Positions 1 to 64,000 of a stretch of 64,000 bases of DNA are shown here, one piece after another (the first letter of the stretch is position 1; each line of letters starts with the position of its first letter). Origin of the DNA: Enterobacteriaceae bacterium 89 (lineage in GTDB: Bacteria > Pseudomonadota > Gammaproteobacteria > Enterobacterales > Enterobacteriaceae); NCBI GenBank assembly GCA_014156375.1, contig RQJH01000001.1:124001-188000 (forward strand), in the 5' to 3' direction. Under the pieces are notes generated by a model, which worked only from the letters and a program-made list of their open reading frames with translations, was not told the origin of the DNA and searched no databases. A program made the position numbers and the translations under genes.

Positions 1-213
1 GGCAACGATCAAATCCGCCGCCAGCAGCCAGTCATCATTCAGACCGCCGACATAGCGCTCCACTTCTTCCGGCAGCTTATCGAGACCCGGCGGCGTGGCA
101 CGAGTATCCATCACGCGCGGCGTGACGCCCTGCGCGAGGAAAAAATCGACGCAGGACAGCCCGGTCATTCCCAGACCGATGATGACAACATTTTTACCCT
201 GGTAATCTGCCAT
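1..213 (-). CDS. murD: UDP-N-acetylmuramoylalanine--D-glutamate ligase, 5' part only
   Basis: MurD adds D-glutamate to UDP-MurNAc-L-alanine in the cytoplasm, the second amino acid step of peptidoglycan precursor synthesis. Only the first 71 codons are inside the window; the gene runs off the left edge. The N-terminus reads [20 protein letters not shown], with the glycine-rich nucleotide-binding loop of the Mur ligase N-terminal domain. The start ATG lies 2 bases beyond the mraY stop codon, so translation is probably coupled to mraY. A second ATG directly upstream (position 216) is possible, but the family N-terminus favours 213. Position after mraY in the cell wall cluster confirms the identity. 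Confidence 0.96.
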
Positions 214-215
214 CA

Positions 216-1298
216 TTAACGTACCTTCAGGGTTGCCAGGCCAATCAGCACCAGCATCAGCGAGATAATCCAGAAGCGCACGATCACGCGCGGCTCCGGC
301 CAGCCTTTCAGTTCATAGTGGTGATGGATAGGCGCCATACGGAAGATGCGCTGACCGCGCAGCTTGAAGGAACCGACCTGCAAAATAACGGACAGGGTCT
401 CAACCACAAACACGCCGCCCATGATCACCAGCAGGAATTCCTGACGCAGCAGCACGGCGATAATACCGAGCGCGCCCCCCAGCGCCAGAGAGCCCACATC
501 GCCCATGAAGACCTGAGCCGGATAGGTGTTAAACCACAGGAAGCCGAGGCCCGCGCCAACAATCGCCGTACAGACGATCACCAGCTCACCGGCGTGGCGC
601 AGATAAGGAATGTGCAGGTAGTTGGCGAAGTTCATGTTACCGGTCGCCCATGCCACCAGCGCAAAGCCTGCGGCGACAAACACGGTTGGCATAATCGCCA
701 GGCCATCAAGGCCATCCGTCAGGTTGACGGCGTTGCCGGTACCGACGATCACGAAGTAAGCCAGCAGAATGTAGAAAATGCCAAGCTGCGGCATGATGTC
801 TTTAAAGAACGGCACCACCAGCTCAGTGGCTGGTGTGTCTTTCCCGGCCATATACAGCGCGAAGGCCACGCCCAGCGCAATCACCGACATCCAGAAGTAT
901 TTCCAGCGGGCAATCAGGCCTTTGGTGTCTTTGCGTACCACTTTGCGGTAGTCATCGACAAAGCCGATGATGCCGTAGCCAATCAGCACAGTGAGAACGC
1001 ACCAAACGTACGGGTTCCACGGATAAGCCCACAGCAGCACAGACACGACAATCGCGGTCAGGATCATGATCCCGCCCATCGTTGGCGTACCGCGTTTGCT
1101 GAAGTGTGATTCCGGACCGTCGTTACGTACGACCTGACCAAAAGAGAGTTTTTGCAGACGGGCAATCATGCGCGGGCCCATCCACAGGGAGATGAACAGC
1201 GCAGTCAGCAGGCTGACGATGGCGCGAAACGTCAGATAGGAAAAGACGTTAAAGCCGGAGTAATATTTGACCAAATGCTCGGCCAGCCAAACTAACAT
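216..1298 (-). CDS. mraY: Phospho-N-acetylmuramoyl-pentapeptide transferase
   Basis: MraY is the inner membrane enzyme that moves phospho-MurNAc-pentapeptide from UDP onto undecaprenyl phosphate, making lipid I. The product is 360 residues, the usual enterobacterial length, and is built of about ten hydrophobic segments. Family signatures are visible: the DDYRK aspartate pair near residue 115, [10 protein letters not shown] near 190, [12 protein letters not shown] near 265, and a histidine-rich HHHYELKG loop near 325. It overlaps the 3' end of murF by 7 bases and is followed immediately by murD, as in other enterobacteria. No separate promoter was seen, so it is probably transcribed from the mraZ-proximal promoters. 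Confidence 0.98.
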
Positions 1299-2650
1299 GT
1301 CCCGTTCTCCTGTAAAGCGCCAACCACCTCTTCCATGGCTGCGCTACGTGAACCTTTCACCAAAATAGTGATAATTTGATGCTCTTTGACGAGCGCTTTC
1401 AGACGAGCAATAGCCGCAGGTTTATCTGCGTAATGCTCACCAACACCGCTGGCGTCGCTAATTGTTTTACTCAGTTTGCCCACGCTCAGAACCAGATCGA
1501 TACCTGCTGCTTTCGCCGCTTCGCCGACCTGGCGATGACAGGCCACGCTTTCATCACCGAGTTCTGCCATATCGCCCACCACAAACACGCGGTAGCCCGG
1601 CATTTCAGAAAGCACCTGCGCGGCTGCCGTCATAGAACCGACGTTAGCGTTGTAGGAATCATCCAGCAGCAGCTGATTTTCGCTGAGCTGAATGGGGAAC
1701 AGGCGACCCGGCACGGCTTTCAGCGTTGCCAGGCCAGCTTTGACCGCTTCGAGCGTTGCGCCGACGGCCATGGTCAACGCGGTGGCAGCCAGCGCGTTAG
1801 CGATGTTGTGACGACCCGGCAGCGGCAGGAGAACGTCAACGTTGCCGACCGGCGTCTGCAGCGTGAATTCCGTACCGTGGCTGGTGACATGCACGTTATT
1901 GGCGGTGAAATCGCTGTTCGCGGCGTTTGGTGAGAAGCGCCAGACTTTGCGATCGCCAATCACGCTCTGCCAGTTCAGCCAGTCATTGTTATCGGCGTTC
2001 ATGATGGCAATGCCGTTCTGCGGCAGCCCGGTGAAGATTTCACCTTTCGCTTTTGCCACACCGGCCAGCGAGCCAAAGCCTTCGAGGTGCGCCGCAGCAA
2101 GGTTATTCACCAGCGCAGCTTCCGGACGAGTCAGGCTCACCGTCCAGGCGATTTCGCCCTGGTGGTTAGCGCCCAGCTCAATAACGGCAAACTCATGCTC
2201 TTTGCTCAGGCGCAGCAGCGTCATCGGCACGCCGATGTCGTTATTCAGATTGCCCGCGGTATAGAGTGTGTTGCCACACTGACTGAGGATCGACGCCGCC
2301 ATTTCTTTGACGGAGGTCTTACCGGAAGAGCCTGTCAGCGCGATGACGCGAGTCGGCACCTGCTGACGAACCCATGCCGCCAGTTCGCCAAACGCCAGAC
2401 GGGTGTCCTGCACCAGCACCTGCGGCAGCTCGCAATCCAGTTTACGGCTAACCAGCAGTGCGCCCGCCCCTGCCGCTTTCGCCTGTTCAGCGAAGTCGTG
2501 GGCGTCGAAACGCTCGCCTTTCAGCGCCACAAAGAGGCAGCCCTGAGTGATTTTTCGGGTATCGGTGGTCACCGCATCAATGGTGGTGTCCTGGCCGATA
2601 AGTTCGCCGTTGAGAATGTCGGCCATCTGGCTCAGCTTGATGCTAATCAT
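1292..2650 (-). CDS. murF: UDP-N-acetylmuramoyl-tripeptide--D-alanyl-D-alanine ligase
   Basis: MurF is the cytoplasmic ATP-dependent ligase that adds D-Ala-D-Ala to UDP-MurNAc-tripeptide, completing the pentapeptide precursor. The product is 452 residues, the family length. The P-loop reads [14 protein letters not shown] near residue 105, and the central and C-terminal Mur ligase domains follow, including the [11 protein letters not shown] stretch near residue 330. Its ATG overlaps the end of murE by 4 bases and its stop overlaps mraY by 7 bases. This tight packing is typical of the division and cell wall cluster and suggests coupled translation. Confidence 0.98.
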
Positions 2651-4134
2651 GCGACCACTCCCAGCAGACGAGCTGCGGTCACGCGGTCTGAGTAATCAAG
2701 ACGGCGGGTGCCAACAATCTGGTAATCTTCATGGCCTTTGCCTGCCAGCAGAACCACGTCATTCTCTTTGGCCTGCATGATGGCAGCAGTCACGGCTTCA
2801 GCACGACCTTCCATCACTTTTGCATGACCGGCATCCAGCATGCCCGCCAGAATATCGTTGATGATCGCGCGCGGTTCTTCGGTTCGTGGGTTGTCATCGG
2901 TCACGACGGCCACATCAGCGAACTCTTCCGCAATCGCGCCCATCAGCGGACGTTTGCCCTTGTCGCGATCGCCGCCGCAGCCAAACACGCACCACAGTTT
3001 GCCGGTGCAGTGCAGGCGTGCAGCCTGCAGCGCTTTCTCCAGCGCGTCCGGTGTATGGGCATAATCGACGACAACCGTCGGTTTGCCCGGTGCGGTAAAC
3101 ACTTCCATACGCCCACAAACCGGCTGCAGACGGGGAGCGGCTTTGAGTAAATCAGCCAGCGGGTAACCCAGCGCCAGCAGCGTCGCCAGCGCCAGCAGCA
3201 GATTGCTGACGTTGAACGCGCCCATCAGACGGCTTTCGATTTCACCGTTGCCCCAGATGGAATCAAACTGGATGGTCGCGCCGCTGTCGTGGTATTTCAC
3301 GGCAGTGGCCTTCAGCCAGCGCCCATGACAGTTCGGGTTGATATGATCTTCCATCGACACCGCGACGGCATCTGGCAGTTTCGCCAGCCAGCGACGACCG
3401 ACTTCGTCATCGGCATTGATGATCGCCTGACCAAAATCGTGGGTGGAGTACAGCATCCACTTCGCCGCTTCGTAGTGCTCCATATCACCGTGATAATCGA
3501 GATGGTCACGGCTCAGGTTGGTAAACACGGAAGCCTGGAACTTAAGCGCGGCTACGCGGTGCTGCACCAGACCGTGGGAAGAAACTTCCATCGCCGCGAG
3601 CGTGGCGCCCTGCTCAGCCAGTCCGGACAGCACGTGCTGAACGTCAACCGCCGAGCCGGTCGTATTTTCGGTAGGAACTACTTTGCCCAGCAGGCCGTTA
3701 CCGACGGTCCCCATCACTGCGCTGGTTTCACCCAGCAGCTGCGCCCATTGCGCCAGCAGTTGGGTGGTGGTGGTTTTACCGTTAGTGCCGGTCACGCCGA
3801 CCAGACGTAATTGTTCAGAAGGCTGTTGGTAGAAACGCCCAGCCAGCGCCGAAAGACGCTCATTCAGTTGGCTGAGGTAGACAACCGGCACGCCGTGCAT
3901 TTCACGGATTTCACCGTCATCGGCCTCATCTTTTGCCTCAGCAATAATGGCAGCTACACCTTGCGCTATCGCCTGCGGGATATATCGACGCCCGTCCGCC
4001 TGATGACCTGAGACAGCCACAAAGAGATCGCCCGACGCCGCTACACGGCTGTCGAGTGTCATCTCTCGCAGTGCCCGCTCCGGTGCGCCTGGCACCCATG
4101 GAGCAAGAAGGTCGCGCAAATTACGATCTGCCAC
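2647..4134 (-). CDS. murE: UDP-N-acetylmuramoyl-tripeptide synthetase (meso-diaminopimelate adding)
   Basis: MurE adds meso-diaminopimelate to UDP-MurNAc-L-Ala-D-Glu in the cytoplasm. The 495-residue product has the Mur ligase three-domain layout. The ATP-binding loop reads [13 protein letters not shown] near residue 115. The DNPRTEEP motif near residue 415 is the recognised signature of meso-DAP (rather than lysine) specificity, as expected for a Gram-negative wall. Its start lies inside the last codons of ftsI (14-base overlap), an arrangement also found in E. coli, and its stop overlaps murF by 4 bases. Confidence 0.98.
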
Positions 4135-5887
4135 CTGTTCCCTCGCCTTGATTAGTCACAAATTCACTTTTTTCGCCGGTTGACAGCGCATCAGGCTCGA
4201 TGTTCATGGTGCGCAGAACGCCGCCCATGATGGCACCAAACACCGGTGCGGAAACGGCGCCGCCGTAGTACTTACCTGCCTGCGGATCGTTGATCACCAC
4301 CACCAGCGCAAAGCGCGGCTGGCTGGCTGGGGCAACGCCTGCGGTGTAGGCAATATATTTATTGATGTACTTACCGTCCGGACCCACTTTTTTCGCCGTA
4401 CCGGTTTTAATCGCGATGCGATAGCCTTTGATAGCCGCCTTCACGCCGCCGCCGCCGGGCAGCGCCACGCTTTCCATCATATGGACGACGGTACGGACGA
4501 TAGGCTCAGGGAAGATACGCTCGCCCGGAACCGGAGGGTCAACTTTGGTGATCGACAGCGGGCGATAGACCCCATAGCTGCCAATCGTTGCGTAGACTCG
4601 CGCTAACTGTAACGGCGTTACCATTAGCCCGTAGCCGAAAGAGAAGGTGGCCCTCTCTATGTCAGACCACCGTTGTTTTTGAGGATATAAGCCACTGCGT
4701 TCCCCGACCAACCCCAAATTGGTCGCTTTTCCCAGTCCAAAACGTGAGTAAGTATCTACTAACGCTGAGGAGGGCATCGCTAACGCCAGTTTGGAAACCC
4801 CGACGTTACTCGACTTCTGTAATACCCCGGTGAGGGTCAATTCGCTGTAACGCGCCACGTCTTTGATTTCGTGGCCGTTAATTCGGTATGGGATGGTGTT
4901 CAGCACCGTGCTTTCATTGACGATCCCGCGCTGTAATGCGGTCATCACCACCATCGGCTTGACGGTAGAGCCTGGCTCAAAGACGTCGGTGATTGCGCGG
5001 TTACGCATCGCGTCTTTCGCCGTGCCGGTAAAGTTGTTCGGGTTGTAAGACGGGCTGTTGGCCATCGCCAGCACTTCTCCGGTGCTGACATCTACCAATA
5101 CCGCACTGCCTGATTCGGCTTTGTTAAACGCCACGGCGTTGTTGAGTTCGCGGTAGACCAGCGCCTGCAGACGTTCATCGATACTCAGCGCCAGGTTGTG
5201 TGCGGCCTGACTGTCCGTAGAGGAGATGTCTTCGATAACGCGGCCGTAGCGGTCTTTACGCACGATACGTTCGCCCGGCTGGCCCGTAAGCCACTTATCA
5301 AAGCTTTTCTCAACGCCTTCAATGCCCTGGCTGTCGACGTTGGTAAACCCGATGAGGTGAGCAGTCACTTCACCAGAAGGATAGTAACGGCGAGATTCTT
5401 CACGCAGATGGATACCCGGCAGCTTGAGCTTTTTGATGTAGTCGGCCATGTCAGGGTTCACCTGGCGGGCCAGATAGATAAAGCGCATGCGCGGGTTGCT
5501 GTTGATACGCGTAGCCAGCTGATCGAGTGGCATATTCAGGGCATCGGCCAGCGCCTTCCAGCGGTTGTCGATGCTGACGCCACCGGCATCGTGCAGCTCT
5601 TTCGGGTCAGCCCAAATCGCTTTCACCGGCACGCTCACGGCCAATGGGCGACCTGAACGGTCAGTGATCATGCCGCGTGAAGTTGAAACTTCCTGTACGC
5701 GCAGGGAGCGCATGTCGCCCTGACGCACCAGCATGTCAGGGTTGATAATCTGTAGCCAGGCCACACGGCCCAGCAGGAAAGCCATCGCCAGCAAAATGCA
5801 CCCGCAAAGCAACGCAAAACGCCAACTGATAAAGTTGGCCTGTTCTTCCTGACGTTTTGGTTTAAGCGTCTTTGCCGCTGCTTTCAT
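4121..5887 (-). CDS. ftsI: Peptidoglycan D,D-transpeptidase FtsI (penicillin-binding protein 3)
   Basis: FtsI is the septum-specific class B penicillin-binding protein that crosslinks peptidoglycan at the division site together with FtsW. The 588-residue product has a short cytoplasmic tail, one membrane segment at about residues 20-45, a pedestal domain and a C-terminal transpeptidase domain. Active-site motifs are present: STVKP (catalytic serine, near residue 307), SSN (near 360) and KTG (near 495). It follows ftsL by 15 bases and overlaps murE. No insertion next to the active site was noticed of the kind that gives beta-lactam-insensitive PBP3 variants. Confidence 0.98.
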
Positions 5888-5902
5888 GCGTTGCGATAAT
5901 CC

Positions 5903-6268
5903 TTATTTCTGAACAACAATATTTTCCTGTGAAGGATCAACATGCTGCATTTGCAGCTTTTCCGTTGCGATCCGTTCAACCCGGCTGTGATCGCCGAGCG
6001 CGTTTTCTTCAAGAATCAGGTTGCGCCACTCGATATCCAGCGCATCACGCTCCACAACCAGCTGTTCACGCTGAGCCGTTAGCAGACGCGTATGGTGCGC
6101 CGTGGTAACAACCGTGACGGCCGAAACAATAATGCAAATGAACAGGCAGAGTGGCAGCTTCCCAAACCGCAAAAGATCGTCGCCGATCACGCCAGGCAAG
6201 GCATGGCGCTCGTTGCTTCCTAACGACCCTTTTACTTTGCTTAGGGCTTCTGACACTCTGCTGATCAT
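5903..6268 (-). CDS. ftsL: Cell division protein FtsL
   Basis: FtsL is a small bitopic inner membrane protein that forms the FtsQLB complex and helps activate FtsWI at the septum. The 121-residue product has a cytoplasmic N-terminal tail, one hydrophobic segment at about residues 35-57 ([20 protein letters not shown]), and a periplasmic part with leucine-spaced coiled-coil character (residues about 60-100). Length and almost the whole sequence match E. coli FtsL as recalled. Its ATG overlaps the end of rsmH by 4 bases, so translation is probably coupled. Confidence 0.97.
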
Positions 6269-7206
6269 GCGTTCGTCCTCTCTGCGATACGCAGTACTGA
6301 ACTACGAGCGCGTGGATTCTCTGCCACTTCTTGTTCGCCCGGCATCAACTTGCCTAGTGCTCGCAGATGACGGCCACCCAGTTTCCTGAGTTGCTCTTCG
6401 GTCATCGGTAACCCTGCCGGAACCTGCGGACCACGGCTTTGTTCGCGCATAAAGCGTTTCACAATGCGGTCTTCCAGCGAGTGGAAACTGATGATCGAGA
6501 GCCGCCCTCCCGGGGCCAGCACGTCGAGCGAGCTTTTTAGCGCCTGCTCTATCTCCTCAAGTTCACTGTTCACCCAGATGCGCACCGCCTGGAAAGTACG
6601 GGTCGCAGGATGTTTGTGTTTATCTTTCACCGGCATGGCCGCCGCGATCACTTCCGCCAGCTCTTTGGTGCGGGTCATCGGTTCAAGGCGGTTGCGCTCA
6701 ACGATGGCGCGGGCAATGCGCTTGCCAAAACGCTCCTCGCCAAAGGTTTTAATCACCCAGGCAATATCGGCTTCATCAGCAGTTTGCAGCCATTCCGAGG
6801 CGGACTGACCGCGAGTCGGGTCCATCCGCATATCCAGCGGCCCGTCACGCATGAAGGAGAAGCCGCGCTCAGCGTCGTCGAGCTGCGGTGAAGAGACGCC
6901 AAGATCGAGCAGAATGCCGTCGATCTTGCCGGTCAGATTGCGCTCCGCTACGTAATCAGCGAGCGCAGAAAAGGGGCCATGCACGATGGAAAAGCGAGGG
7001 TCATTAATGGTGTTTGCCACTGCAATCGCCTGTGGATCGCGATCGATAGCCAGCAGTTGCCCGTTCTCCCCCAGCTGCGAGAGGATCAGACGCGAGTGGC
7101 CACCACGACCAAAGGTACCATCAATGTAGATACCGTCGGGACGAATGTTCAGGCCGTTAACGGCCTCGTCCAGCAGTACCGTAGTATGTTTAAAATTTTC
7201 CATCAT
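6265..7206 (-). CDS. rsmH: 16S rRNA m4C1402 methyltransferase RsmH
   Basis: RsmH (formerly MraW) N4-methylates cytidine 1402 of 16S rRNA in the ribosomal P site, using S-adenosylmethionine. The 313-residue product starts [16 protein letters not shown] and carries the SAM-binding motif [10 protein letters not shown] near residue 30, followed by [10 protein letters not shown]. The [11 protein letters not shown] motif near residue 100 is typical of the family. It starts 2 bases after the mraZ stop region and overlaps ftsL, so it is the second gene of the cluster. Confidence 0.98.
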
Positions 7207-7208
7207 CT

Positions 7209-7667
7209 TTATAAGGACAAATCCTGCAACCGCTCCGACAGCTCTCCGGAGGCGGTCTGCTCAGCGTCGATATCTTCCTTGACCCGTTGATACCAGGTCG
7301 TTTCATCCCACAGTTCAAACTTGTTGAACTGTCCAACCAGCATCACTTCTTTGGTCAGTCCGGCGTGTTGCCGTAAAACCGGCGCAATCAGCAAACGACC
7401 GGCGTTGTCCATTTGACATTCGCTGGCATGTCCCAGTAACAGACGCTGCACGCGGCGTTCTGCGGGGTTCATGCTCGACAGTCGTGACAATTTTTGCTCG
7501 ATGATTTCCCATTCGGGCAGAGGGTAAAGCAGCAGGCATGGGTGATGGATGTCAATGGTGCAAACCAATTGACCAGCAGCGTTCTCAAGCAGCATATCCC
7601 GATATCGGGTGGGCACCGCTAAGCGCCCTTTGCTGTCGAGATTGACTAACGTAGCTCCACGGAACAT
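7209..7667 (-). CDS. mraZ: Transcriptional regulator MraZ
   Basis: MraZ is a ring-forming DNA-binding protein of the AbrB/SpoVT superfamily that represses its own promoter at the head of the division and cell wall cluster. The 152-residue product has the tandem fold halves, each with a DxxGR signature: [11 protein letters not shown] near residue 10 and [12 protein letters not shown] near residue 88. An in-frame upstream start 12 codons earlier exists, but the chosen ATG is preceded by a clear GTGAGG ribosome site and gives the E. coli length and N-terminus ([10 protein letters not shown]). Three binding boxes lie just upstream. Confidence 0.97.
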
Positions 7668-7685
7668 GCCAGCCTCACCCCTTTT

Positions 7686-7710
7686 CTCCACTTTCACCCA
7701 CAAATTCCCA
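7686..7710 (-). promoter_or_regulatory. MraZ operator (three direct TGGG-type boxes)
   Basis: On the minus strand, between the promoter and the mraZ start, three boxes read TGGGA (7706-7710), TGGGT (7696-7700) and TGGAG (7686-7690). They are spaced exactly 10 bp apart, start to start. Established work on E. coli MraZ describes TGGG(N) direct repeats with 5-nt spacers as its autoregulatory operator, and this matches. The third box is degenerate (GGAG instead of GGGN). Confidence 0.85.
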
Positions 7711-7719
7711 CATAAAGGA

Positions 7720-7748
7720 GTTTACGGAGCGGAGGAAAAGCTTGTCAA
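7720..7748 (-). promoter_or_regulatory. mraZ promoter
   Basis: The minus strand shows TTGACA (7743-7748), a 17-bp spacer, and GTAAAC (7720-7725) as a -10-like hexamer. The segment is nearly identical to the E. coli PmraZ region as recalled. It drives the whole mraZ-rsmH-ftsL-ftsI-mur cluster, and the MraZ boxes lie just downstream of it. Confidence 0.75.
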
Positions 7749-8273
7749 GCCAGCACTAGGTCCATATGAGTCCAAAAATCCCGAACCAGGTACCTATATT
7801 TGCCCTGATTAATTTCTGTCCAGCGAACGAGGCAAAATAACGTTATGAATACTGGCAAGAAAAAAACCAACAGGTTCGTAACGATTTTGGTCAACTTAAT
7901 TTCACAAAGGTGAAAATATAAAGTGTCAGTTTGCGACGTGCGCGGCATTTTAGGACATTCTTCCTCGCGTTAATAGCCCTTACAGGAACTGTTTCTGCCT
8001 GCCGCTGCGCCTGAAAGCGTGAGGAAATGTGTGAGGACGAATGAAGTGGCGGGGAATTCGGCCAAATGCTACGAGAATGTAACAAAACAATACAATCAGG
8101 ACGAATCTTTACTTTTTATTAACCTAAATTAATAGACTTAAGCCCATTTAAAAGCGGGATTAATTGCGAATCGATGAATTTTAAGGAATTGTCTGAATAA
8201 GAAAACTAAGGAAAATTAAGAGCGATTCTGGAAAGGCCATTGCCTAATGCAGCAGCCTTTCCAATTAAGACTT
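7749..8273. other. Intergenic region between cra and the mraZ promoter
   Basis: About 525 bp without a convincing gene, AT-rich especially at 8090-8220. Short open frames here lack good ribosome sites and family resemblance. Just after the cra stop there is a hairpin on the minus strand with arms GGAAAGGC (8230-8237) and GCCTTTCC (8255-8262) and a 17-base loop. It has no continuous U-tract right behind it, so it may be a weak cra terminator or a processing or stability hairpin. Nothing else was recognised. Confidence 0.6.
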
Positions 8274-9278
8274 TTACCGACGGCTCAGACTGCCGCGACG
8301 ATAAAGATTTCGACGAATGCGGCTCAGACCTGGTTTTGGCTTGCGTGGCTCATCCAGGCTCGCCAGCACAATCTCCAGCACTCGTTCTGCAACATCGCGA
8401 TGGCGCTGGGCGACAGCCAGAACCGGACACTGCAGGAAATCGAGCAGTTCATGATCGCCGAAGGTGGCAATCGCCAGCTCAGAAGGCAGTTTACCCTCAC
8501 GGCGCAGCGTGACGTCCATAACGCCCTGAAGCAGCGCAAAGGAGGTGGTAAACAGCGCCTGAGGCATAGGATGCGTTTCAAGCCAGGTTTCAAACAGCTG
8601 TGCCGCCGCCTCACGCTCGTAGCTGTTGGCATACAGGAAGTGAACGTCGCGAGGATCGTCTTTCCAGGCAGTACGGAACCCTTGCTCACGCAAGAAGCTT
8701 ACGGAGAGTTCAGGAAGCGCGCCTAAATAGAGGACCGTCTCCGCAGGGAATTTTCTTAGCTCCGCCGCCAGCGCCTCGGCATCTTCCTGATCGGCGCCGA
8801 CTACGCTGGTAAAATGTTCCCGATCCAGTGCGCGATCGAGGGCGACGATCGGGAAAGGATCGTTGGCCCAGCGCTGATAGAAAGGATGTTCCGGCGGTAA
8901 CGAAGTGGAAACGATGATCGCGTCGACCTGACGCTGCAACAAATGTTCGATGCAGCGCATTTCGTTATCAGGCTGATCTTCCGAGCAGGCTATCAACAGC
9001 TGATAACCGCGCTGGCGCGCCTGACGTTCAAGATAGTTAGCAATACGGGTGTAACTGGTGTTTTCAAGATCGGGGATCACCAGACCAATTGAGCGCGTAC
9101 GTCCAGCACGCAGACCAGCAGCGACGGCGTTAGGGTGGTAGTTATGCTCACGCACAACCGCCATCACTTTTTCGACCGTTTTATCACTTACGCGGTACTG
9201 TTTGGCTTTCCCGTTAATCACATAACTTGCCGTGGTGCGAGACACGCCGGCAAGCCTGGCGATTTCATCCAGTTTCAC
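8274..9278 (-). CDS. cra: Catabolite repressor/activator Cra (FruR)
   Basis: Cra is a LacI/GalR-family regulator that senses fructose-1-phosphate (and, with weaker evidence, fructose-1,6-bisphosphate) and controls the direction of carbon flow between glycolysis and gluconeogenesis. The 334-residue product has the E. coli length. The N-terminal helix-turn-helix reads [20 protein letters not shown], with the hinge helix near residues 50-58, followed by a periplasmic-binding-protein-like sensor domain. It is transcribed alone, upstream of mraZ and downstream of ilvIH, all on the minus strand. Confidence 0.98.
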
Positions 9279-9404
9279 AATTGCCCCTTGCTTAAAATGT
9301 ACGATCCATAACCATTGTTAAATCATGGAATAAATTCCATAACATCTAAGCGCAGATTGCCGACAGCGGCAACCGCTTTTCTTTCCACTTCCCACTGAAT
9401 TCGC

Positions 9405-9436
9405 AAAAAAAAGCCCGGCAGAGAACACCGGGCTAC
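9405..9436 (-). terminator. Rho-independent terminator of ilvIH
   Basis: On the minus strand, the stem AGCCCGG / CCGGGCT (9428-9434 pairing with 9412-9418) is followed by eight U residues. It lies 22 bases after the ilvH stop codon and before the cra promoter region. Confidence 0.9.
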
Positions 9437-9458
9437 GTATTTCGGATGAAACTCAGGT

Positions 9459-9950
9459 TTAACGCATGATCTTGTCGCCGCGGGATAACCCGACCACGCC
9501 CGAGCGCGCGACTTCAACAATGCGAGCAACATCGCGCAGGGAAGCCAGAAACGCATCCAGTTTATCGCTGGTGCCAGCCAGCTGGACGGTATAAATAGAA
9601 GGCGTCACGTCGATGATCTGTCCGCGGAAAATCTCGGTATTGCGCTTAACCTCTTCGCGGCCATAGCCGCTGGCCTGCACTTTCACCAGCATGATTTCGC
9701 GCTCAACGTGCGCGCCCTGCCCCAGTTCACTGACGCGCAGCACGTCGACCAGCTTATGGAGCTGCTTCTCAATCTGCTCAATAACCTTTTCGTCACCCAC
9801 GGTCTGAATCGTCATACGCGACAGAGTGGGATCGTCGGTGGGTGCCACGGTCAGACTCTCGATGTTATAACCACGCTGAGAGAAAAGCCCAATCACGCGA
9901 GACAGAGCCCCTGATTCGTTTTCCAGCAGTACTGATAATATCCGGCGCAT
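9459..9950 (-). CDS. ilvH: Acetolactate synthase III, regulatory subunit
   Basis: IlvH is the small regulatory subunit of acetohydroxyacid synthase III, which gives valine feedback inhibition and full activity to IlvI in branched-chain amino acid synthesis. The 163-residue product begins [20 protein letters not shown], an ACT domain, with a second ACT-like half after about residue 80. An in-frame start 10 codons upstream lies inside ilvI; the chosen ATG gives the E. coli N-terminus and begins 2 bases past the ilvI stop. A strong terminator follows. Confidence 0.97.
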
Positions 9951-9952
9951 AA

Positions 9953-11677
9953 TCAGGTTCTCTCCGTTTTGCTCAACCACATTTCATCCATACCGCCGCC
10001 GCGAATGTGCATCGGGTAGACGTGCTCGCTGCCATCGACAATCACATCGACAAAGACCAGGCGGTTGTTTTTCACATGCTCAAGGGCTTCGCCCAGCTTC
10101 GCTTCAAGTTCAGCAGGATCGCTCACGCGAATGCCCACATGGCCGTAAGCTTCCGCCAGACGGACAAAATCCGGCAGCGATGACATATAAGACTGAGAAT
10201 GGCGGCCGGAGTAGATCATGTCCTGCCACTGTTTCACCATCCCGAGATAGCCGTTATTCAGGTTCAGGACCAGAACGGGCAGCTCATACTGCAGCGCCGT
10301 GGAAAGCTCCTGGATGTTCATCTGGATACTGCCATCGCCTGTCACGCAGATAACGGTTTCCTGCGGAAGCGCCATTTTTACGCCCAGCGCCGCTGGCAGA
10401 CCAAAGCCCATCGTGCCGAGACCACCGGAGTTGATCCAGTGACGCGGCTTGTCGAAGGGGTAATACAGGGCGGCAAACATCTGATGCTGCCCCACGTCGG
10501 AGGTCACATAGGCCTCGCCATTGGTCAGTTTCCAGATGGTTTCAATCACTGCCTGCGGCTTGATGTGCTCGCTCTGGGTGTCATATTTCAGGCACTGACG
10601 CGAGCGCCACTGGTCAATCTGCTGCCACCAGTCGCGGATGTCATCCAGCGGCTGGGTGGTGGTCTCTTGCGCCAGCAGCTCCAGCATCTGCTCCAGCACC
10701 ATGCGGGCATCGCCGACAATAGGCACGTCCGCCGCCACGGTTTTTGAAATCGAGGTAGGATCGATATCGATATGCAGTACCGTCGCGTTCGGGCAGTACT
10801 TCGCCAGATTATTGGTGGTGCGATCGTCAAAGCGCACGCCAACGGCAAAAATCACATCGGAGTTGTGCATCGTCATGTTGGCTTCATAAGTGCCGTGCAT
10901 CCCCAGCATCCCCAGCGCCTGACGATGGCTGGCAGGAAATGCGCCAAGCCCCATTAATGAAGACGCGACAGGCAAGTTCAGCTTTTCGATCAGCGTTCTC
11001 AGCTCACCTTCACAGGCGGCATTAATCGCCCCACCGCCCACGTAGACCACCGGTTTTTTTGCGGCAATCAGCGTCTGCAACGCGCGCTTAATCTGCCCTT
11101 TATGGCCGGTTGTGGTTGGGTTGTAAGAGCGCATGCTGACAGATTCGGGCCAACTGTAAGGCAGTTTATTCGCCGGATTCAGAATATCTTTTGGCAGATC
11201 GACCACAACAGGTCCTGGGCGACCGCTGGCAGCGAGCCAAAATGCTTTTTTCAGCACGCCGGGAATATCTTCAGTCTGCTTCACCAGGAAACTGTGCTTC
11301 ACCACAGGGCGGGAAATCCCCACCATGTCGCACTCCTGGAAAGCGTCATAGCCGATAAGCGAAGTAGCAACCTGACCGGAAAGCACCACCAGCGGAATGG
11401 AATCCATATAAGCTGTCGCTATCCCGGTAATGGCATTGGTGGCGCCAGGACCGGAGGTCACCAGCACAACCCCAACCTCTCCCGTTGCGCGTGCAAGGCC
11501 ATCAGCCATATGCACAGCCGCCTGCTCGTGACGAACCAGGACATGATCGATGCCGCCTACGGTGTGTAGTGCATCATAAATATCGAGAACGGCGCCTCCG
11601 GGATAACCGAATACCTGCTTCACGCCCTGATCGATCAACGACCGGACGACCATTTCAGCGCCAGACAACATCTCCAT
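9953..11677 (-). CDS. ilvI: Acetolactate synthase III, catalytic subunit
   Basis: IlvI is the thiamine-diphosphate-dependent catalytic subunit that condenses two pyruvates (or pyruvate and 2-oxobutyrate) for valine, leucine and isoleucine synthesis. The 574-residue product has the three-domain layout. The catalytic glutamate lies in [13 protein letters not shown] (near residue 50), and the ThDP/Mg motif [12 protein letters not shown] lies near residue 445, followed by [14 protein letters not shown]-12, as recalled, has arginine where this protein has glycine in NLNNGYLG. It forms a two-gene operon with ilvH. Confidence 0.97.
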
Positions 11678-12064
11678 GGTTTGCCTCCAGGCTTAGTGAT
11701 ATGACGGCGGAACTCATTTCCGCTTCGTCATACAGCAGAGCTATTACGCACTCTGCTGCTATGAGAATGACAGCATTTCATTAACATAACCGCTCACATT
11801 CTGGCAGGCAATCAAGCCCAAGGCTGTGTCCGACCTGTCCGACAGAACAAATGAACATAACCACAGCGGTCGAATGGTGAATTACTTCAATGGAGGAGAA
11901 GGGGAATGAGGAAAATGTGGAAGAAGAGAATAAATGCAGACGATGATCCATTTTTACTTTAGCCGCAAACGAAACGGCCCGAGCACAACGGAATAAAATA
12001 ATGCATTTTCTATTATTGGCGAGATAAACCAGATGTCAGAACATCTGGTTTACCGTGGCTTAAT
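11678..12064. other. ilvIH upstream control region (leuO-ilvI intergenic)
   Basis: About 390 bp without a recognised gene. In E. coli the matching stretch holds the ilvIH promoter and several Lrp sites reaching more than 200 bp upstream. Here AT-rich blocks are visible (11900-12025), but individual Lrp sites are too degenerate to place by eye. A tiny open frame on the plus strand (11906-11962, 18 codons, behind a purine-rich run) was noted but has no known relative. Confidence 0.55.
12026..12051 (-). terminator. Probable leuO terminator hairpin
   Basis: A perfect 11-bp stem (AAACCAGATGT / ACATCTGGTTT) with a 4-base loop lies 13 bases beyond the leuO stop. The U-tract behind it is short (UUUAUCU), so termination may be partial. 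Confidence 0.65.
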
Positions 12065-13033
12065 TCAACGGTGGCAAATAGAGACCAGCAGCTCTTCCAT
12101 CCACTGATGACCTTTGTCGCGCCCAGCTGCTTCATGCCAGGAAAGATAACAGGTTCGGCTATTGACTTTCATCGGCAAGGGTAAAATCTGAATATTCAGT
12201 TTTTCAATAAAAGATTCGGCCAGCCATCTTGGTGCAACGGCCACGAGCTGAGTTTGCGACACGACGTTCAACACGCTGGTTAACGCCATTCCCTGATAGG
12301 CAATGCAGGATTGCTTTTCGGGTGTGTCATACCACGGTTGGCTAAATGAAGCGTAGCGATCCAGGGAGACAACCGCATGCTCTTCCTGATAAAAATCGCT
12401 TTCTTTAATCGGGCCCGTCAGGCGTGGATGGTTGGCACTGGCCACTAACACCATCTCATCGTGAAATAAAGGGACGCAAGAAAATTCTGGACGGCGAAAC
12501 TCTTCATAGCCAATAACAAATTCCAGTTCCTGGTAGCGTAACTGGTGTTCGGTATTCTGATTTAAGCAGGACTTAAATATAAGATGAATATTTGGTGCGA
12601 TTTTACCCACATTATTAAGAATTAACGACGTCAGTCGATTATCCAATGGACTGCAAACGCAAAGATTAAAAATACGCTCACTGCTGACGGGCTCAAACCC
12701 TGAACCAGGCAATTCATTCTGTACCAACTGCAGCGCCTGGCGGATAGAGCCGAAAAGTTGAGAGGCTCTGGCGGTAGGCTGGATCCCCCGGCCATAGCGA
12801 ACAAACAGCTCATCATTGAACATCACTTTCAGACGCGAGACGGCATTGCTCACCGCGGGCTGTGACATTCCCAGTAATTGCGCTGCCCGAGTGATGTTTT
12901 GCTCCTGCATCACCGCATCAAAAACTGTCAATAAATTTAAATCCACCGAGCGTAGCTGCGGGCGGATGAGTTCCGTTCCCGCGATGGATGTAGGTGCTTC
13001 TTTTTCGACGATCATATTTGACTCCACTGTCAC
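12065..13033 (-). CDS. leuO: LysR-family regulator LeuO
   Basis: LeuO is a pleiotropic LysR-type regulator that antagonises H-NS and StpA silencing at many loci and is itself silenced by H-NS. The 322-residue product carries the helix-turn-helix at about residues 45-65 ([20 protein letters not shown]) and the family-typical [13 protein letters not shown] stretch, followed by the LysR effector domain. The C-terminus matches E. coli LeuO closely ([20 protein letters not shown]). The N-terminal 25 residues differ and are slightly longer than the K-12 form as recalled. It sits between ilvIH and the leu operon, in AT-rich flanks suited to H-NS. Confidence 0.95.
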
Positions 13034-13574
13034 ACGTCATTCCCTTTGCCAGGTACAGCAATAGACTTTGCAATATGATTTACCATGCCAATACAGTCAG
13101 CAGAAGAGAGGCACGGAAATTTTAGGAATATATCAACCCGCAACAAACGTGAAATCACTCACAACTTCCCGTTCATTAACTCACCAATCTATAACTGGTG
13201 CTTTGTGGCGAGAGTTTACTCATAAACCCCATCAATAAACAACAGCACATCCGGGCAAACAATATTTTTAAAGTCTTAAATTAGATTTTCTAAAAAACCA
13301 CTTCAGATAACATAATTTTATCAATTAATTGTGAAAATTCTTAGACGTCATTCACATCAATAATTAAGTGTCACTATATCATTGCGTTACACGAATGCAG
13401 CCGAACCCTATGTATGTATCCGGATACATATAAATGTTGAAAATTGATTCAATCTATTAGTTAGAAAAATCCTAATAAAAACTTTCTGCGAAAATAAGAC
13501 ACCTGGTCAGCACAATTAGCTAAAGGCTGCCCCTCTCTCGCCACGGTAATCACCTCCACGTTTGTGAGAAAAGG
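13034..13574. other. AT-rich leuO-leuL intergenic region
   Basis: About 540 bp upstream of both leuO (minus) and the leu operon (plus), with no convincing gene. It is strongly AT-rich, especially at 13255-13380. In E. coli and Salmonella the equivalent region is the leuO promoter with H-NS nucleation and LeuO self-binding sites. A perfect 18-bp palindrome lies at 13413-13430. Confidence 0.7.
13413..13430. repeat. Perfect 18-bp palindrome, possible operator
   Basis: TATGTATCCGGATACATA is its own reverse complement over all 18 bases. It lies about 160 bp upstream of the leu operon -35 element and about 380 bp upstream of the leuO start, in AT-rich DNA. Its perfect dyad symmetry suggests a dimeric regulator site. 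No match to a known operator was recognised. Confidence 0.6.
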
Positions 13575-13603
13575 TTGACTTCGCTCCACGTATCCAGTAC
13601 CAC
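13575..13603 (+). promoter_or_regulatory. leuLABCD promoter
   Basis: TTGACT (13575-13580) and TACCAC (13598-13603) are separated by 17 bp. The surrounding sequence (GTATCCAGTA, CTAAAAGCATATCG) matches the E. coli leu promoter as recalled. It lies 35 bp upstream of the leuL start. Confidence 0.75.
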
Positions 13604-13638
13604 TAAAAGCATATCGAATTCTTCTGGAGCATGACGCA

Positions 13639-13725
13639 ATGATTCGCACCACTCGTTTCGCAAGCCTACTACTACTAAACGCATTCAATTTGCGCGGTAG
13701 GCTGGTGGGCGACGTTCAGCGTTAA
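13639..13725 (+). CDS. leuL: leu operon leader peptide
   Basis: This is a 28-residue leader peptide (MIRTTRFASLLLLNAFNLRG and eight more residues) preceding leuA. Four consecutive leucine codons, all the rare CTA, are the sensor: a shortage of charged leucine tRNA stalls the ribosome there and prevents the downstream terminator from forming. A GGAG ribosome site lies 9 bases before the ATG. An earlier ATG at 13631 hits a stop after three codons. The pattern matches E. coli leuL, which also uses four CTA codons. Confidence 0.95.
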   Translation: MIRTTRFASLLLLNAFNLRGRLVGDVQR

Positions 13726-13744
13726 GTCATCATCCAGTAAAACT

Positions 13745-13773
13745 AAAACCCGCGCCAAGCCGCGGGTTTTTTT
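13745..13773 (+). terminator. leu operon attenuator terminator
   Basis: The stem CCCGCG / CGCGGG (13749-13754 and 13761-13766) is followed by seven T residues, 23 bases after the leuL stop and 44 bases before leuA. It is the transcription attenuator governed by leuL translation. Confidence 0.93.
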
Positions 13774-13817
13774 ATGCTCGTAGCAAGGCGACCTAAGACT
13801 GACAAGGACCTAAAACC

Positions 13818-16480
<2,663 letters not shown>

Positions 16481-16482
16481 TC

Positions 16483-17883
16483 ATGGCGAAGACGTTATAC
16501 GAAAAATTGTTTGATGCGCACATTGTGCACGAAGCGCCAAACGAAACCCCGCTGCTCTATATCGACCGTCATCTGGTGCATGAAGTGACCTCTCCACAGG
16601 CCTTTGACGGGCTGCGAGCGCACAAGCGCCCGGTGCGTCAGCCGGGGAAAACCTTCGCCACTATGGACCACAACGTGTCCACCCAGACCAAAGACATCAA
16701 CGCGTCTGGCGAAATGGCCCGTATTCAGATGCAGGAACTGATCAAAAACTGCAATGAATTTGGCGTTGAGCTGTACGATCTGAACCATCCGTATCAGGGT
16801 ATCGTTCACGTCATGGGTCCGGAGCAGGGGATCACTCTGCCGGGCATGACCATCGTCTGCGGTGACTCTCACACCGCCACCCACGGCGCGTTTGGCGCAC
16901 TGGCATTCGGCATCGGCACCTCTGAAGTGGAACACGTTCTGGCGACCCAAACTCTGAAGCAGGGTCGCGCTAAGACCATGAAGATTGAGGTCAAAGGCAA
17001 AGCCGCACCGGGCATCACCGCCAAAGACATCGTGCTGGCAATTATCGGTAAAACCGGCAGCGCAGGCGGCACCGGACATGTGGTTGAATTCTGCGGCGAC
17101 GCAATTCAGGCGCTGAGCATGGAAGGTCGTATGACCCTGTGCAACATGGCGATTGAAATGGGTGCCAAGGCCGGTCTGGTCGCCCCTGACGAGACCACAT
17201 TTAACTACGTGAAGGGTCGTCTGCATGCGCCGAAAGGCCAGAGCTTTGACGAAGCCGTGACGTACTGGAAAACCCTGAGCACCGACGAGGGGGCGAAGTT
17301 TGATACCGTCGTAACCCTGCTGGCGGAAGACATCGCTCCGCAGGTCACCTGGGGAACCAACCCGGGCCAGGTCATTTCCGTCAATGACAGCATTCCGGAT
17401 CCAGCTTCTTTCAACGATCCGGTTGAACGCGCGAGCGCGGAAAAAGCGCTGGCTTACATGGGCCTGAAGCCTGGCGTTCCGCTGACCGAAGTGGCTATCG
17501 ATAAAGTCTTTATCGGCTCCTGCACTAACTCCCGCATTGAGGATTTACGCGCAGCGGCAGAAATCGCCAAAGGACGCAAAGTGGCTCCTGGCGTGCAGGC
17601 GTTGGTGGTACCAGGCTCCGGCCCGGTAAAAGCGCAGGCGGAAGCGGAAGGTCTGGATAAGATTTTCATCGAAGCAGGTTTTGAATGGCGTCTGCCTGGT
17701 TGCTCCATGTGCCTGGCAATGAACAACGACCGTCTGAATCCGGGCGAGCGCTGTGCATCAACCAGCAACCGTAACTTTGAAGGCCGTCAGGGCCGCGGCG
17801 GCCGTACCCATCTGGTCAGCCCGGCGATGGCCGCAGCGGCTGCCGTAACCGGCCATTTTGCCGACATTCGTGGAATGAAATAA
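16483..17883 (+). CDS. leuC: 3-isopropylmalate dehydratase, large subunit
   Basis: LeuC is the iron-sulfur-cluster large subunit of isopropylmalate isomerase, which with LeuD converts 2- to 3-isopropylmalate. The 466-residue product belongs to the aconitase family. Cluster cysteines are seen in [12 protein letters not shown] (near residue 345) and in the [11 protein letters not shown] pair (near 405-410). The substrate-binding [17 protein letters not shown] stretch lies near residue 128. It lies in the leuABCD operon, 10 bases before leuD. Confidence 0.98.
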
Positions 17884-17893
17884 GGAGACCATC

Positions 17894-18499
17894 ATGGCAG
17901 AGAAATTTACCCAACATACTGGCCTGGTGGTCCCACTCGATGCGGCTAACGTCGATACCGATGCCATCATTCCGAAACAGTTTTTGCAGAAAGTAACTCG
18001 CACCGGCTTTGGCGCACACCTGTTCAACGACTGGCGCTTCCTTGACGACAAAGGCGAACAGCCAAACCCGGAGTTTGTGCTGAACTTCCCTGAGTACAAA
18101 GGTGCATCGATTCTGTTAGCGCGTGAAAACTTTGGCTGCGGCTCTTCCCGCGAGCACGCGCCGTGGGCGCTGACCGATTACGGTTTTAAAGTGGTGATTG
18201 CCCCAAGCTTTGCCGATATTTTTTACGGCAACAGCTTCAACAACCAACTGCTGCCAGTAACGTTAAGCGATGCGCAGGTCGATGAGCTGTTCAAACTGGT
18301 TCACGCTAATCCAGGTATTCAGTTTGAAGTCGACCTGGAAGCGCAGGTGGTGAAAGCGGGCGAGAAAAGCTACAGCTTTAAAATCGACGACTTCCGCCGC
18401 CACTGCATGCTGAACGGGCTGGACAGCATCGGCCTGACTTTGCAGCACGAAGACGCCATTTCTGCTTACGAGAAGAAGCAACCAGCTTTTATGAGTTGA
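17894..18499 (+). CDS. leuD: 3-isopropylmalate dehydratase, small subunit
   Basis: LeuD is the small (swivel-domain) subunit of isopropylmalate isomerase. The 201-residue product has the [11 protein letters not shown] stretch near residue 20, the [14 protein letters not shown] motif near residue 75 (aconitase swivel signature) and the [12 protein letters not shown] stretch near 110. An AAGGAG ribosome site precedes the start. It is the last gene of the leu operon; a REP-type palindrome follows directly. Confidence 0.98.
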
Positions 18500-18503
18500 T
18501 TGA

Positions 18504-18579
18504 TTGCCCGGCGGCGCTACCGCTGGCCGGACCTACAACGAAAGCGTAGGTCCGGCCAGGCATCGCCGCCGCCGGGCAA
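18504..18579. repeat. REP/BIME palindromic element
   Basis: An imperfect long palindrome with outer arms TGCCCGGCGGCG / CGCCGCCGGGCA and inner arms GGCCGGACCTAC / GTAGGTCCGGCC. It lies between the convergent leuD and setA genes. The sequence type (GCCGGAC, GTAGG) is that of enterobacterial repetitive extragenic palindromes, usually linked to mRNA 3'-end protection and gyrase or Pol I binding. Confidence 0.9.
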
Positions 18580-18581
18580 AA

Positions 18582-19763
18582 TTAGACGTCCCGCACCCGG
18601 CACGTCATCGCCAACGTCACTAAAGAAATTCCGGCAATCGCCCAGTAGACGGCGAAATGCCCGTAGCTTTGCGCCACCGCGCCCTGAATCACCCCGGCCA
18701 GAATCACTCCGGTTGAAATACTGTTGGTGAACAGCGTGGTCGCCGCCCCTGCCCTTCCCGGCATCAGATCCTGAAACCACAGCATGCCGATCCCGGCAAT
18801 AATCCCGATGAAAACGGCGTTAAAGAGCTGCAAAACAAGCAGCGCCTCGCGGCTATGGAAGAAGATCAGCCCCAGGTAAAACAGCACGCCAGCGGCAACA
18901 GCGGCGATCATCATCGGCCGCTTACCAAAACGCTTAACGTAAAAACCAGCAAGGATCATCGCCGGGATCTCAAGCCCCGCGGCAGTGCCCATCAAAATGC
19001 CCGCAAGCTTATCCGGCAGACCCAGATCGCTGCTAATCCACAGCGGCATGTCGATGATATACATGGTGTTGCAGGTCCACATCAGCGTGGAGGCGATAAA
19101 CAGCATGCGTACGTTTTTATCGCCCCAGCCGCTGACCGCTGCCGCCTCAACGTCAGTCGCCTGCTCAACCCTTGCCACCGAAGGTAGCGCAAAAGCAATC
19201 AGCACCAGACCCACGACAAAAATCCCGGCGGCGATAGAAAACATCGCTGTAAAGCCATAGTTCAGCGCCAGCATAAAGGCCAGCGGCGGGCCGATGACCC
19301 ACGCCAGCGAAAGCTGCGCACGCATCACCGAGCTGAACATCACCACTTCGCGCGCAGAGCTGTCGGCATATTCACGAGCCAGCGCAAACAGCTGCGGCAT
19401 GGTGGTATTGGCAAGGGCTGCGAGAAACACGCCGCAGGTCAGCAGCGTCAGATAATGGCGGTTGAAGGCAAACAGCAGCGCGTTACCCACCGCCATCAGG
19501 CAGCAAAACATGATCAGTTTACGTCTGTCGCCCTGGCTGTCGGAGCGCTTTGCCAGCGCAAGGCTGACGGCTATCCCGGCGATGGCGTTGACCGTGTAAA
19601 ACAGCCCGACCCAGAACGGCTCCACGCCCACTTCACGGCTGAGGAAAAGGCTCAGCGTTGGTGCCTGCAACGCTCCCGCCACGCCAATCATAAAGGCCAC
19701 CAGCATAAACGCGGCATACACTCCGTTCAGGCGCCGTCCCATCGTCATCAACCAGAGCATCAA
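18582..19763 (-). CDS. setA: Sugar efflux transporter SetA
   Basis: SetA is a major facilitator superfamily inner membrane exporter of glucosides and lactose-like sugars. It helps relieve glucose-phosphate stress together with SgrS. The 393-residue product has about twelve hydrophobic segments. The first half carries the MFS-like loop AKRSDSQGDRRKL near residue 70, and the second half has WFQDLMPGRAGAATTLFTN near residue 325. It lies just downstream of sgrS/sgrT on the same strand, as in E. coli, where read-through from sgrS contributes to setA expression. Confidence 0.96.
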   Translation of the reverse strand: MMLWLMTMGRRLNGVYAAFMLVAFMIGVAGALQAPTLSLFLSREVGVEPFWVGLFYTVNAIAGIAVSLALAKRSDSQGDRRKLIMFCCLMAVGNALLFAFNRHYLTLLTCGVFLAALANTTMPQLFALAREYADSSAREVVMFSSVMRAQLSLAWVIGPPLAFMLALNYGFTAMFSIAAGIFVVGLVLIAFALPSVARVEQATDVEAAAVSGWGDKNVRMLFIASTLMWTCNTMYIIDMPLWISSDLGLPDKLAGILMGTAAGLEIPAMILAGFYVKRFGKRPMMIAAVAAGVLFYLGLIFFHSREALLVLQLFNAVFIGIIAGIGMLWFQDLMPGRAGAATTLFTNSISTGVILAGVIQGAVAQSYGHFAVYWAIAGISLVTLAMTCRVRDV

Positions 19764-19789
19764 TCATCCTTAAGCGTAAAAGAGAAACG

Positions 19790-19818
19790 AAAAAAGCCAG
19801 CAGAAGCATTCTGCTGGC
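19790..19818 (-). terminator. SgrS rho-independent terminator
   Basis: An 8-bp GC-rich stem (19811-19818 pairing with 19796-19803) with a 7-base loop is followed by six U residues at 19790-19795. In Hfq-dependent RNAs this poly-U tail is also the Hfq-binding element. Confidence 0.92.
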
Positions 19819-19874
19819 GGGTCTTTCAAGGCCGAAGCCTGATACCAATACTCAGTCACACATGATTTGGCAAG

Positions 19875-20030
19875 TTAATGAGAATCCGAAACCGGGTTTG
19901 TAACTTCCCACTGCATCAGTTCTTCGAGCATTTTCAACCGCTTTCCTGCGACCAGGCGGGCCAGCCATGACGCTCCCTGCGTTGCTAAAAAATAGCGCTG
20001 ATAAAACTGGCGGACAGTTGGCTTCTTCAT
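19875..20030 (-). CDS. sgrT: Glucose uptake inhibitor SgrT (encoded within SgrS)
   Basis: SgrT is the small protein encoded inside SgrS that blocks glucose uptake by acting on the EIICB-Glc transporter. The 51-residue product reads MKKPTVRQFYQRYFLATQGA at its start and ends ELMQWEVTNPVSDSH. The RQFYQxYF and RLxMLEeLMQW segments match E. coli SgrT (43 residues as recalled). The ATG follows a GGGGGTGA stretch that can serve as ribosome site. The six residues before RQFYQ are extra compared with the K-12 form. The stop lies 13 bases before the ptsG-pairing core, so both functions fit on one RNA. Confidence 0.9.
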   Translation of the reverse strand: MKKPTVRQFYQRYFLATQGASWLARLVAGKRLKMLEELMQWEVTNPVSDSH

Positions 20031-20117
20031 ATTCACCCCCTCACTTCATCGAAAGTGATTATTGGCTTAATATAGGAAGAAATAAATTGCTGAGTTTTTG
20101 CCGGGAGTTCCCCTTTT

Positions 20118-21773
20118 ATGTCCTCTGCCCGTCTGCAACAACAGTTCATCCGTTTATGGCAGTGCTGTGACGGAAAGCCTCAGGAAACCACGCTCAATGA
20201 ACTTGCCGATCTGCTGAGCTGTTCACGCCGCCATATGCGCACATTACTGAACACCATGGAGGAGCGCGGCTGGCTGACGTGGCAGGCTGAAGCAGGACGC
20301 GGCAAGCGTTCGCGCCTGACGTTTATCTACACCGGGCTGGCGCTTCAGCAGCAGCGGGCCGAAGATTTGCTTGAGCAGGATCGTATCGATCAATTGGTGC
20401 AGCTAGTCGGTGACAAAACCGCAGTACGCCAAATGCTTGTCTCCCATCTAGGGCGCAGCTTCCGTCAGGGCCGCCACATCCTGCGTGTGCTCTACTACCG
20501 CCCCATGCGCAACCTGCTTCCGGGTACGCCGCTGCGCCGTTCAGAAACCCATATCGCGAGACAAATCTTCAGCGCGCTGACGCGCATAAATGAGGAAAAT
20601 GGGGAACTGGAAGCGGATATTGCCCATCACTGGCAGCAAATTTCCCCTTTACACTGGCGTTTTTATCTTCGTCCCGGCATTCATTTTCACCATGGCCGCG
20701 AGCTGGAAATGGAAGATGTCATCACCACGCTTCAGCGAGCCAACGAGTTGCCGCTCTATTCGCACATTTCCGGGATCGTCTCCCCGACAACCTGGACGCT
20801 GGACATTCACCTCGAGCGCCCCGATCGCTGGCTGCCGTGGCTGCTGGGATCTATTCCCGCGATGATCCTGCCGCGTGAATGGCAATCCATGGAGGATTTC
20901 TCCCGCCTGCCCGTTGGCACAGGGCCTTACGCGGTAGCACGCAACAATGAAAACCAGCTCAAGATCCACGCCTTTGAAGAGTATTTCGGCTATCGGGCGC
21001 TGATTGATGAGGTGAACGTCTGGGTCCTGCCGGAAATCAGTGATGAAGTCACCTGCGGATTGACGCTTGAGGGGCCAACCGAGGGGGAGAAAGCCGTTGA
21101 GAGCCGTCTTGAAGAGGGCTGTTACTACCTGCTGTTCGATGCCCGCACGCCAAAAGGCTTGTCCGATGAGGTGCGCAACTGGGTCAGTAAAATTCTCTCG
21201 CCCGCGAATCTGATGTATCACGCCGACGAGCAGTATCAGGGCAACTGGTTCCCGGCCTACGGCCTGTTACCGCGCTGGCACCACGCCAGAGCGAACAAAG
21301 GGGAAAAACCTGCCGGGCTGGAAAGCCTGACGCTGACCTATTACCGGGAGCACCTGGAACACCGGAACATTGCGAAGATCATGAGCCGTCTGCTGGCAGA
21401 ACATCAGGTCAAACTGGAGATCCAGGAGCTGGATTACGACGAATGGCATCGCGGTGAGGCGCAAAGTGACATGTGGCTCAACAGCGCCAACTTTACCCTG
21501 CCGCTGGATTTCTCCATCTTCTCGCATCTGTTTGAGGTTCCGCTGATCCAGCACTGCATCCCGATTGACTGGCAACTGGCCGCCAGCGAATGGCGATCGG
21601 GTGAAATGAATCTGGCTAACTGGAGCCAGCAGCTCATTACCCAGCGCGCGATCGTTCCACTGATCCACCACTGGCTGATGATCCAGGGGCAGCGCAGCAT
21701 GCGTGGGTTAAGGATGAACACCCTGGGCTGGTTCGACTTTAAGTCCGCCTGGTTTGCGCCGCCGGATCCATAA
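20118..21773 (+). CDS. sgrR: Transcriptional activator SgrR
   Basis: SgrR activates sgrS when sugar phosphates accumulate. The 551-residue product has an N-terminal winged-helix DNA-binding domain (about residues 1-115, with [20 protein letters not shown]). A long C-terminal domain resembles solute-binding proteins of the oligopeptide class and is thought to sense a small molecule. Its divergent position beside sgrS/sgrT/setA agrees with that role. thiBPQ lies downstream on the same strand, behind a TPP riboswitch, so the two units are probably controlled separately. Confidence 0.97.
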
Positions 21774-21814
21774 CGCTTTCTGAAAACTCACAAACTCATT
21801 ACAATAGCGCCGTT

Positions 21815-21918
21815 CTCAACGGGGTGCTGCATTCTGCAAAGAGTGCGTGCTGAGAAGATACCCGTCGAACCTGATCCGGATAACGCCGGCGAAGGGATTT
21901 GAGGCTGACTCAAAATCC
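21815..21918 (+). promoter_or_regulatory. TPP (THI-box) riboswitch
   Basis: The conserved TPP aptamer elements are all present: ACGGGGTGC at 21819-21827, GCTGAGA at 21849-21855, and ACCTGATCCGGATAACGCCGGCG at about 21870-21892. Stem P1 pairs CTCAA (21815-21819) with TTGAG (21899-21903). A competing arm CTCAAAATCC (21909-21918) can pair with GGATTTGAG (21895-21903), giving a simple switch between structures upstream of the thiB start. It is expected to repress thiBPQ when thiamine pyrophosphate is plentiful. Confidence 0.95.
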
Positions 21919-21947
21919 TTTGCCACCCCTAATTTCTGAGGTGCAAA

Positions 21948-22931
21948 GTGCTGAAAAAACTCCTGCCGTTACTGGCGCTGGCAAGCCTGCCTGTTTTCGC
22001 CAAACCTGTTCTGACCGTCTACACCTACGATTCGTTCTCCGCTGACTGGGGCCCGGGCCCGGCGGTCAAAAAAGCCTTCGAAGCCGACTGCAACTGTGAG
22101 CTGAAATACGTGGCGCTGGAAGATGGCGTGTCGCTGCTCAACCGCCTGCGCATGGAAGGCAAAAACAGCAAAGCTGACGTGGTGTTAGGACTGGATAACA
22201 ACCTGCTGGAAGCCGCCACCCAAACCGGACTGTTTGCCAAAAGCGGCGTATCACCAACGGGATTACAGGTCCCAGGCGGCTGGAGCAACGACACCTTCGT
22301 GCCGTTCGACTATGGCTACTTCGCCTTTGTGTATGACAAAAACAAGCTCAAGAACCCGCCAAAAAGTCTGAAGGATCTGGTGGAAAGCCCGCAGAAGTGG
22401 CGAGTGATATACGAAGATCCGCGCACCAGCACGCCTGGTCTGGGTTTACTGCTATGGATGCAGAAAGTGTATGGCGATAAAGCGCCGGAAGCCTGGCAGA
22501 AGCTGGCGGCAAAAACCGTTACCGTCACTAAAGGCTGGAGCGAAGCCTACGGTCTGTTCCTGAAAGGGGAAAGCGACCTGGTGCTGAGCTACACCACCTC
22601 TCCGGCGTATCACATTATCGAAGAGAAAAAAGACAACTACGCCGCCGCCGATTTTGCCGAAGGACATTACCTGCAGGTAGAAGTGGCTGCCCGTACCGCT
22701 GCCAGCAAACAGCCTGAACTGGCTGAAAAATTCCTGAAATTTATGGTCAGCCCGGCGTTCCAGAACGCGATCCCGACCGGAAACTGGATGTATCCGGTGA
22801 CTCAGGTTGAACTGCCAGCCGGGTTTAACAGCCTCGTGAAACCAAAAACCACCCTGGAATATACGCCACAGCAGGTCGCCAGCCAGCGCCAGAACTGGAT
22901 TGCCGCATGGCAACGCGCCGTCAGCCAGTAA
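21948..22931 (+). CDS. thiB: Thiamine ABC transporter, periplasmic binding protein
   Basis: ThiB binds thiamine and its phosphates in the periplasm and delivers them to ThiP. The 327-residue product starts at a GTG preceded by GAGG. It has a signal peptide of about 18 residues (MLKKLLPLLALASLPVFAKP, cleavage after the FA). The mature part is a type 2 periplasmic binding fold starting VLTVYTYDSF. Expression should respond to the riboswitch directly upstream. Its 3' end overlaps thiP by 25 bases, so the two are probably coupled. Confidence 0.97.
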   Translation: MLKKLLPLLALASLPVFAKPVLTVYTYDSFSADWGPGPAVKKAFEADCNCELKYVALEDGVSLLNRLRMEGKNSKADVVLGLDNNLLEAATQTGLFAKSGVSPTGLQVPGGWSNDTFVPFDYGYFAFVYDKNKLKNPPKSLKDLVESPQKWRVIYEDPRTSTPGLGLLLWMQKVYGDKAPEAWQKLAAKTVTVTKGWSEAYGLFLKGESDLVLSYTTSPAYHIIEEKKDNYAAADFAEGHYLQVEVAARTAASKQPELAEKFLKFMVSPAFQNAIPTGNWMYPVTQVELPAGFNSLVKPKTTLEYTPQQVASQRQNWIAAWQRAVSQ

Positions 22932-24517
22932 TCGCCGGATGGCTGATACCAGGCTTAACGGTCGCCACATTGATGGTGGCCGTTGCGCTGGCGGCTTTTC
23001 TGGCACTCTGGTTCTCAGCTCCCGCCACCGGCTGGGGCGAATTCCTGCACGACAGCTATCTCTGGCACGTGGTGCGGTTCTCTTTCTGGCAGGCGTTTCT
23101 GTCGGCTCTGCTTTCCGTCGCTCCGGCTGTTTTCCTGGCCCGGGCGCTTTATCGTCGTCGTTTCCCAGGCAGGCAAATCCTGCTGCGCCTGTGCGCGATG
23201 ACGCTGATCCTGCCGGTGCTGGTCGCCGTATTCGGCATTCTTAGCGTTTACGGGCGACAGGGCTGGCTGGCGCAGCTTTTCCATCTGCTGGGCTGGGAGT
23301 GGTCTTTCTCTCCTTACGGTCTGCAGGGCATTTTGCTGGCACACGTCTTTTTTAATATGCCGATGGCGACGCGGATGCTGTTGCAGGCGCTGGAGCAAAT
23401 TCCTGCCGAGCAGCGTCAGCTTGCCGCTCAGCTGGGGATGAGAGGTTTTACCTTTTTCCGCTTTGTCGAGTGGCCGTGGATGCGCAGACAGCTTCCGGCC
23501 ATAGCCGCGCTGATTTTCATGCTTTGTTTTGCCAGCTTCGCTACCGTGCTGTCGCTGGGCGGCGGCCCGCAGGCAACCACCATCGAGCTCGCCATCTATC
23601 AGGCTCTGAATTTCGATTTCGATCCAGGCCGCGCCGCGATGCTGGCCATAGTGCAGATGCTCTGCTGTCTGGGCCTGATGCTTATCAGCCAGCGGCTGAG
23701 CAAATCCATTCCTCCGGGCAGTACGCAGCACAGCGCCTGGCGCAATCCTGAAGATCGTCTGCACAGCAAGATTGTCGATATGCTGCTGATTGTTTTCGCC
23801 CTGCTACTGCTGCTGCCACCGCTGCTGGCCGTCATCGTTGATGGTCTTAACCGCAATCTGCCCGAAGTCCTTAGCCAGCCGGTGCTGTGGCAGGCCGTCT
23901 GGACTTCGCTGCGCATCGCCATTGCCGCAGGCGCACTGTGTCTGGTGCTGACAGTGATGCTGCTGTGGAGCAGTCGGGAGCTGCGTGCCAGGCATCATGA
24001 ACTGGCAGGACAAACGCTCGAACTCAGTGGAATGCTGATTCTGGCGATGCCGGGGATCGTGCTGGCGACCGGGTTCTTTCTGCTGTTGAATACCAGCATC
24101 GGCCTGCCAACCTCCGCCGACGGGATCGTGATCTTCACCAATGCGCTGATGGCTATCCCCTACGCGCTGAAAGTACTGGAAAGCCCGATGCGTGACGCCA
24201 CTGCGCGATACGGCCAGCTTTGTCAGTCTCTCGATTTGAGCGGGCTGACCCGTTTCCGGATAGTAGAAATGCGCGCACTAAAGAGGCCTCTGGCTCAGGC
24301 GCTGGCGTTTGCCTGCGTGCTGTCGATTGGCGATTTTGGCGTGGTCGCCCTGTTTGGAAACGAGGATTTCCGCACGCTGCCGTTCTATCTTTATCAGCAG
24401 ATTGGCGCGTATCGCAGTCAGGATGGTGCCGTAACGGCCTTCATCCTGCTGCTGCTCTGTTTCCTGTTATTCACCGTGATTGAAAAACTTCCGGGTCGTA
24501 ATGCTAAAACTCAATGA
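22907..24517 (+). CDS. thiP: Thiamine ABC transporter, permease
   Basis: ThiP is the inner membrane permease of the thiamine/TPP importer. The 536-residue product has the E. coli length and about twelve hydrophobic segments in two homologous halves. Each half contains an EAA-type loop for contact with the ATPase: [17 protein letters not shown] near residue 165 and a second around residues 420-450. It overlaps thiB upstream and thiQ downstream, consistent with a single three-gene transcript. Confidence 0.97.
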
Positions 24518-25199
24518 TGTCACCTGGCTTTATGAGCATCTGCCGATGCGCTTCACGCTCTCGGTTCAACAGGGCGAGCAGATCGCTATTCTGGGGCCGA
24601 GCGGCGCGGGGAAAAGTACCCTGCTGAGCCTGATTGCCGGCTTTCTTACTCCCGTCAGCGGTTCCATTTATATAGAAAATCAGCCACACACGAATACGCC
24701 TCCGGCGAAGCGCCCGGTCTCGATGCTGTTTCAGGAAAACAACCTGTTCAGCCACCTGACAGTGCGACAAAACATCGGTCTGGGGATGAATCCAGGGCTG
24801 AAACTCAATCCCGCACAGCGGGACAAGCTGGAGGCAATCGCCAGCCAGATGGCAATCACCCCACTGCTGGACAGGCTGCCGGGTGAGCTCTCAGGCGGCC
24901 AGCGCCAGCGTGCAGCTCTGGCTCGCTGCCTGGTGCGTGAACAGCCGGTGCTGCTGCTGGATGAGCCTTTTTCTGCGCTGGATCCAGCGCTGCGTCAGGA
25001 AATGCTACAGATGGTGAGCGACGTCTGTCTGCGCCAACGGCTCACCCTGCTGATGGTTTCCCACAGCGTGGAAGATGCGGCGCGGATTGCTCCACGTTCG
25101 CTGGTGATTGCCGATGGACGTATCGCCTGGGACGGCGCAACGGATGAGCTGCTGAGCGGCAAGGCCAGCGCTTCTCACCTGCTGGGGATCAGCGGCTGA
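24501..25199 (+). CDS. thiQ: Thiamine ABC transporter, ATP-binding protein
   Basis: ThiQ hydrolyses ATP to drive thiamine import through ThiP. The chosen ATG at 24501 gives a 232-residue protein with the E. coli N-terminus ([18 protein letters not shown]); a start 7 codons earlier is possible but sits deeper in thiP. Walker A reads GPSGAGKST near residue 35, the ABC signature [15 protein letters not shown] near 130, and Walker [13 protein letters not shown] near 152. It overlaps the end of thiP by 17 bases. Its stop overlaps the convergent yabI stop by 11 bases. Confidence 0.97.
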
Positions 25200-25956
25200 C
25201 GACTTTACCTAATATTTCCAGATAAACCGGCATCAGCGGGTGATGGAAGAGGTAATACAACGATGCCAGCGCCAGCAGCACGGTCAGCGGCACCAGCACT
25301 AACAACCTGGTGCGTGGCAGAAACTTCGTCAGGCGATCGGTACCCGATTTTCCACTACGCCACAGACGCCAGCCCAGCCACGCCGCGAGCCACACCAGCA
25401 CTGCCGCCAGCAGCAGCAGCCATTTGAAGCCGCCGCTTTGCGCATCGGCAGGAATATCAATCGCCGCACCGGCGAGGATCCCCGGCAGAAAGTAAATTGG
25501 CGGCCACAGCAGGCAGCCGATGATGTTCGGCAGAAGAAATTTGCTCACCGGCAGGTCGAGCATCCCCGCCACCATCGGCACTACCGGACGCGTCGGGCCA
25601 ATAAAACGGCCGATCAGGATGGTTATCATGCTGTGCTTATGCAGCGCATGTTCAGTTTTGTCCAGCAGCGCCTTGTTCTTTCTCATGAAAGACCAGCGGT
25701 GCAGCGGCTTTTTGAAGCGCCAGCCGAGCCAGAATGAAATCCAGTCACCCAGCAGGCAGCCGACGATCCCGGCAAGCCACGCCTGCCAGAAATTCACTTC
25801 ACCGCTACCAATCAGTGCGCCCAGTGCCGACATCATCAGCGTGCCGGGCAGGATCAACCCCACCAGCGCCAGCGACTCGAGAAACGCCACCAGGGCAACG
25901 GCAATCAGCGAATACATCACGGACTGAGTGATGAAATGTTCCAGCAACGCTTGCAT
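25189..25956 (-). CDS. yabI: DedA-family inner membrane protein YabI
   Basis: DedA-family proteins are polytopic inner membrane proteins; members have been linked to undecaprenyl phosphate recycling, lipid scrambling and proton-motive-force homeostasis. The exact role of YabI is not established. The 255-residue product has about five to six hydrophobic segments and the family motifs around [16 protein letters not shown] (near residue 25-40) and the [16 protein letters not shown] stretch near residue 140. It is convergent with thiQ and overlaps it by 11 bases. Confidence 0.94.
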
Positions 25957-26077
25957 AGGGTATCCGGTAGAAAAACGAGGCAGCGATTCTCCCGAGAGGA
26001 CCCTGCCGCGTCAAGCTGACAATTGTCTGAATAGTTTACAGGTTAGTGTCCGAAAGCCGCCCCGGGGTTCACTTTTT

Positions 26078-26929
26078 TTACACATTGTTTACACCAGTGC
26101 GGAATTCGCTGGGGCTCGCACCGGTGCATTTTTTGAAGACGCGGGAGAAGTAGAGCTGATCTTCGAAGCCGACGTTACGCCCGACGCTGGCTATCGGCAT
26201 CCGGGTGGTACTGAGCAACAGTTTGGCCTGGCTGATGCGCTGATCTTCGCGCCAGCTCAGCACGCTGACGCCCAGCTGCTGGCGAAAAAGATGGGAAAGC
26301 CGGGAGGGGGACAGGCAGACGTGCTGAGCCACGCTTGCGATATCAAACTGGCTGTCTGCCAGATGATCGCTGATGTACTGGCAGGCATCGCGCACGCGGT
26401 TATCCATCGGCGGGTGCAGAGATTCGTTGATTGCCGCCATGCGTCGCAGCAGTAGCTGTTCCAGCAAATTGATCGCCAGCAATTCTGAATAACGTCCCAC
26501 GCCCTGTCCGGCATCGATAATCTGCCCGAATAATTCGGCAAACAAAGCCTGATGGGCCTCATCCGGGCGAAAGAATCCTGTCTGAGCGAAAAGTGCAGGC
26601 CAGGCTAACCACTCATGCCAGTAGGCGCGGGGGCGGAAGTAAACCCACTGGTGGTGCCATTCGCTGGCCTCCGGATGACGGCCGTAATGGTGAATTTCCC
26701 CTGGCGGAAACAAGACGATATCACCGGGACGACAGACAAACTGATGGCCCTGGTTGTTGATGACCCCTTCTCCTCGCACGGTCAGATTGAGGATATAGCC
26801 CTTCATGCCAAGCGGCCTGTCGATAAAGAAATCGAGATAGCCACCGGCCTCAATCGGAGTCAGGCCAGCGACCAGATGGGCGTTAAATGAGTAGCCGGGT
26901 AACAGCGGGTCATTCTGGGTTTCAGACAT
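26078..26929 (-). CDS. araC: Arabinose operon regulator AraC
   Basis: AraC represses and activates the arabinose genes depending on bound L-arabinose. The 283-residue product has the N-terminal cupin arabinose-binding and dimerisation domain (about 1-170), with the N-terminal arm [19 protein letters not shown]. The C-terminal DNA-binding domain has two helix-turn-helix motifs ([20 protein letters not shown] near residue 200 and the [21 protein letters not shown] stretch near 250). The C-terminal tail is about nine residues shorter than K-12 AraC as recalled. It is divergent from araBAD, with the shared control region between. Confidence 0.97.
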
Positions 26930-27017
26930 AAAAACGCTCGCTCAGCTGACGGGAGAGGAAATCAATTGTCCATATTGCCAGCGAAGCGAAAAAGGCGGAA
27001 ATGGCATGAGAGATTAT

Positions 27018-27109
27018 TTGCACGCCATCACACTTTGCTATCCAACAGCATTATTGTCCATAAGATTAGCGGTTCACGCCTGACGCTTTTTTTCGCTGAT
27101 ATCTACTGT
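27018..27109 (+). promoter_or_regulatory. araBAD promoter with CRP and AraC (I1/I2) sites
   Basis: In order toward araB: a CRP site (TTGCACGCCATCACAC, 27018-27033), the AraC half-site I1 (CAGCATTATTGTCCATA, 27046-27062), the half-site I2 (TAGCGGTTCACGCCTGA, 27067-27083), a -35 CTGACG overlapping I2 (27080-27085) and a -10 TACTGT (27104-27109). Spacing and order match the E. coli ara regulatory region. Sites for araC autoregulation (araO1) are probably within 26955-27005 but could not be placed precisely. Confidence 0.88.
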
Positions 27110-27144
27110 TTCTCCATGTCTGACACTTTTCATGGAGCATTACG

Positions 27145-28836
27145 ATGGCAATAGCAATTGGCCTCGATTTTGGCAGCGATTCCGTGCGTGCGCTTGCAGT
27201 TGATACCGCCAGCGGGAAGGAGATCGCCACTAGCGTAGAGTGGTATCCGCGCTGGCAGGAAGGTCGTTACTGCGATGCGGAAAATAACCAGTTTCGTCAT
27301 CATCCCCGCGACTACATAGAGTCAATGGAAACGGCGCTGAAAAACGTGCTGAGCGAACTGGGCCCACGTCGCGCAGAGGTCGTAGGTATCGGCGTAGATA
27401 GCACAGGCTCAACGCCTGCGCCGATTGATGCCGATGGCAACGTGCTGGCGCTGCGCCCGGAGTTTGCCGACAACCCTAACGCCATGTTCGTGCTGTGGAA
27501 AGATCACACCGCCGTGGAAGAAGCCGAAGCCATTACCCGTCTGTGCCATCAGCCCGGAAAAACAGATTACTCGCGCTATATCGGCGGCATTTATTCCAGC
27601 GAATGGTTCTGGGCCAAGATCCTGCACGTTACCCGTGCCGACGGCCGCGTAGCGCAGGCGACCAAATCCTGGATTGAGCTGTGCGACTGGGTTCCTGCCC
27701 TGCTTTCTGGCACTACGCGCCCGCAGGATATTCGCCGTGGGCGCTGTAGCGCCGGGCACAAATCCCTGTGGCATGAAAGCTGGGGCGGTCTGCCGCCAGC
27801 CAGCTTTTTTGACGAACTCGATCCGCTGATTAACCAGCATCTGGACTACCCGCTGTTTGTGGATACGTTCACCGCGGATATCCCGGTCGGCACGCTAAAT
27901 GCTGAATGGGCAAAGCGCCTGAATCTACCGGAAAGCGTAGTGATCTCAGGAGGAGCGTTCGACTGCCATATGGGCGCGGTTGGTGCGGGGGCGCAGCCAA
28001 ACACGCTGGTGAAAGTCATCGGCACCTCAACCTGCGACATTTTAATCGCCGATAAAAATAGTGTCGGCCATCGCGCCGTACAGGGCATTTGTGGCCAGGT
28101 AGACGGCAGCGTGACACCTGACTTTATCGGGATGGAGGCCGGACAGTCGGCTTTTGGCGATATCTATGCCTGGTTTGGCCGGATCCTGAGCTGGCCGCTG
28201 GAGCAGCTTGCCGCGCAGCACCCTGAACTGAAAGAACAGATCAAAGCCAGCCAAAAGCAACTTCTTCCTGCGTTGACCGCCGCCTGGGCGCAAAAGCCGT
28301 CGCTCGAGCACCTGCCCGTCGTGCTCGACTGGTTCAACGGCCGCCGCACGCCAAACGCAAACCAGCGCCTGAAAGGAGTCATCACTGATTTAAACCTCGC
28401 GACTGATGCCCCGGCGTTGTTTGGCGGGCTGGTTGCCGCTACCGCTTTCGGCGCTCGCGCCATTATGGAGTGTTTCACTTCACAAGGTATTCCTGTCGAT
28501 AACGTGATGGCTTTGGGCGGCATTGCGCGTAAAAACGTCGACATCATGCAGGCCTGCTGCGATGTCCTGAACCGACCCCTGCAAATTGTCGCCTCCGATC
28601 AGTGCTGCGCCCTGGGCGCGGCCATCTTTGCCGCCGTCGCCGCTGGTGTGTATGCCGATATCCCTGGCGCACAGGCACAGATGGCCAGCCGCATCGAACA
28701 CACTCTTGAACCGCGCGCCGCTCAGGCCCAGCGCTTCGAACAGCTTTATCAGCGCTATCTGCAGTGGGCAAAAAGCGCCGAACTCCACTATCTCCCGGCC
28801 ACAGCCCCGGCGGCTCAGTCGGCCCTGACTCATTAA
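27145..28836 (+). CDS. araB: Ribulokinase
   Basis: AraB phosphorylates L-ribulose to L-ribulose-5-phosphate, the second step of arabinose breakdown. The 563-residue product is an FGGY-family carbohydrate kinase. It has the N-terminal phosphate-binding loop [17 protein letters not shown] (residues 3-19) and the C-terminal signature region around [14 protein letters not shown] (near residue 455). It is the first gene of araBAD and is 10 bases from araA. Regulation by AraC and CRP is indicated by the sites upstream. Confidence 0.97.
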
Positions 28837-28846
28837 GGAAAGAAAG

Positions 28847-30349
28847 ATGACGATTTTCAATAACTACGAAGTGTGGTTTGTGATTGGCAGCCAGCATCTG
28901 TACGGCCCGGAAACCCTGCGCCAGGTGACGCAGCACGCTGAACACGTGGTCAACGCGCTCAATGCTGAAGCCAAACTGCCCTGCAGACTGGTGCTCAAGC
29001 CGCTGGGCACCACGCCGGACGAAATTACCGCGATTTGCCGCGATGCCAACTACGACGACAAATGCGCAGGGCTGGTCGTCTGGCTGCATACCTTCTCTCC
29101 GGCCAAAATGTGGATCAACGGCCTGACCATCCTCAACAAACCGCTGCTGCAGTTCCATACCCAGTTCAACGCCGCGCTGCCGTGGGACAGCATCGACATG
29201 GACTTTATGAACCTGAACCAAACCGCGCACGGCGGCCGCGAGTTCGGTTTCATCGGCGCGCGCATGCGTCAGCAGCACAGCGTGGTCACCGGACACTGGC
29301 AGGACAAACGTGCCCATGAGCGCATCGGCTCGTGGATGCGCCAGGCGGTGTCAAAGCAGGATACCCGCCATCTCAAAGTGGTGCGCTTCGGCGACAATAT
29401 GCGTGAAGTAGCAGTGACTGACGGCGACAAAGTAGCAGCACAGATTAAATTTGGTTTCTCCGTCAACACCTGGGCCGTAGGCGATCTGGTTCAGGTAGTA
29501 AATGAAATCAGCGACGGTGACATCAGCGCGCTGGTGGATGAATACGAAAGTAGCTATCGCCTGACCGCAGCCGCACAGGTTCACGGCGACAAACGCCAGA
29601 ACGTGCTTGATGCCGCACGCATTGAACTGGGGATGAAGCGTTTCCTGCAACAGGGCGGATTCCACGCCTTTACCACCACCTTTGAAGATTTGCACGGCCT
29701 GAAGCAGCTTCCGGGCCTCGCCGTGCAGCGCCTGATGCAGCAGGGCTACGGCTTTGCGGGCGAAGGCGACTGGAAAACCGCCGCCCTGCTTCGCATCATG
29801 AAGGTGATGTCGACCGGTCTGCAGGGCGGCACCTCCTTTATGGAGGATTACACCTACCACTTCGACAGCGGCAACGATCTGGTGCTCGGCTCACACATGC
29901 TGGAAGTCTGCCCGACAATCGCCACGCCGGAAAAACCGATCCTCGACGTGCAGCCGCTGGGGATTGGCGGTAAAGCCGATCCGGCCCGTCTGATCTTCGA
30001 TACCCAAACCGGTCCGGCGCTGGTCGCAAGCCTGGTCGATCTGGGCGATCGATTCCGCCTTCTGGTCAACACCATCGAAACGGTCAAAACCCCGCACAAC
30101 CTGCCGAAGCTGCCGGTGGCTAACGCACTGTGGAAAGCCCATCCGAACCTGGAAGTGGCTTCTGAAGCCTGGATTGTCGCCGGTGGCGCGCACCACACCG
30201 TGTTCAGCCATGCGCTGACACTGGACGATATGCGCCAGTTCGCCGAACTTCACGACATTGAGCTGACCGTTATCGACAACGATACCCGCCTGCCAGCCTT
30301 TAAAGACGCGCTGCGCTGGAACGAAGTGTATTACGGGTCAAAACGCTGA
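28847..30349 (+). CDS. araA: L-arabinose isomerase
   Basis: AraA converts L-arabinose to L-ribulose using a divalent metal. The 500-residue product has the E. coli length. Metal-ligand and catalytic residues are visible in [12 protein letters not shown] (glutamate near 333) and [10 protein letters not shown] (histidine near 350), with a further histidine in the [14 protein letters not shown] stretch near 450. It is the second gene of araBAD. A dispersed inverted repeat separates it from araD, which might affect relative expression. Confidence 0.98.
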
Positions 30350-30360
30350 CAGGAATTCCC

Positions 30361-30447
30361 CTCACCCCGACCCTCTCCCCAAAGGGGCGAGGGAGAAGAC
30401 CACTCCGTTCCATCCCCTCTCCCTTCCAGGGAGAGGGTTAGGGTGAG
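30361..30447. repeat. Dispersed inverted-repeat element between araA and araD
   Basis: Nineteen-base outer arms (30361-30379 and 30429-30447; CTCACCC and GGGTGAG at the ends) enclose two further small hairpins, CCCCAAAGGGG and CCCTTCCAGGG. A related short version with CCCTCTCCC / GGGAGAGGG arms lies downstream of rluA (37338-37357). It looks like a small enterobacterial intergenic palindrome family, here inserted inside an operon. Confidence 0.75.
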
Positions 30448-30470
30448 GGTCAACCTCCGCAGAGGAAATC

Positions 30471-31166
30471 ATGTTAGAACAACTGAAACAGCAGGTGCTG
30501 GAAGCCAATCTGGCCCTGCCGAAGCACAATCTGGTCACCCTGACGTGGGGTAACGTCAGCGCGGTCGATCGTGAACTGGGCGTGCTGGTGATCAAACCTT
30601 CCGGCGTGGATTACAACGTGATGACCGCCGATGATATGGTGGTGGTAAACCTCGCAACCGGAGAGATCGTGGAGGGCGATAAAAAACCCTCTTCCGATAC
30701 GCCAACGCATCGGCTTCTTTATCAGGCGTTTCCCGGCATTGGCGGCATCGTTCATACTCATTCCCGCCACGCCACCATCTGGGCGCAGGCCGGGCAGTCG
30801 ATTCCGGCAACGGGGACCACACACGCCGACTATTTCTACGGCTCTATTCCCTGCACCCGCAAAATGACCGATGCGGAAATTAACGGTCAGTACGAATGGG
30901 AAACCGGCAATGTGATCGTTGAAACTTTTGAGAAGCAGGGAATTGACGCGATGCAGATGCCCGGCGTGCTGGTCCATTCCCACGGGCCATTCACCTGGGG
31001 GAAAACCGCCGAAGAAGCTGTCCACAACGCCATCGTGCTGGAAGAAGTGGCCTGTATGGGAATTTACTGCCGCCAGCTTGCCCCACAGCTGCCTGAGATG
31101 CAGCAAACGCTGCTCGACAAGCACTACCTGCGCAAACACGGGGCTAAGGCCTATTACGGCCAGTAA
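30471..31166 (+). CDS. araD: L-ribulose-5-phosphate 4-epimerase
   Basis: AraD converts L-ribulose-5-phosphate to D-xylulose-5-phosphate, which enters the pentose phosphate pathway. The 231-residue product is a class II aldolase/adducin-fold zinc enzyme. Zinc ligands are visible in [13 protein letters not shown] (near residues 95-97) and [10 protein letters not shown] (near 171). It follows araA by about 120 bp, with a palindromic repeat between, and is followed by a terminator and the LexA box of polB. Confidence 0.98.
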
Positions 31167-31167
31167 C

Positions 31168-31187
31168 ACCTGTATAAAACCACAGCA
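31168..31187. promoter_or_regulatory. LexA (SOS) box of polB
   Basis: CTGTATAAAACCACAG at 31170-31185 keeps the CTGT-N8-ACAG layout of the SOS box and is almost the same as the E. coli polB (dinA) box as recalled. It lies about 60 bp upstream of the polB start, so polB is expected to be DNA-damage-inducible. Confidence 0.85.
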
Positions 31188-31196
31188 ATAAAAAGC

Positions 31197-31226
31197 AAAC
31201 CAGGCTATACTCAGGCCTGGTTTTCT
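31197..31226 (+). terminator. Terminator after araBAD
   Basis: The stem AAACCAGGC / GCCTGGTTT (31197-31205 and 31215-31223) is followed by a short T-run. It lies 30 bases after araD and just before the polB start, so the polB promoter near the LexA box reads through or past this hairpin. Confidence 0.75.
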
Positions 31227-31242
31227 CATTTGAGTAGAGTGC

Positions 31243-33600
31243 GTGACGCAGGCGCGAGAAGGTTTTTTGTTAACCCGCCACTGGCGGGATACCCCACAGG
31301 GCACGGAAGTGACGTTCTGGCTGGCAACGGACGAAGGGCCGCTGTCGGTCACGCTTGCGCCGCAGGAATCAGTGGCGTTTATTCCTGAGTCCCAGCGCGC
31401 ACAAACCGAACGGCTGTTGAAAACCGAACGCGACGCGCGTCTCGCGCCTTTAGCGCTGAAAGATTTCCATCGCCAGCCGGTGTTTGGCCTCTACTGTCGC
31501 TCCCACCGCCAGCTCATGCGCCTGGAAAAGCTGCTGCGTGAAGAGAAAATCACCGTTTACGAAGCCGACGTTCGCCCACCTGAACGCTATCTGATGGAGC
31601 GCTTTATCACCGCACCGGTGTGGGTGGAAGGAGAACGTCAGGGCAACGCGCTAATCAACGCCCGCCTGAAGCCGAATCCGGACTATCGGCCGCCGCTGAA
31701 ATGGGTATCGCTGGATATCGAAACCACCCGACATGGCGAACTGTACTGCATCGGCCTTGAGGGCTGCGGGCAGCGAATTGTCTATATGCTCGGGCCGGAA
31801 AATGGCGACTCATCGAAAACAGATTTCCAACTGGAGTATGTTTCCAGCCGCCCGCAGCTGCTGGAAAAGCTCAACGCCTGGTTTGCCGAACACGATCCCG
31901 ATGTGATTATTGGCTGGAACCTGGTGCAGTTCGACCTGAAAGTGCTGCAAAAACACGCTGAACGCTATCGAATTCCACTGATGCTGGGGCGAGGAAACCG
32001 GGAAATCGACTGGCGCGAACACGGCTTTAAAAATGGCATTTTTTTCGCTCAGGCCGACGGACGGTTGATTATCGACGGCATTGAAGCGCTGAAGTCTGCG
32101 TTCTGGAATTTCCCTTCGTTCTCACTGGAAGCCGTTTCCCAGGAGCTGCTTGGTGAGGGAAAATCCATCGATAACCCGTGGGACCGGATGGACGAAATTG
32201 ACCGCCGTTTCGCCGAAGATAAACCCGCGCTGGCAAAATATAACCTCAAAGACTGCGAGCTGGTCACGCGCATTTTCCATAAAACCGAAATCATGCCGTT
32301 TTTGTTAGAGCGCGCCACGGTTAATGGCCTGCCTGCCGACAGACACGGCGGTTCGGTAGCCGCGTTTGGTCATCTCTATTTTCCACGTATGCACCGCCTG
32401 GGCTACGTTGCCCCCAATCTTGGTGAAGTACCGCCGCAGGCCAGCCCCGGCGGCTACGTGATGGACTCACGCCCTGGTTTGTACGATTCCGTACTGGTGC
32501 TGGACTACAAAAGCCTGTACCCGTCGATCATTCGCACCTTTCTGATCGATCCTGTCGGCCTGGTCGAGGGGATGGCTCAGCCGGATACGGCGCACAGCAC
32601 CGAAGGTTTTCTCGGTGCCTGGTTCTCGCGGGAAAAACACTGCCTGCCGGATATCGTCGGGCAAATCTGGCACGGTCGCGACGAGGCCAAAGCCCGGCAC
32701 AACAAGCCGCTGTCCCAGGCGCTGAAGATCATCATGAACGCCTTCTACGGCGTGCTGGGCACCAGCGCCTGCCGCTTCTTCGATCCGCGGCTGGCGTCGT
32801 CGATCACCATGCGCGGGCACGCGATCATGCGTCAGACCAAAGAGCTGATTGAATCAAAAGGTTACGATGTCATTTACGGCGATACTGACTCGACCTTCGT
32901 CTGGCTTAAACGGCCGCACAGTGAAGAAGAAGCCGCTAAAATTGGCCGCGACCTGGTGCAGTTCGTCAACGCCTGGTGGGCGGAAAAGTTGCAGAAACAG
33001 GGCCTGACCAGCGCGATGGAGCTGGAGTTCGAAACCCATTTCTGCCGCTTTTTGATGCCGACCATTCGCGGCACCGAAACCGGTAGTAAAAAGCGCTACG
33101 CCGGCATGATCCAGGAAGGCAGCGAGCAGCGGATGGTTTTTAAAGGGCTGGAAACGGTGAGAACTGACTGGACGCCGCTGGCGCAGGAGTTTCAGAAAAG
33201 CCTGTACCTGCGCATCTTTCGCAACGAGCCGTATCAGGATTTCATCCGCGAAACGATTGATAAACTGATGGCGGGCGAGCTTGACGATAAACTGGTGTAT
33301 CGCAAACAGCTCAGACGCCCGCTGGCCGAGTATCAGCGCAACGTGCCGCCTCACGTTCGCGCGGCGAGGCTTGCGGATGAGCAAAACGCGAAACTCGGCA
33401 GACCGCTGCAGTATCAGTCTCGCGGCAGCATCAAATATGTCTGGACCACCAGCGGCCCGGAACCGCTGGCCTATCAGCAGTCGCCACTCGATTATCAGCA
33501 CTATTTAAGCAAGCAGCTGGAGCCGGTCGCTGACGGAATTTTACCTTTCGTCCACGACGATTTTGCTACACTACTGACAGGACAACTGGGGCTATTTTGA
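31243..33600 (+). CDS. polB: DNA polymerase II
   Basis: PolB is the SOS-induced family B polymerase used in replication restart and in some translesion synthesis. The 785-residue product starts at GTG, as in E. coli. The 3'-5' exonuclease domain has DIETT near residue 155 and the [10 protein letters not shown] motif near 225. The polymerase domain has the [11 protein letters not shown] motif A near residue 420, the [12 protein letters not shown] motif B near 495 and the YGDTDSTFV motif C near 545. A LexA box lies upstream. Confidence 0.97.
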
Positions 33601-33731
33601 CAGGTGACTATCACCCTGGCTTCCAGTACCATAGCGCCCTTTCCATTCCTGGACCCCAATTTTGACTCTCCGTGAAGCTTTTCGCGGAGGACACTTATTG
33701 CCTGCAATTGAAGATATAGAGCCCAAAACAT

Positions 33732-36638
33732 ATGCCTTTTACACTTGGTCAACGCTGGATCAGCGATACAGAAAGCGAGCTGGGATTAGGAACTGTTGTA
33801 GCGCTGGATGCGCGTATGGTTACCCTCCTGTACCCGGCTACGGGTGAAAACCGTCTGTATGCGCGTAACGACTCCCCAATCACCCGCGTCATGTTCAACC
33901 CGGGCGACACCATTACCAGTCACGACGGCTGGCAATTACGCGTTGACGAAGTGAAAGAAGAAAACGGTCTGCTGGCCTATATCGGAACGCGTCTGGATAC
34001 CGAAGAAGAAGGCGTGACGCTGCGCGAAGTGCTGCTCGACAGCAAACTGATTTTCAGCAAGCCGCAGGACCGTCTGTTTGCCGGTCAGATCGATCGCATG
34101 GACCGTTTTGCCCTGCGCTACCGCGCGCGCAAATACCAGAGCGAAGAGTACCGCATGCCGTGGAGTGGTCTGCGCGGCCAGCGTACCAGCCTGATCCCAC
34201 ATCAGCTGCATATCGCTCACGATGTTGGTCGTCGCCACGCGCCGCGCGTGCTGCTGGCCGATGAAGTTGGCCTCGGTAAAACCATTGAGGCCGGGATGAT
34301 CCTGCATCAGCAGCTGCTGTCAGGCGCCGCCGAGCGCGTGCTGGTCATCGTACCGGAGACCCTGCAACACCAGTGGCTGGTCGAGATGCTGCGTCGCTTC
34401 AACCTGCGCTTTGCGCTGTTTGACGATGAGCGCTATGCCGAAGCCCAGCACGATGCTGACAACCCATTCGAAACCGAACAGCTGGTCATTTGCTCACTGG
34501 ATTTCGTGCGCCGCAGCAAGCAGCGTCTTGAGCATCTCTGCGATGCCGAGTGGGACATCATGGTCGTCGATGAAGCGCACCATCTGGTGTGGAGCGAAGA
34601 TGCACCAAGCCGTGAATATCAGGCAATCGAACAATTAGCGGAGCGCGTGCCTGGCGTACTGCTGCTGACCGCAACCCCGGAACAGCTGGGTATGGAAAGC
34701 CACTTTGCTCGCCTGCGTCTGCTGGATCCAAACCGCTTCCACGATTTCGAGCAGTTTGTCGAAGAACAGCAAAACTACCGCCCGGTAGCTGACGCCGTGT
34801 CCCTGCTGCTCAGCGGTGAAAAACTGAAAAACGATCAGATGAACGCCCTGAGCGAACTGATCGGCGAACAGGATATCGAGCCTCTGCTGCAGGCTGCCAA
34901 CAGCGATCGCGATGACGCCGAAAGCGCCCGCCAGGAGCTGATCGCGATGCTGATGGACCGTCACGGCACCAGCCGCGTGCTGTTCCGTAACACCCGTAAC
35001 GGCGTGAAAGGCTTCCCGAAACGCGAGCTGCACACCATCAAGCTGCCGCTACCGATGCAGTATCAGACGGCAATTAAAGTCTCCGGCATTATGGGCGCGC
35101 GCAAAACCGCTGAAGAGCGCGCCCGCGATATGCTTTATCCGGAGCAAATTTACCAGGAGTTCGAAGGCGACACCGGCACCTGGTGGAACTTCGACCCGCG
35201 CGTTGAGTGGCTGATGGGCTATCTGACCAGCCATCGTTCGCAAAAGGTTCTGGTTATTTGCGCCAAAGCCGCCACAGCTTTGCAGCTTGAGCAGGTCCTG
35301 CGTGAGCGTGAAGGGATCCGTGCTGCCGTCTTCCACGAAGGCATGTCGATTGTTGAGCGCGACCGTGCCGCCGCCTGGTTTGCCGAAGAGGACACTGGCG
35401 CGCAGGTGCTGCTGTGTTCTGAAATCGGCTCCGAAGGCCGTAACTTCCAGTTCGCCAGCAACCTGGTGATGTTCGATCTGCCGTTCAACCCGGATCTGCT
35501 GGAACAGCGTATCGGTCGTCTGGACCGTATTGGTCAGGCTCACGACATTCAAATCCATGTACCGTTCCTGGAAAAAACCGCCCAGTCCGTGCTGGTGCGC
35601 TGGTTCCATGAAGGTCTGGATGCGTTCGAACATACCTGCCCGACGGGGCGCACAATTTATGACAACGTCCACGGTCAGTTGATTAACTATCTGGCGACGC
35701 CGGAAGAGACCGAAGGTTTTGACGACCTGATCAAAGTTTGTCGCGAACAGCATGATGCGTTGAAAGCTCAGCTGGAACAGGGCCGTGACCGCCTGCTGGA
35801 GATCAACTCCAACGGCGGCGAAAAAGCCCAGCAGCTGGCAGAAAGCATTGAAGAGCAGGATGACGACACCGGGCTTATCAGCTTCTCAATGAACCTGTTC
35901 GATATCATCGGCATTAACCAGGACGATCGCGGTGAAAACCTGATCGTGCTGACACCTTCCGATCATATGCTGGTTCCGGATTTCCCGGGCCTGCCGGAAG
36001 ATGGCTGCACCGTCACTTTTGAACGTGACATCGCCCTGTCACGCGAAGACGCGCAGTTCCTGACCTGGGAACACCCGCTGATCCGCAACGGTCTGGATCT
36101 GATCCTTTCCGGCGACACCGGCAGCAGCACGATCTCCCTGCTGAAGAACAAAGCGCTGCCGGTCGGTACTCTGCTGCTCGAACTGATTTACGTGGTGGAA
36201 GCGCAGGCGCCGAAACAGCTGCAGCTGCACCGTTTCCTGCCGCCAACGCCGGTCCGTATGCTGGTCGATAAAAACGGCAACAACCTTGCAGCACAGGTAG
36301 AGTTTGAAACCTTTAACCGTCAGCTCAGCGCGGTTAACCGCCACACCGGCAGCAAGCTGGTGAACGCGGTTCAGCAGGATGTACACGCCATTCTGCAACA
36401 GGGTGAAGCCCAGGTTGAGAAAGTGGCACAGGCTCTGATCGACGCGGCTCGTGCTGAAGCCGATGAGAAGCTGAGTGCCGAGCTGTCGCGTCTCGAAGCG
36501 CTGAAGGCCGTCAACCCGAACATTCGTGATGACGAACTGGAAGCCATTGAAAGCAATCGCCAGCAGGTGATGGAAGCGCTGGCACAGGCCGGCTGGCGTC
36601 TGGATGCATTGCGACTGATCGTCGTCACGCATCAATAA
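33732..36638 (+). CDS. rapA: RNA polymerase-associated ATPase RapA
   Basis: RapA (HepA) is a Swi2/Snf2-type ATPase that binds RNA polymerase and helps recycle it from stalled post-termination complexes. The 968-residue product has the E. coli length. N-terminal Tudor-like domains come first (about 1-110). The helicase core follows, with Walker [13 protein letters not shown] near residue 180, the DEAHH box near 280, and helicase motif [14 protein letters not shown] near 595. rluA follows after a 10-base gap. Confidence 0.97.
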
Positions 36639-36648
36639 GGAAATGGTT

Positions 36649-37308
36649 ATGGTTCTGGAGTCCTACAATCCGCCGCAGGATCCCTGGTTGGTGGTGCTGT
36701 ATCAGGATGAGCACATCATGGTGGTCAACAAGCCGAGCGGCTTGTTGTCTGTCCCTGGTCGGCTGGAAGAATACAAAGACAGCGTGATGACGCGAGTTCA
36801 GCGTGATTTTCCGCAGGCAGAATCCGTGCATCGTCTGGATATGGCCACCAGCGGTGTGATTGTCGTTGCTCTGACCAAAGCCGCGGAACGGGAGCTGAAA
36901 CGCCAGTTCCGCGAGCGTGAACCGAAAAAACAGTACGTGGCACGAGTCTGGGGGCATCCGGAAAAGGAGCAAGGTCTGGTGGATTTACCGCTGATCTGCG
37001 ACTGGCCGAATCGCCCGAAACAGAAAGTCTGTTTCGAAACGGGTAAATCAGCCCAAACGGAATATGAAGTGCTGGAATATGGTGATGACAATACGGCGAG
37101 GGTGTTGCTGAAGCCGATTACCGGACGCTCTCATCAGCTGCGCGTACACATGCAGGCACTGGGACACCCTATTCTTGGCGATCGCTTCTATGCGACACCA
37201 GAAGCGCTGGCAATGGCCCCGCGTCTGCTGCTGCATGCGGAGATGCTGACCATTACCCATCCAGAGTTTGGCAACAGCATGACTTTTAAGGCGCCGGTGG
37301 ATTTCTGA
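36649..37308 (+). CDS. rluA: Dual-specificity 23S rRNA/tRNA pseudouridine synthase RluA
   Basis: RluA makes pseudouridine 746 in 23S rRNA and pseudouridine 32 in several tRNAs. Starting at the second ATG (36649) gives 219 residues, the E. coli length, with the AGGA ribosome site 7 bases upstream. The first in-frame ATG at 36643 sits only about 2 bases from that site and adds two residues. The catalytic aspartate is in VHRLDMATSGV near residue 64. It is probably cotranscribed with rapA. Confidence 0.95.
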   Translation: MVLESYNPPQDPWLVVLYQDEHIMVVNKPSGLLSVPGRLEEYKDSVMTRVQRDFPQAESVHRLDMATSGVIVVALTKAAERELKRQFREREPKKQYVARVWGHPEKEQGLVDLPLICDWPNRPKQKVCFETGKSAQTEYEVLEYGDDNTARVLLKPITGRSHQLRVHMQALGHPILGDRFYATPEALAMAPRLLLHAEMLTITHPEFGNSMTFKAPVDF

Positions 37309-37324
37309 TTCAGTACGGCCTGAT

Positions 37325-37357
37325 GCCCTCTCCCCAACCCTCTCCCACGGGAGAGGG
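37325..37357. repeat. Dispersed palindrome after rluA
   Basis: A 9-bp inverted repeat CCCTCTCCC / GGGAGAGGG (37338-37346 and 37349-37357) is preceded by a partial copy of the arm (CCCTCTCCCC at 37326-37335). It is related to the larger element at 30361-30447. Confidence 0.7.
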
Positions 37358-37367
37358 AGCACACACT

Positions 37368-37394
37368 AAAAAATCCTCTTAACAGAGGATTTTT
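37368..37394. terminator. Bidirectional terminator between rluA and djlA
   Basis: The stem AAAAATCCTCT / AGAGGATTTTT with a short loop has an A-run on one side and a T-run on the other, so it can act for rluA on the plus strand and djlA on the minus strand. Confidence 0.85.
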
Positions 37395-37399
37395 GCTTT

Positions 37400-38218
37400 T
37401 TACCTGAAGCCTTTCTGCTCTTTAATCAGCTCGTAGGCTTTCTGGATTTCCTGCGCTTTCTGCTTCGCCATCTCCATCATTTCCGGCGGCAACCCTTTGG
37501 CTACTAGCTTATCCGGGTGATGCTCGCTCATCAGCTTGCGGTAGGCACGCTTAACCGTAGTGGCGTCGTCTGTAGATTTTACGCCCAGCACGTTGCAGGC
37601 ATCTTCTAAAGTAGGGCCGCGCTGCGCCTGCTGCCAGCCGCCGCCAGACTGTGACTGTTGCTGATAACCGCCGCCAAACTGTGCACCGCCCTGCATCATG
37701 CGCAGGAACTGGTCGAACTGAGCGCGCGAGATACCGAGCTCATCGGCAATCACAAACAGTACTTCACGCTCGTTCGGGTGCAAAGAACCGTCGGCAAAGG
37801 CTGCCTGGATCTGAATTTCCAGAAACATCCGAATCAAATCGAAGCGCCCAAAGCAGACGCTGCGCAGCTGGCGCATCTTTTCGCGCAGCGGGTAGTTATC
37901 CGCTTTGCCTACACGAAATGCCTGTTGCGCCGCCGTGCGGGACTCTCCGTGCAGATTCATGCGATCCATCAGAATGCTGGCGACGTGAATGTCCGCTTCG
38001 GTGACTCGGCCTTTAGATTTTGTCAGATGCCCCATCACCTCAAAGGTGGTGGCAAAAAACAGCGACTGACGTTCCTGCTGGTTGGCAAAAAAGTTCAGCC
38101 TGCGGCTGCGCGCCTTATCAAACATGTGCCCAATGAGAAGACCAAGCACGGCTCCCCAGAATCCGCCGCCCATCATCAGCGCCACGGCTACACCTATTAC
38201 TTTACCCCAATACTGCAT
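37400..38218 (-). CDS. djlA: Co-chaperone DjlA
   Basis: DjlA is a membrane-anchored type III DnaJ-like protein that stimulates DnaK and can trigger the Rcs envelope stress response when overproduced. The 272-residue product has one N-terminal membrane segment (about residues 6-30, glycine-rich [19 protein letters not shown]), a central TerB-like helical domain (about 50-170) and a C-terminal J domain with HPD in SEHHPDKL near residue 240. A Gln/Gly-rich linker is visible near residues 185-205. It is divergent from lptD. Confidence 0.96.
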
Positions 38219-38477
38219 AGACTCCCCGGATAGTCAGAATTGCCCTGTCGGCAGGTTTCTTGCGCCTTGATAAAAGACGTTTTTGCCGGCATCAACCTGA
38301 CGGTCATTGCAGGACATAACCTATAATTTGCTTTATCATACTCGCCATTCTCTACGGTGCCTAACGCCACTGGCTCAACGCGACAGGATTAACACTGGCG
38401 CGTTAACGATGAGTACGTTAGTCTCTGACCGTTTGCAAGCCGCGAAGCCACAGATGACGGAACAACTAATAAAACGT

Positions 38478-40880
38478 ATGAAAAAACGTATTCCCACCCT
38501 TCTGGCTACTATGATCGCCAGCGCCCTTTATAGCCAATCGGGTGCGGCGGCCGACCTCGCATCGCAGTGTATGCTGGGGGTGCCAAGCTATAACCGTCCG
38601 CTGGTACAGGGAGATCCTAACGATCAGCCTGTGACCATCAACGCCGATCATGCCAAAGGAAATTACCCTGATAATGCCGTATTTACCGGCAATGTCGATA
38701 TCAATCAGGGCAATAGCCGCTTACAGGCGGATGAAGTACAGCTTCATCAGAAAGAAGCGCCAGGCCAGGCCGTTCCGGTACGAACCGTGGATGCGCTGGG
38801 CAATGTACACTATGACGACAATCAGGTGATCCTGAAAGGTCCGAAAGCCTGGTCGAATCTGAATACCAAAGATACTAACGTCTGGAACGGTGACTACCAG
38901 ATGGTAGACCGCCAGGGCCGCGGTACCGCAGACGTGATGAAACAGCGCGGCGAAAACCGCTACACCATTCTGGATAACGGGACCTTTACCTCCTGTCTGC
39001 CGGGCTCCAATACCTGGAGCGTGGTTGGTTCCGAGGTGATTCAGGACCGCCAGGAGCAGGTGGCTGAAATCTGGAATGCGCGCTTCAAAATCGGCCCGGT
39101 GCCGGTGTTTTACAGCCCTTACCTTCAATTGCCGATTGGCGATAAGCGCCGCTCAGGTTTCCTGATCCCAAATGCCAAGTACAGCACCAACAACGGCGTA
39201 GAGTTTACGCTTCCGTACTACTGGAACATTGCGCCTAACTTTGATGCCACCATCACGCCACACTATATGGAAAAGCGTGGCGGCGTAATGTGGGAGAACG
39301 AATTCCGCTATCTGACTCAGGCCGGTGCCGGTCTGTTTGAGTTGGACTATCTGCCTTCTGATAAGCAGTTTAAAGACGATCATCCGACCGAGGATAACGA
39401 TCGCCGTTGGTTATTCTACTGGCAGCATGCAGGGGTGATGGATCAGGTGTGGCGCTTCAACGTCGACTACACCAAAGTCAGCGATCCATATTATTTTACT
39501 GATTTCACTTCTAAGTACGGTTCCAGTACCGATGGCTACGCAACGCAGAAATTCAGCGTTGGCTATGCGGTAGAAAACTTTGACGCCACGCTGTCGAGCA
39601 AACAGTTCCAGGTCTTTGACGCGCAAAACTCCAACTCCTATGCCGCACAGCCGCAGTTGGACGTCAACTTCTACCAGAATGATGTTGGGCCGTTTGACAC
39701 TCACGTTTATGGTCAGATCGTCCACTTCCAGAACACCAACGACAACATGCCGGAAGCCACACGCCTGCACATCGAGCCGACGATCGATCTGCCGCTGTCA
39801 AACGGCTGGGGGAGTCTGGATACCGAAGTGAAGCTGATGGCGACTCACTATCAGCAAAATAATATAGATGAGTATCGTTCTTACGCTCTGCAGAGATATA
39901 ACGGTTACAAATCATCAGATAACCTTAATGCTTTAAACCAGGCTAACAGCCTGGAAGACTCCGTCAACCGCGTTCTGCCTCAGTTCAAAATCGACGGCAA
40001 GATGGTCTTTGAGCGAGATATGGACTGGTCGCAGGGCTATACGCAGACCCTCGAACCTCGTGTGCAGTACTTATATGTACCGTACAAAGACCAAAGCAAC
40101 ATTCTGCCTTACGACTCAACCCTGCTGCAGTCAGACTACAGTGGCCTGTTCCGCGATCGCACCTACAGTGGGCTTGATCGAATTGCGTCAGCAAACCAGG
40201 TCACTACCGGCGTAACGTCTCGCGTTTATGATCAAAATGCGGTTGAACGTTTTAACGTTTCTGTGGGTCAAATCTACTACTTCACCCCGACCCGGACCGG
40301 CGATGAGACCGAAGACTGGTCACAAGATGACCAGAGAGGTTCTTTAGTCTGGGCAGGCGACACCTACTGGCGCATGACCGATCGGTGGGGTCTGCGCGGC
40401 GGCGTTCAGTACGATACCCGACTGGATAACGTCGCAACCGGTAATGGCACCATCGAGTACCGTCGTGATGAAAACCGTTTAGTGCAGTTTAGCTATCGTT
40501 ATGCGAGCCCTGAGTATATTCAGGCCACGCTGCCGTCCTACTCTGACGCGCAGCAGTATAAAGACGGCATTTCTCAGGTTGGGATGGCGGCCAGTTGGCC
40601 GATCGTGGATCGTTGGTCAATTGTTGGTGCGTATTATTACGATACCAATAACAGCAAACCTGCCGATCAAATGTTGGGCGTGCAGTATAACTCCTGCTGC
40701 TACGCGCTACGTGTTGGCTACGAGCGTAAGCTGAACGGTTGGGACCCTACCAACTCGCAGGGAAAATATGATAATACCATCGGCTTCAGCGTTGAACTGC
40801 GCGGTCTGAGCTCGAATTACGGTCTTGGTACGCAACAGATGCTGCGCTCGAACATTCTGCCGTATCAGAACTCTTTGTAA
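38478..40880 (+). CDS. lptD: LPS-assembly outer membrane protein LptD
   Basis: LptD is the essential beta-barrel that, with LptE, inserts lipopolysaccharide into the outer leaflet. An open frame reaches 57 codons further upstream, but the chosen ATG begins the signal peptide ([20 protein letters not shown], cleaved after AAA, giving a 776-residue mature protein). The periplasmic OstA jellyroll domain (about 40-200) is followed by the barrel, and a CC pair lies near residue 735. The precursor is 800 residues, about 16 longer than K-12 LptD as recalled. Most of the extra length is in one loop (39852-39957). surA follows. Confidence 0.95.
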
Positions 40881-40934
40881 CGTCATAGTTTAGAAACGTA
40901 ATCCGCTTTGGCGGTTAATTGAAATGGAAAGAGT

Positions 40935-42221
40935 ATGAAGAACTGGAAAACGCTGCTTCTCGGTATCGCCATGGTTGCGAATACCAGTTTCGCCGCCCCT
41001 CAGGTTGTCGATAAAGTAGCAGCTGTTGTAAATAATGGCGTAGTACTTGAAAGCGACGTTGATGGCATGATGCAGTCTGTAAAAGGCAGCGCCGGACAGG
41101 ACGGACAGCAGTTACCCGACGATGCCACTCTTCGCCACCAGATTCTGGAGCGTCTGATCATGGATCAGATTATCCTGCAGATGGGGCAGAAAATGGGTAT
41201 CAAGGTCACTGACGATCAGCTCGACCAGGCGATTGCCAACATTGCCAAACAGAACAACATGACCATGGATCAGATGCGCAGCCGTCTGGCCTACGATGGC
41301 ATGAACTACAACACCTATCGTGCGCAGATCCGTAAAGAGATGATTATCTCTGAAGTGCGTAACGGTGAAGTTCGCCGTCGTATTACCGTCCTGCCGCAGG
41401 AAGTGGATGCGCTGGCCCAGCAGATTGGCAACCAAAACGATGCCAGCACGGAGCTGAACCTTAGCCACATCCTAATCCCGCTGCCAGAGAATCCAACCTC
41501 TGACCAGGTCAGTGAAGCCGAAAGCCAGGCTCGTTCCATTGTCGATCAGGCAAAAGGCGGCGCTGACTTTGGTAAACTGGCTATCACCTACTCAGCCGAT
41601 CAGCAGGCGCTGAAAGGTGGACAGATGGGCTGGGGTCGTATTCAGGAACTGCCATCCATCTTCGCCCAGGCGCTGAGCACCGCGAAGAAAGGCGATGTGA
41701 TTGGTCCAATCCGTTCCGGTGTGGGTTTCCACATTCTGAAAGTGAACGATCTGCGCGGCCAGAGCCAGAGCATCTCCGTGACGGAAGTCCATTCCCGCCA
41801 CATCCTGCTGAAGCCATCGCCAATCATGACCGACGATCAGGCTCGTGCGAAGCTGGTAGAAGTGGCTGCGGATATCAAGAGTGGCAAAACCACCTTTGAG
41901 AAAGCAGCAAAAGAGCTGTCTCAGGATCCAGGCTCTGCTAACCAGGGCGGTGATTTAGGCTGGGGCACGCCGGATATGTACGATCCGTCCTTCCGCGATG
42001 CGTTGCTGAAACTGCATAAAGGCGAAATCAGCGCTCCGGTGCACTCCTCATTCGGCTGGCATCTGATTCAGCTGCTGGATAGCCGTAACGTCGACCGTAC
42101 CGACGCCGCTCAGAAAGACAGAGCGTATCGCATGCTGATGAACCGTAAATTTGCGGAAGAAGCAGCAACCTGGATGCAGGAACAGCGCGCCAGCGCCTAT
42201 GTGAAAATCCTGAGCAACTAA
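40935..42221 (+). CDS. surA: Periplasmic chaperone/peptidyl-prolyl isomerase SurA
   Basis: SurA is the main periplasmic chaperone that escorts outer membrane proteins to the BAM complex. The 428-residue product has a signal peptide of about 20 residues ([20 protein letters not shown]), an N-terminal chaperone domain (about 21-170) and two parvulin-type PPIase domains (about 170-272 and 280-382). Each carries an SHILI/RHILL-type start and a GGxxGW motif ([14 protein letters not shown] and [13 protein letters not shown]). A C-terminal helix completes the chaperone core. Its stop codon overlaps the pdxA ATG by one base. Confidence 0.98.
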
Positions 42222-43210
42222 TGACGCAACCACAACGTGTTGTCATCACTCCCGGCGAACCCGCCGGGATTGGTCCGGACCTGGTGGTTCAACTGGCGCA
42301 GCTCGACTGGCCCGTTGAACTGGTGGTTTGTGCCGATGAAACGCTTCTGACAAACCGGGCAGCAATGCTCGGTTTGCCGTTACAGCTCCTGCCTTACCGC
42401 GCATCCAGTTCACCCGTACCGCAACGCGCCGGCACGCTGACCCTGCTTCCAGTTTCACTCCACGGCGCAGTCATACCTGGCACGCTCAACGTGCAAAACG
42501 GCGCTTACGTTGTCGAGACTCTGGCGCGAGCCTGCGATGGAGCCACCAGCGGAGAGTTCGCCGCACTGATCACCGGGCCGGTGCAGAAGAGCATTATCAA
42601 CGATGCCGGTATTCCGTTTATTGGGCATACCGAATTCTTTGAAGAACGCTCGGGTACTCAAAAAGTGGTGATGATGCTGGCAACGGAGGAGCTGCGGGTC
42701 GCACTGGCCACAACGCATCTGCCGTTAAAAGCCATCAGCGATGCCATTACGCCAGCGCTGCTGCGGGAAGTAATCACTATCCTGCATGACGACTTGCGCA
42801 ACAAATTTGGCATCAGCCAGCCGCACGTGCTGGTCTGCGGTCTGAATCCGCACGCGGGCGAAGGCGGCCATATGGGGATGGAAGAGATCGACACGATTAT
42901 TCCAGTCCTCGACGAGCTGCGCGCCAAAGGCATGAACCTGAGCGGGCCATTGCCGGCAGACACCCTGTTCCAGCCTAAATATCTCGACCATGCCGACGCA
43001 GTACTCGCGATGTACCACGATCAGGGCCTGCCCGTGCTAAAATACCAGGGTTTCGGCCGTGCAGTGAACATCACGCTCGGTTTACCTTTTATCCGTACGT
43101 CCGTGGACCACGGGACTGCGCTTGAACTCGCAGGCCAGGGCAAAGCGAACGTCGGCAGTTTTATTACGGCGCTTAATCTCGCCATCAAAATGATTGTTAA
43201 CTCTCAATGA
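42221..43210 (+). CDS. pdxA: 4-hydroxythreonine-4-phosphate dehydrogenase
   Basis: PdxA oxidises 4-phosphohydroxy-L-threonine in the synthesis of pyridoxal 5'-phosphate. The 329-residue product has the family N-terminus [13 protein letters not shown]. Metal-ligand histidines are expected in IGHTEFF and LATTHLPL (near residues 136-167), [10 protein letters not shown] near 210 and [12 protein letters not shown] near 265. It is translationally coupled to surA upstream and rsmA downstream (4-base ATGA overlap). Confidence 0.98.
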
Positions 43211-44031
43211 ATAATCGAGTCCATCAGGGCCACTTAGCCCGTAAACGCTTCGGGCAAAACTTCCTCAACGATCAGTTTGTGATCGAAAGTATTGTTTCGG
43301 CCATCAATCCACAAAAAGGCCAGGCGATGGTTGAAATCGGCCCGGGCCTTGCAGCACTGACCGAACCCGTAGGCGAGCGCCTCGATCAGCTGACCGTTAT
43401 TGAGCTGGACCGCGATCTCGCGGCTCGTCTGAAAACGCACCCGTTCCTTGGCCCAAAACTGACCATCTTCCAGCAGGATGCGATGACCATGAACTTTGGC
43501 GAACTGTCGCAAGAGATGGGTCAGCCGCTGCGCGTGTTTGGTAACCTGCCGTATAACATCTCCACCCCGCTGATGTTCCACCTGTTTAGCTATACTGATG
43601 CCATTGCTGATATGCACTTCATGCTGCAAAAAGAAGTGGTGAATCGTCTGGTTGCAGGCCCGAACAGTAAAGCGTATGGTCGATTAAGCGTCATGGCGCA
43701 GTATTACTGCAACGTGATACCTGTGCTGGAAGTGCCGCCGACGGCCTTTACACCGCCGCCAAAAGTGGATTCCGCCGTTGTTCGTCTGGTGCCACACGGC
43801 AGCAATAAGCCTTACCCGGTAAAAGACGTGCGCGTGCTGAGCAGAATCACCACTGAGGCGTTCAACCAACGCCGTAAAACGATTCGCAACAGTCTCGGCA
43901 ACCTCTTCTCTGTCGAATTGCTGACCGAGCTCGGCGTTGACCCGGCGATGCGTGCTGAAAACATCTCTGTTGAGCAGTACTGCCGCATGGCAAACTGGCT
44001 GTCAGAGAATGCGCCTACGAAGGAGAGCTAA
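43207..44031 (+). CDS. rsmA: 16S rRNA dimethyladenosine transferase RsmA (KsgA)
   Basis: RsmA dimethylates the two adjacent adenines 1518 and 1519 of 16S rRNA late in small-subunit assembly; its loss gives kasugamycin resistance. The 274-residue product has the SAM-binding motif [13 protein letters not shown] near residue 42 and the catalytic NLPYNIS motif near residue 113. The basic tail [13 protein letters not shown] near residue 220 contacts RNA. It overlaps pdxA by 4 bases and lies 3 bases before apaG. Confidence 0.98.
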
Positions 44032-44034
44032 ACC

Positions 44035-44412
44035 ATGATCAATTCGCCCCGCGTCTGTGTCCAGGTACAAAGCGTCTACATTGAGGCCCAGTCCTCACCT
44101 GAAGATGAGCGCTATGTTTTTGCCTATACGGTCACGATCCGCAATCTGGGGCGAGCTGAGGTTCAGCTTCTGGGTCGCTACTGGCTCATCACCAACGCTC
44201 ATGGTCGGGAAACCGAAGTTCAGGGCGAAGGGGTGGTCGGCGTCCAGCCACATATCGCGCCCGGTGGTGAATATCAGTACACCAGCGGAGCCGTGCTGGA
44301 AACCCCGCTTGGCACCATGCAGGGCCACTATGAAATGATCGATGCGGAGGGTAAACCCTTCCACATCGATATTCCCGTTTTCCGTCTGGCAGTGCCAGCC
44401 CTCATCCATTGA
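44035..44412 (+). CDS. apaG: ApaG domain protein
   Basis: ApaG is a small fibronectin-like beta-sandwich protein. Salmonella CorD, its orthologue, has been linked to cobalt and magnesium efflux, but the biochemical role is unsettled. The 125-residue product matches the family throughout (VRIxNLG and GxQPxIxPG-type stretches, here [16 protein letters not shown] and [19 protein letters not shown]). It lies between rsmA and apaH with only 3-4 base gaps, so it is part of the same operon. Confidence 0.95.
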
Positions 44413-44416
44413 TACA

Positions 44417-45265
44417 ATGAGTACATACCTTATTGGCGACGTTCACGGCTGCTACGATGAACTGATCGCGTTATTAAAGCAGGTGGATTTTACCCCCGGG
44501 CAGGACACCTTATGGTTGACGGGCGATCTCGTTGCGCGAGGCCCAGCTTCGCTGGAAGTTTTGCGCTATGTGAAATCTCTCGGCGACAGCGTTCGCATTG
44601 TGCTCGGCAATCACGATTTGCATCTACTGGCCGTCTTTGCCGGTATCAGTCGCAATAAGCCAAAAGACAGGCTCACGCCGCTGCTGGAAGCGCCCGATGC
44701 AGACGAGCTGCTGAACTGGCTGCGCCGCCAGCCGCTGCTGCAGATCGATCGCGAAAAGAAGCTGATCATGGCACACGCGGGGATCACGCCACAGTGGGAT
44801 TTAGAAACCGCAGAGCTTTGTGCTCGTGATGTCGAAGCGGTGCTGTCCAGCGATTCGTACCCGTTCTTCCTGGACGCGATGTACGGCGATTTACCCAACC
44901 ACTGGTCACCGGAGCTTTCCGGCCTCGCGCGGCTGCGCTTTATCACTAATGCTTTAACCCGTATGCGCTATTGCTTCCCTAACGGGCAGCTGGATATGTA
45001 TACCAAAGAAGCACCGGAAGACGCCCCCGCGCCGCTGAAACCCTGGTTTGCCATCCCCTCTTCCATTACCGCAGAGTACAGCGTGGTGTTCGGACACTGG
45101 GCATCGCTGGAAGGTAAAGGGACGCCGGAAGGCATTTATGGGCTGGATACAGGCTGCTGCTGGGGTGGGGAACTCACCTGTCTGCGTTGGGAAGACAAGA
45201 AGTACTTTGTGCAGCCTTCCAACCGCCGGTTAGATACCGGAGAAGGTGAAGCTGTCGCTTCATGA
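44417..45265 (+). CDS. apaH: Diadenosine tetraphosphatase ApaH
   Basis: ApaH hydrolyses Ap4A to two ADP and also removes Np4-type caps from RNA 5' ends. The chosen ATG (44417) gives 282 residues and the family start [16 protein letters not shown]; the longer upstream frame lies inside apaG. Metallophosphoesterase motifs are present: GDVHG (near 8), GDLVARGP (near 37) and GNHD (near 64). It is the last gene of the lptD-surA-pdxA-rsmA-apaG-apaH cluster, followed by a REP element. Confidence 0.97.
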
Positions 45266-45266
45266 T

Positions 45267-45336
45267 ATGCCTGATGGCACTTCGTTTATCAGGCCTACGG
45301 GTGTGTAGCCCCGGCAAGCAGTGCGCCGCCGGGGAA
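45267..45336. repeat. REP/BIME element between apaH and folA
   Basis: Two REP-like units are seen: GCCTGATGGCACTTCGTTTATCAGGC followed by CTAC, and a second hairpin CCCCGGC / GCCGGGG about 30 bp later. It separates the convergent apaH and folA genes. Confidence 0.85.
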
Positions 45337-45341
45337 CTGGC

Positions 45342-45854
<513 letters not shown>

Positions 45855-45896
45855 CTATACGGAAAGCATAATCTTTCGTCGACTGGCGGTAGAGTA

Positions 45897-45923
45897 AAGA
45901 AGACGAAATATTTTCGTCTTCTT
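45897..45923. terminator. Palindromic terminator after kefC
   Basis: AAGAAGACGAAA and TTTTCGTCTTCTT form an almost perfect stem 13 bases beyond the kefC stop. The A/T flanks allow it to end transcription from the minus strand. It lies between the kefC end and the folA promoter. Confidence 0.8.
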
Positions 45924-45935
45924 GCTAAGCCACGG

Positions 45936-47801
45936 TTAATTCGAAGGTTTCGTTTCCGGCTCATCGGCAGGATCGCCGGTGTGTTTTCCTTCTTCGGTTC
46001 CCTGCCAGCCGTGGCGCTGAATGATCGACAGATTACTGCGATCTTCATTAATGATATCGGTCAGCATGGCGCTGGTTCGTTTGAACACCGCGGCGAAGGA
46101 AGCATCGTCCTCATCGGCCATATCAACCATCTCTTCCACCATTCGCACGTTGAAACGACGGAAAACATCGGCACGCTCACGAGCTTCATACGGCCCAAGC
46201 CCCAATGATTCCAGCGCCATTCGACCAGATTTAAGTGCGCCCTCGAAGGTTTCACGCTCTGGCGCCTCAATGCCCGCCTGGCGAAGCTGGATGTAGTGAT
46301 CGATATCGCGCGCACGGGCAATGATTTGCAGATGCGGGAAATGCTCTTTAGCCAGCTGAGTGAGTTCAAGGCTGGCCTTAGGATCGTCAATCGCATTGAT
46401 TAACACCTCGGCTCGCGCCGCCCCCGCCGATTCGAGTAAATCTACGCGCGTGGCATCACCGAAGAAGACCTTCATATCAAACTTACGCAGCGTATCGACA
46501 TGATCCGGGTCGTGATCGAGGATCACCATTTTGACGCCGCTTGAGAGCAGCAGTCGCCCGGCGATCTGCCCAAAGCGACCAAAGCCGGCGATGATGACCC
46601 GCGGCTGCTCTTCATCAATCTCATCGGCTTCACGCTCCTGCTCGCTACCGGATTTCTCCAGCCGCGACAGCAGCACCAGCAAAATCGGCGTCGCCGCCAT
46701 CGACAGCGCTACCGCCAGGGTCAGTGCTTTTGCCCATTCCGTATCCAGCACTTTTGCCATCTGCGCCGCGCCGAACACCACAAAGGCAAACTCACTCCCC
46801 TGCCCTAACAGCACGGCAAACCAGCGGCGCTGCGCTTTCGGCACGCCGAGCGGACGAGCGATCAGCCACAGCATCACCATCTTGATGATCAGGAAGCCAG
46901 CCAGCAGGATCAGGATCCGCAATGGATGGGTAATAAGCGTACCGAAGTCGATCGACATCCCAACGCCGATAAAGAACAAGCCCAGCAGCAGCCCTTTGAA
47001 CGGCTCGATATCGCTTTCCAGCGCGTGACGATATTCAGAACTCGCCAGCAGAACCCCCGCCAGAAATGCGCCCATCGCCATCGATAAACCCACTTCTTCC
47101 AGCAGTAAACCAAAGCCAAATACCAGGAACAGGGCCACGGCGCTGAAGACTTCACGCAGACCAGAGCGGGCAACAAAGCGCAGCACCGGACGCGTGACAT
47201 AGCGGCCGAGCAGCACCACTAAAACCAGCGCCGCGGCGACTTTTAATGCGGAAAGACCAAACGCCGCCAGGGTGGTGGAAGCGCCGCTGGCCGCCAGCAG
47301 CGGGATCATCGCCACCAGCGGGATTGCGGCGATATCCTGAAACAACAGGACAGCAAAGGCGCTGCGCCCCAGCTGCGATACGGTCAGATTGCGCTCGTTC
47401 ATCGCCTGCATGGCAATCGCCGTGGACGACAGCGCCAGAGTCATGCCAATCAGCTCGGCGACTTTCCAGTCGAGGCCAAGCAGCATGCAGAAACCGCCAA
47501 TCAGCGCACCGCAGGCCACCATCTGCAAGGCTCCGCCGCCAAACACCGACGCACGCAGTTTCCATAAACGCTGTGGATCGAGCTCCAGACCGATGACAAA
47601 CAGCATCAGCACCACGCCAATTTCGGCAAAATGCAGAATAGCCTCGGCATCCGTCACCAGCCGGAATCCCCACGGACCGATAATGCAGCCAGCGATCAGA
47701 TAGCCCAGCACCGAACCCAGCCCCAGACGAACGGCAATCGGCACAATCAGCGCCGCCGAGCCAAGGTAGATCAACGCCTGTATCAACGTATGGCTATCCA
47801 T
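45936..47801 (-). CDS. kefC: Glutathione-regulated potassium/proton antiporter KefC
   Basis: KefC exports K+ in exchange for H+ to acidify the cytoplasm during electrophile stress; it is held shut by glutathione and opened by glutathione adducts. The 621-residue product starts [16 protein letters not shown]; an upstream in-frame extension lies within kefF and was rejected. The membrane part (about 1-380) has 12-13 segments of the CPA2 family. A cytoplasmic KTN/RCK domain starts with the Rossmann motif [17 protein letters not shown] near residue 405. Its start overlaps kefF by 8 bases. Confidence 0.97.
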
Positions 47802-48324
47802 GGTGCACCTCCTGCCATTCGAGCAGACGTTGTTTGAAGTGACGCGCCTGCGCCACCAGCGTTTCGTCATCGCAGATAAAGGTGCAGTGCATGGAGAAAG
47901 GCGGCAGCCATTTCAGGCCGCAGTACAGCGCCGTAGCCTGCAAAGGCTGCGCGAGGACGTCAAAACCAGGAAAGTTGCCGATAGCAAAGTGATCTTCACC
48001 GCCGCCGGTGGTCACCGCCCACATCAGGCTCTTGCCGGACAGGGCTTTGCCTCCGTGACCATAGGCCCAGCCGTGAGAAAGGACTTTATCGATCCACAGT
48101 TTGAGCAGCGGTGGCACGCTGTACCACTGCATCGGATGCTGCCAGATGATCAGGTCAGCGCGGGAGAGCGCCTCCTGTTCGGCGGCGACGTCGATATTGA
48201 AATCGGGATAGAGGTGATAGAGCGAACGGATCTCAACGCCGTCGATCTCCCTTGCCTGCTCAAGCATCCTTTTATTCGCATGCGAATGCTGCGGATAAGG
48301 ATGTGCATAAATAATCAGAATCAT
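47794..48324 (-). CDS. kefF: KefC regulatory subunit / quinone oxidoreductase KefF
   Basis: KefF is a cytoplasmic FMN-containing quinone reductase that binds KefC and is needed for its full activity. The 176-residue product has the flavodoxin-like fold of the NQO1 family: [19 protein letters not shown] at the start, [21 protein letters not shown] near residue 60, and the FMN-contact stretch [13 protein letters not shown] near residue 110. It overlaps kefC by 8 bases, as in E. coli, so the pair is coupled. Confidence 0.97.
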
Positions 48325-48429
48325 CTGTCAGCCTGTTTTTGCACTTCACTTATGTTTCAGCAGAGTGTAGTCAGTTAACGGACAGGCTAACAGTGAAGAT
48401 TCGTGATCGCTTCGGTTGAAAAAACTGAA

Positions 48430-48663
48430 TTAGTTGTCCAGCTCCCCCATAGATTTGACCTGATCGCGGTTTATTTGCTCGGTTTTGCCGGTCTCAGCGT
48501 TCTTATAGGAAACCAGGCCAGTGTCAGAATCGACTTCAGGTTTACCGTCGGTGACGATGGTTTTCCCGTCGGTGGTTTTCACCGCCTGATTATCGGAACA
48601 GCCCGCCACGCTAAACAGGGCCGCAGCGGCAAAAATCGAAGTCATCAGAAGTTTAGATTGCAT
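48430..48663 (-). CDS. Small YgdI/YgdR-type lipoprotein
   Basis: The 77-residue product has a lipoprotein signal peptide with lipobox VAGC at residues 19-22, followed by a small beta-rich domain. Its core TTDGKTIVTDGKPEVDSDTG, ahead of LVSYKNAETGKTEQINRDQV, resembles E. coli YgdI and YgdR (DUF903), lipoproteins of unknown role. Serine follows the cysteine, so outer membrane sorting is likely. An AAGGAG ribosome site precedes the start. It stands alone between kefF and carB, where K-12 carries the cai and fix genes. Because it is not at the usual ygdI or ygdR loci, no symbol is given. Confidence 0.85.
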   Translation of the reverse strand: MQSKLLMTSIFAAAALFSVAGCSDNQAVKTTDGKTIVTDGKPEVDSDTGLVSYKNAETGKTEQINRDQVKSMGELDN

Positions 48664-48757
48664 GGTGTGTCTCCTTGCTTTCGGTCATTTTGTGTCATCG
48701 GTTTAGAATTTTAGACTAACTGACTGATGCAAAGAGAAAAAGCAGAATGGTCTGAAG

Positions 48758-48783
48758 GAGAAAGGCCCGGCGAATGCCGGGCC
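48758..48783 (-). terminator. Terminator after carAB
   Basis: The stem GGCCCGG / CCGGGCC (48777-48783 pairing with 48764-48770) with a 6-base loop is followed by UUUCUCCUUC on the minus strand. It lies 7 bases after the carB stop codon. Confidence 0.75.
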
Positions 48784-48790
48784 CTGAGAG

Positions 48791-52015
<3,225 letters not shown>

Positions 52016-52036
52016 GGTCTTCTCGGCTCCTGATAC

Positions 52037-53197
52037 TTACTTGTTGTTAAGAGTAGCGGTCTTACGGTACTGTTCGATGAGTTCGATAAAGTGGTCGAAC
52101 AGCGGTGCGGCGTCGTGCGGGCCTGGGCTCGCTTCCGGGTGACCCTGGAAGCTGAACGCTGGTTTATCTGTGCGGTGAATGCCTTGCAGGGTGCCGTCGA
52201 ACAGTGATTTATGGGTCACACGCAGATTGGCAGGCATAGTCGCTTCATCTACCGCAAAACCGTGGTTCTGTGCGGTGATCATCACTGTGTTGTTATCAAT
52301 ATCTTTCACCGGGTGGTTACCACCGTGATGGCCGAATTTCATCTTGATGGTTTTCGCCCCGCTCGCCAGCGCCAGCAACTGATGGCCGAGGCAGATGCCG
52401 AACACCGGAATATCGGTCTGGAGGAATTTCTCAATCGCGGCAATCGCGTAGTCGCACGGAGCCGGGTCGCCCGGGCCGTTGGAGAGGAAAATTCCGTCCG
52501 GATTCATCTTCAGGACATCTTCAGCAGGCGTTTGCGCCGGAACCACCGTCAGACGGCAGCCACGATCGACCAGCATGCGCAGGATGTTGCGCTTCGCGCC
52601 GTAGTCGTAAGCGACGACGTGGAAAGGCAGCTCTTCTTCTTTCTTCGCTTCCGGCAGTTCGCCAGCCAGAGTCCAGCTGCCCTGGGTCCAGCTGTAGCTT
52701 TCCGCGGTAGTCACTTCTTTCGCCAGATCCATGCCGTTCAGGCCCGGGAAGGCTTTCGCTTTCTCCAGCGCCAGCGCCGCGTCCAGATTATCGCCCACGA
52801 TGATGCAGCCGTTCTGTGCGCCTTTCTCACGCAGCAGGCGGGTCAGCTTGCGGGTGTCGATATCGGCGATGGCCACGATGTTATGGTGTTTCAGGTAAGA
52901 AGAGAGGTCTTCGGTATTGCGGTAGTTGCTGGCAATCAGCGGAAGGTCACGAATGATGAGGCCCTGAGCGTGTACCTGGGAAGATTCTTCATCAGCGGCA
53001 TTGGTGCCGACATTACCGATATGGGGATAAGTGAGAGTGACGATTTGGCGGGAATAGGAAGGATCAGTGAGGATTTCTTGATAACCGGTCATTGAAGTAT
53101 TGAAAACGACTTCCCCAACCGCCGAACCTGTTGCCCCTATGGCCCGACCGTGAAACTGGGTTCCGTCTTCCAGAACCAAAAGCGCTGACTTTGTCAA
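52037..53197 (-). CDS. carA: Carbamoyl phosphate synthase, small subunit
   Basis: CarA is the glutamine amidotransferase subunit that supplies ammonia to CarB. The 386-residue product starts at TTG, the same unusual start codon as E. coli carA. The N-terminal domain (about 1-150) is CarA-specific. The class I glutaminase domain has the nucleophile cysteine in [13 protein letters not shown] near residue 270 and the His/Glu pair in [13 protein letters not shown] near 353-355. It ends with TLNNK, about four residues beyond the recalled E. coli C-terminus. Arginine and purine/pyrimidine control sites lie upstream. Confidence 0.98.
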
Positions 53198-53206
53198 AAC
53201 ATCCTC

Positions 53207-53245
53207 CGAAGAATATTCACTCAGTTTATTTGCATATTAATTCAC
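53207..53245 (-). promoter_or_regulatory. ArgR boxes at the carAB P2 promoter
   Basis: On the minus strand GTGAATTAATATGCAAAT (53228-53245) and the neighbouring TGAGTGAATATTCT segment (about 53209-53226) match the tandem ARG boxes of E. coli carAB P2 as recalled. They lie 10-50 bp upstream of the carA start and imply arginine repression of the proximal promoter. Confidence 0.82.
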
Positions 53246-53417
53246 TCGATATGATGAATCAATGCAAATCTGCTGCCCGCGAATTTTTTGTAAACGGCGG
53301 CATTCTGGAGATTTACGCCGACAAAGTCAACGTAAAAAGCGGTATTTTTTATTGGTTTTTGCGCCACTGGCTGATACAGCACTGTAAAGCAGGCAAAAAG
53401 ATCATCTAAATGTGTTT

Positions 53418-53433
53418 TGGTAAACGCTTGCGG
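53418..53433 (-). promoter_or_regulatory. PurR box upstream of carAB
   Basis: CCGCAAGCGTTTACCA on the minus strand fits the PurR consensus ACGCAAACGTTTNCNT with few mismatches. It lies about 220 bp upstream of carA, in the position expected for control of the distal P1 promoter by purines. Confidence 0.75.
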
Positions 53434-53570
53434 ACCAGGATAACTGTGAAACCAGGTGATGGGAAGGGAAAGAGTGGACCAGATGGTCAAAATTTACATT
53501 TGCTCAACAACAAACGGGTAGATAACATCAACTTTTAAAGCCATCAATAACAATTATGAACAAACACTGT
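53434..53570. other. Distal carAB control region
   Basis: The gap between carA and dapB is about 456 bp in total. This upstream part is AT-rich and has no convincing gene. In E. coli the matching region carries IHF, PepA and RutR sites for P1, but these could not be pinned down here by eye. Confidence 0.5.
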
Positions 53571-53599
53571 AAAAACAAAAGGGCAATAAAATATTGCCC
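53571..53599 (-). terminator. dapB rho-independent terminator
   Basis: On the minus strand the stem GGGCAAT / ATTGCCC (53593-53599 and 53581-53587) has a 5-base loop and is followed by UUUUGUUUUU. It lies about 55 bases after the dapB stop. Confidence 0.85.
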
Positions 53600-53653
53600 T
53601 GTGTAATCAATGAATTATGATTACAATAACCACATCACGATGGGTAATTAAAA

Positions 53654-54565
<912 letters not shown>

Positions 54566-54606
54566 TTAACGTGAAACTCCAGGCAATATCAGTAAAAAGC
54601 ATAACC

Positions 54607-55614
54607 TCAGCCAAATCCGCAGGAGCTCCGCACCACCAGCGCCGGGGGCAGAATGATCCGTTTCGGCGGTTCGTCATTGCCCTGAATGCGGCTGTAAAGC
54701 AGCTCTCCGGCTTTGCGACCAATCTCTTTCGCCGCCACAGAAACCGTCGTCAGCGCAGGCTGCACCAGCGCAGCTTCGGTAATATCATCAAAACCAATTA
54801 GCGCAAAATCCCGCCCCGGTTCACGCCCGGCTTTACGCAGCGCGAGCATCACGCCTAATGCCACAATATCCTGATAGCACACCGCTGCGGTAATTTCCGG
54901 ATACTGGCTTAACAGCGCCTCCGCCACCCGTGCGCCATCGCTTTGGCTGGCCTGCGAGGTGACAATCCACTCTGGTTTCGGTGAAACGCCATGTTCCAGC
55001 AGTTTGCTGGTGAATCCGCCAATACGCTGTGCCCGCGTGCCCGAGTTTTGGCTGCCGCCGATAAACGCAATATTGCGGTGCCCCATTTTCAGCAGATGGG
55101 CGGTCGCCATTTGCGTGCCGAGAAAGTTATCGGTGCCGACAAAATCAAAATCCGGATCGTCCAGCGGACGCACCACCATAATCGCCGGAATATTGCGCCG
55201 CTTCAGGCCATCAAAAAAGGCCTGCGGCGTCCCGCGTGCCGCGCACAGCACCATGCCGCAGGCGCTGTTACGCATCAGCGAATCGACAAACTTCTGCTGG
55301 CGCTCCTCCGATTCCTCACTGTTTGCCAGAAACAGCAGCATCTCGTGCCGTTCCATTTCATGGCTCAGACCCGCCGTCATCTCACCGTAAAACGGGTTGG
55401 TGATGTCGTGCAGCAGCAGACCCACCTGGTTGCTGCTGCGGTTGCGTAAGTTGGCGGCCGTCTGGTTGTAGACGTAGCCTGAATCATCCAGTGCTTTCAG
55501 CACTCTTTCGCGAGTGGCCTGTGAAATTCGTCCGCGATTGCGCAGCACCATCGATACCGTCGCGGTGGATACGCCAGCCTTTTCGGCTACCTGTGCCAGT
55601 GTCACTGTGGTCAT
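54607..55614 (-). CDS. LacI/GalR-family regulator of the PTS-isomerase block
   Basis: The 335-residue product has a LacI-type DNA-binding domain (VTLAQVAEKAGVSTATVSMV near residue 3, hinge helix near 50-57) and a sugar-binding core with FIGGSQNSGTRAQRIGGF near residue 190. The overall pattern (VSMVLRNRGRIS, DITNPFYGEMTAGLS, GHRNIAFIGG, AAVCYQDIVALG) is closest to the MalI subgroup. The ATG at 55614 follows an AGGAGA ribosome site; a GTG 6 codons upstream would place that site inside the gene. It faces the sugar operon, and palindromes on both sides suggest it is a repressor of the block and of itself. The ligand is unknown. Confidence 0.9.
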   Translation of the reverse strand: MTTVTLAQVAEKAGVSTATVSMVLRNRGRISQATRERVLKALDDSGYVYNQTAANLRNRSSNQVGLLLHDITNPFYGEMTAGLSHEMERHEMLLFLANSEESEERQQKFVDSLMRNSACGMVLCAARGTPQAFFDGLKRRNIPAIMVVRPLDDPDFDFVGTDNFLGTQMATAHLLKMGHRNIAFIGGSQNSGTRAQRIGGFTSKLLEHGVSPKPEWIVTSQASQSDGARVAEALLSQYPEITAAVCYQDIVALGVMLALRKAGREPGRDFALIGFDDITEAALVQPALTTVSVAAKEIGRKAGELLYSRIQGNDEPPKRIILPPALVVRSSCGFG

Positions 55615-55638
55615 GATCTCTCCTCTGCTCACCTCACA

Positions 55639-55654
55639 GATTAATCGAATAACC
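55639..55654. promoter_or_regulatory. Putative regulator operator 1
   Basis: GATTAATCGAATAACC contains TTAATCGAATAA at 55641-55652, one mismatch from the palindrome TTAATCGATTAA. It lies 25-40 bp upstream of the regulator gene, probably over its own promoter, which suggests autoregulation. Confidence 0.7.
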
Positions 55655-55673
55655 TGATTTTTGCATTTCTCCC

Positions 55674-55689
55674 TGAGAGATGCTTCACA
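55674..55689. promoter_or_regulatory. Putative CRP site
   Basis: TGAGAGATGCTTCACA fits TGTGA-N6-TCACA with one mismatch. It is centred at 55681.5. That is about 62 bp upstream of a plausible start near 55743 for the sugar operon (class I spacing) and about 41 bp from a plausible start for the regulator gene. Function is inferred. Confidence 0.55.
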
Positions 55690-55728
55690 ACTTCGGCCAT
55701 AAACCTGCCCCTGTTGCTGAATCTGTCA

Positions 55729-55745
55729 GGTTAATCTCATTAACC
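55729..55745. promoter_or_regulatory. Putative regulator operator 2
   Basis: GGTTAATCTCATTAACC is a perfect 7-bp inverted repeat with a 3-base centre. It has the same half-site (GGTTAAT) as the other palindromes but is one base longer in the middle. It would cover a possible -10 (TAATCT, 55732-55737) of the sugar operon promoter. Confidence 0.7.
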
Positions 55746-55760
55746 ACGCTGCTCTCTGTC

Positions 55761-55776
55761 GGTTAATCGATTAATC
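55761..55776. promoter_or_regulatory. Putative regulator operator 3
   Basis: GGTTAATCGATTAATC contains the perfect 12-bp palindrome TTAATCGATTAA (55763-55774), the same core as the distant site at 61620-61631. It ends 25 bp before the first structural gene, probably in the transcribed leader. Confidence 0.8.
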
Positions 55777-55801
55777 TTTAATGACCGATAAGGAGAGAAT
55801 C

Positions 55802-57550
55802 ATGACATCCACAACCTACGATAAAACGCCTGAGGTGGTCGTTCAGGGCTACGAAAACCAGGCCTGGCAGAGCTGGCAGGAGATCATCACCGCGATCCGA
55901 TCGCGGCTCGAAAATCATAAAAAGACCGTGCTGGCGATAGACTGCTACCCTGGCGTTCGTCTGCGTGAGCTGGAGCAGCAGCTTTTACCTGCGCTAAACG
56001 CCCGCTGCACGATCAACGTCGAGCAGGCACGACAGAATGAAGAAGAGCTGCACAATCTGCTTGCCAGAAACCTAACCGACGACCGCGTTTTCGGGGTGCT
56101 CTCCTGCCACCAGCTGACGGAATTTTTCGATGGTCAGCGGCTTGCGGCGTTACGCCAACAGATTGAAGCGGTGACCGACGGGCTGATCGTCGTGTATGGC
56201 CCTGGCGCAACACTGGTTCACGACGGCGACATTCTGGTATATGCCGACATGCCGCGCTGGGAGATCCAACAGCGGATGCGCAGCGGCGAGCTCGGCAACT
56301 GGGGCGCTGAAAATCAGCATGAAGATATGCTCCGCCGCTATAAACGCGCCTTCTTTATTGAGTGGCGCGTATTTGACCGCCATAAAACGCCGTTGCTCAA
56401 ACGGGCAGACTTCATTCTGGATACCACTGAGGCGGGTTCTCCGGTGATGGTCAGCGGCGACGCTCTGCGCGCCGGACTTCAGCAAACCACCGCTCAACCG
56501 TTCCGCGTCGTCCCGTTTTTCGATCCCGGCGTCTGGGGCGGGCAATGGATGAAACAGCAATTCGATCTCGATCCCTCGAAGCCAAACTACGCCTGGTGTT
56601 TTGACTGCGTGCCCGAGGAAAACAGCCTGCTGCTGAAATTTGGCAACGTGCGGATCGAGATCCCCTCTATAGACCTGGTACTGCTGCACCCACAGGAGCT
56701 GCTGGGGGAAAAAGTGCATGCCCGCTTTGGCGCGGAATTTCCCATCCGCTTTGACTTCCTCGACACTATCGGCGGCCAGAACCTCAGTTTTCAGGTTCAC
56801 CCGCTGACGGAGTACATCCAGCAGCAGTTCGGCATGCACTACACCCAGGATGAGAGCTACTACATTCTGGAGGCAGAACCCGGCGCGGTGGTGTACCTCG
56901 GCACGAAAACCGGTACACAGCCTCATGAGATGCTGACCGATCTTCGTCAGGCTGCACGCGGAGAAAAAGCGTTTGATGATCAGCGTTTTGTTAACCAGAT
57001 CCCTGCCAGCAAACACGATCACTTCCTGATCCCGGCAGGTACGGTGCACTGCTCCGGTTCTGGCACCATGGTGCTGGAAATCAGCGCCACGCCTTATATC
57101 TTCACCTTCAAGCTGTGGGACTGGGGACGGCTGGGAATGGATGGTCTGCCGCGCCCGGTGCATCTGGATCACGGCGAGCAGGTCATTGACTGGCAGCGCG
57201 ATACCCAATGGGTACAACAGCATCTGGTGAACTGCACCGAGCCCGTCGCTGAAGGCGAAGGCTGGCGCGAAGAGCGCACCGGGCTGCACGAACGCGAGTT
57301 TATAGAAACTCGTCGCCACTGGTTCTCCGCGCCGGTGACTCACCATACAAACGGGGGCGTTAACGTACTGAACCTGGTTGAAGGGGAAGAGGCGCTTGTC
57401 GACAGCCCAAGCGGCGCGTTTGAACCCTTCGTGGTCCACTACGCCGAGACCTTCATCATTCCTGCTGCCGTCGGGGAATATCGCATTTCCCCCTGGGGTA
57501 AAGGTGCCAACCGGCAGCTCGCCACCATTAAAGCCTGGGTCAGGGGGTAA
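55802..57550 (+). CDS. Phosphomannose-isomerase-like protein with degenerate kinase-like N-terminus
   Basis: The 582-residue product has two parts. The N-terminal part (about 1-230) looks like a nucleoside/uridine-kinase-type P-loop domain whose Walker A has decayed: VLAIDCYPGVRLREL at 43-57 lacks the GK(S/T). The C-terminal part resembles class I mannose-6-phosphate isomerase, with likely zinc ligands Gln331 and His333 (LSFQVHP), Glu351 (DESYYIL) and His416 (PAGTVHCSG). The start at 55802 has the AAGGAG site 7 bases upstream; an ATG at 55781 lies before that site. It is first in the operon with the PTS genes, so it probably acts on the imported sugar phosphate. Substrate unknown. Confidence 0.85.
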   Translation: MTSTTYDKTPEVVVQGYENQAWQSWQEIITAIRSRLENHKKTVLAIDCYPGVRLRELEQQLLPALNARCTINVEQARQNEEELHNLLARNLTDDRVFGVLSCHQLTEFFDGQRLAALRQQIEAVTDGLIVVYGPGATLVHDGDILVYADMPRWEIQQRMRSGELGNWGAENQHEDMLRRYKRAFFIEWRVFDRHKTPLLKRADFILDTTEAGSPVMVSGDALRAGLQQTTAQPFRVVPFFDPGVWGGQWMKQQFDLDPSKPNYAWCFDCVPEENSLLLKFGNVRIEIPSIDLVLLHPQELLGEKVHARFGAEFPIRFDFLDTIGGQNLSFQVHPLTEYIQQQFGMHYTQDESYYILEAEPGAVVYLGTKTGTQPHEMLTDLRQAARGEKAFDDQRFVNQIPASKHDHFLIPAGTVHCSGSGTMVLEISATPYIFTFKLWDWGRLGMDGLPRPVHLDHGEQVIDWQRDTQWVQQHLVNCTEPVAEGEGWREERTGLHEREFIETRRHWFSAPVTHHTNGGVNVLNLVEGEEALVDSPSGAFEPFVVHYAETFIIPAAVGEYRISPWGKGANRQLATIKAWVRG

Positions 57551-57552
57551 AG

Positions 57553-57981
57553 ATGATTAACGTACTTGTCGCCTCTCATGGCCCATTCGCCGATGCGCTG
57601 CTCGCCAGCGCGACGATGGTTTACGGTGAACTGCCTTATGTTCACAGCGTGACGTTAACTGAGCATCGGGGTATTGAGGGATTCAAACAGGATTTTGCCC
57701 ACACGCTGGCTAAAGCGAGCGAAAACACCGATGGCGTGTTGGTGCTATGCGATATGCAAAGCGGCACGCCGTGGAATGTCGCCTGTCAGTACGCTTTTTC
57801 GGCGAGCACCACTCCGCCGGTCGCCGTGCTGGCCGGAATGAATCTGCCCATGCTGCTGCAAAGCGATGAAATAACCGGCATGCAGGACGTCAACGCCGCC
57901 GCCGCGCGGCTTCTCAGCCTCACACAACCCACGCTGGTTATCGCCGCCCCGGCAGCCACCACGCAATCTGATGATTTTTAA
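57553..57981 (+). CDS. PTS system, mannose-family EIIA component
   Basis: The 142-residue protein is the cytoplasmic phosphocarrier that accepts phosphate from HPr. It matches the EIIA-Man fold. The likely phosphorylated histidine is His9 in VASHGPFADALL, and the VLCDMQSGTPWNVA stretch lies near residue 60. It is a separate polypeptide, unlike E. coli ManX where A and B are fused. It starts 2 bases after the isomerase-like gene, and an AAGGAG site for EIIB lies across its end. Confidence 0.93.
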   Translation: MINVLVASHGPFADALLASATMVYGELPYVHSVTLTEHRGIEGFKQDFAHTLAKASENTDGVLVLCDMQSGTPWNVACQYAFSASTTPPVAVLAGMNLPMLLQSDEITGMQDVNAAAARLLSLTQPTLVIAAPAATTQSDDF

Positions 57982-57991
57982 GGAGCCTGCT

Positions 57992-58486
57992 ATGAGCCTT
58001 TCTTTTGTTCGAATAGATGACCGCGTGATCCACGGGCAGCTCATCACTCGCTGGGCCAAAGAGCTGCCCTGCGACGGCATTGTCGCCATTGACGATGCCG
58101 TTGCGGCCGACCCTCTCCTCTCATCGGTGATGAAAGGCGCGGTGTCCGATACCAAAGTCTGGCTGTTCGATACCGCCACGGCCATCGAGAAACTGCCAAA
58201 AGTGATCGCCAGTGAGAAACGCTACTTTGTGATCGGTAAATCTCCCGTCACGCTGCAGCGCATCGAACAGGCCGGTATCAGCCTGCAAAACAGCAACGGA
58301 AAAATCAACGTCGGCCCCATGAGCGCCCGCGCCAATACCACCACCATTGGCCCTAATCAGTCGGTTAACGCCGAAGAGATTGCCGCTTTTGCCTGGCTTT
58401 GCGCCCACGGTCATCACGTTGAATTTCGTCTGGTGCCGGACGCCAGCTGTTACAGCTGGCAGGACGCCGAGCTTAAGCTGAAATAA
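57992..58486 (+). CDS. PTS system, mannose/fructose/sorbose-family EIIB component
   Basis: The 164-residue protein passes phosphate from EIIA to the incoming sugar. The phosphorylation-site histidine is His14 in the family signature RIDDRVIHGQL. The MSARANTTTIGPNQSVNAEE stretch near residue 108 is also typical. The start at 57992 follows an AAGGAG ribosome site. A longer frame beginning at 57971 starts inside the EIIA gene and was rejected. It is 10 bases from EIIC. Confidence 0.93.
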   Translation: MSLSFVRIDDRVIHGQLITRWAKELPCDGIVAIDDAVAADPLLSSVMKGAVSDTKVWLFDTATAIEKLPKVIASEKRYFVIGKSPVTLQRIEQAGISLQNSNGKINVGPMSARANTTTIGPNQSVNAEEIAAFAWLCAHGHHVEFRLVPDASCYSWQDAELKLK

Positions 58487-58496
58487 GGAGACGACG

Positions 58497-59294
58497 ATGA
58501 TTTTCGAAGCCACACTGATTGGCCTGCTCTGCTACCTGGGCGCACTCAGCAGCCCCTGGCTGTTTGGCCTGACCGGCGGCTGGTATCTCATTACCCGCCC
58601 GCTGGTTTCCGGGATGCTGGTTGGCCTGATCCTCGGCGATGTGAAAACCGGGATTATGATTGGCGTTGCCGTACAGGCGGTGTATATCGCGATGGTCACG
58701 CCCGGCGGCTCGATGCCTGCCGATCTGAACTTCGTTGCTTATCCCGCGATCGCGCTGGGGATCCTCTCCGGTAAAGGTCCTGAGGTTGCCGTCGCGCTGG
58801 CGGCCACCATAGGGATCGCCGGGACGATTCTGTTCAATACCATGATGGTGCTGAACTCCTTCTGGAATCACCGGGCCGACACGGCGCTGGAGCGAGGAGA
58901 CGAGCGCGGAATTTATCTCAACAGCGCCATCTGGCCGCAGGCCACCAACTTTGTGCTGCGCTTTGTGCCAACGTTTATCGCCGTCTATTTCGGCGCGCAG
59001 TACATCAGCGGCTTTATGGACAGCCTGCCCAAAGTGGTGCTGACCACCATGAGCGTGCTGGGCGGCATTCTGCCCGCCGTCGGTATCGCTATCCTGCTCA
59101 AGCAAATCATTAAAAACTACACCATGCTGATCTACTTCCTCGTGGGCTTTATCTGCATCGTTTTCCTGAAGCTGAACATGGTGGCACTGGTGATCGTCGG
59201 GGCGCTGCTGGCGCTGATCCACTACAACTACAAGCCAGAAAACGCGAAGCCTGCGACGGCTAAACCGCTGGCAGACGATGAGGACGAATTCTGA
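58497..59294 (+). CDS. PTS system, mannose/sorbose-family EIIC component
   Basis: The 265-residue inner membrane protein is the sorbose-type IIC subunit that forms the sugar channel with EIID. It has about seven to eight hydrophobic segments, the family stretch GVAVQAVYIAMVTPGGSMPAD near residue 55-75, and an acidic C-terminal tail ending DDEDEF. Its TGA overlaps the EIID ATG by one base, so the two membrane subunits are coupled in translation. Confidence 0.93.
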   Translation: MIFEATLIGLLCYLGALSSPWLFGLTGGWYLITRPLVSGMLVGLILGDVKTGIMIGVAVQAVYIAMVTPGGSMPADLNFVAYPAIALGILSGKGPEVAVALAATIGIAGTILFNTMMVLNSFWNHRADTALERGDERGIYLNSAIWPQATNFVLRFVPTFIAVYFGAQYISGFMDSLPKVVLTTMSVLGGILPAVGIAILLKQIIKNYTMLIYFLVGFICIVFLKLNMVALVIVGALLALIHYNYKPENAKPATAKPLADDEDEF

Positions 59295-60109
59295 TGGAAG
59301 AGCGCAAGCTGACCCGTAAAGATCTACGCCGCTGCTGGCGCGCGTGGATGATGCACAATCTGTCGTCGATGAGCTTCGAACGTCTGGAATCGTTCGGCTT
59401 CTGTCTGAGCATGCTTCCCGTTGCGCGTAAGCTGTACCCGGATGCCGCTCAGCGCACCGAAATGCTGCGCCGCCACGCTTCCTTCTACAACACCGAGCCA
59501 CAGATTGGCGCTATCGTCAACGGGATGGCGCTGGGGCTGGAGGAGAAAAAAGCCAACGGCGAGCCTATCGACGGTGAGACGATCAACACCCTGAAAGTGG
59601 GCCTGATGGGGCCGATCGCCGGGATCGGCGATTCGATGATCCCCGGCATGCTGATCCCAATCCTGCTCAGTATCGGGATGGCGCTGGCCGCCGGGGGAAA
59701 CATTCTCGGGCCGCTGTTTTACACCGTCGCCTGGCTGGCAATCATTCTTCCGGGATCGTGGTTCCTGTTTTTAAAAGGCTACCAGATGGGTTCCGGCTCG
59801 GTGGAAATGCTGGTCAGCAGCAAATCAACCCGCCTGCGCGAAGCGCTGTCGCTGCTGGGCGTTTTTGTAATGGGCGGCGTGGCGGCGAGCTATGTGAAGC
59901 TTGGCACCGGACTGGAATTCATCACCAAAGACGGCGTGAATATCCACGTACAGCAGATGCTGGACGGCATATTCCCGCAGTTGCTGCCTTTGGTAGTGGT
60001 GCTCGGCACCTGGTATCTGATGGCTAAACGCGGTGTCTCGCCGGTGAAAGCGATGATCCTGTTGCTGATCGTCGCCGCAGTTGGAGTGGGTACGGGTTTA
60101 TTTGCCTGA
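59294..60109 (+). CDS. PTS system, mannose-family EIID component
   Basis: The 271-residue protein is the second membrane subunit unique to mannose-class PTS systems. It has a long cytoplasmic N-terminal part with the family signature FYNTEPQIGAIVNGMALGLEE near residue 65. The motif LMGPIAGIGDSMIPGM lies near residue 108, followed by hydrophobic segments up to the C-terminus. It closes the operon; a REP element and a strong terminator follow. Confidence 0.93.
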   Translation: MEERKLTRKDLRRCWRAWMMHNLSSMSFERLESFGFCLSMLPVARKLYPDAAQRTEMLRRHASFYNTEPQIGAIVNGMALGLEEKKANGEPIDGETINTLKVGLMGPIAGIGDSMIPGMLIPILLSIGMALAAGGNILGPLFYTVAWLAIILPGSWFLFLKGYQMGSGSVEMLVSSKSTRLREALSLLGVFVMGGVAASYVKLGTGLEFITKDGVNIHVQQMLDGIFPQLLPLVVVLGTWYLMAKRGVSPVKAMILLLIVAAVGVGTGLFA

Positions 60110-60189
60110 TGGCGCTTCGCTTATCAGACCTACAAAATCAACACATTATGTTGAACGTGTAGGTCCGGTAAGCCTGCGCCACCGGGCAT
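60104..60189. repeat. REP/BIME element after the PTS operon
   Basis: GCCTGATGGCGCTTCGCTTATC is followed about 35 bp later by the opposite-facing unit TAGGTCCGGTAAGCCTGCGC with CACCGGGCA. This is a standard enterobacterial REP pair. Its presence beside the accessory block suggests the block has been in this chromosome long enough to pick up host repeats, or was inserted next to one. Confidence 0.9.
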
Positions 60190-60212
60190 TTTGATTCTTT
60201 GTCAGCAATCTG

Positions 60213-60238
60213 AACCGGGGCGAACACCCCGGTTTTTT
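60213..60238. terminator. Terminator between the convergent PTS and isomerase operons
   Basis: The stem AACCGGGG / CCCCGGTT (60213-60220 and 60227-60234) has a 6-base loop and a T-run at 60233-60238. It serves the plus-strand PTS operon. Its T-run overlaps the TAA stop codon (60237-60239) of the facing isomerase gene. Confidence 0.85.
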
Positions 60239-61019
60239 ATGGATGAAAGTTCTGCCACAGTGAAGCGGTTTTATCCGGCCGCGAGATAAACTGAAAGCGG
60301 GCGGGATCGTCGATAAACTGTTGGTAAACCGGCTCATCTGTGATGCCAAACTCCCGGTACTGTCGCGGAGTAATAACCTGCAATCGCCCCGGTGCGTAGT
60401 GGCTGTTATGCTGCCAGACGATCTGGTCATCTTGCAGCAGCGGATACCATGCCAGCCCTTTATGCGCCCGCACGGCTTCATACTCGAAGCCATATTCCCG
60501 ATCGCACCACGCGCCGAAGGTCAGCGGCTCATCGGGATTAGCAGAGATCGTCGCATGGCCCCAGCCCGGCGGCACCAGCACCTTATCGCCAGGTCCAGCC
60601 ACCACCGCAAAACAGCGCCCCGGATCGTCCGCTACAAATTCCTGCATGTAGATAATCGCCTCACCCTGCCAGATTTCATAGAGCTCCGGCGGTGACCAGC
60701 CGCTGTGCTGGCTGATGCGATGAACGTGACCCTGGCTACGAATGGGCTCATCACCCAATCGCCCTGCGGCATAGGTCACCACGCCGAAAAGCAGCATGCG
60801 CTTTTTGAGCTCAGCCAGATCCTGTAGGCGCGCCACGTCCATCACAATGGCATAAACCTCTTCCGGCCCGTCGCATTTCGGATCGCGCAGCGAGGAGCGG
60901 ATCTGATCGAGCCGGCGGATCTCCGGCATCGGGCCAATCACCTCTTCACCGTAGGTAAAACCGAGCGGATGGCGATGCGCCATTATTTGCAGCCCGTAAG
61001 GTAAGGTGCTCTCAGCCAT
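60237..61019 (-). CDS. Cupin-type phosphoglucose-isomerase-like protein (larger paralogue)
   Basis: The 260-residue product belongs by pattern to the archaeal-type (cupin) phosphoglucose isomerases. The metal-ligand set is complete: His98 and His100 (SQGHVH), Glu112 (PELYEIWQGEA) and His155 (PPGWGHATIS). Compared with its neighbour it has about 70 extra residues, split between the N-terminus and the C-terminus (from about residue 185). Its ATG overlaps the stop of the upstream paralogue by 8 bases, so both should be made together. It probably isomerises a sugar phosphate delivered by the PTS; the actual substrate is not shown. Confidence 0.85.
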   Translation of the reverse strand: MAESTLPYGLQIMAHRHPLGFTYGEEVIGPMPEIRRLDQIRSSLRDPKCDGPEEVYAIVMDVARLQDLAELKKRMLLFGVVTYAAGRLGDEPIRSQGHVHRISQHSGWSPPELYEIWQGEAIIYMQEFVADDPGRCFAVVAGPGDKVLVPPGWGHATISANPDEPLTFGAWCDREYGFEYEAVRAHKGLAWYPLLQDDQIVWQHNSHYAPGRLQVITPRQYREFGITDEPVYQQFIDDPARFQFISRPDKTASLWQNFHP

Positions 61020-61575
61020 TCTGCACCTCTTTCGCCATTAGCCTGAGGTTGCCCTTCGTGACTCGCTGAGCAAAACCACCAGCCAGCGCGGCATAGTCAT
61101 GCCCGGCAACACTTGGCCAGACCGCGAGTGCTGAGAGGACATCTGTTCCAGTGTTGATCAGACGATGCGCGATATATCCGGCAATGCGGTGAACTGAACC
61201 CGGAAATACTTGCTCCAGGCGAGTGCCTCCCTGCTCATTCTGCAACAAAAGTAGCCCTTCCCCGCGCAGGCCGAAATAGACTTCCCCCTGTTCACGTCGC
61301 GCGTGGAAATGCCCGCGAGTCATGAAGTATTCCTCGCCCAGGCAGCCCGGATTCAGGTGAGTGACCCCGGTAAAAAGCTCACCTTCACCTGCAGGGGTAT
61401 CAAACATTTCAACGGAATAGACGACAAGCGAGGGATCGCCGTGACGAAAAGCGGCTTCGTCAGCGAAAACTCCGGCCAGATCGCCAAGCGTAGTGATTTT
61501 ACGGATCAACGGCGCACCGGACAGCGCACCGCTAGCCCAGGCCACCTGAGGTGGCAGAGACAGTGTTGGTTTCAT
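61012..61575 (-). CDS. Archaeal-type cupin phosphoglucose isomerase homologue
   Basis: The 187-residue product resembles Pyrococcus phosphoglucose isomerase along its whole length. His89 and His91 (TRGHFH), Glu98 (GEVYFGLRGEG) and His137 (GYIAHRLINTG) line up with the known metal ligands 88, 90, 97 and 136 of that enzyme as recalled, and WPSVAGHDY near the C-terminus is also shared. The start at 61575 has a GGAGAG ribosome site. A much longer upstream frame (to 61887) runs across the promoter into rihC and was rejected. It heads a two-gene operon with an operator in its promoter. Confidence 0.87.
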   Translation of the reverse strand: MKPTLSLPPQVAWASGALSGAPLIRKITTLGDLAGVFADEAAFRHGDPSLVVYSVEMFDTPAGEGELFTGVTHLNPGCLGEEYFMTRGHFHARREQGEVYFGLRGEGLLLLQNEQGGTRLEQVFPGSVHRIAGYIAHRLINTGTDVLSALAVWPSVAGHDYAALAGGFAQRVTKGNLRLMAKEVQNG

Positions 61576-61608
61576 GTTTCTCTCCGGCCCGAGGAGAACA
61601 ACATGCAG

Positions 61609-61638
61609 AGTATAACAGTTTAATCGATTAACCCCTGC
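61609..61638 (-). promoter_or_regulatory. Promoter of the cupin-isomerase operon with embedded operator 4
   Basis: On the minus strand a TGTTATACT extended -10 (TATACT at 61609-61614) lies 34 bp upstream of the gene start. The spacer in front of it is filled by GGTTAATCGATTAAAC (61618-61633), containing the perfect palindrome TTAATCGATTAA. The -35 (near CAGGGG) is weak. An operator between -35 and -10 is a classic repressor position. The palindrome is identical in its 12-bp core to operator 3 at the PTS operon. Confidence 0.75.
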
Positions 61639-61676
61639 GAATTGCGCCGCTTTTGCCAGCGCAATCACAGAATCAT

Positions 61677-62591
61677 TTAGGGTGCGAGAGCAAACACTTC
61701 CGCCACCCAATTTCTGAAGCCATCCACATCCAGATCCAGCGCAACCTGCGCATTCGCTGGCTGCCCAAGGCGATTTTCGATGTCGACGACTGTGGTTCCA
61801 GCGGTGTAAGTCCCCTGCGTTTCCACGGCGACAAAGCAGGATTTCAGCGTGAACAGTTCCGGACGCACCAGCCAAGCGATGGCGCACAGGTCGTGCATCC
61901 GCAGGCCGCTGCCCATGCTGCCGCTGCGATAGTGGCTGAACAGCGAATGCAGCATTTTTCCGGTACGGTTCAGCGCGGGCAGCTGTTCCAGATACTCCGG
62001 TGTCAGCAGCGCCTGATTAGTGACGTCCAGCCCGCACATCACGATTTCCAGGCCGCTCTGAAACACGCGGGCTGCTGCTTCCGGATCGATGGCGATATTG
62101 AACTCTGCATTAGGCGTGAAATTCCCGCGTCCGGCAGATCCGCCCATGATAACCAGACGACGGATATTAAATTTGCACTCAGGATAATAGGTCAGCAGCA
62201 GGGCAATGTTGGTCAGTGGACCAATCGCCACCAGCGTCATCGGTTCAGGGGCAGCCATCAGCCTGTCGCGAATGGCCATAAAGGCAGGCTTCTCCAGCGG
62301 CTGGCGCTGGTGGTCGACAAAATCATAGCCTTCCATGCCCGACTCACCGTGCACATAGGCGGCATCGCGCAGTGGGCGCAGCAAAGGTGTGGCGGCGCCC
62401 TGGGCAACGGGAATATCGGCCTGCCAGAAGTGGAGGAGCTGGAGCGCGTTGCGGGTGGTTTTCTCCACCGAGACGTTCCCGGCAACGGTGGTGATCAGCT
62501 GTAGATCAAGCTCAGGAGCAAACAGAGCGGCGGCAATCGCCGCGGCATCGTCAATGCCTGGGTCGGTATCGAGAATAAACGGTAACGGCAT
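61677..62591 (-). CDS. rihC: Non-specific ribonucleoside hydrolase RihC
   Basis: RihC cleaves purine and pyrimidine ribonucleosides to base and ribose. The start at 62591 gives 304 residues, the E. coli length, with a GGAGG site 7 bases upstream; an in-frame extension of 13 codons runs through the ispH terminator and was rejected. The N-terminal signature [14 protein letters not shown] (residues 5-18) holds the calcium-binding aspartates, and the [10 protein letters not shown] stretch lies near residue 122. In K-12 it lies between ispH and dapB; here the isomerase operon follows it. Confidence 0.95.
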
Positions 62592-62602
62592 GATTCCTCC
62601 AT

Positions 62603-62629
62603 AAAAAAACCAGGGTATAAGCCCTGGCA
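62603..62629 (-). terminator. Terminator after fkpB-ispH
   Basis: On the minus strand the stem GCCAGGGC / ACCCTGG-type hairpin (about 62609-62628) is followed by seven U residues. It lies 28 bases after the ispH stop and just before rihC, so rihC probably has its own expression or relies on read-through. Confidence 0.82.
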
Positions 62630-62656
62630 TTTTTGCACACTTTGCGAACGAAAAAC

Positions 62657-63607
62657 TTATTCCACTTCGCGGATATCGAGCCGCAGCTCTTTTGGCACTT
62701 CGAAGACGATGTTTTCTTCGCGGCCTTCCAGCGGCACCGCTTCGCCGCCGCCCAGCTCCTGCAGGCGGGCAATCACGTTCTGCACCAGGATATCCGGGGC
62801 AGAAGCGCCAGCCGTCACGCCTACACAGGTTGCGCTTTTAACCCAATCTACCTGGATGTCAGTAGAGTCGTCGATCAGGAACGCCGCTTTGCCCATGCGC
62901 TGAGCCAGCTCCGCCAGACGGTTAGAGTTGGAGGAGTTTTTCGAACCGACCACCAGCACCACATCCGCACGCTGTGCCAGATCGCGCACGGCTTCCTGAC
63001 GGTTGGTGGTGGCGTAGCAAATGTCATCTTTGCGCGGCCCGATGATTTTCGGGAAGCGGCTGCGCAGCGCATCGATCACGTCGGAAGTATCGTCAACGGA
63101 AAGCGTGGTCTGAGTCATAAACGACAAACGAGTTTCGTTTTTGACCGTCAGTTTCCATACATCTTCCGGCGACTCCACCAGGTACATGCCCCCTTCCGGG
63201 TTGCTGTACTGGCCCATGGTGCCTTCCACTTCCGGGTGCCCGGCGTGGCCGATCAGAATCGACTCTTCGCCCCGACGACTGGCGCGCGCGACTTCCATAT
63301 GCACTTTGGTCACCAGCGGACAGGTAGCGTCGAACACAGTCAGATCGCGGCTCTTTGCTTCGTTACGCACCGCCTGAGATACGCCATGGGCGGAGAAAAT
63401 CAGGATGGTGCCATCGGGCACTTCACTGATCTGCTCGATAAAGATGGCCCCGCGCTGGCGCAGGCTGTCGACCACGTAGCGGTTGTGCACCACTTCGTGA
63501 CGAACGTAAATCGGCGCACCGAAAATTTGCAGCGCGTTTTCAACAATGCTGATAGCGCGGTCTACGCCAGCGCAGAAACCGCGCGGGTTGGCCAACAGGA
63601 TCTGCAT
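62657..63607 (-). CDS. ispH: 4-hydroxy-3-methylbut-2-enyl diphosphate reductase
   Basis: IspH is the iron-sulfur enzyme of the last step of the MEP isoprenoid pathway, making IPP and DMAPP. The 316-residue product has the three cluster cysteines in GFCAGVDRA (residue 12), [11 protein letters not shown] (near 96) and [10 protein letters not shown] (near 197). The TTN stretch following the last cysteine is conserved. It lies 1 base after fkpB, as in E. coli. Confidence 0.98.
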
Positions 63608-63608
63608 C

Positions 63609-64000
63609 TTATGCCTCCAGTGCCGGGTCTATCTCCAGCACTTCAATATCAAAATGAACGGTTCGCCCCGCCAGCGGGTGGTTGAAATCGACGGTGATCG
63701 AATCGCCGTTAATTTCGCGGATAACCCCTGGCATTTCGCTGCCATCCATTGCGGTAAAGAGCATGATTGCGCCGATTTCCGGCTCGCCTGCGTCCATAAA
63801 CTCGCGGCGGGAGAAATACTGAATCAGGTCCGGGCTTGGCACGCCGAACGCCGCATCAGGCTCCAGAGAGAAGGCTTTCTTATCCCCTTCTTTCAGGCCC
63901 AGCAGATGCTGTTCCAGCCCTTCAGACAGCGAAGTGTCACCAAGGCGAAACAGCGCCGGTTTGCCGTTGCTGCGGGTGGACTCAGCGGTCGAGCCGTCTT
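63609..64000 (-). CDS. fkpB: FKBP-type peptidyl-prolyl cis-trans isomerase, N-terminus missing
   Basis: FkpB (SlpA) is a cytoplasmic FKBP-type isomerase and chaperone of the SlyD-like class. The gene leaves the window at the right edge; about 130 codons are present, ending [11 protein letters not shown], and roughly 19 N-terminal codons are missing compared with the 149-residue E. coli protein. The visible part includes [16 protein letters not shown], the flap region [17 protein letters not shown] and the [18 protein letters not shown] end of the FKBP domain. It is upstream of ispH in the same operon. Confidence 0.95.

Follow-up and report, generated by a model that had tools for sequence, protein, structure and literature searches.

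A putative two-operon PTS and isomerase regulon between dapB and rihC, most likely for mannose or a mannose-like sugar

Which sugar is served by a mannose-family PTS that is encoded together with three isomerases? The question is raised by eight genes lying between dapB and rihC in the window, the stretch of 64,000 nucleotides from Enterobacteriaceae bacterium 89 that we analyzed (Table 1). A first-pass annotation had described a self-contained block for import and isomerization, inserted between two genes that are neighbors in E. coli K-12, and had favored a rare hexose as its substrate. Its account of the locus holds: open frames for all eight genes are found at about the noted places, the K-12 order is ispH-rihC-dapB-carA with no annotated gene in the rihC/dapB gap, and the block is self-contained. 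As had also been claimed, none of the eight proteins matches a kinase, aldolase, SIS or hydrolase family in a Pfam search, which finds no epimerase either. The rare hexose is not borne out. With a probability of about 0.58, we read the block as a LacI-controlled two-operon regulon for mannose (in relatives, mannosides) with the isomerase route proposed below, the imported sugar being most likely mannose or a mannose-like sugar that enters catabolism by way of three unusual isomerases.

The earlier description of the cupin genes as convergent is right for the pair taken jointly against the plus-strand PTS operon and wrong for the two genes relative to each other, as both lie in tandem on the minus strand, gpi2 first and gpi1 next, with an overlap of 8 bp. 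A pattern scan returned no entry for the inverted repeat between the operons, and its two promoter-like patterns are not above shuffles (mean 3.9).

Table 1. Features of the block, in positions of the window
Feature	Position	Strand	Remarks
Eight-gene block (repressor, PMI-like, EIIA-EIIB-EIIC-EIID, gpi1 and gpi2)	54607..61575		flanked by dapB and rihC
LacI-family repressor, MalI subfamily by NCBIfam	54607..55614	-	Pfam LacI HTH and sugar-binding domain
Operator-like site TTAATCGAATAA, one mismatch	55641..55652	.	near repressor promoter
Operator-like perfect palindrome TTAATCGATTAA	55763..55774	.	upstream of PMI-like/PTS operon
PMI-like protein	55802..57550	+	~228-aa N-terminal part, then complete type I PMI fold
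Mannose-family PTS EIIA	57553..57981	+	PF03610, 64.5 bits (cut-off 21.4); SHGPFAD motif with His
Mannose-family PTS EIIB	57992..58486	+	PF03830, 122.6 bits (cut-off 27); DDRVIHGQ motif
Mannose-family PTS EIIC	58497..59294	+	PF03609, 224.8 bits (cut-off 26.3)
Mannose-family PTS EIID	59294..60109	+	PF03613, 293.5 bits (cut-off 25)
Probable terminator, inverted repeat AACCGGGG/CCCCGGTT then T run	60213..60240	.	between convergent operons
gpi1, divergent cupin PGI-like protein, 260 aa	60237..61019	-	
gpi2, cupin PGI close to archaeal PGIs, 187 aa	61012..61575	-	
Operator-like perfect palindrome TTAATCGATTAA	61620..61631	.	45 bp upstream of gpi2 start codon

The PTS genes form a full mannose-family set, with EIIA, EIIB, EIIC and EIID present together; the start of EIIB is probably at 57992. 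The first-pass annotation had set this transporter apart from known PTS such as that for sorbose, and we agree: no listed EII match reaches the NCBIfam equivalog or subfamily cut-off for an Aga, Man or sorbose-type PTS of known substrate (e.g., AgaW, 150.2 versus a cut-off of 300).

The repressor scores 315.8 bits against the NCBIfam MalI model NF007449, for which the cut-off is 310. Just two copies of the perfect TTAATCGATTAA exist in the 4.72-Mb genome, and because one precedes each operon and none occurs elsewhere, the block looks like one regulon in which, as far as the DNA tells, both operons are probably under one repressor. An operator-like site (at most one mismatch) lies near the repressor start in 57 of 59 repressor-bearing loci, and of the 48 loci with both gpi2 and the repressor, 40 have such a site ahead of gpi2 at a distance of up to 150 bp; the TTAATCGAATAA-type site by the repressor keeps a similar spacing in many relatives. 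A search for further regulon members gave 10 extra one-mismatch sites in the genome and also 10 in the reversed-pattern control, and none is claimed. A two-site regulon is a simple genetic handle.

One of the three isomerases, the PMI-like protein, seems to represent a widespread, uncharacterized family. Members from different phyla are about 53-61% identical, and the family was seen in enterobacteria, vibrios, Listeria, clostridia, spirochaetes, Deinococcus and Bacteroidota; most annotated records that we opened label its members “class I mannose-6-phosphate isomerase”. The open frame encodes 589 aa from its first ATG, or 582 aa if the start is at 55802, behind GGAGAGAATC; the protein is below the Pfam cut-off and matches no NCBIfam model, and the two-domain type I PMI fold is present. 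The metal ligands of type I PMI, listed as Gln, His, Glu and His in PMC4718643, are Q331, H333, E351 and H416 here and are found in 35 of 35 aligned members. The same paper assigns a catalytic role to a Lys, and at this position, two residues before the metal-ligand Glu, all 35 carry Gln (Gln349). Other ManA residues are also replaced: K86 by Asp (34/35), D270 by Tyr (32/35) and R274 by Lys (35/35). For the N-terminal ~228 aa, there is no Pfam family above cut-off and no PDB sequence match; a uridine-kinase-like identity was considered and dropped, as a profile comparison with the genome's own Udk-like protein gave a probability of 0.4%.

Residues 25-183 of gpi2 match the cupin phosphoglucose isomerase (cPGI) 1j3p with an E-value of 3.6e-32; the similarity is nearly full-length, and the GHxH, E and H metal set is kept. 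The cPGI fold and metal motifs (PF06560) are present in gpi1 as well, with C172 and F178 in 8 of 8 where archaeal enzymes align Tyr and His, positions after the cupin barrel that we take to be important for substrate contact. In Parabacteroides, a gpi2-ROK-gpi1-MFS array has a GH2 protein and one resembling a cellulase as neighbors. No PMI-like gene lies in the 24.8 kb viewed around it, which breaks the rule that gpi1 always accompanies one.

The block is patchy across Enterobacterales. A search of 295 genomes gave 22 matches to the PMI-like gene, full-length in 8 genomes, the other 14 being ordinary PMI-type stretches; gpi1 occurs at ≥ 80% identity in 6 of the 295. Six of the 8 genomes, among them the one under study, carry the complete block with its gene order unchanged, and the remaining two (L037, L038) have a GH38 gene beside the PMI-like gene, with no PTS or gpi match adjoining it. 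Of 80 named loci, a sample biased toward close relatives, 43 have the mannose-family PTS, gpi1 and gpi2 together with the PMI-like gene. The shared occurrence of PTS and isomerase genes, on which the first-pass annotation had staked its reading, is thus found, and it is far beyond chance. Loci with the PTS show nesting, with the PMI-like gene alone, with gpi2 added, or with both gpi2 and gpi1; in 8 of the 80, PTS and PMI-like genes occur with no cupin in the locus. Importers also interchange across loci, a PTS in some and a ROK kinase plus an MFS or ABC importer in others. Searches of open-licence PMC papers with a few term sets brought up no publication describing an operon of this composition, and the accessible part of PMC4052901 has nothing on this regulon.

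Genes for alpha-mannosidases or alpha-mannanases and for ROK kinases are frequent neighbors of PMI-like relatives in several phyla. GH38 is present in 14 of the 80 loci and a GH63-type gene in one, with Pfam assignments for representative proteins; among 12 plasmid-collection neighborhoods opened out of 77 matching records, 8 contain GH92, GH76, GH38 or GH125. An 886-aa ROK-PMI fusion adjoins GH92. The six ROKs tested from gpi loci group with an alpha-mannan-locus kinase: they share one side of a 100/100 split with the ROKs from loci of Spirosoma (GH76/GH92) and Hymenobacter (PMI) and from a GH38 locus. In four enterobacterial loci (L045, L065, L068, L073), the same operator precedes genes for a GH38 protein and a fructose-type PTS, both related to the MngA/MngB system. 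Neighbors of gpi loci include GH1 (L048, L056, L073, L113) and GH13 (L103), which could as well release glucose. The GH1 proteins of L048, L056 and L113 were considered as phospho-beta-mannosidases and rejected, with L056 and L113 scanned and below the listed NCBIfam cut-offs; phospho-GH1 enzymes usually carry a C-terminal Lys, and it is not evident in these GH1 neighbors. The GH2 proteins of L121, L119 and L200 were left unused as mannose evidence, as Mannosidase_ig is above cut-off in L121 alone.

Aldose-ketose isomerases acting between C1 and C2 reach fructose-6-phosphate only from glucose-6-phosphate or mannose-6-phosphate; other hexose phosphates additionally need an epimerase, or a kinase and an aldolase. 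A rare hexose is therefore unsupported, and the context of the PMI-like relatives points to mannose. We infer substrate, direction and catalysis from the computed gene content, folds, sites, co-occurrence and mannosidase context. The sugar would free the repressor from the TTAATCGATTAA sites ahead of both operons, and the PTS, judging from its family, would import the hexose with phosphorylation at C6, giving mannose-6-phosphate. The PMI-like protein, its proton-transfer residues probably altered, would convert this to fructose-6-phosphate, which gpi2 would join to glucose-6-phosphate as a cupin phosphoglucose isomerase. The divergent paralogue gpi1 may work in this route on a related hexose-6-phosphate, and what exactly it catalyzes is the least secure part of the proposal.

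Several observations count against mannose. ManA and Pgi are already encoded in the genome, as are four other mannose-family EIIDs over cut-off, so that the block's enzymes would be redundant. Further points are the Gln in place of the catalytic Lys and the changes at ManA K86, D270 and R274, the ManA-like gene keeping the usual Lys that adjoins the PMI-like gene in clusters L103 and L117, the rare meeting of mannosidase and gpi genes (4 of 80 loci with both), the lack of a mannosidase gene within the block, the GH1 and GH13 neighbors, a gpi1 whose role the reading leaves unexplained, and the GH2 and cellulase-like company of the Parabacteroides gpi genes.

Three non-housekeeping isomerases in one regulon, despite ManA and Pgi, would suit a rare hexose whose 6-phosphate is isomerized stepwise, including a C2-to-C3 carbonyl shift that amounts to a hidden epimerase. 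The unusual active-site residues of the PMI-like protein and gpi1 point the same way, as does the finding that, in E. coli and Salmonella, a 26% relative of gpi1 has a gene for 6-phospho-3-hexuloisomerase and a PTS gene as neighbors. However, we consider such a pathway rather unlikely, given a block without an epimerase, aldolase or second kinase, the same Gln motif in PMI-like relatives of alpha-mannan loci (L184, L185, L186, L188), and the cupin-free PTS loci, which speak against three obligatory steps. The cPGI-type ligands of gpi2, the nested and dispensable cupins of the PTS loci, and possible glucose release by GH1 or GH13 neighbors would fit general hexose intake, with a PTS for glucose and mannose and extra PMI and PGI isozymes raising flux; the presence of a dedicated repressor whose perfect sites number only two, together with the recurrent mannosidase or mannanase neighbors of the PMI-like family, makes this unlikely too.

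The Lys of type I PMI shuttles a proton between C2 and C1, and a family that has lost it might instead re-protonate C2 as a mannose-6-phosphate/glucose-6-phosphate 2-epimerase, leaving the cupin PGIs to make fructose-6-phosphate. We regard this as improbable; it would explain PGI-type cupins beside a PMI-type protein and a neighboring ManA-like gene. Aldose-1-epimerase-type genes in gpi-less PMI-like loci (L088, L092, L093, L037) suggest yet another role, in which gpi1 or gpi2 would be a hexose-6-phosphate mutarotase giving the isomerase the anomer that it needs once a retaining mannosidase or the PTS has delivered the other one. But L108 and L090 carry both kinds of gene, gpi2 keeps its cPGI motifs, and we know of no precedent for mutarotase activity among cupin PGIs; we consider this role very improbable.

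We therefore prefer the regulon for mannose or a mannose-like sugar. If the PMI-like protein is a PMI, the catalytic Lys would be shown to be dispensable; if it is not, the annotations in many mannan and mannoside loci are wrong. Compared with type I PMI (ManA, EC 5.3.1.8), it shares the fold and the Q-H-E-H metal set but has an extra N-terminal part, Gln for the catalytic Lys, and mostly Asp, Tyr and Lys at K86, D270 and R274. A greater length and an insertion between the first ligands set gpi1 apart from the Pyrococcus/Thermococcus cupin PGI (PF06560), as do Cys and Phe at two positions where the archaeal enzymes align Tyr and His. The E. coli mannosylglycerate system MngA/MngB has related EIIABC and GH38 proteins behind the same operator in the four enterobacterial loci, although these lie far below the equivalog cut-offs (426.8 versus 763 and 641.1 versus 1138), and the window's block has neither a fructose-type EIIABC nor a GH38 hydrolase. 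With the alpha-mannan loci (GH76/GH92/GH38/GH125 and a ROK kinase), the block shares the PMI-like family, whereas in the window the PTS replaces kinase and importer and there is no hydrolase.

The interval between dapB and rihC, genes that adjoin in E. coli K-12 as the first-pass annotation had stated, holds eight genes in the window (see the table). Between EIID and gpi1, at 60103-60188, lie nested inverted repeats with arms of 25 and 13 nt, which we take to resemble a REP/BIME element; a likely terminator lies 3' of them.

Genes between dapB and rihC (PMI-like, phosphomannose-isomerase-like; gpi1 and gpi2, cupin phosphoglucose-isomerase (PGI)-type genes)
Gene	Position	Strand	Remarks
LacI-family repressor	54607-55614	-	MalI subfamily, 315.8 bits vs cut-off 310
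PMI-like gene	55802-57550	+	
EIIA, EIIB, EIIC, EIID, mannose family	downstream of PMI-like gene	+	few-base spacing between genes
gpi1	60237-61019	-	8 bp overlap with gpi2
gpi2	61012-61575	-	

The operator-like sequence TTAATCGATTAA has only two copies in the 4,723,985-base genome, at 55763 and 61620, whereas its reversed-pattern control has no perfect copy there; a third copy, with one mismatch, lies at 55641, and none of 100 window shuffles reached three matches. From sequence, the two operons of the block look like one regulon. Among the 80 named loci with the best PMI-like matches, a sample that leans to close relatives of the query, 59 carry a repressor homolog (at least 40% identity), and in 57 of these a site with at most one mismatch (perfect in 43) lies no more than 350 bp from where the repressor gene starts, the exceptions being L089 and L090. 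A site also lies within 150 bp upstream of gpi2 in 40 of the 48 loci having both gpi2 and the repressor (32 perfect). In five of the other eight (L086, L087, L089, L090 and L094, from Photobacterium and Vibrio), gpi2 follows EIID on the same strand as the PTS genes; the remaining three are L084, L097 and L099. Since one-mismatch sites elsewhere in the genome number 10, versus 10 for the control pattern, we claim no further regulon member. A one-mismatch site at C3:1478662 of this genome (G000; L212), flanked by an ORF of 479 aa or more and by a ROK-type regulator-like ORF, could be chance.

Of 295 Enterobacterales genomes, 8 have a full-length PMI-like gene and 6 a gpi1 ortholog; PMI-like matches of any length occur in 22, of which 14 have only ordinary PMI-type stretches. 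The gene order of the block is common to our genome and the five other gpi1-bearing genomes fetched, which bears out the conserved neighbourhood that the first reading had proposed to look for. The other two PMI-like genomes (L037, L038) have a GH38 gene beside the PMI-like gene, with no adjoining PTS or gpi match. Across the 80 best named loci, the mannose-family PTS (scored present when at least three of four subunits matched) occurs in 58, gpi1 in 50, gpi2 in 56, a GH38 or GH63-type gene in 15 and ROK in 10. Cupin content among the PTS loci is nested: both cupins accompany the PTS in 43 loci (three of them also with GH38), gpi2 alone in seven and neither in eight. Two records, L044 (titled Chryseobacterium) and L061 (titled Escherichia coli), contain an enterobacterial dapB-ispH stretch with the block, and a search of 20,395 E. 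coli records with 3,900 bases of L061 found nothing close; both names look wrong. In Bacillota, 82 of 398 genomes have distant gpi1 matches only (best E 5.7e-42 to 9.4e-8), several of the opened loci (L175 and L179, for example) have housekeeping genes as neighbours, and these matches are perhaps the house PGI there.

The block had been proposed to import a rare hexose or similar monosaccharide whose phosphate needs one or more isomerisations. C1/C2 aldose-ketose isomerases link fructose-6-phosphate only to glucose-6-phosphate and mannose-6-phosphate; any other hexose requires an epimerase, or a kinase and an aldolase. Because none of these is among the block's eight proteins, a rare hexose is not supported, and 8 of the 80 loci pair the PTS and PMI-like gene with no cupin in the locus. 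The best guide to the sugar comes from relatives of the PMI-like gene, beside which mannosidase genes recur: GH38 in 14 of the 80 loci and a GH63-type, mannosylglycerate-hydrolase-like gene in one. In a plasmid collection, some of whose records look like chromosomes or pieces of them, 77 records had a PMI-like match, and GH92, GH76, GH38 or GH125 lay nearby in 8 of the 12 neighbourhoods opened, by annotation (Parabacteroides, two Hymenobacter, Spirosoma, Streptomyces, Flammeovirga) or by Pfam (Deinococcus AB2017081, Arthrobacter); these families were not near the gene in Listeria, Deinococcus AJ005, Hymenobacter DG25B or Photobacterium (an unannotated record). Flammeovirga encodes an 886-aa fusion of a ROK kinase with the PMI-like protein (L191, 8011-10671).

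Where gpi loci have no PTS, a ROK kinase with an MFS or ABC importer often takes its place. In a tree of 19 ROK sequences, the six sampled from such loci share one side of a 100/100 split with the kinases found in a GH76/GH92 locus, in a Hymenobacter PMI locus and in a GH38 locus. On the opposite side lie 10 sequences, likewise drawn largely from mannosidase loci, with one long branch among them flagged. Given this grouping and the mannosidase context, mannose is the most likely substrate of the kinase and, by replacement, of the PTS. Against this, the genome also encodes ManA and Pgi and has four other EIIDs over cut-off, so that dedicated isozymes would be redundant, L103 and L117 have a ManA-like gene as well, and gpi and GH38 genes occur together in only 4 of the 80 loci. 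The GH1 and GH13 genes found close to some gpi loci may indicate glucose instead. As the PMI-like protein lacks the catalytic Lys, we also considered that it is a mannose-6-phosphate 2-epimerase feeding the PGIs, which we regard as improbable. In Deinococcus sp. AJ005 (L182, 8950-12808), an AGE-family 2-epimerase and a ROK kinase follow the PMI-like gene, and sugar C2 epimerisation may be encoded there.

Relatives of gpi1 (26%) also stand in a different run, on a Salmonella plasmid (L201, 6279-10014) and in E. coli KE47 (L203, 5956-9543): a ptsG-like EIIBC, the GPI-like gene, hxlB (6-phospho-3-hexuloisomerase) and hxlA (3-hexulose-6-phosphate synthase), adjoined by an SgrR-type regulator. The run might walk a sugar's carbonyl from C1 to C3; a literature search listed no paper on it. 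A gpi/ROK locus of a Spirochaetes MAG (L108) encodes two adjacent related proteins (684 and 676 aa, at 1227-5308), neither with a Pfam match and the second with no PDB match.

A literature search of open-licence PMC articles listed no paper on the block's gene set. Its parts are already known in kind; the PMI-like family and the regulon make a new variation on them. Four Enterobacteriaceae loci add a fructose-type PTS and a GH38 gene. In L045 and L068 these separate the PMI-like gene from the operator (the PTS looks broken in both), whereas in L065 and L073 they lie beyond gpi2 and have their own operator. At 3344-9746, L073, from Superficieibacter electus, has a second PMI-like copy in tandem with these genes, adjoining the first block and with the same operator sequence. 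These PTS and GH38 proteins are related to MngA and MngB without being their equivalogs.
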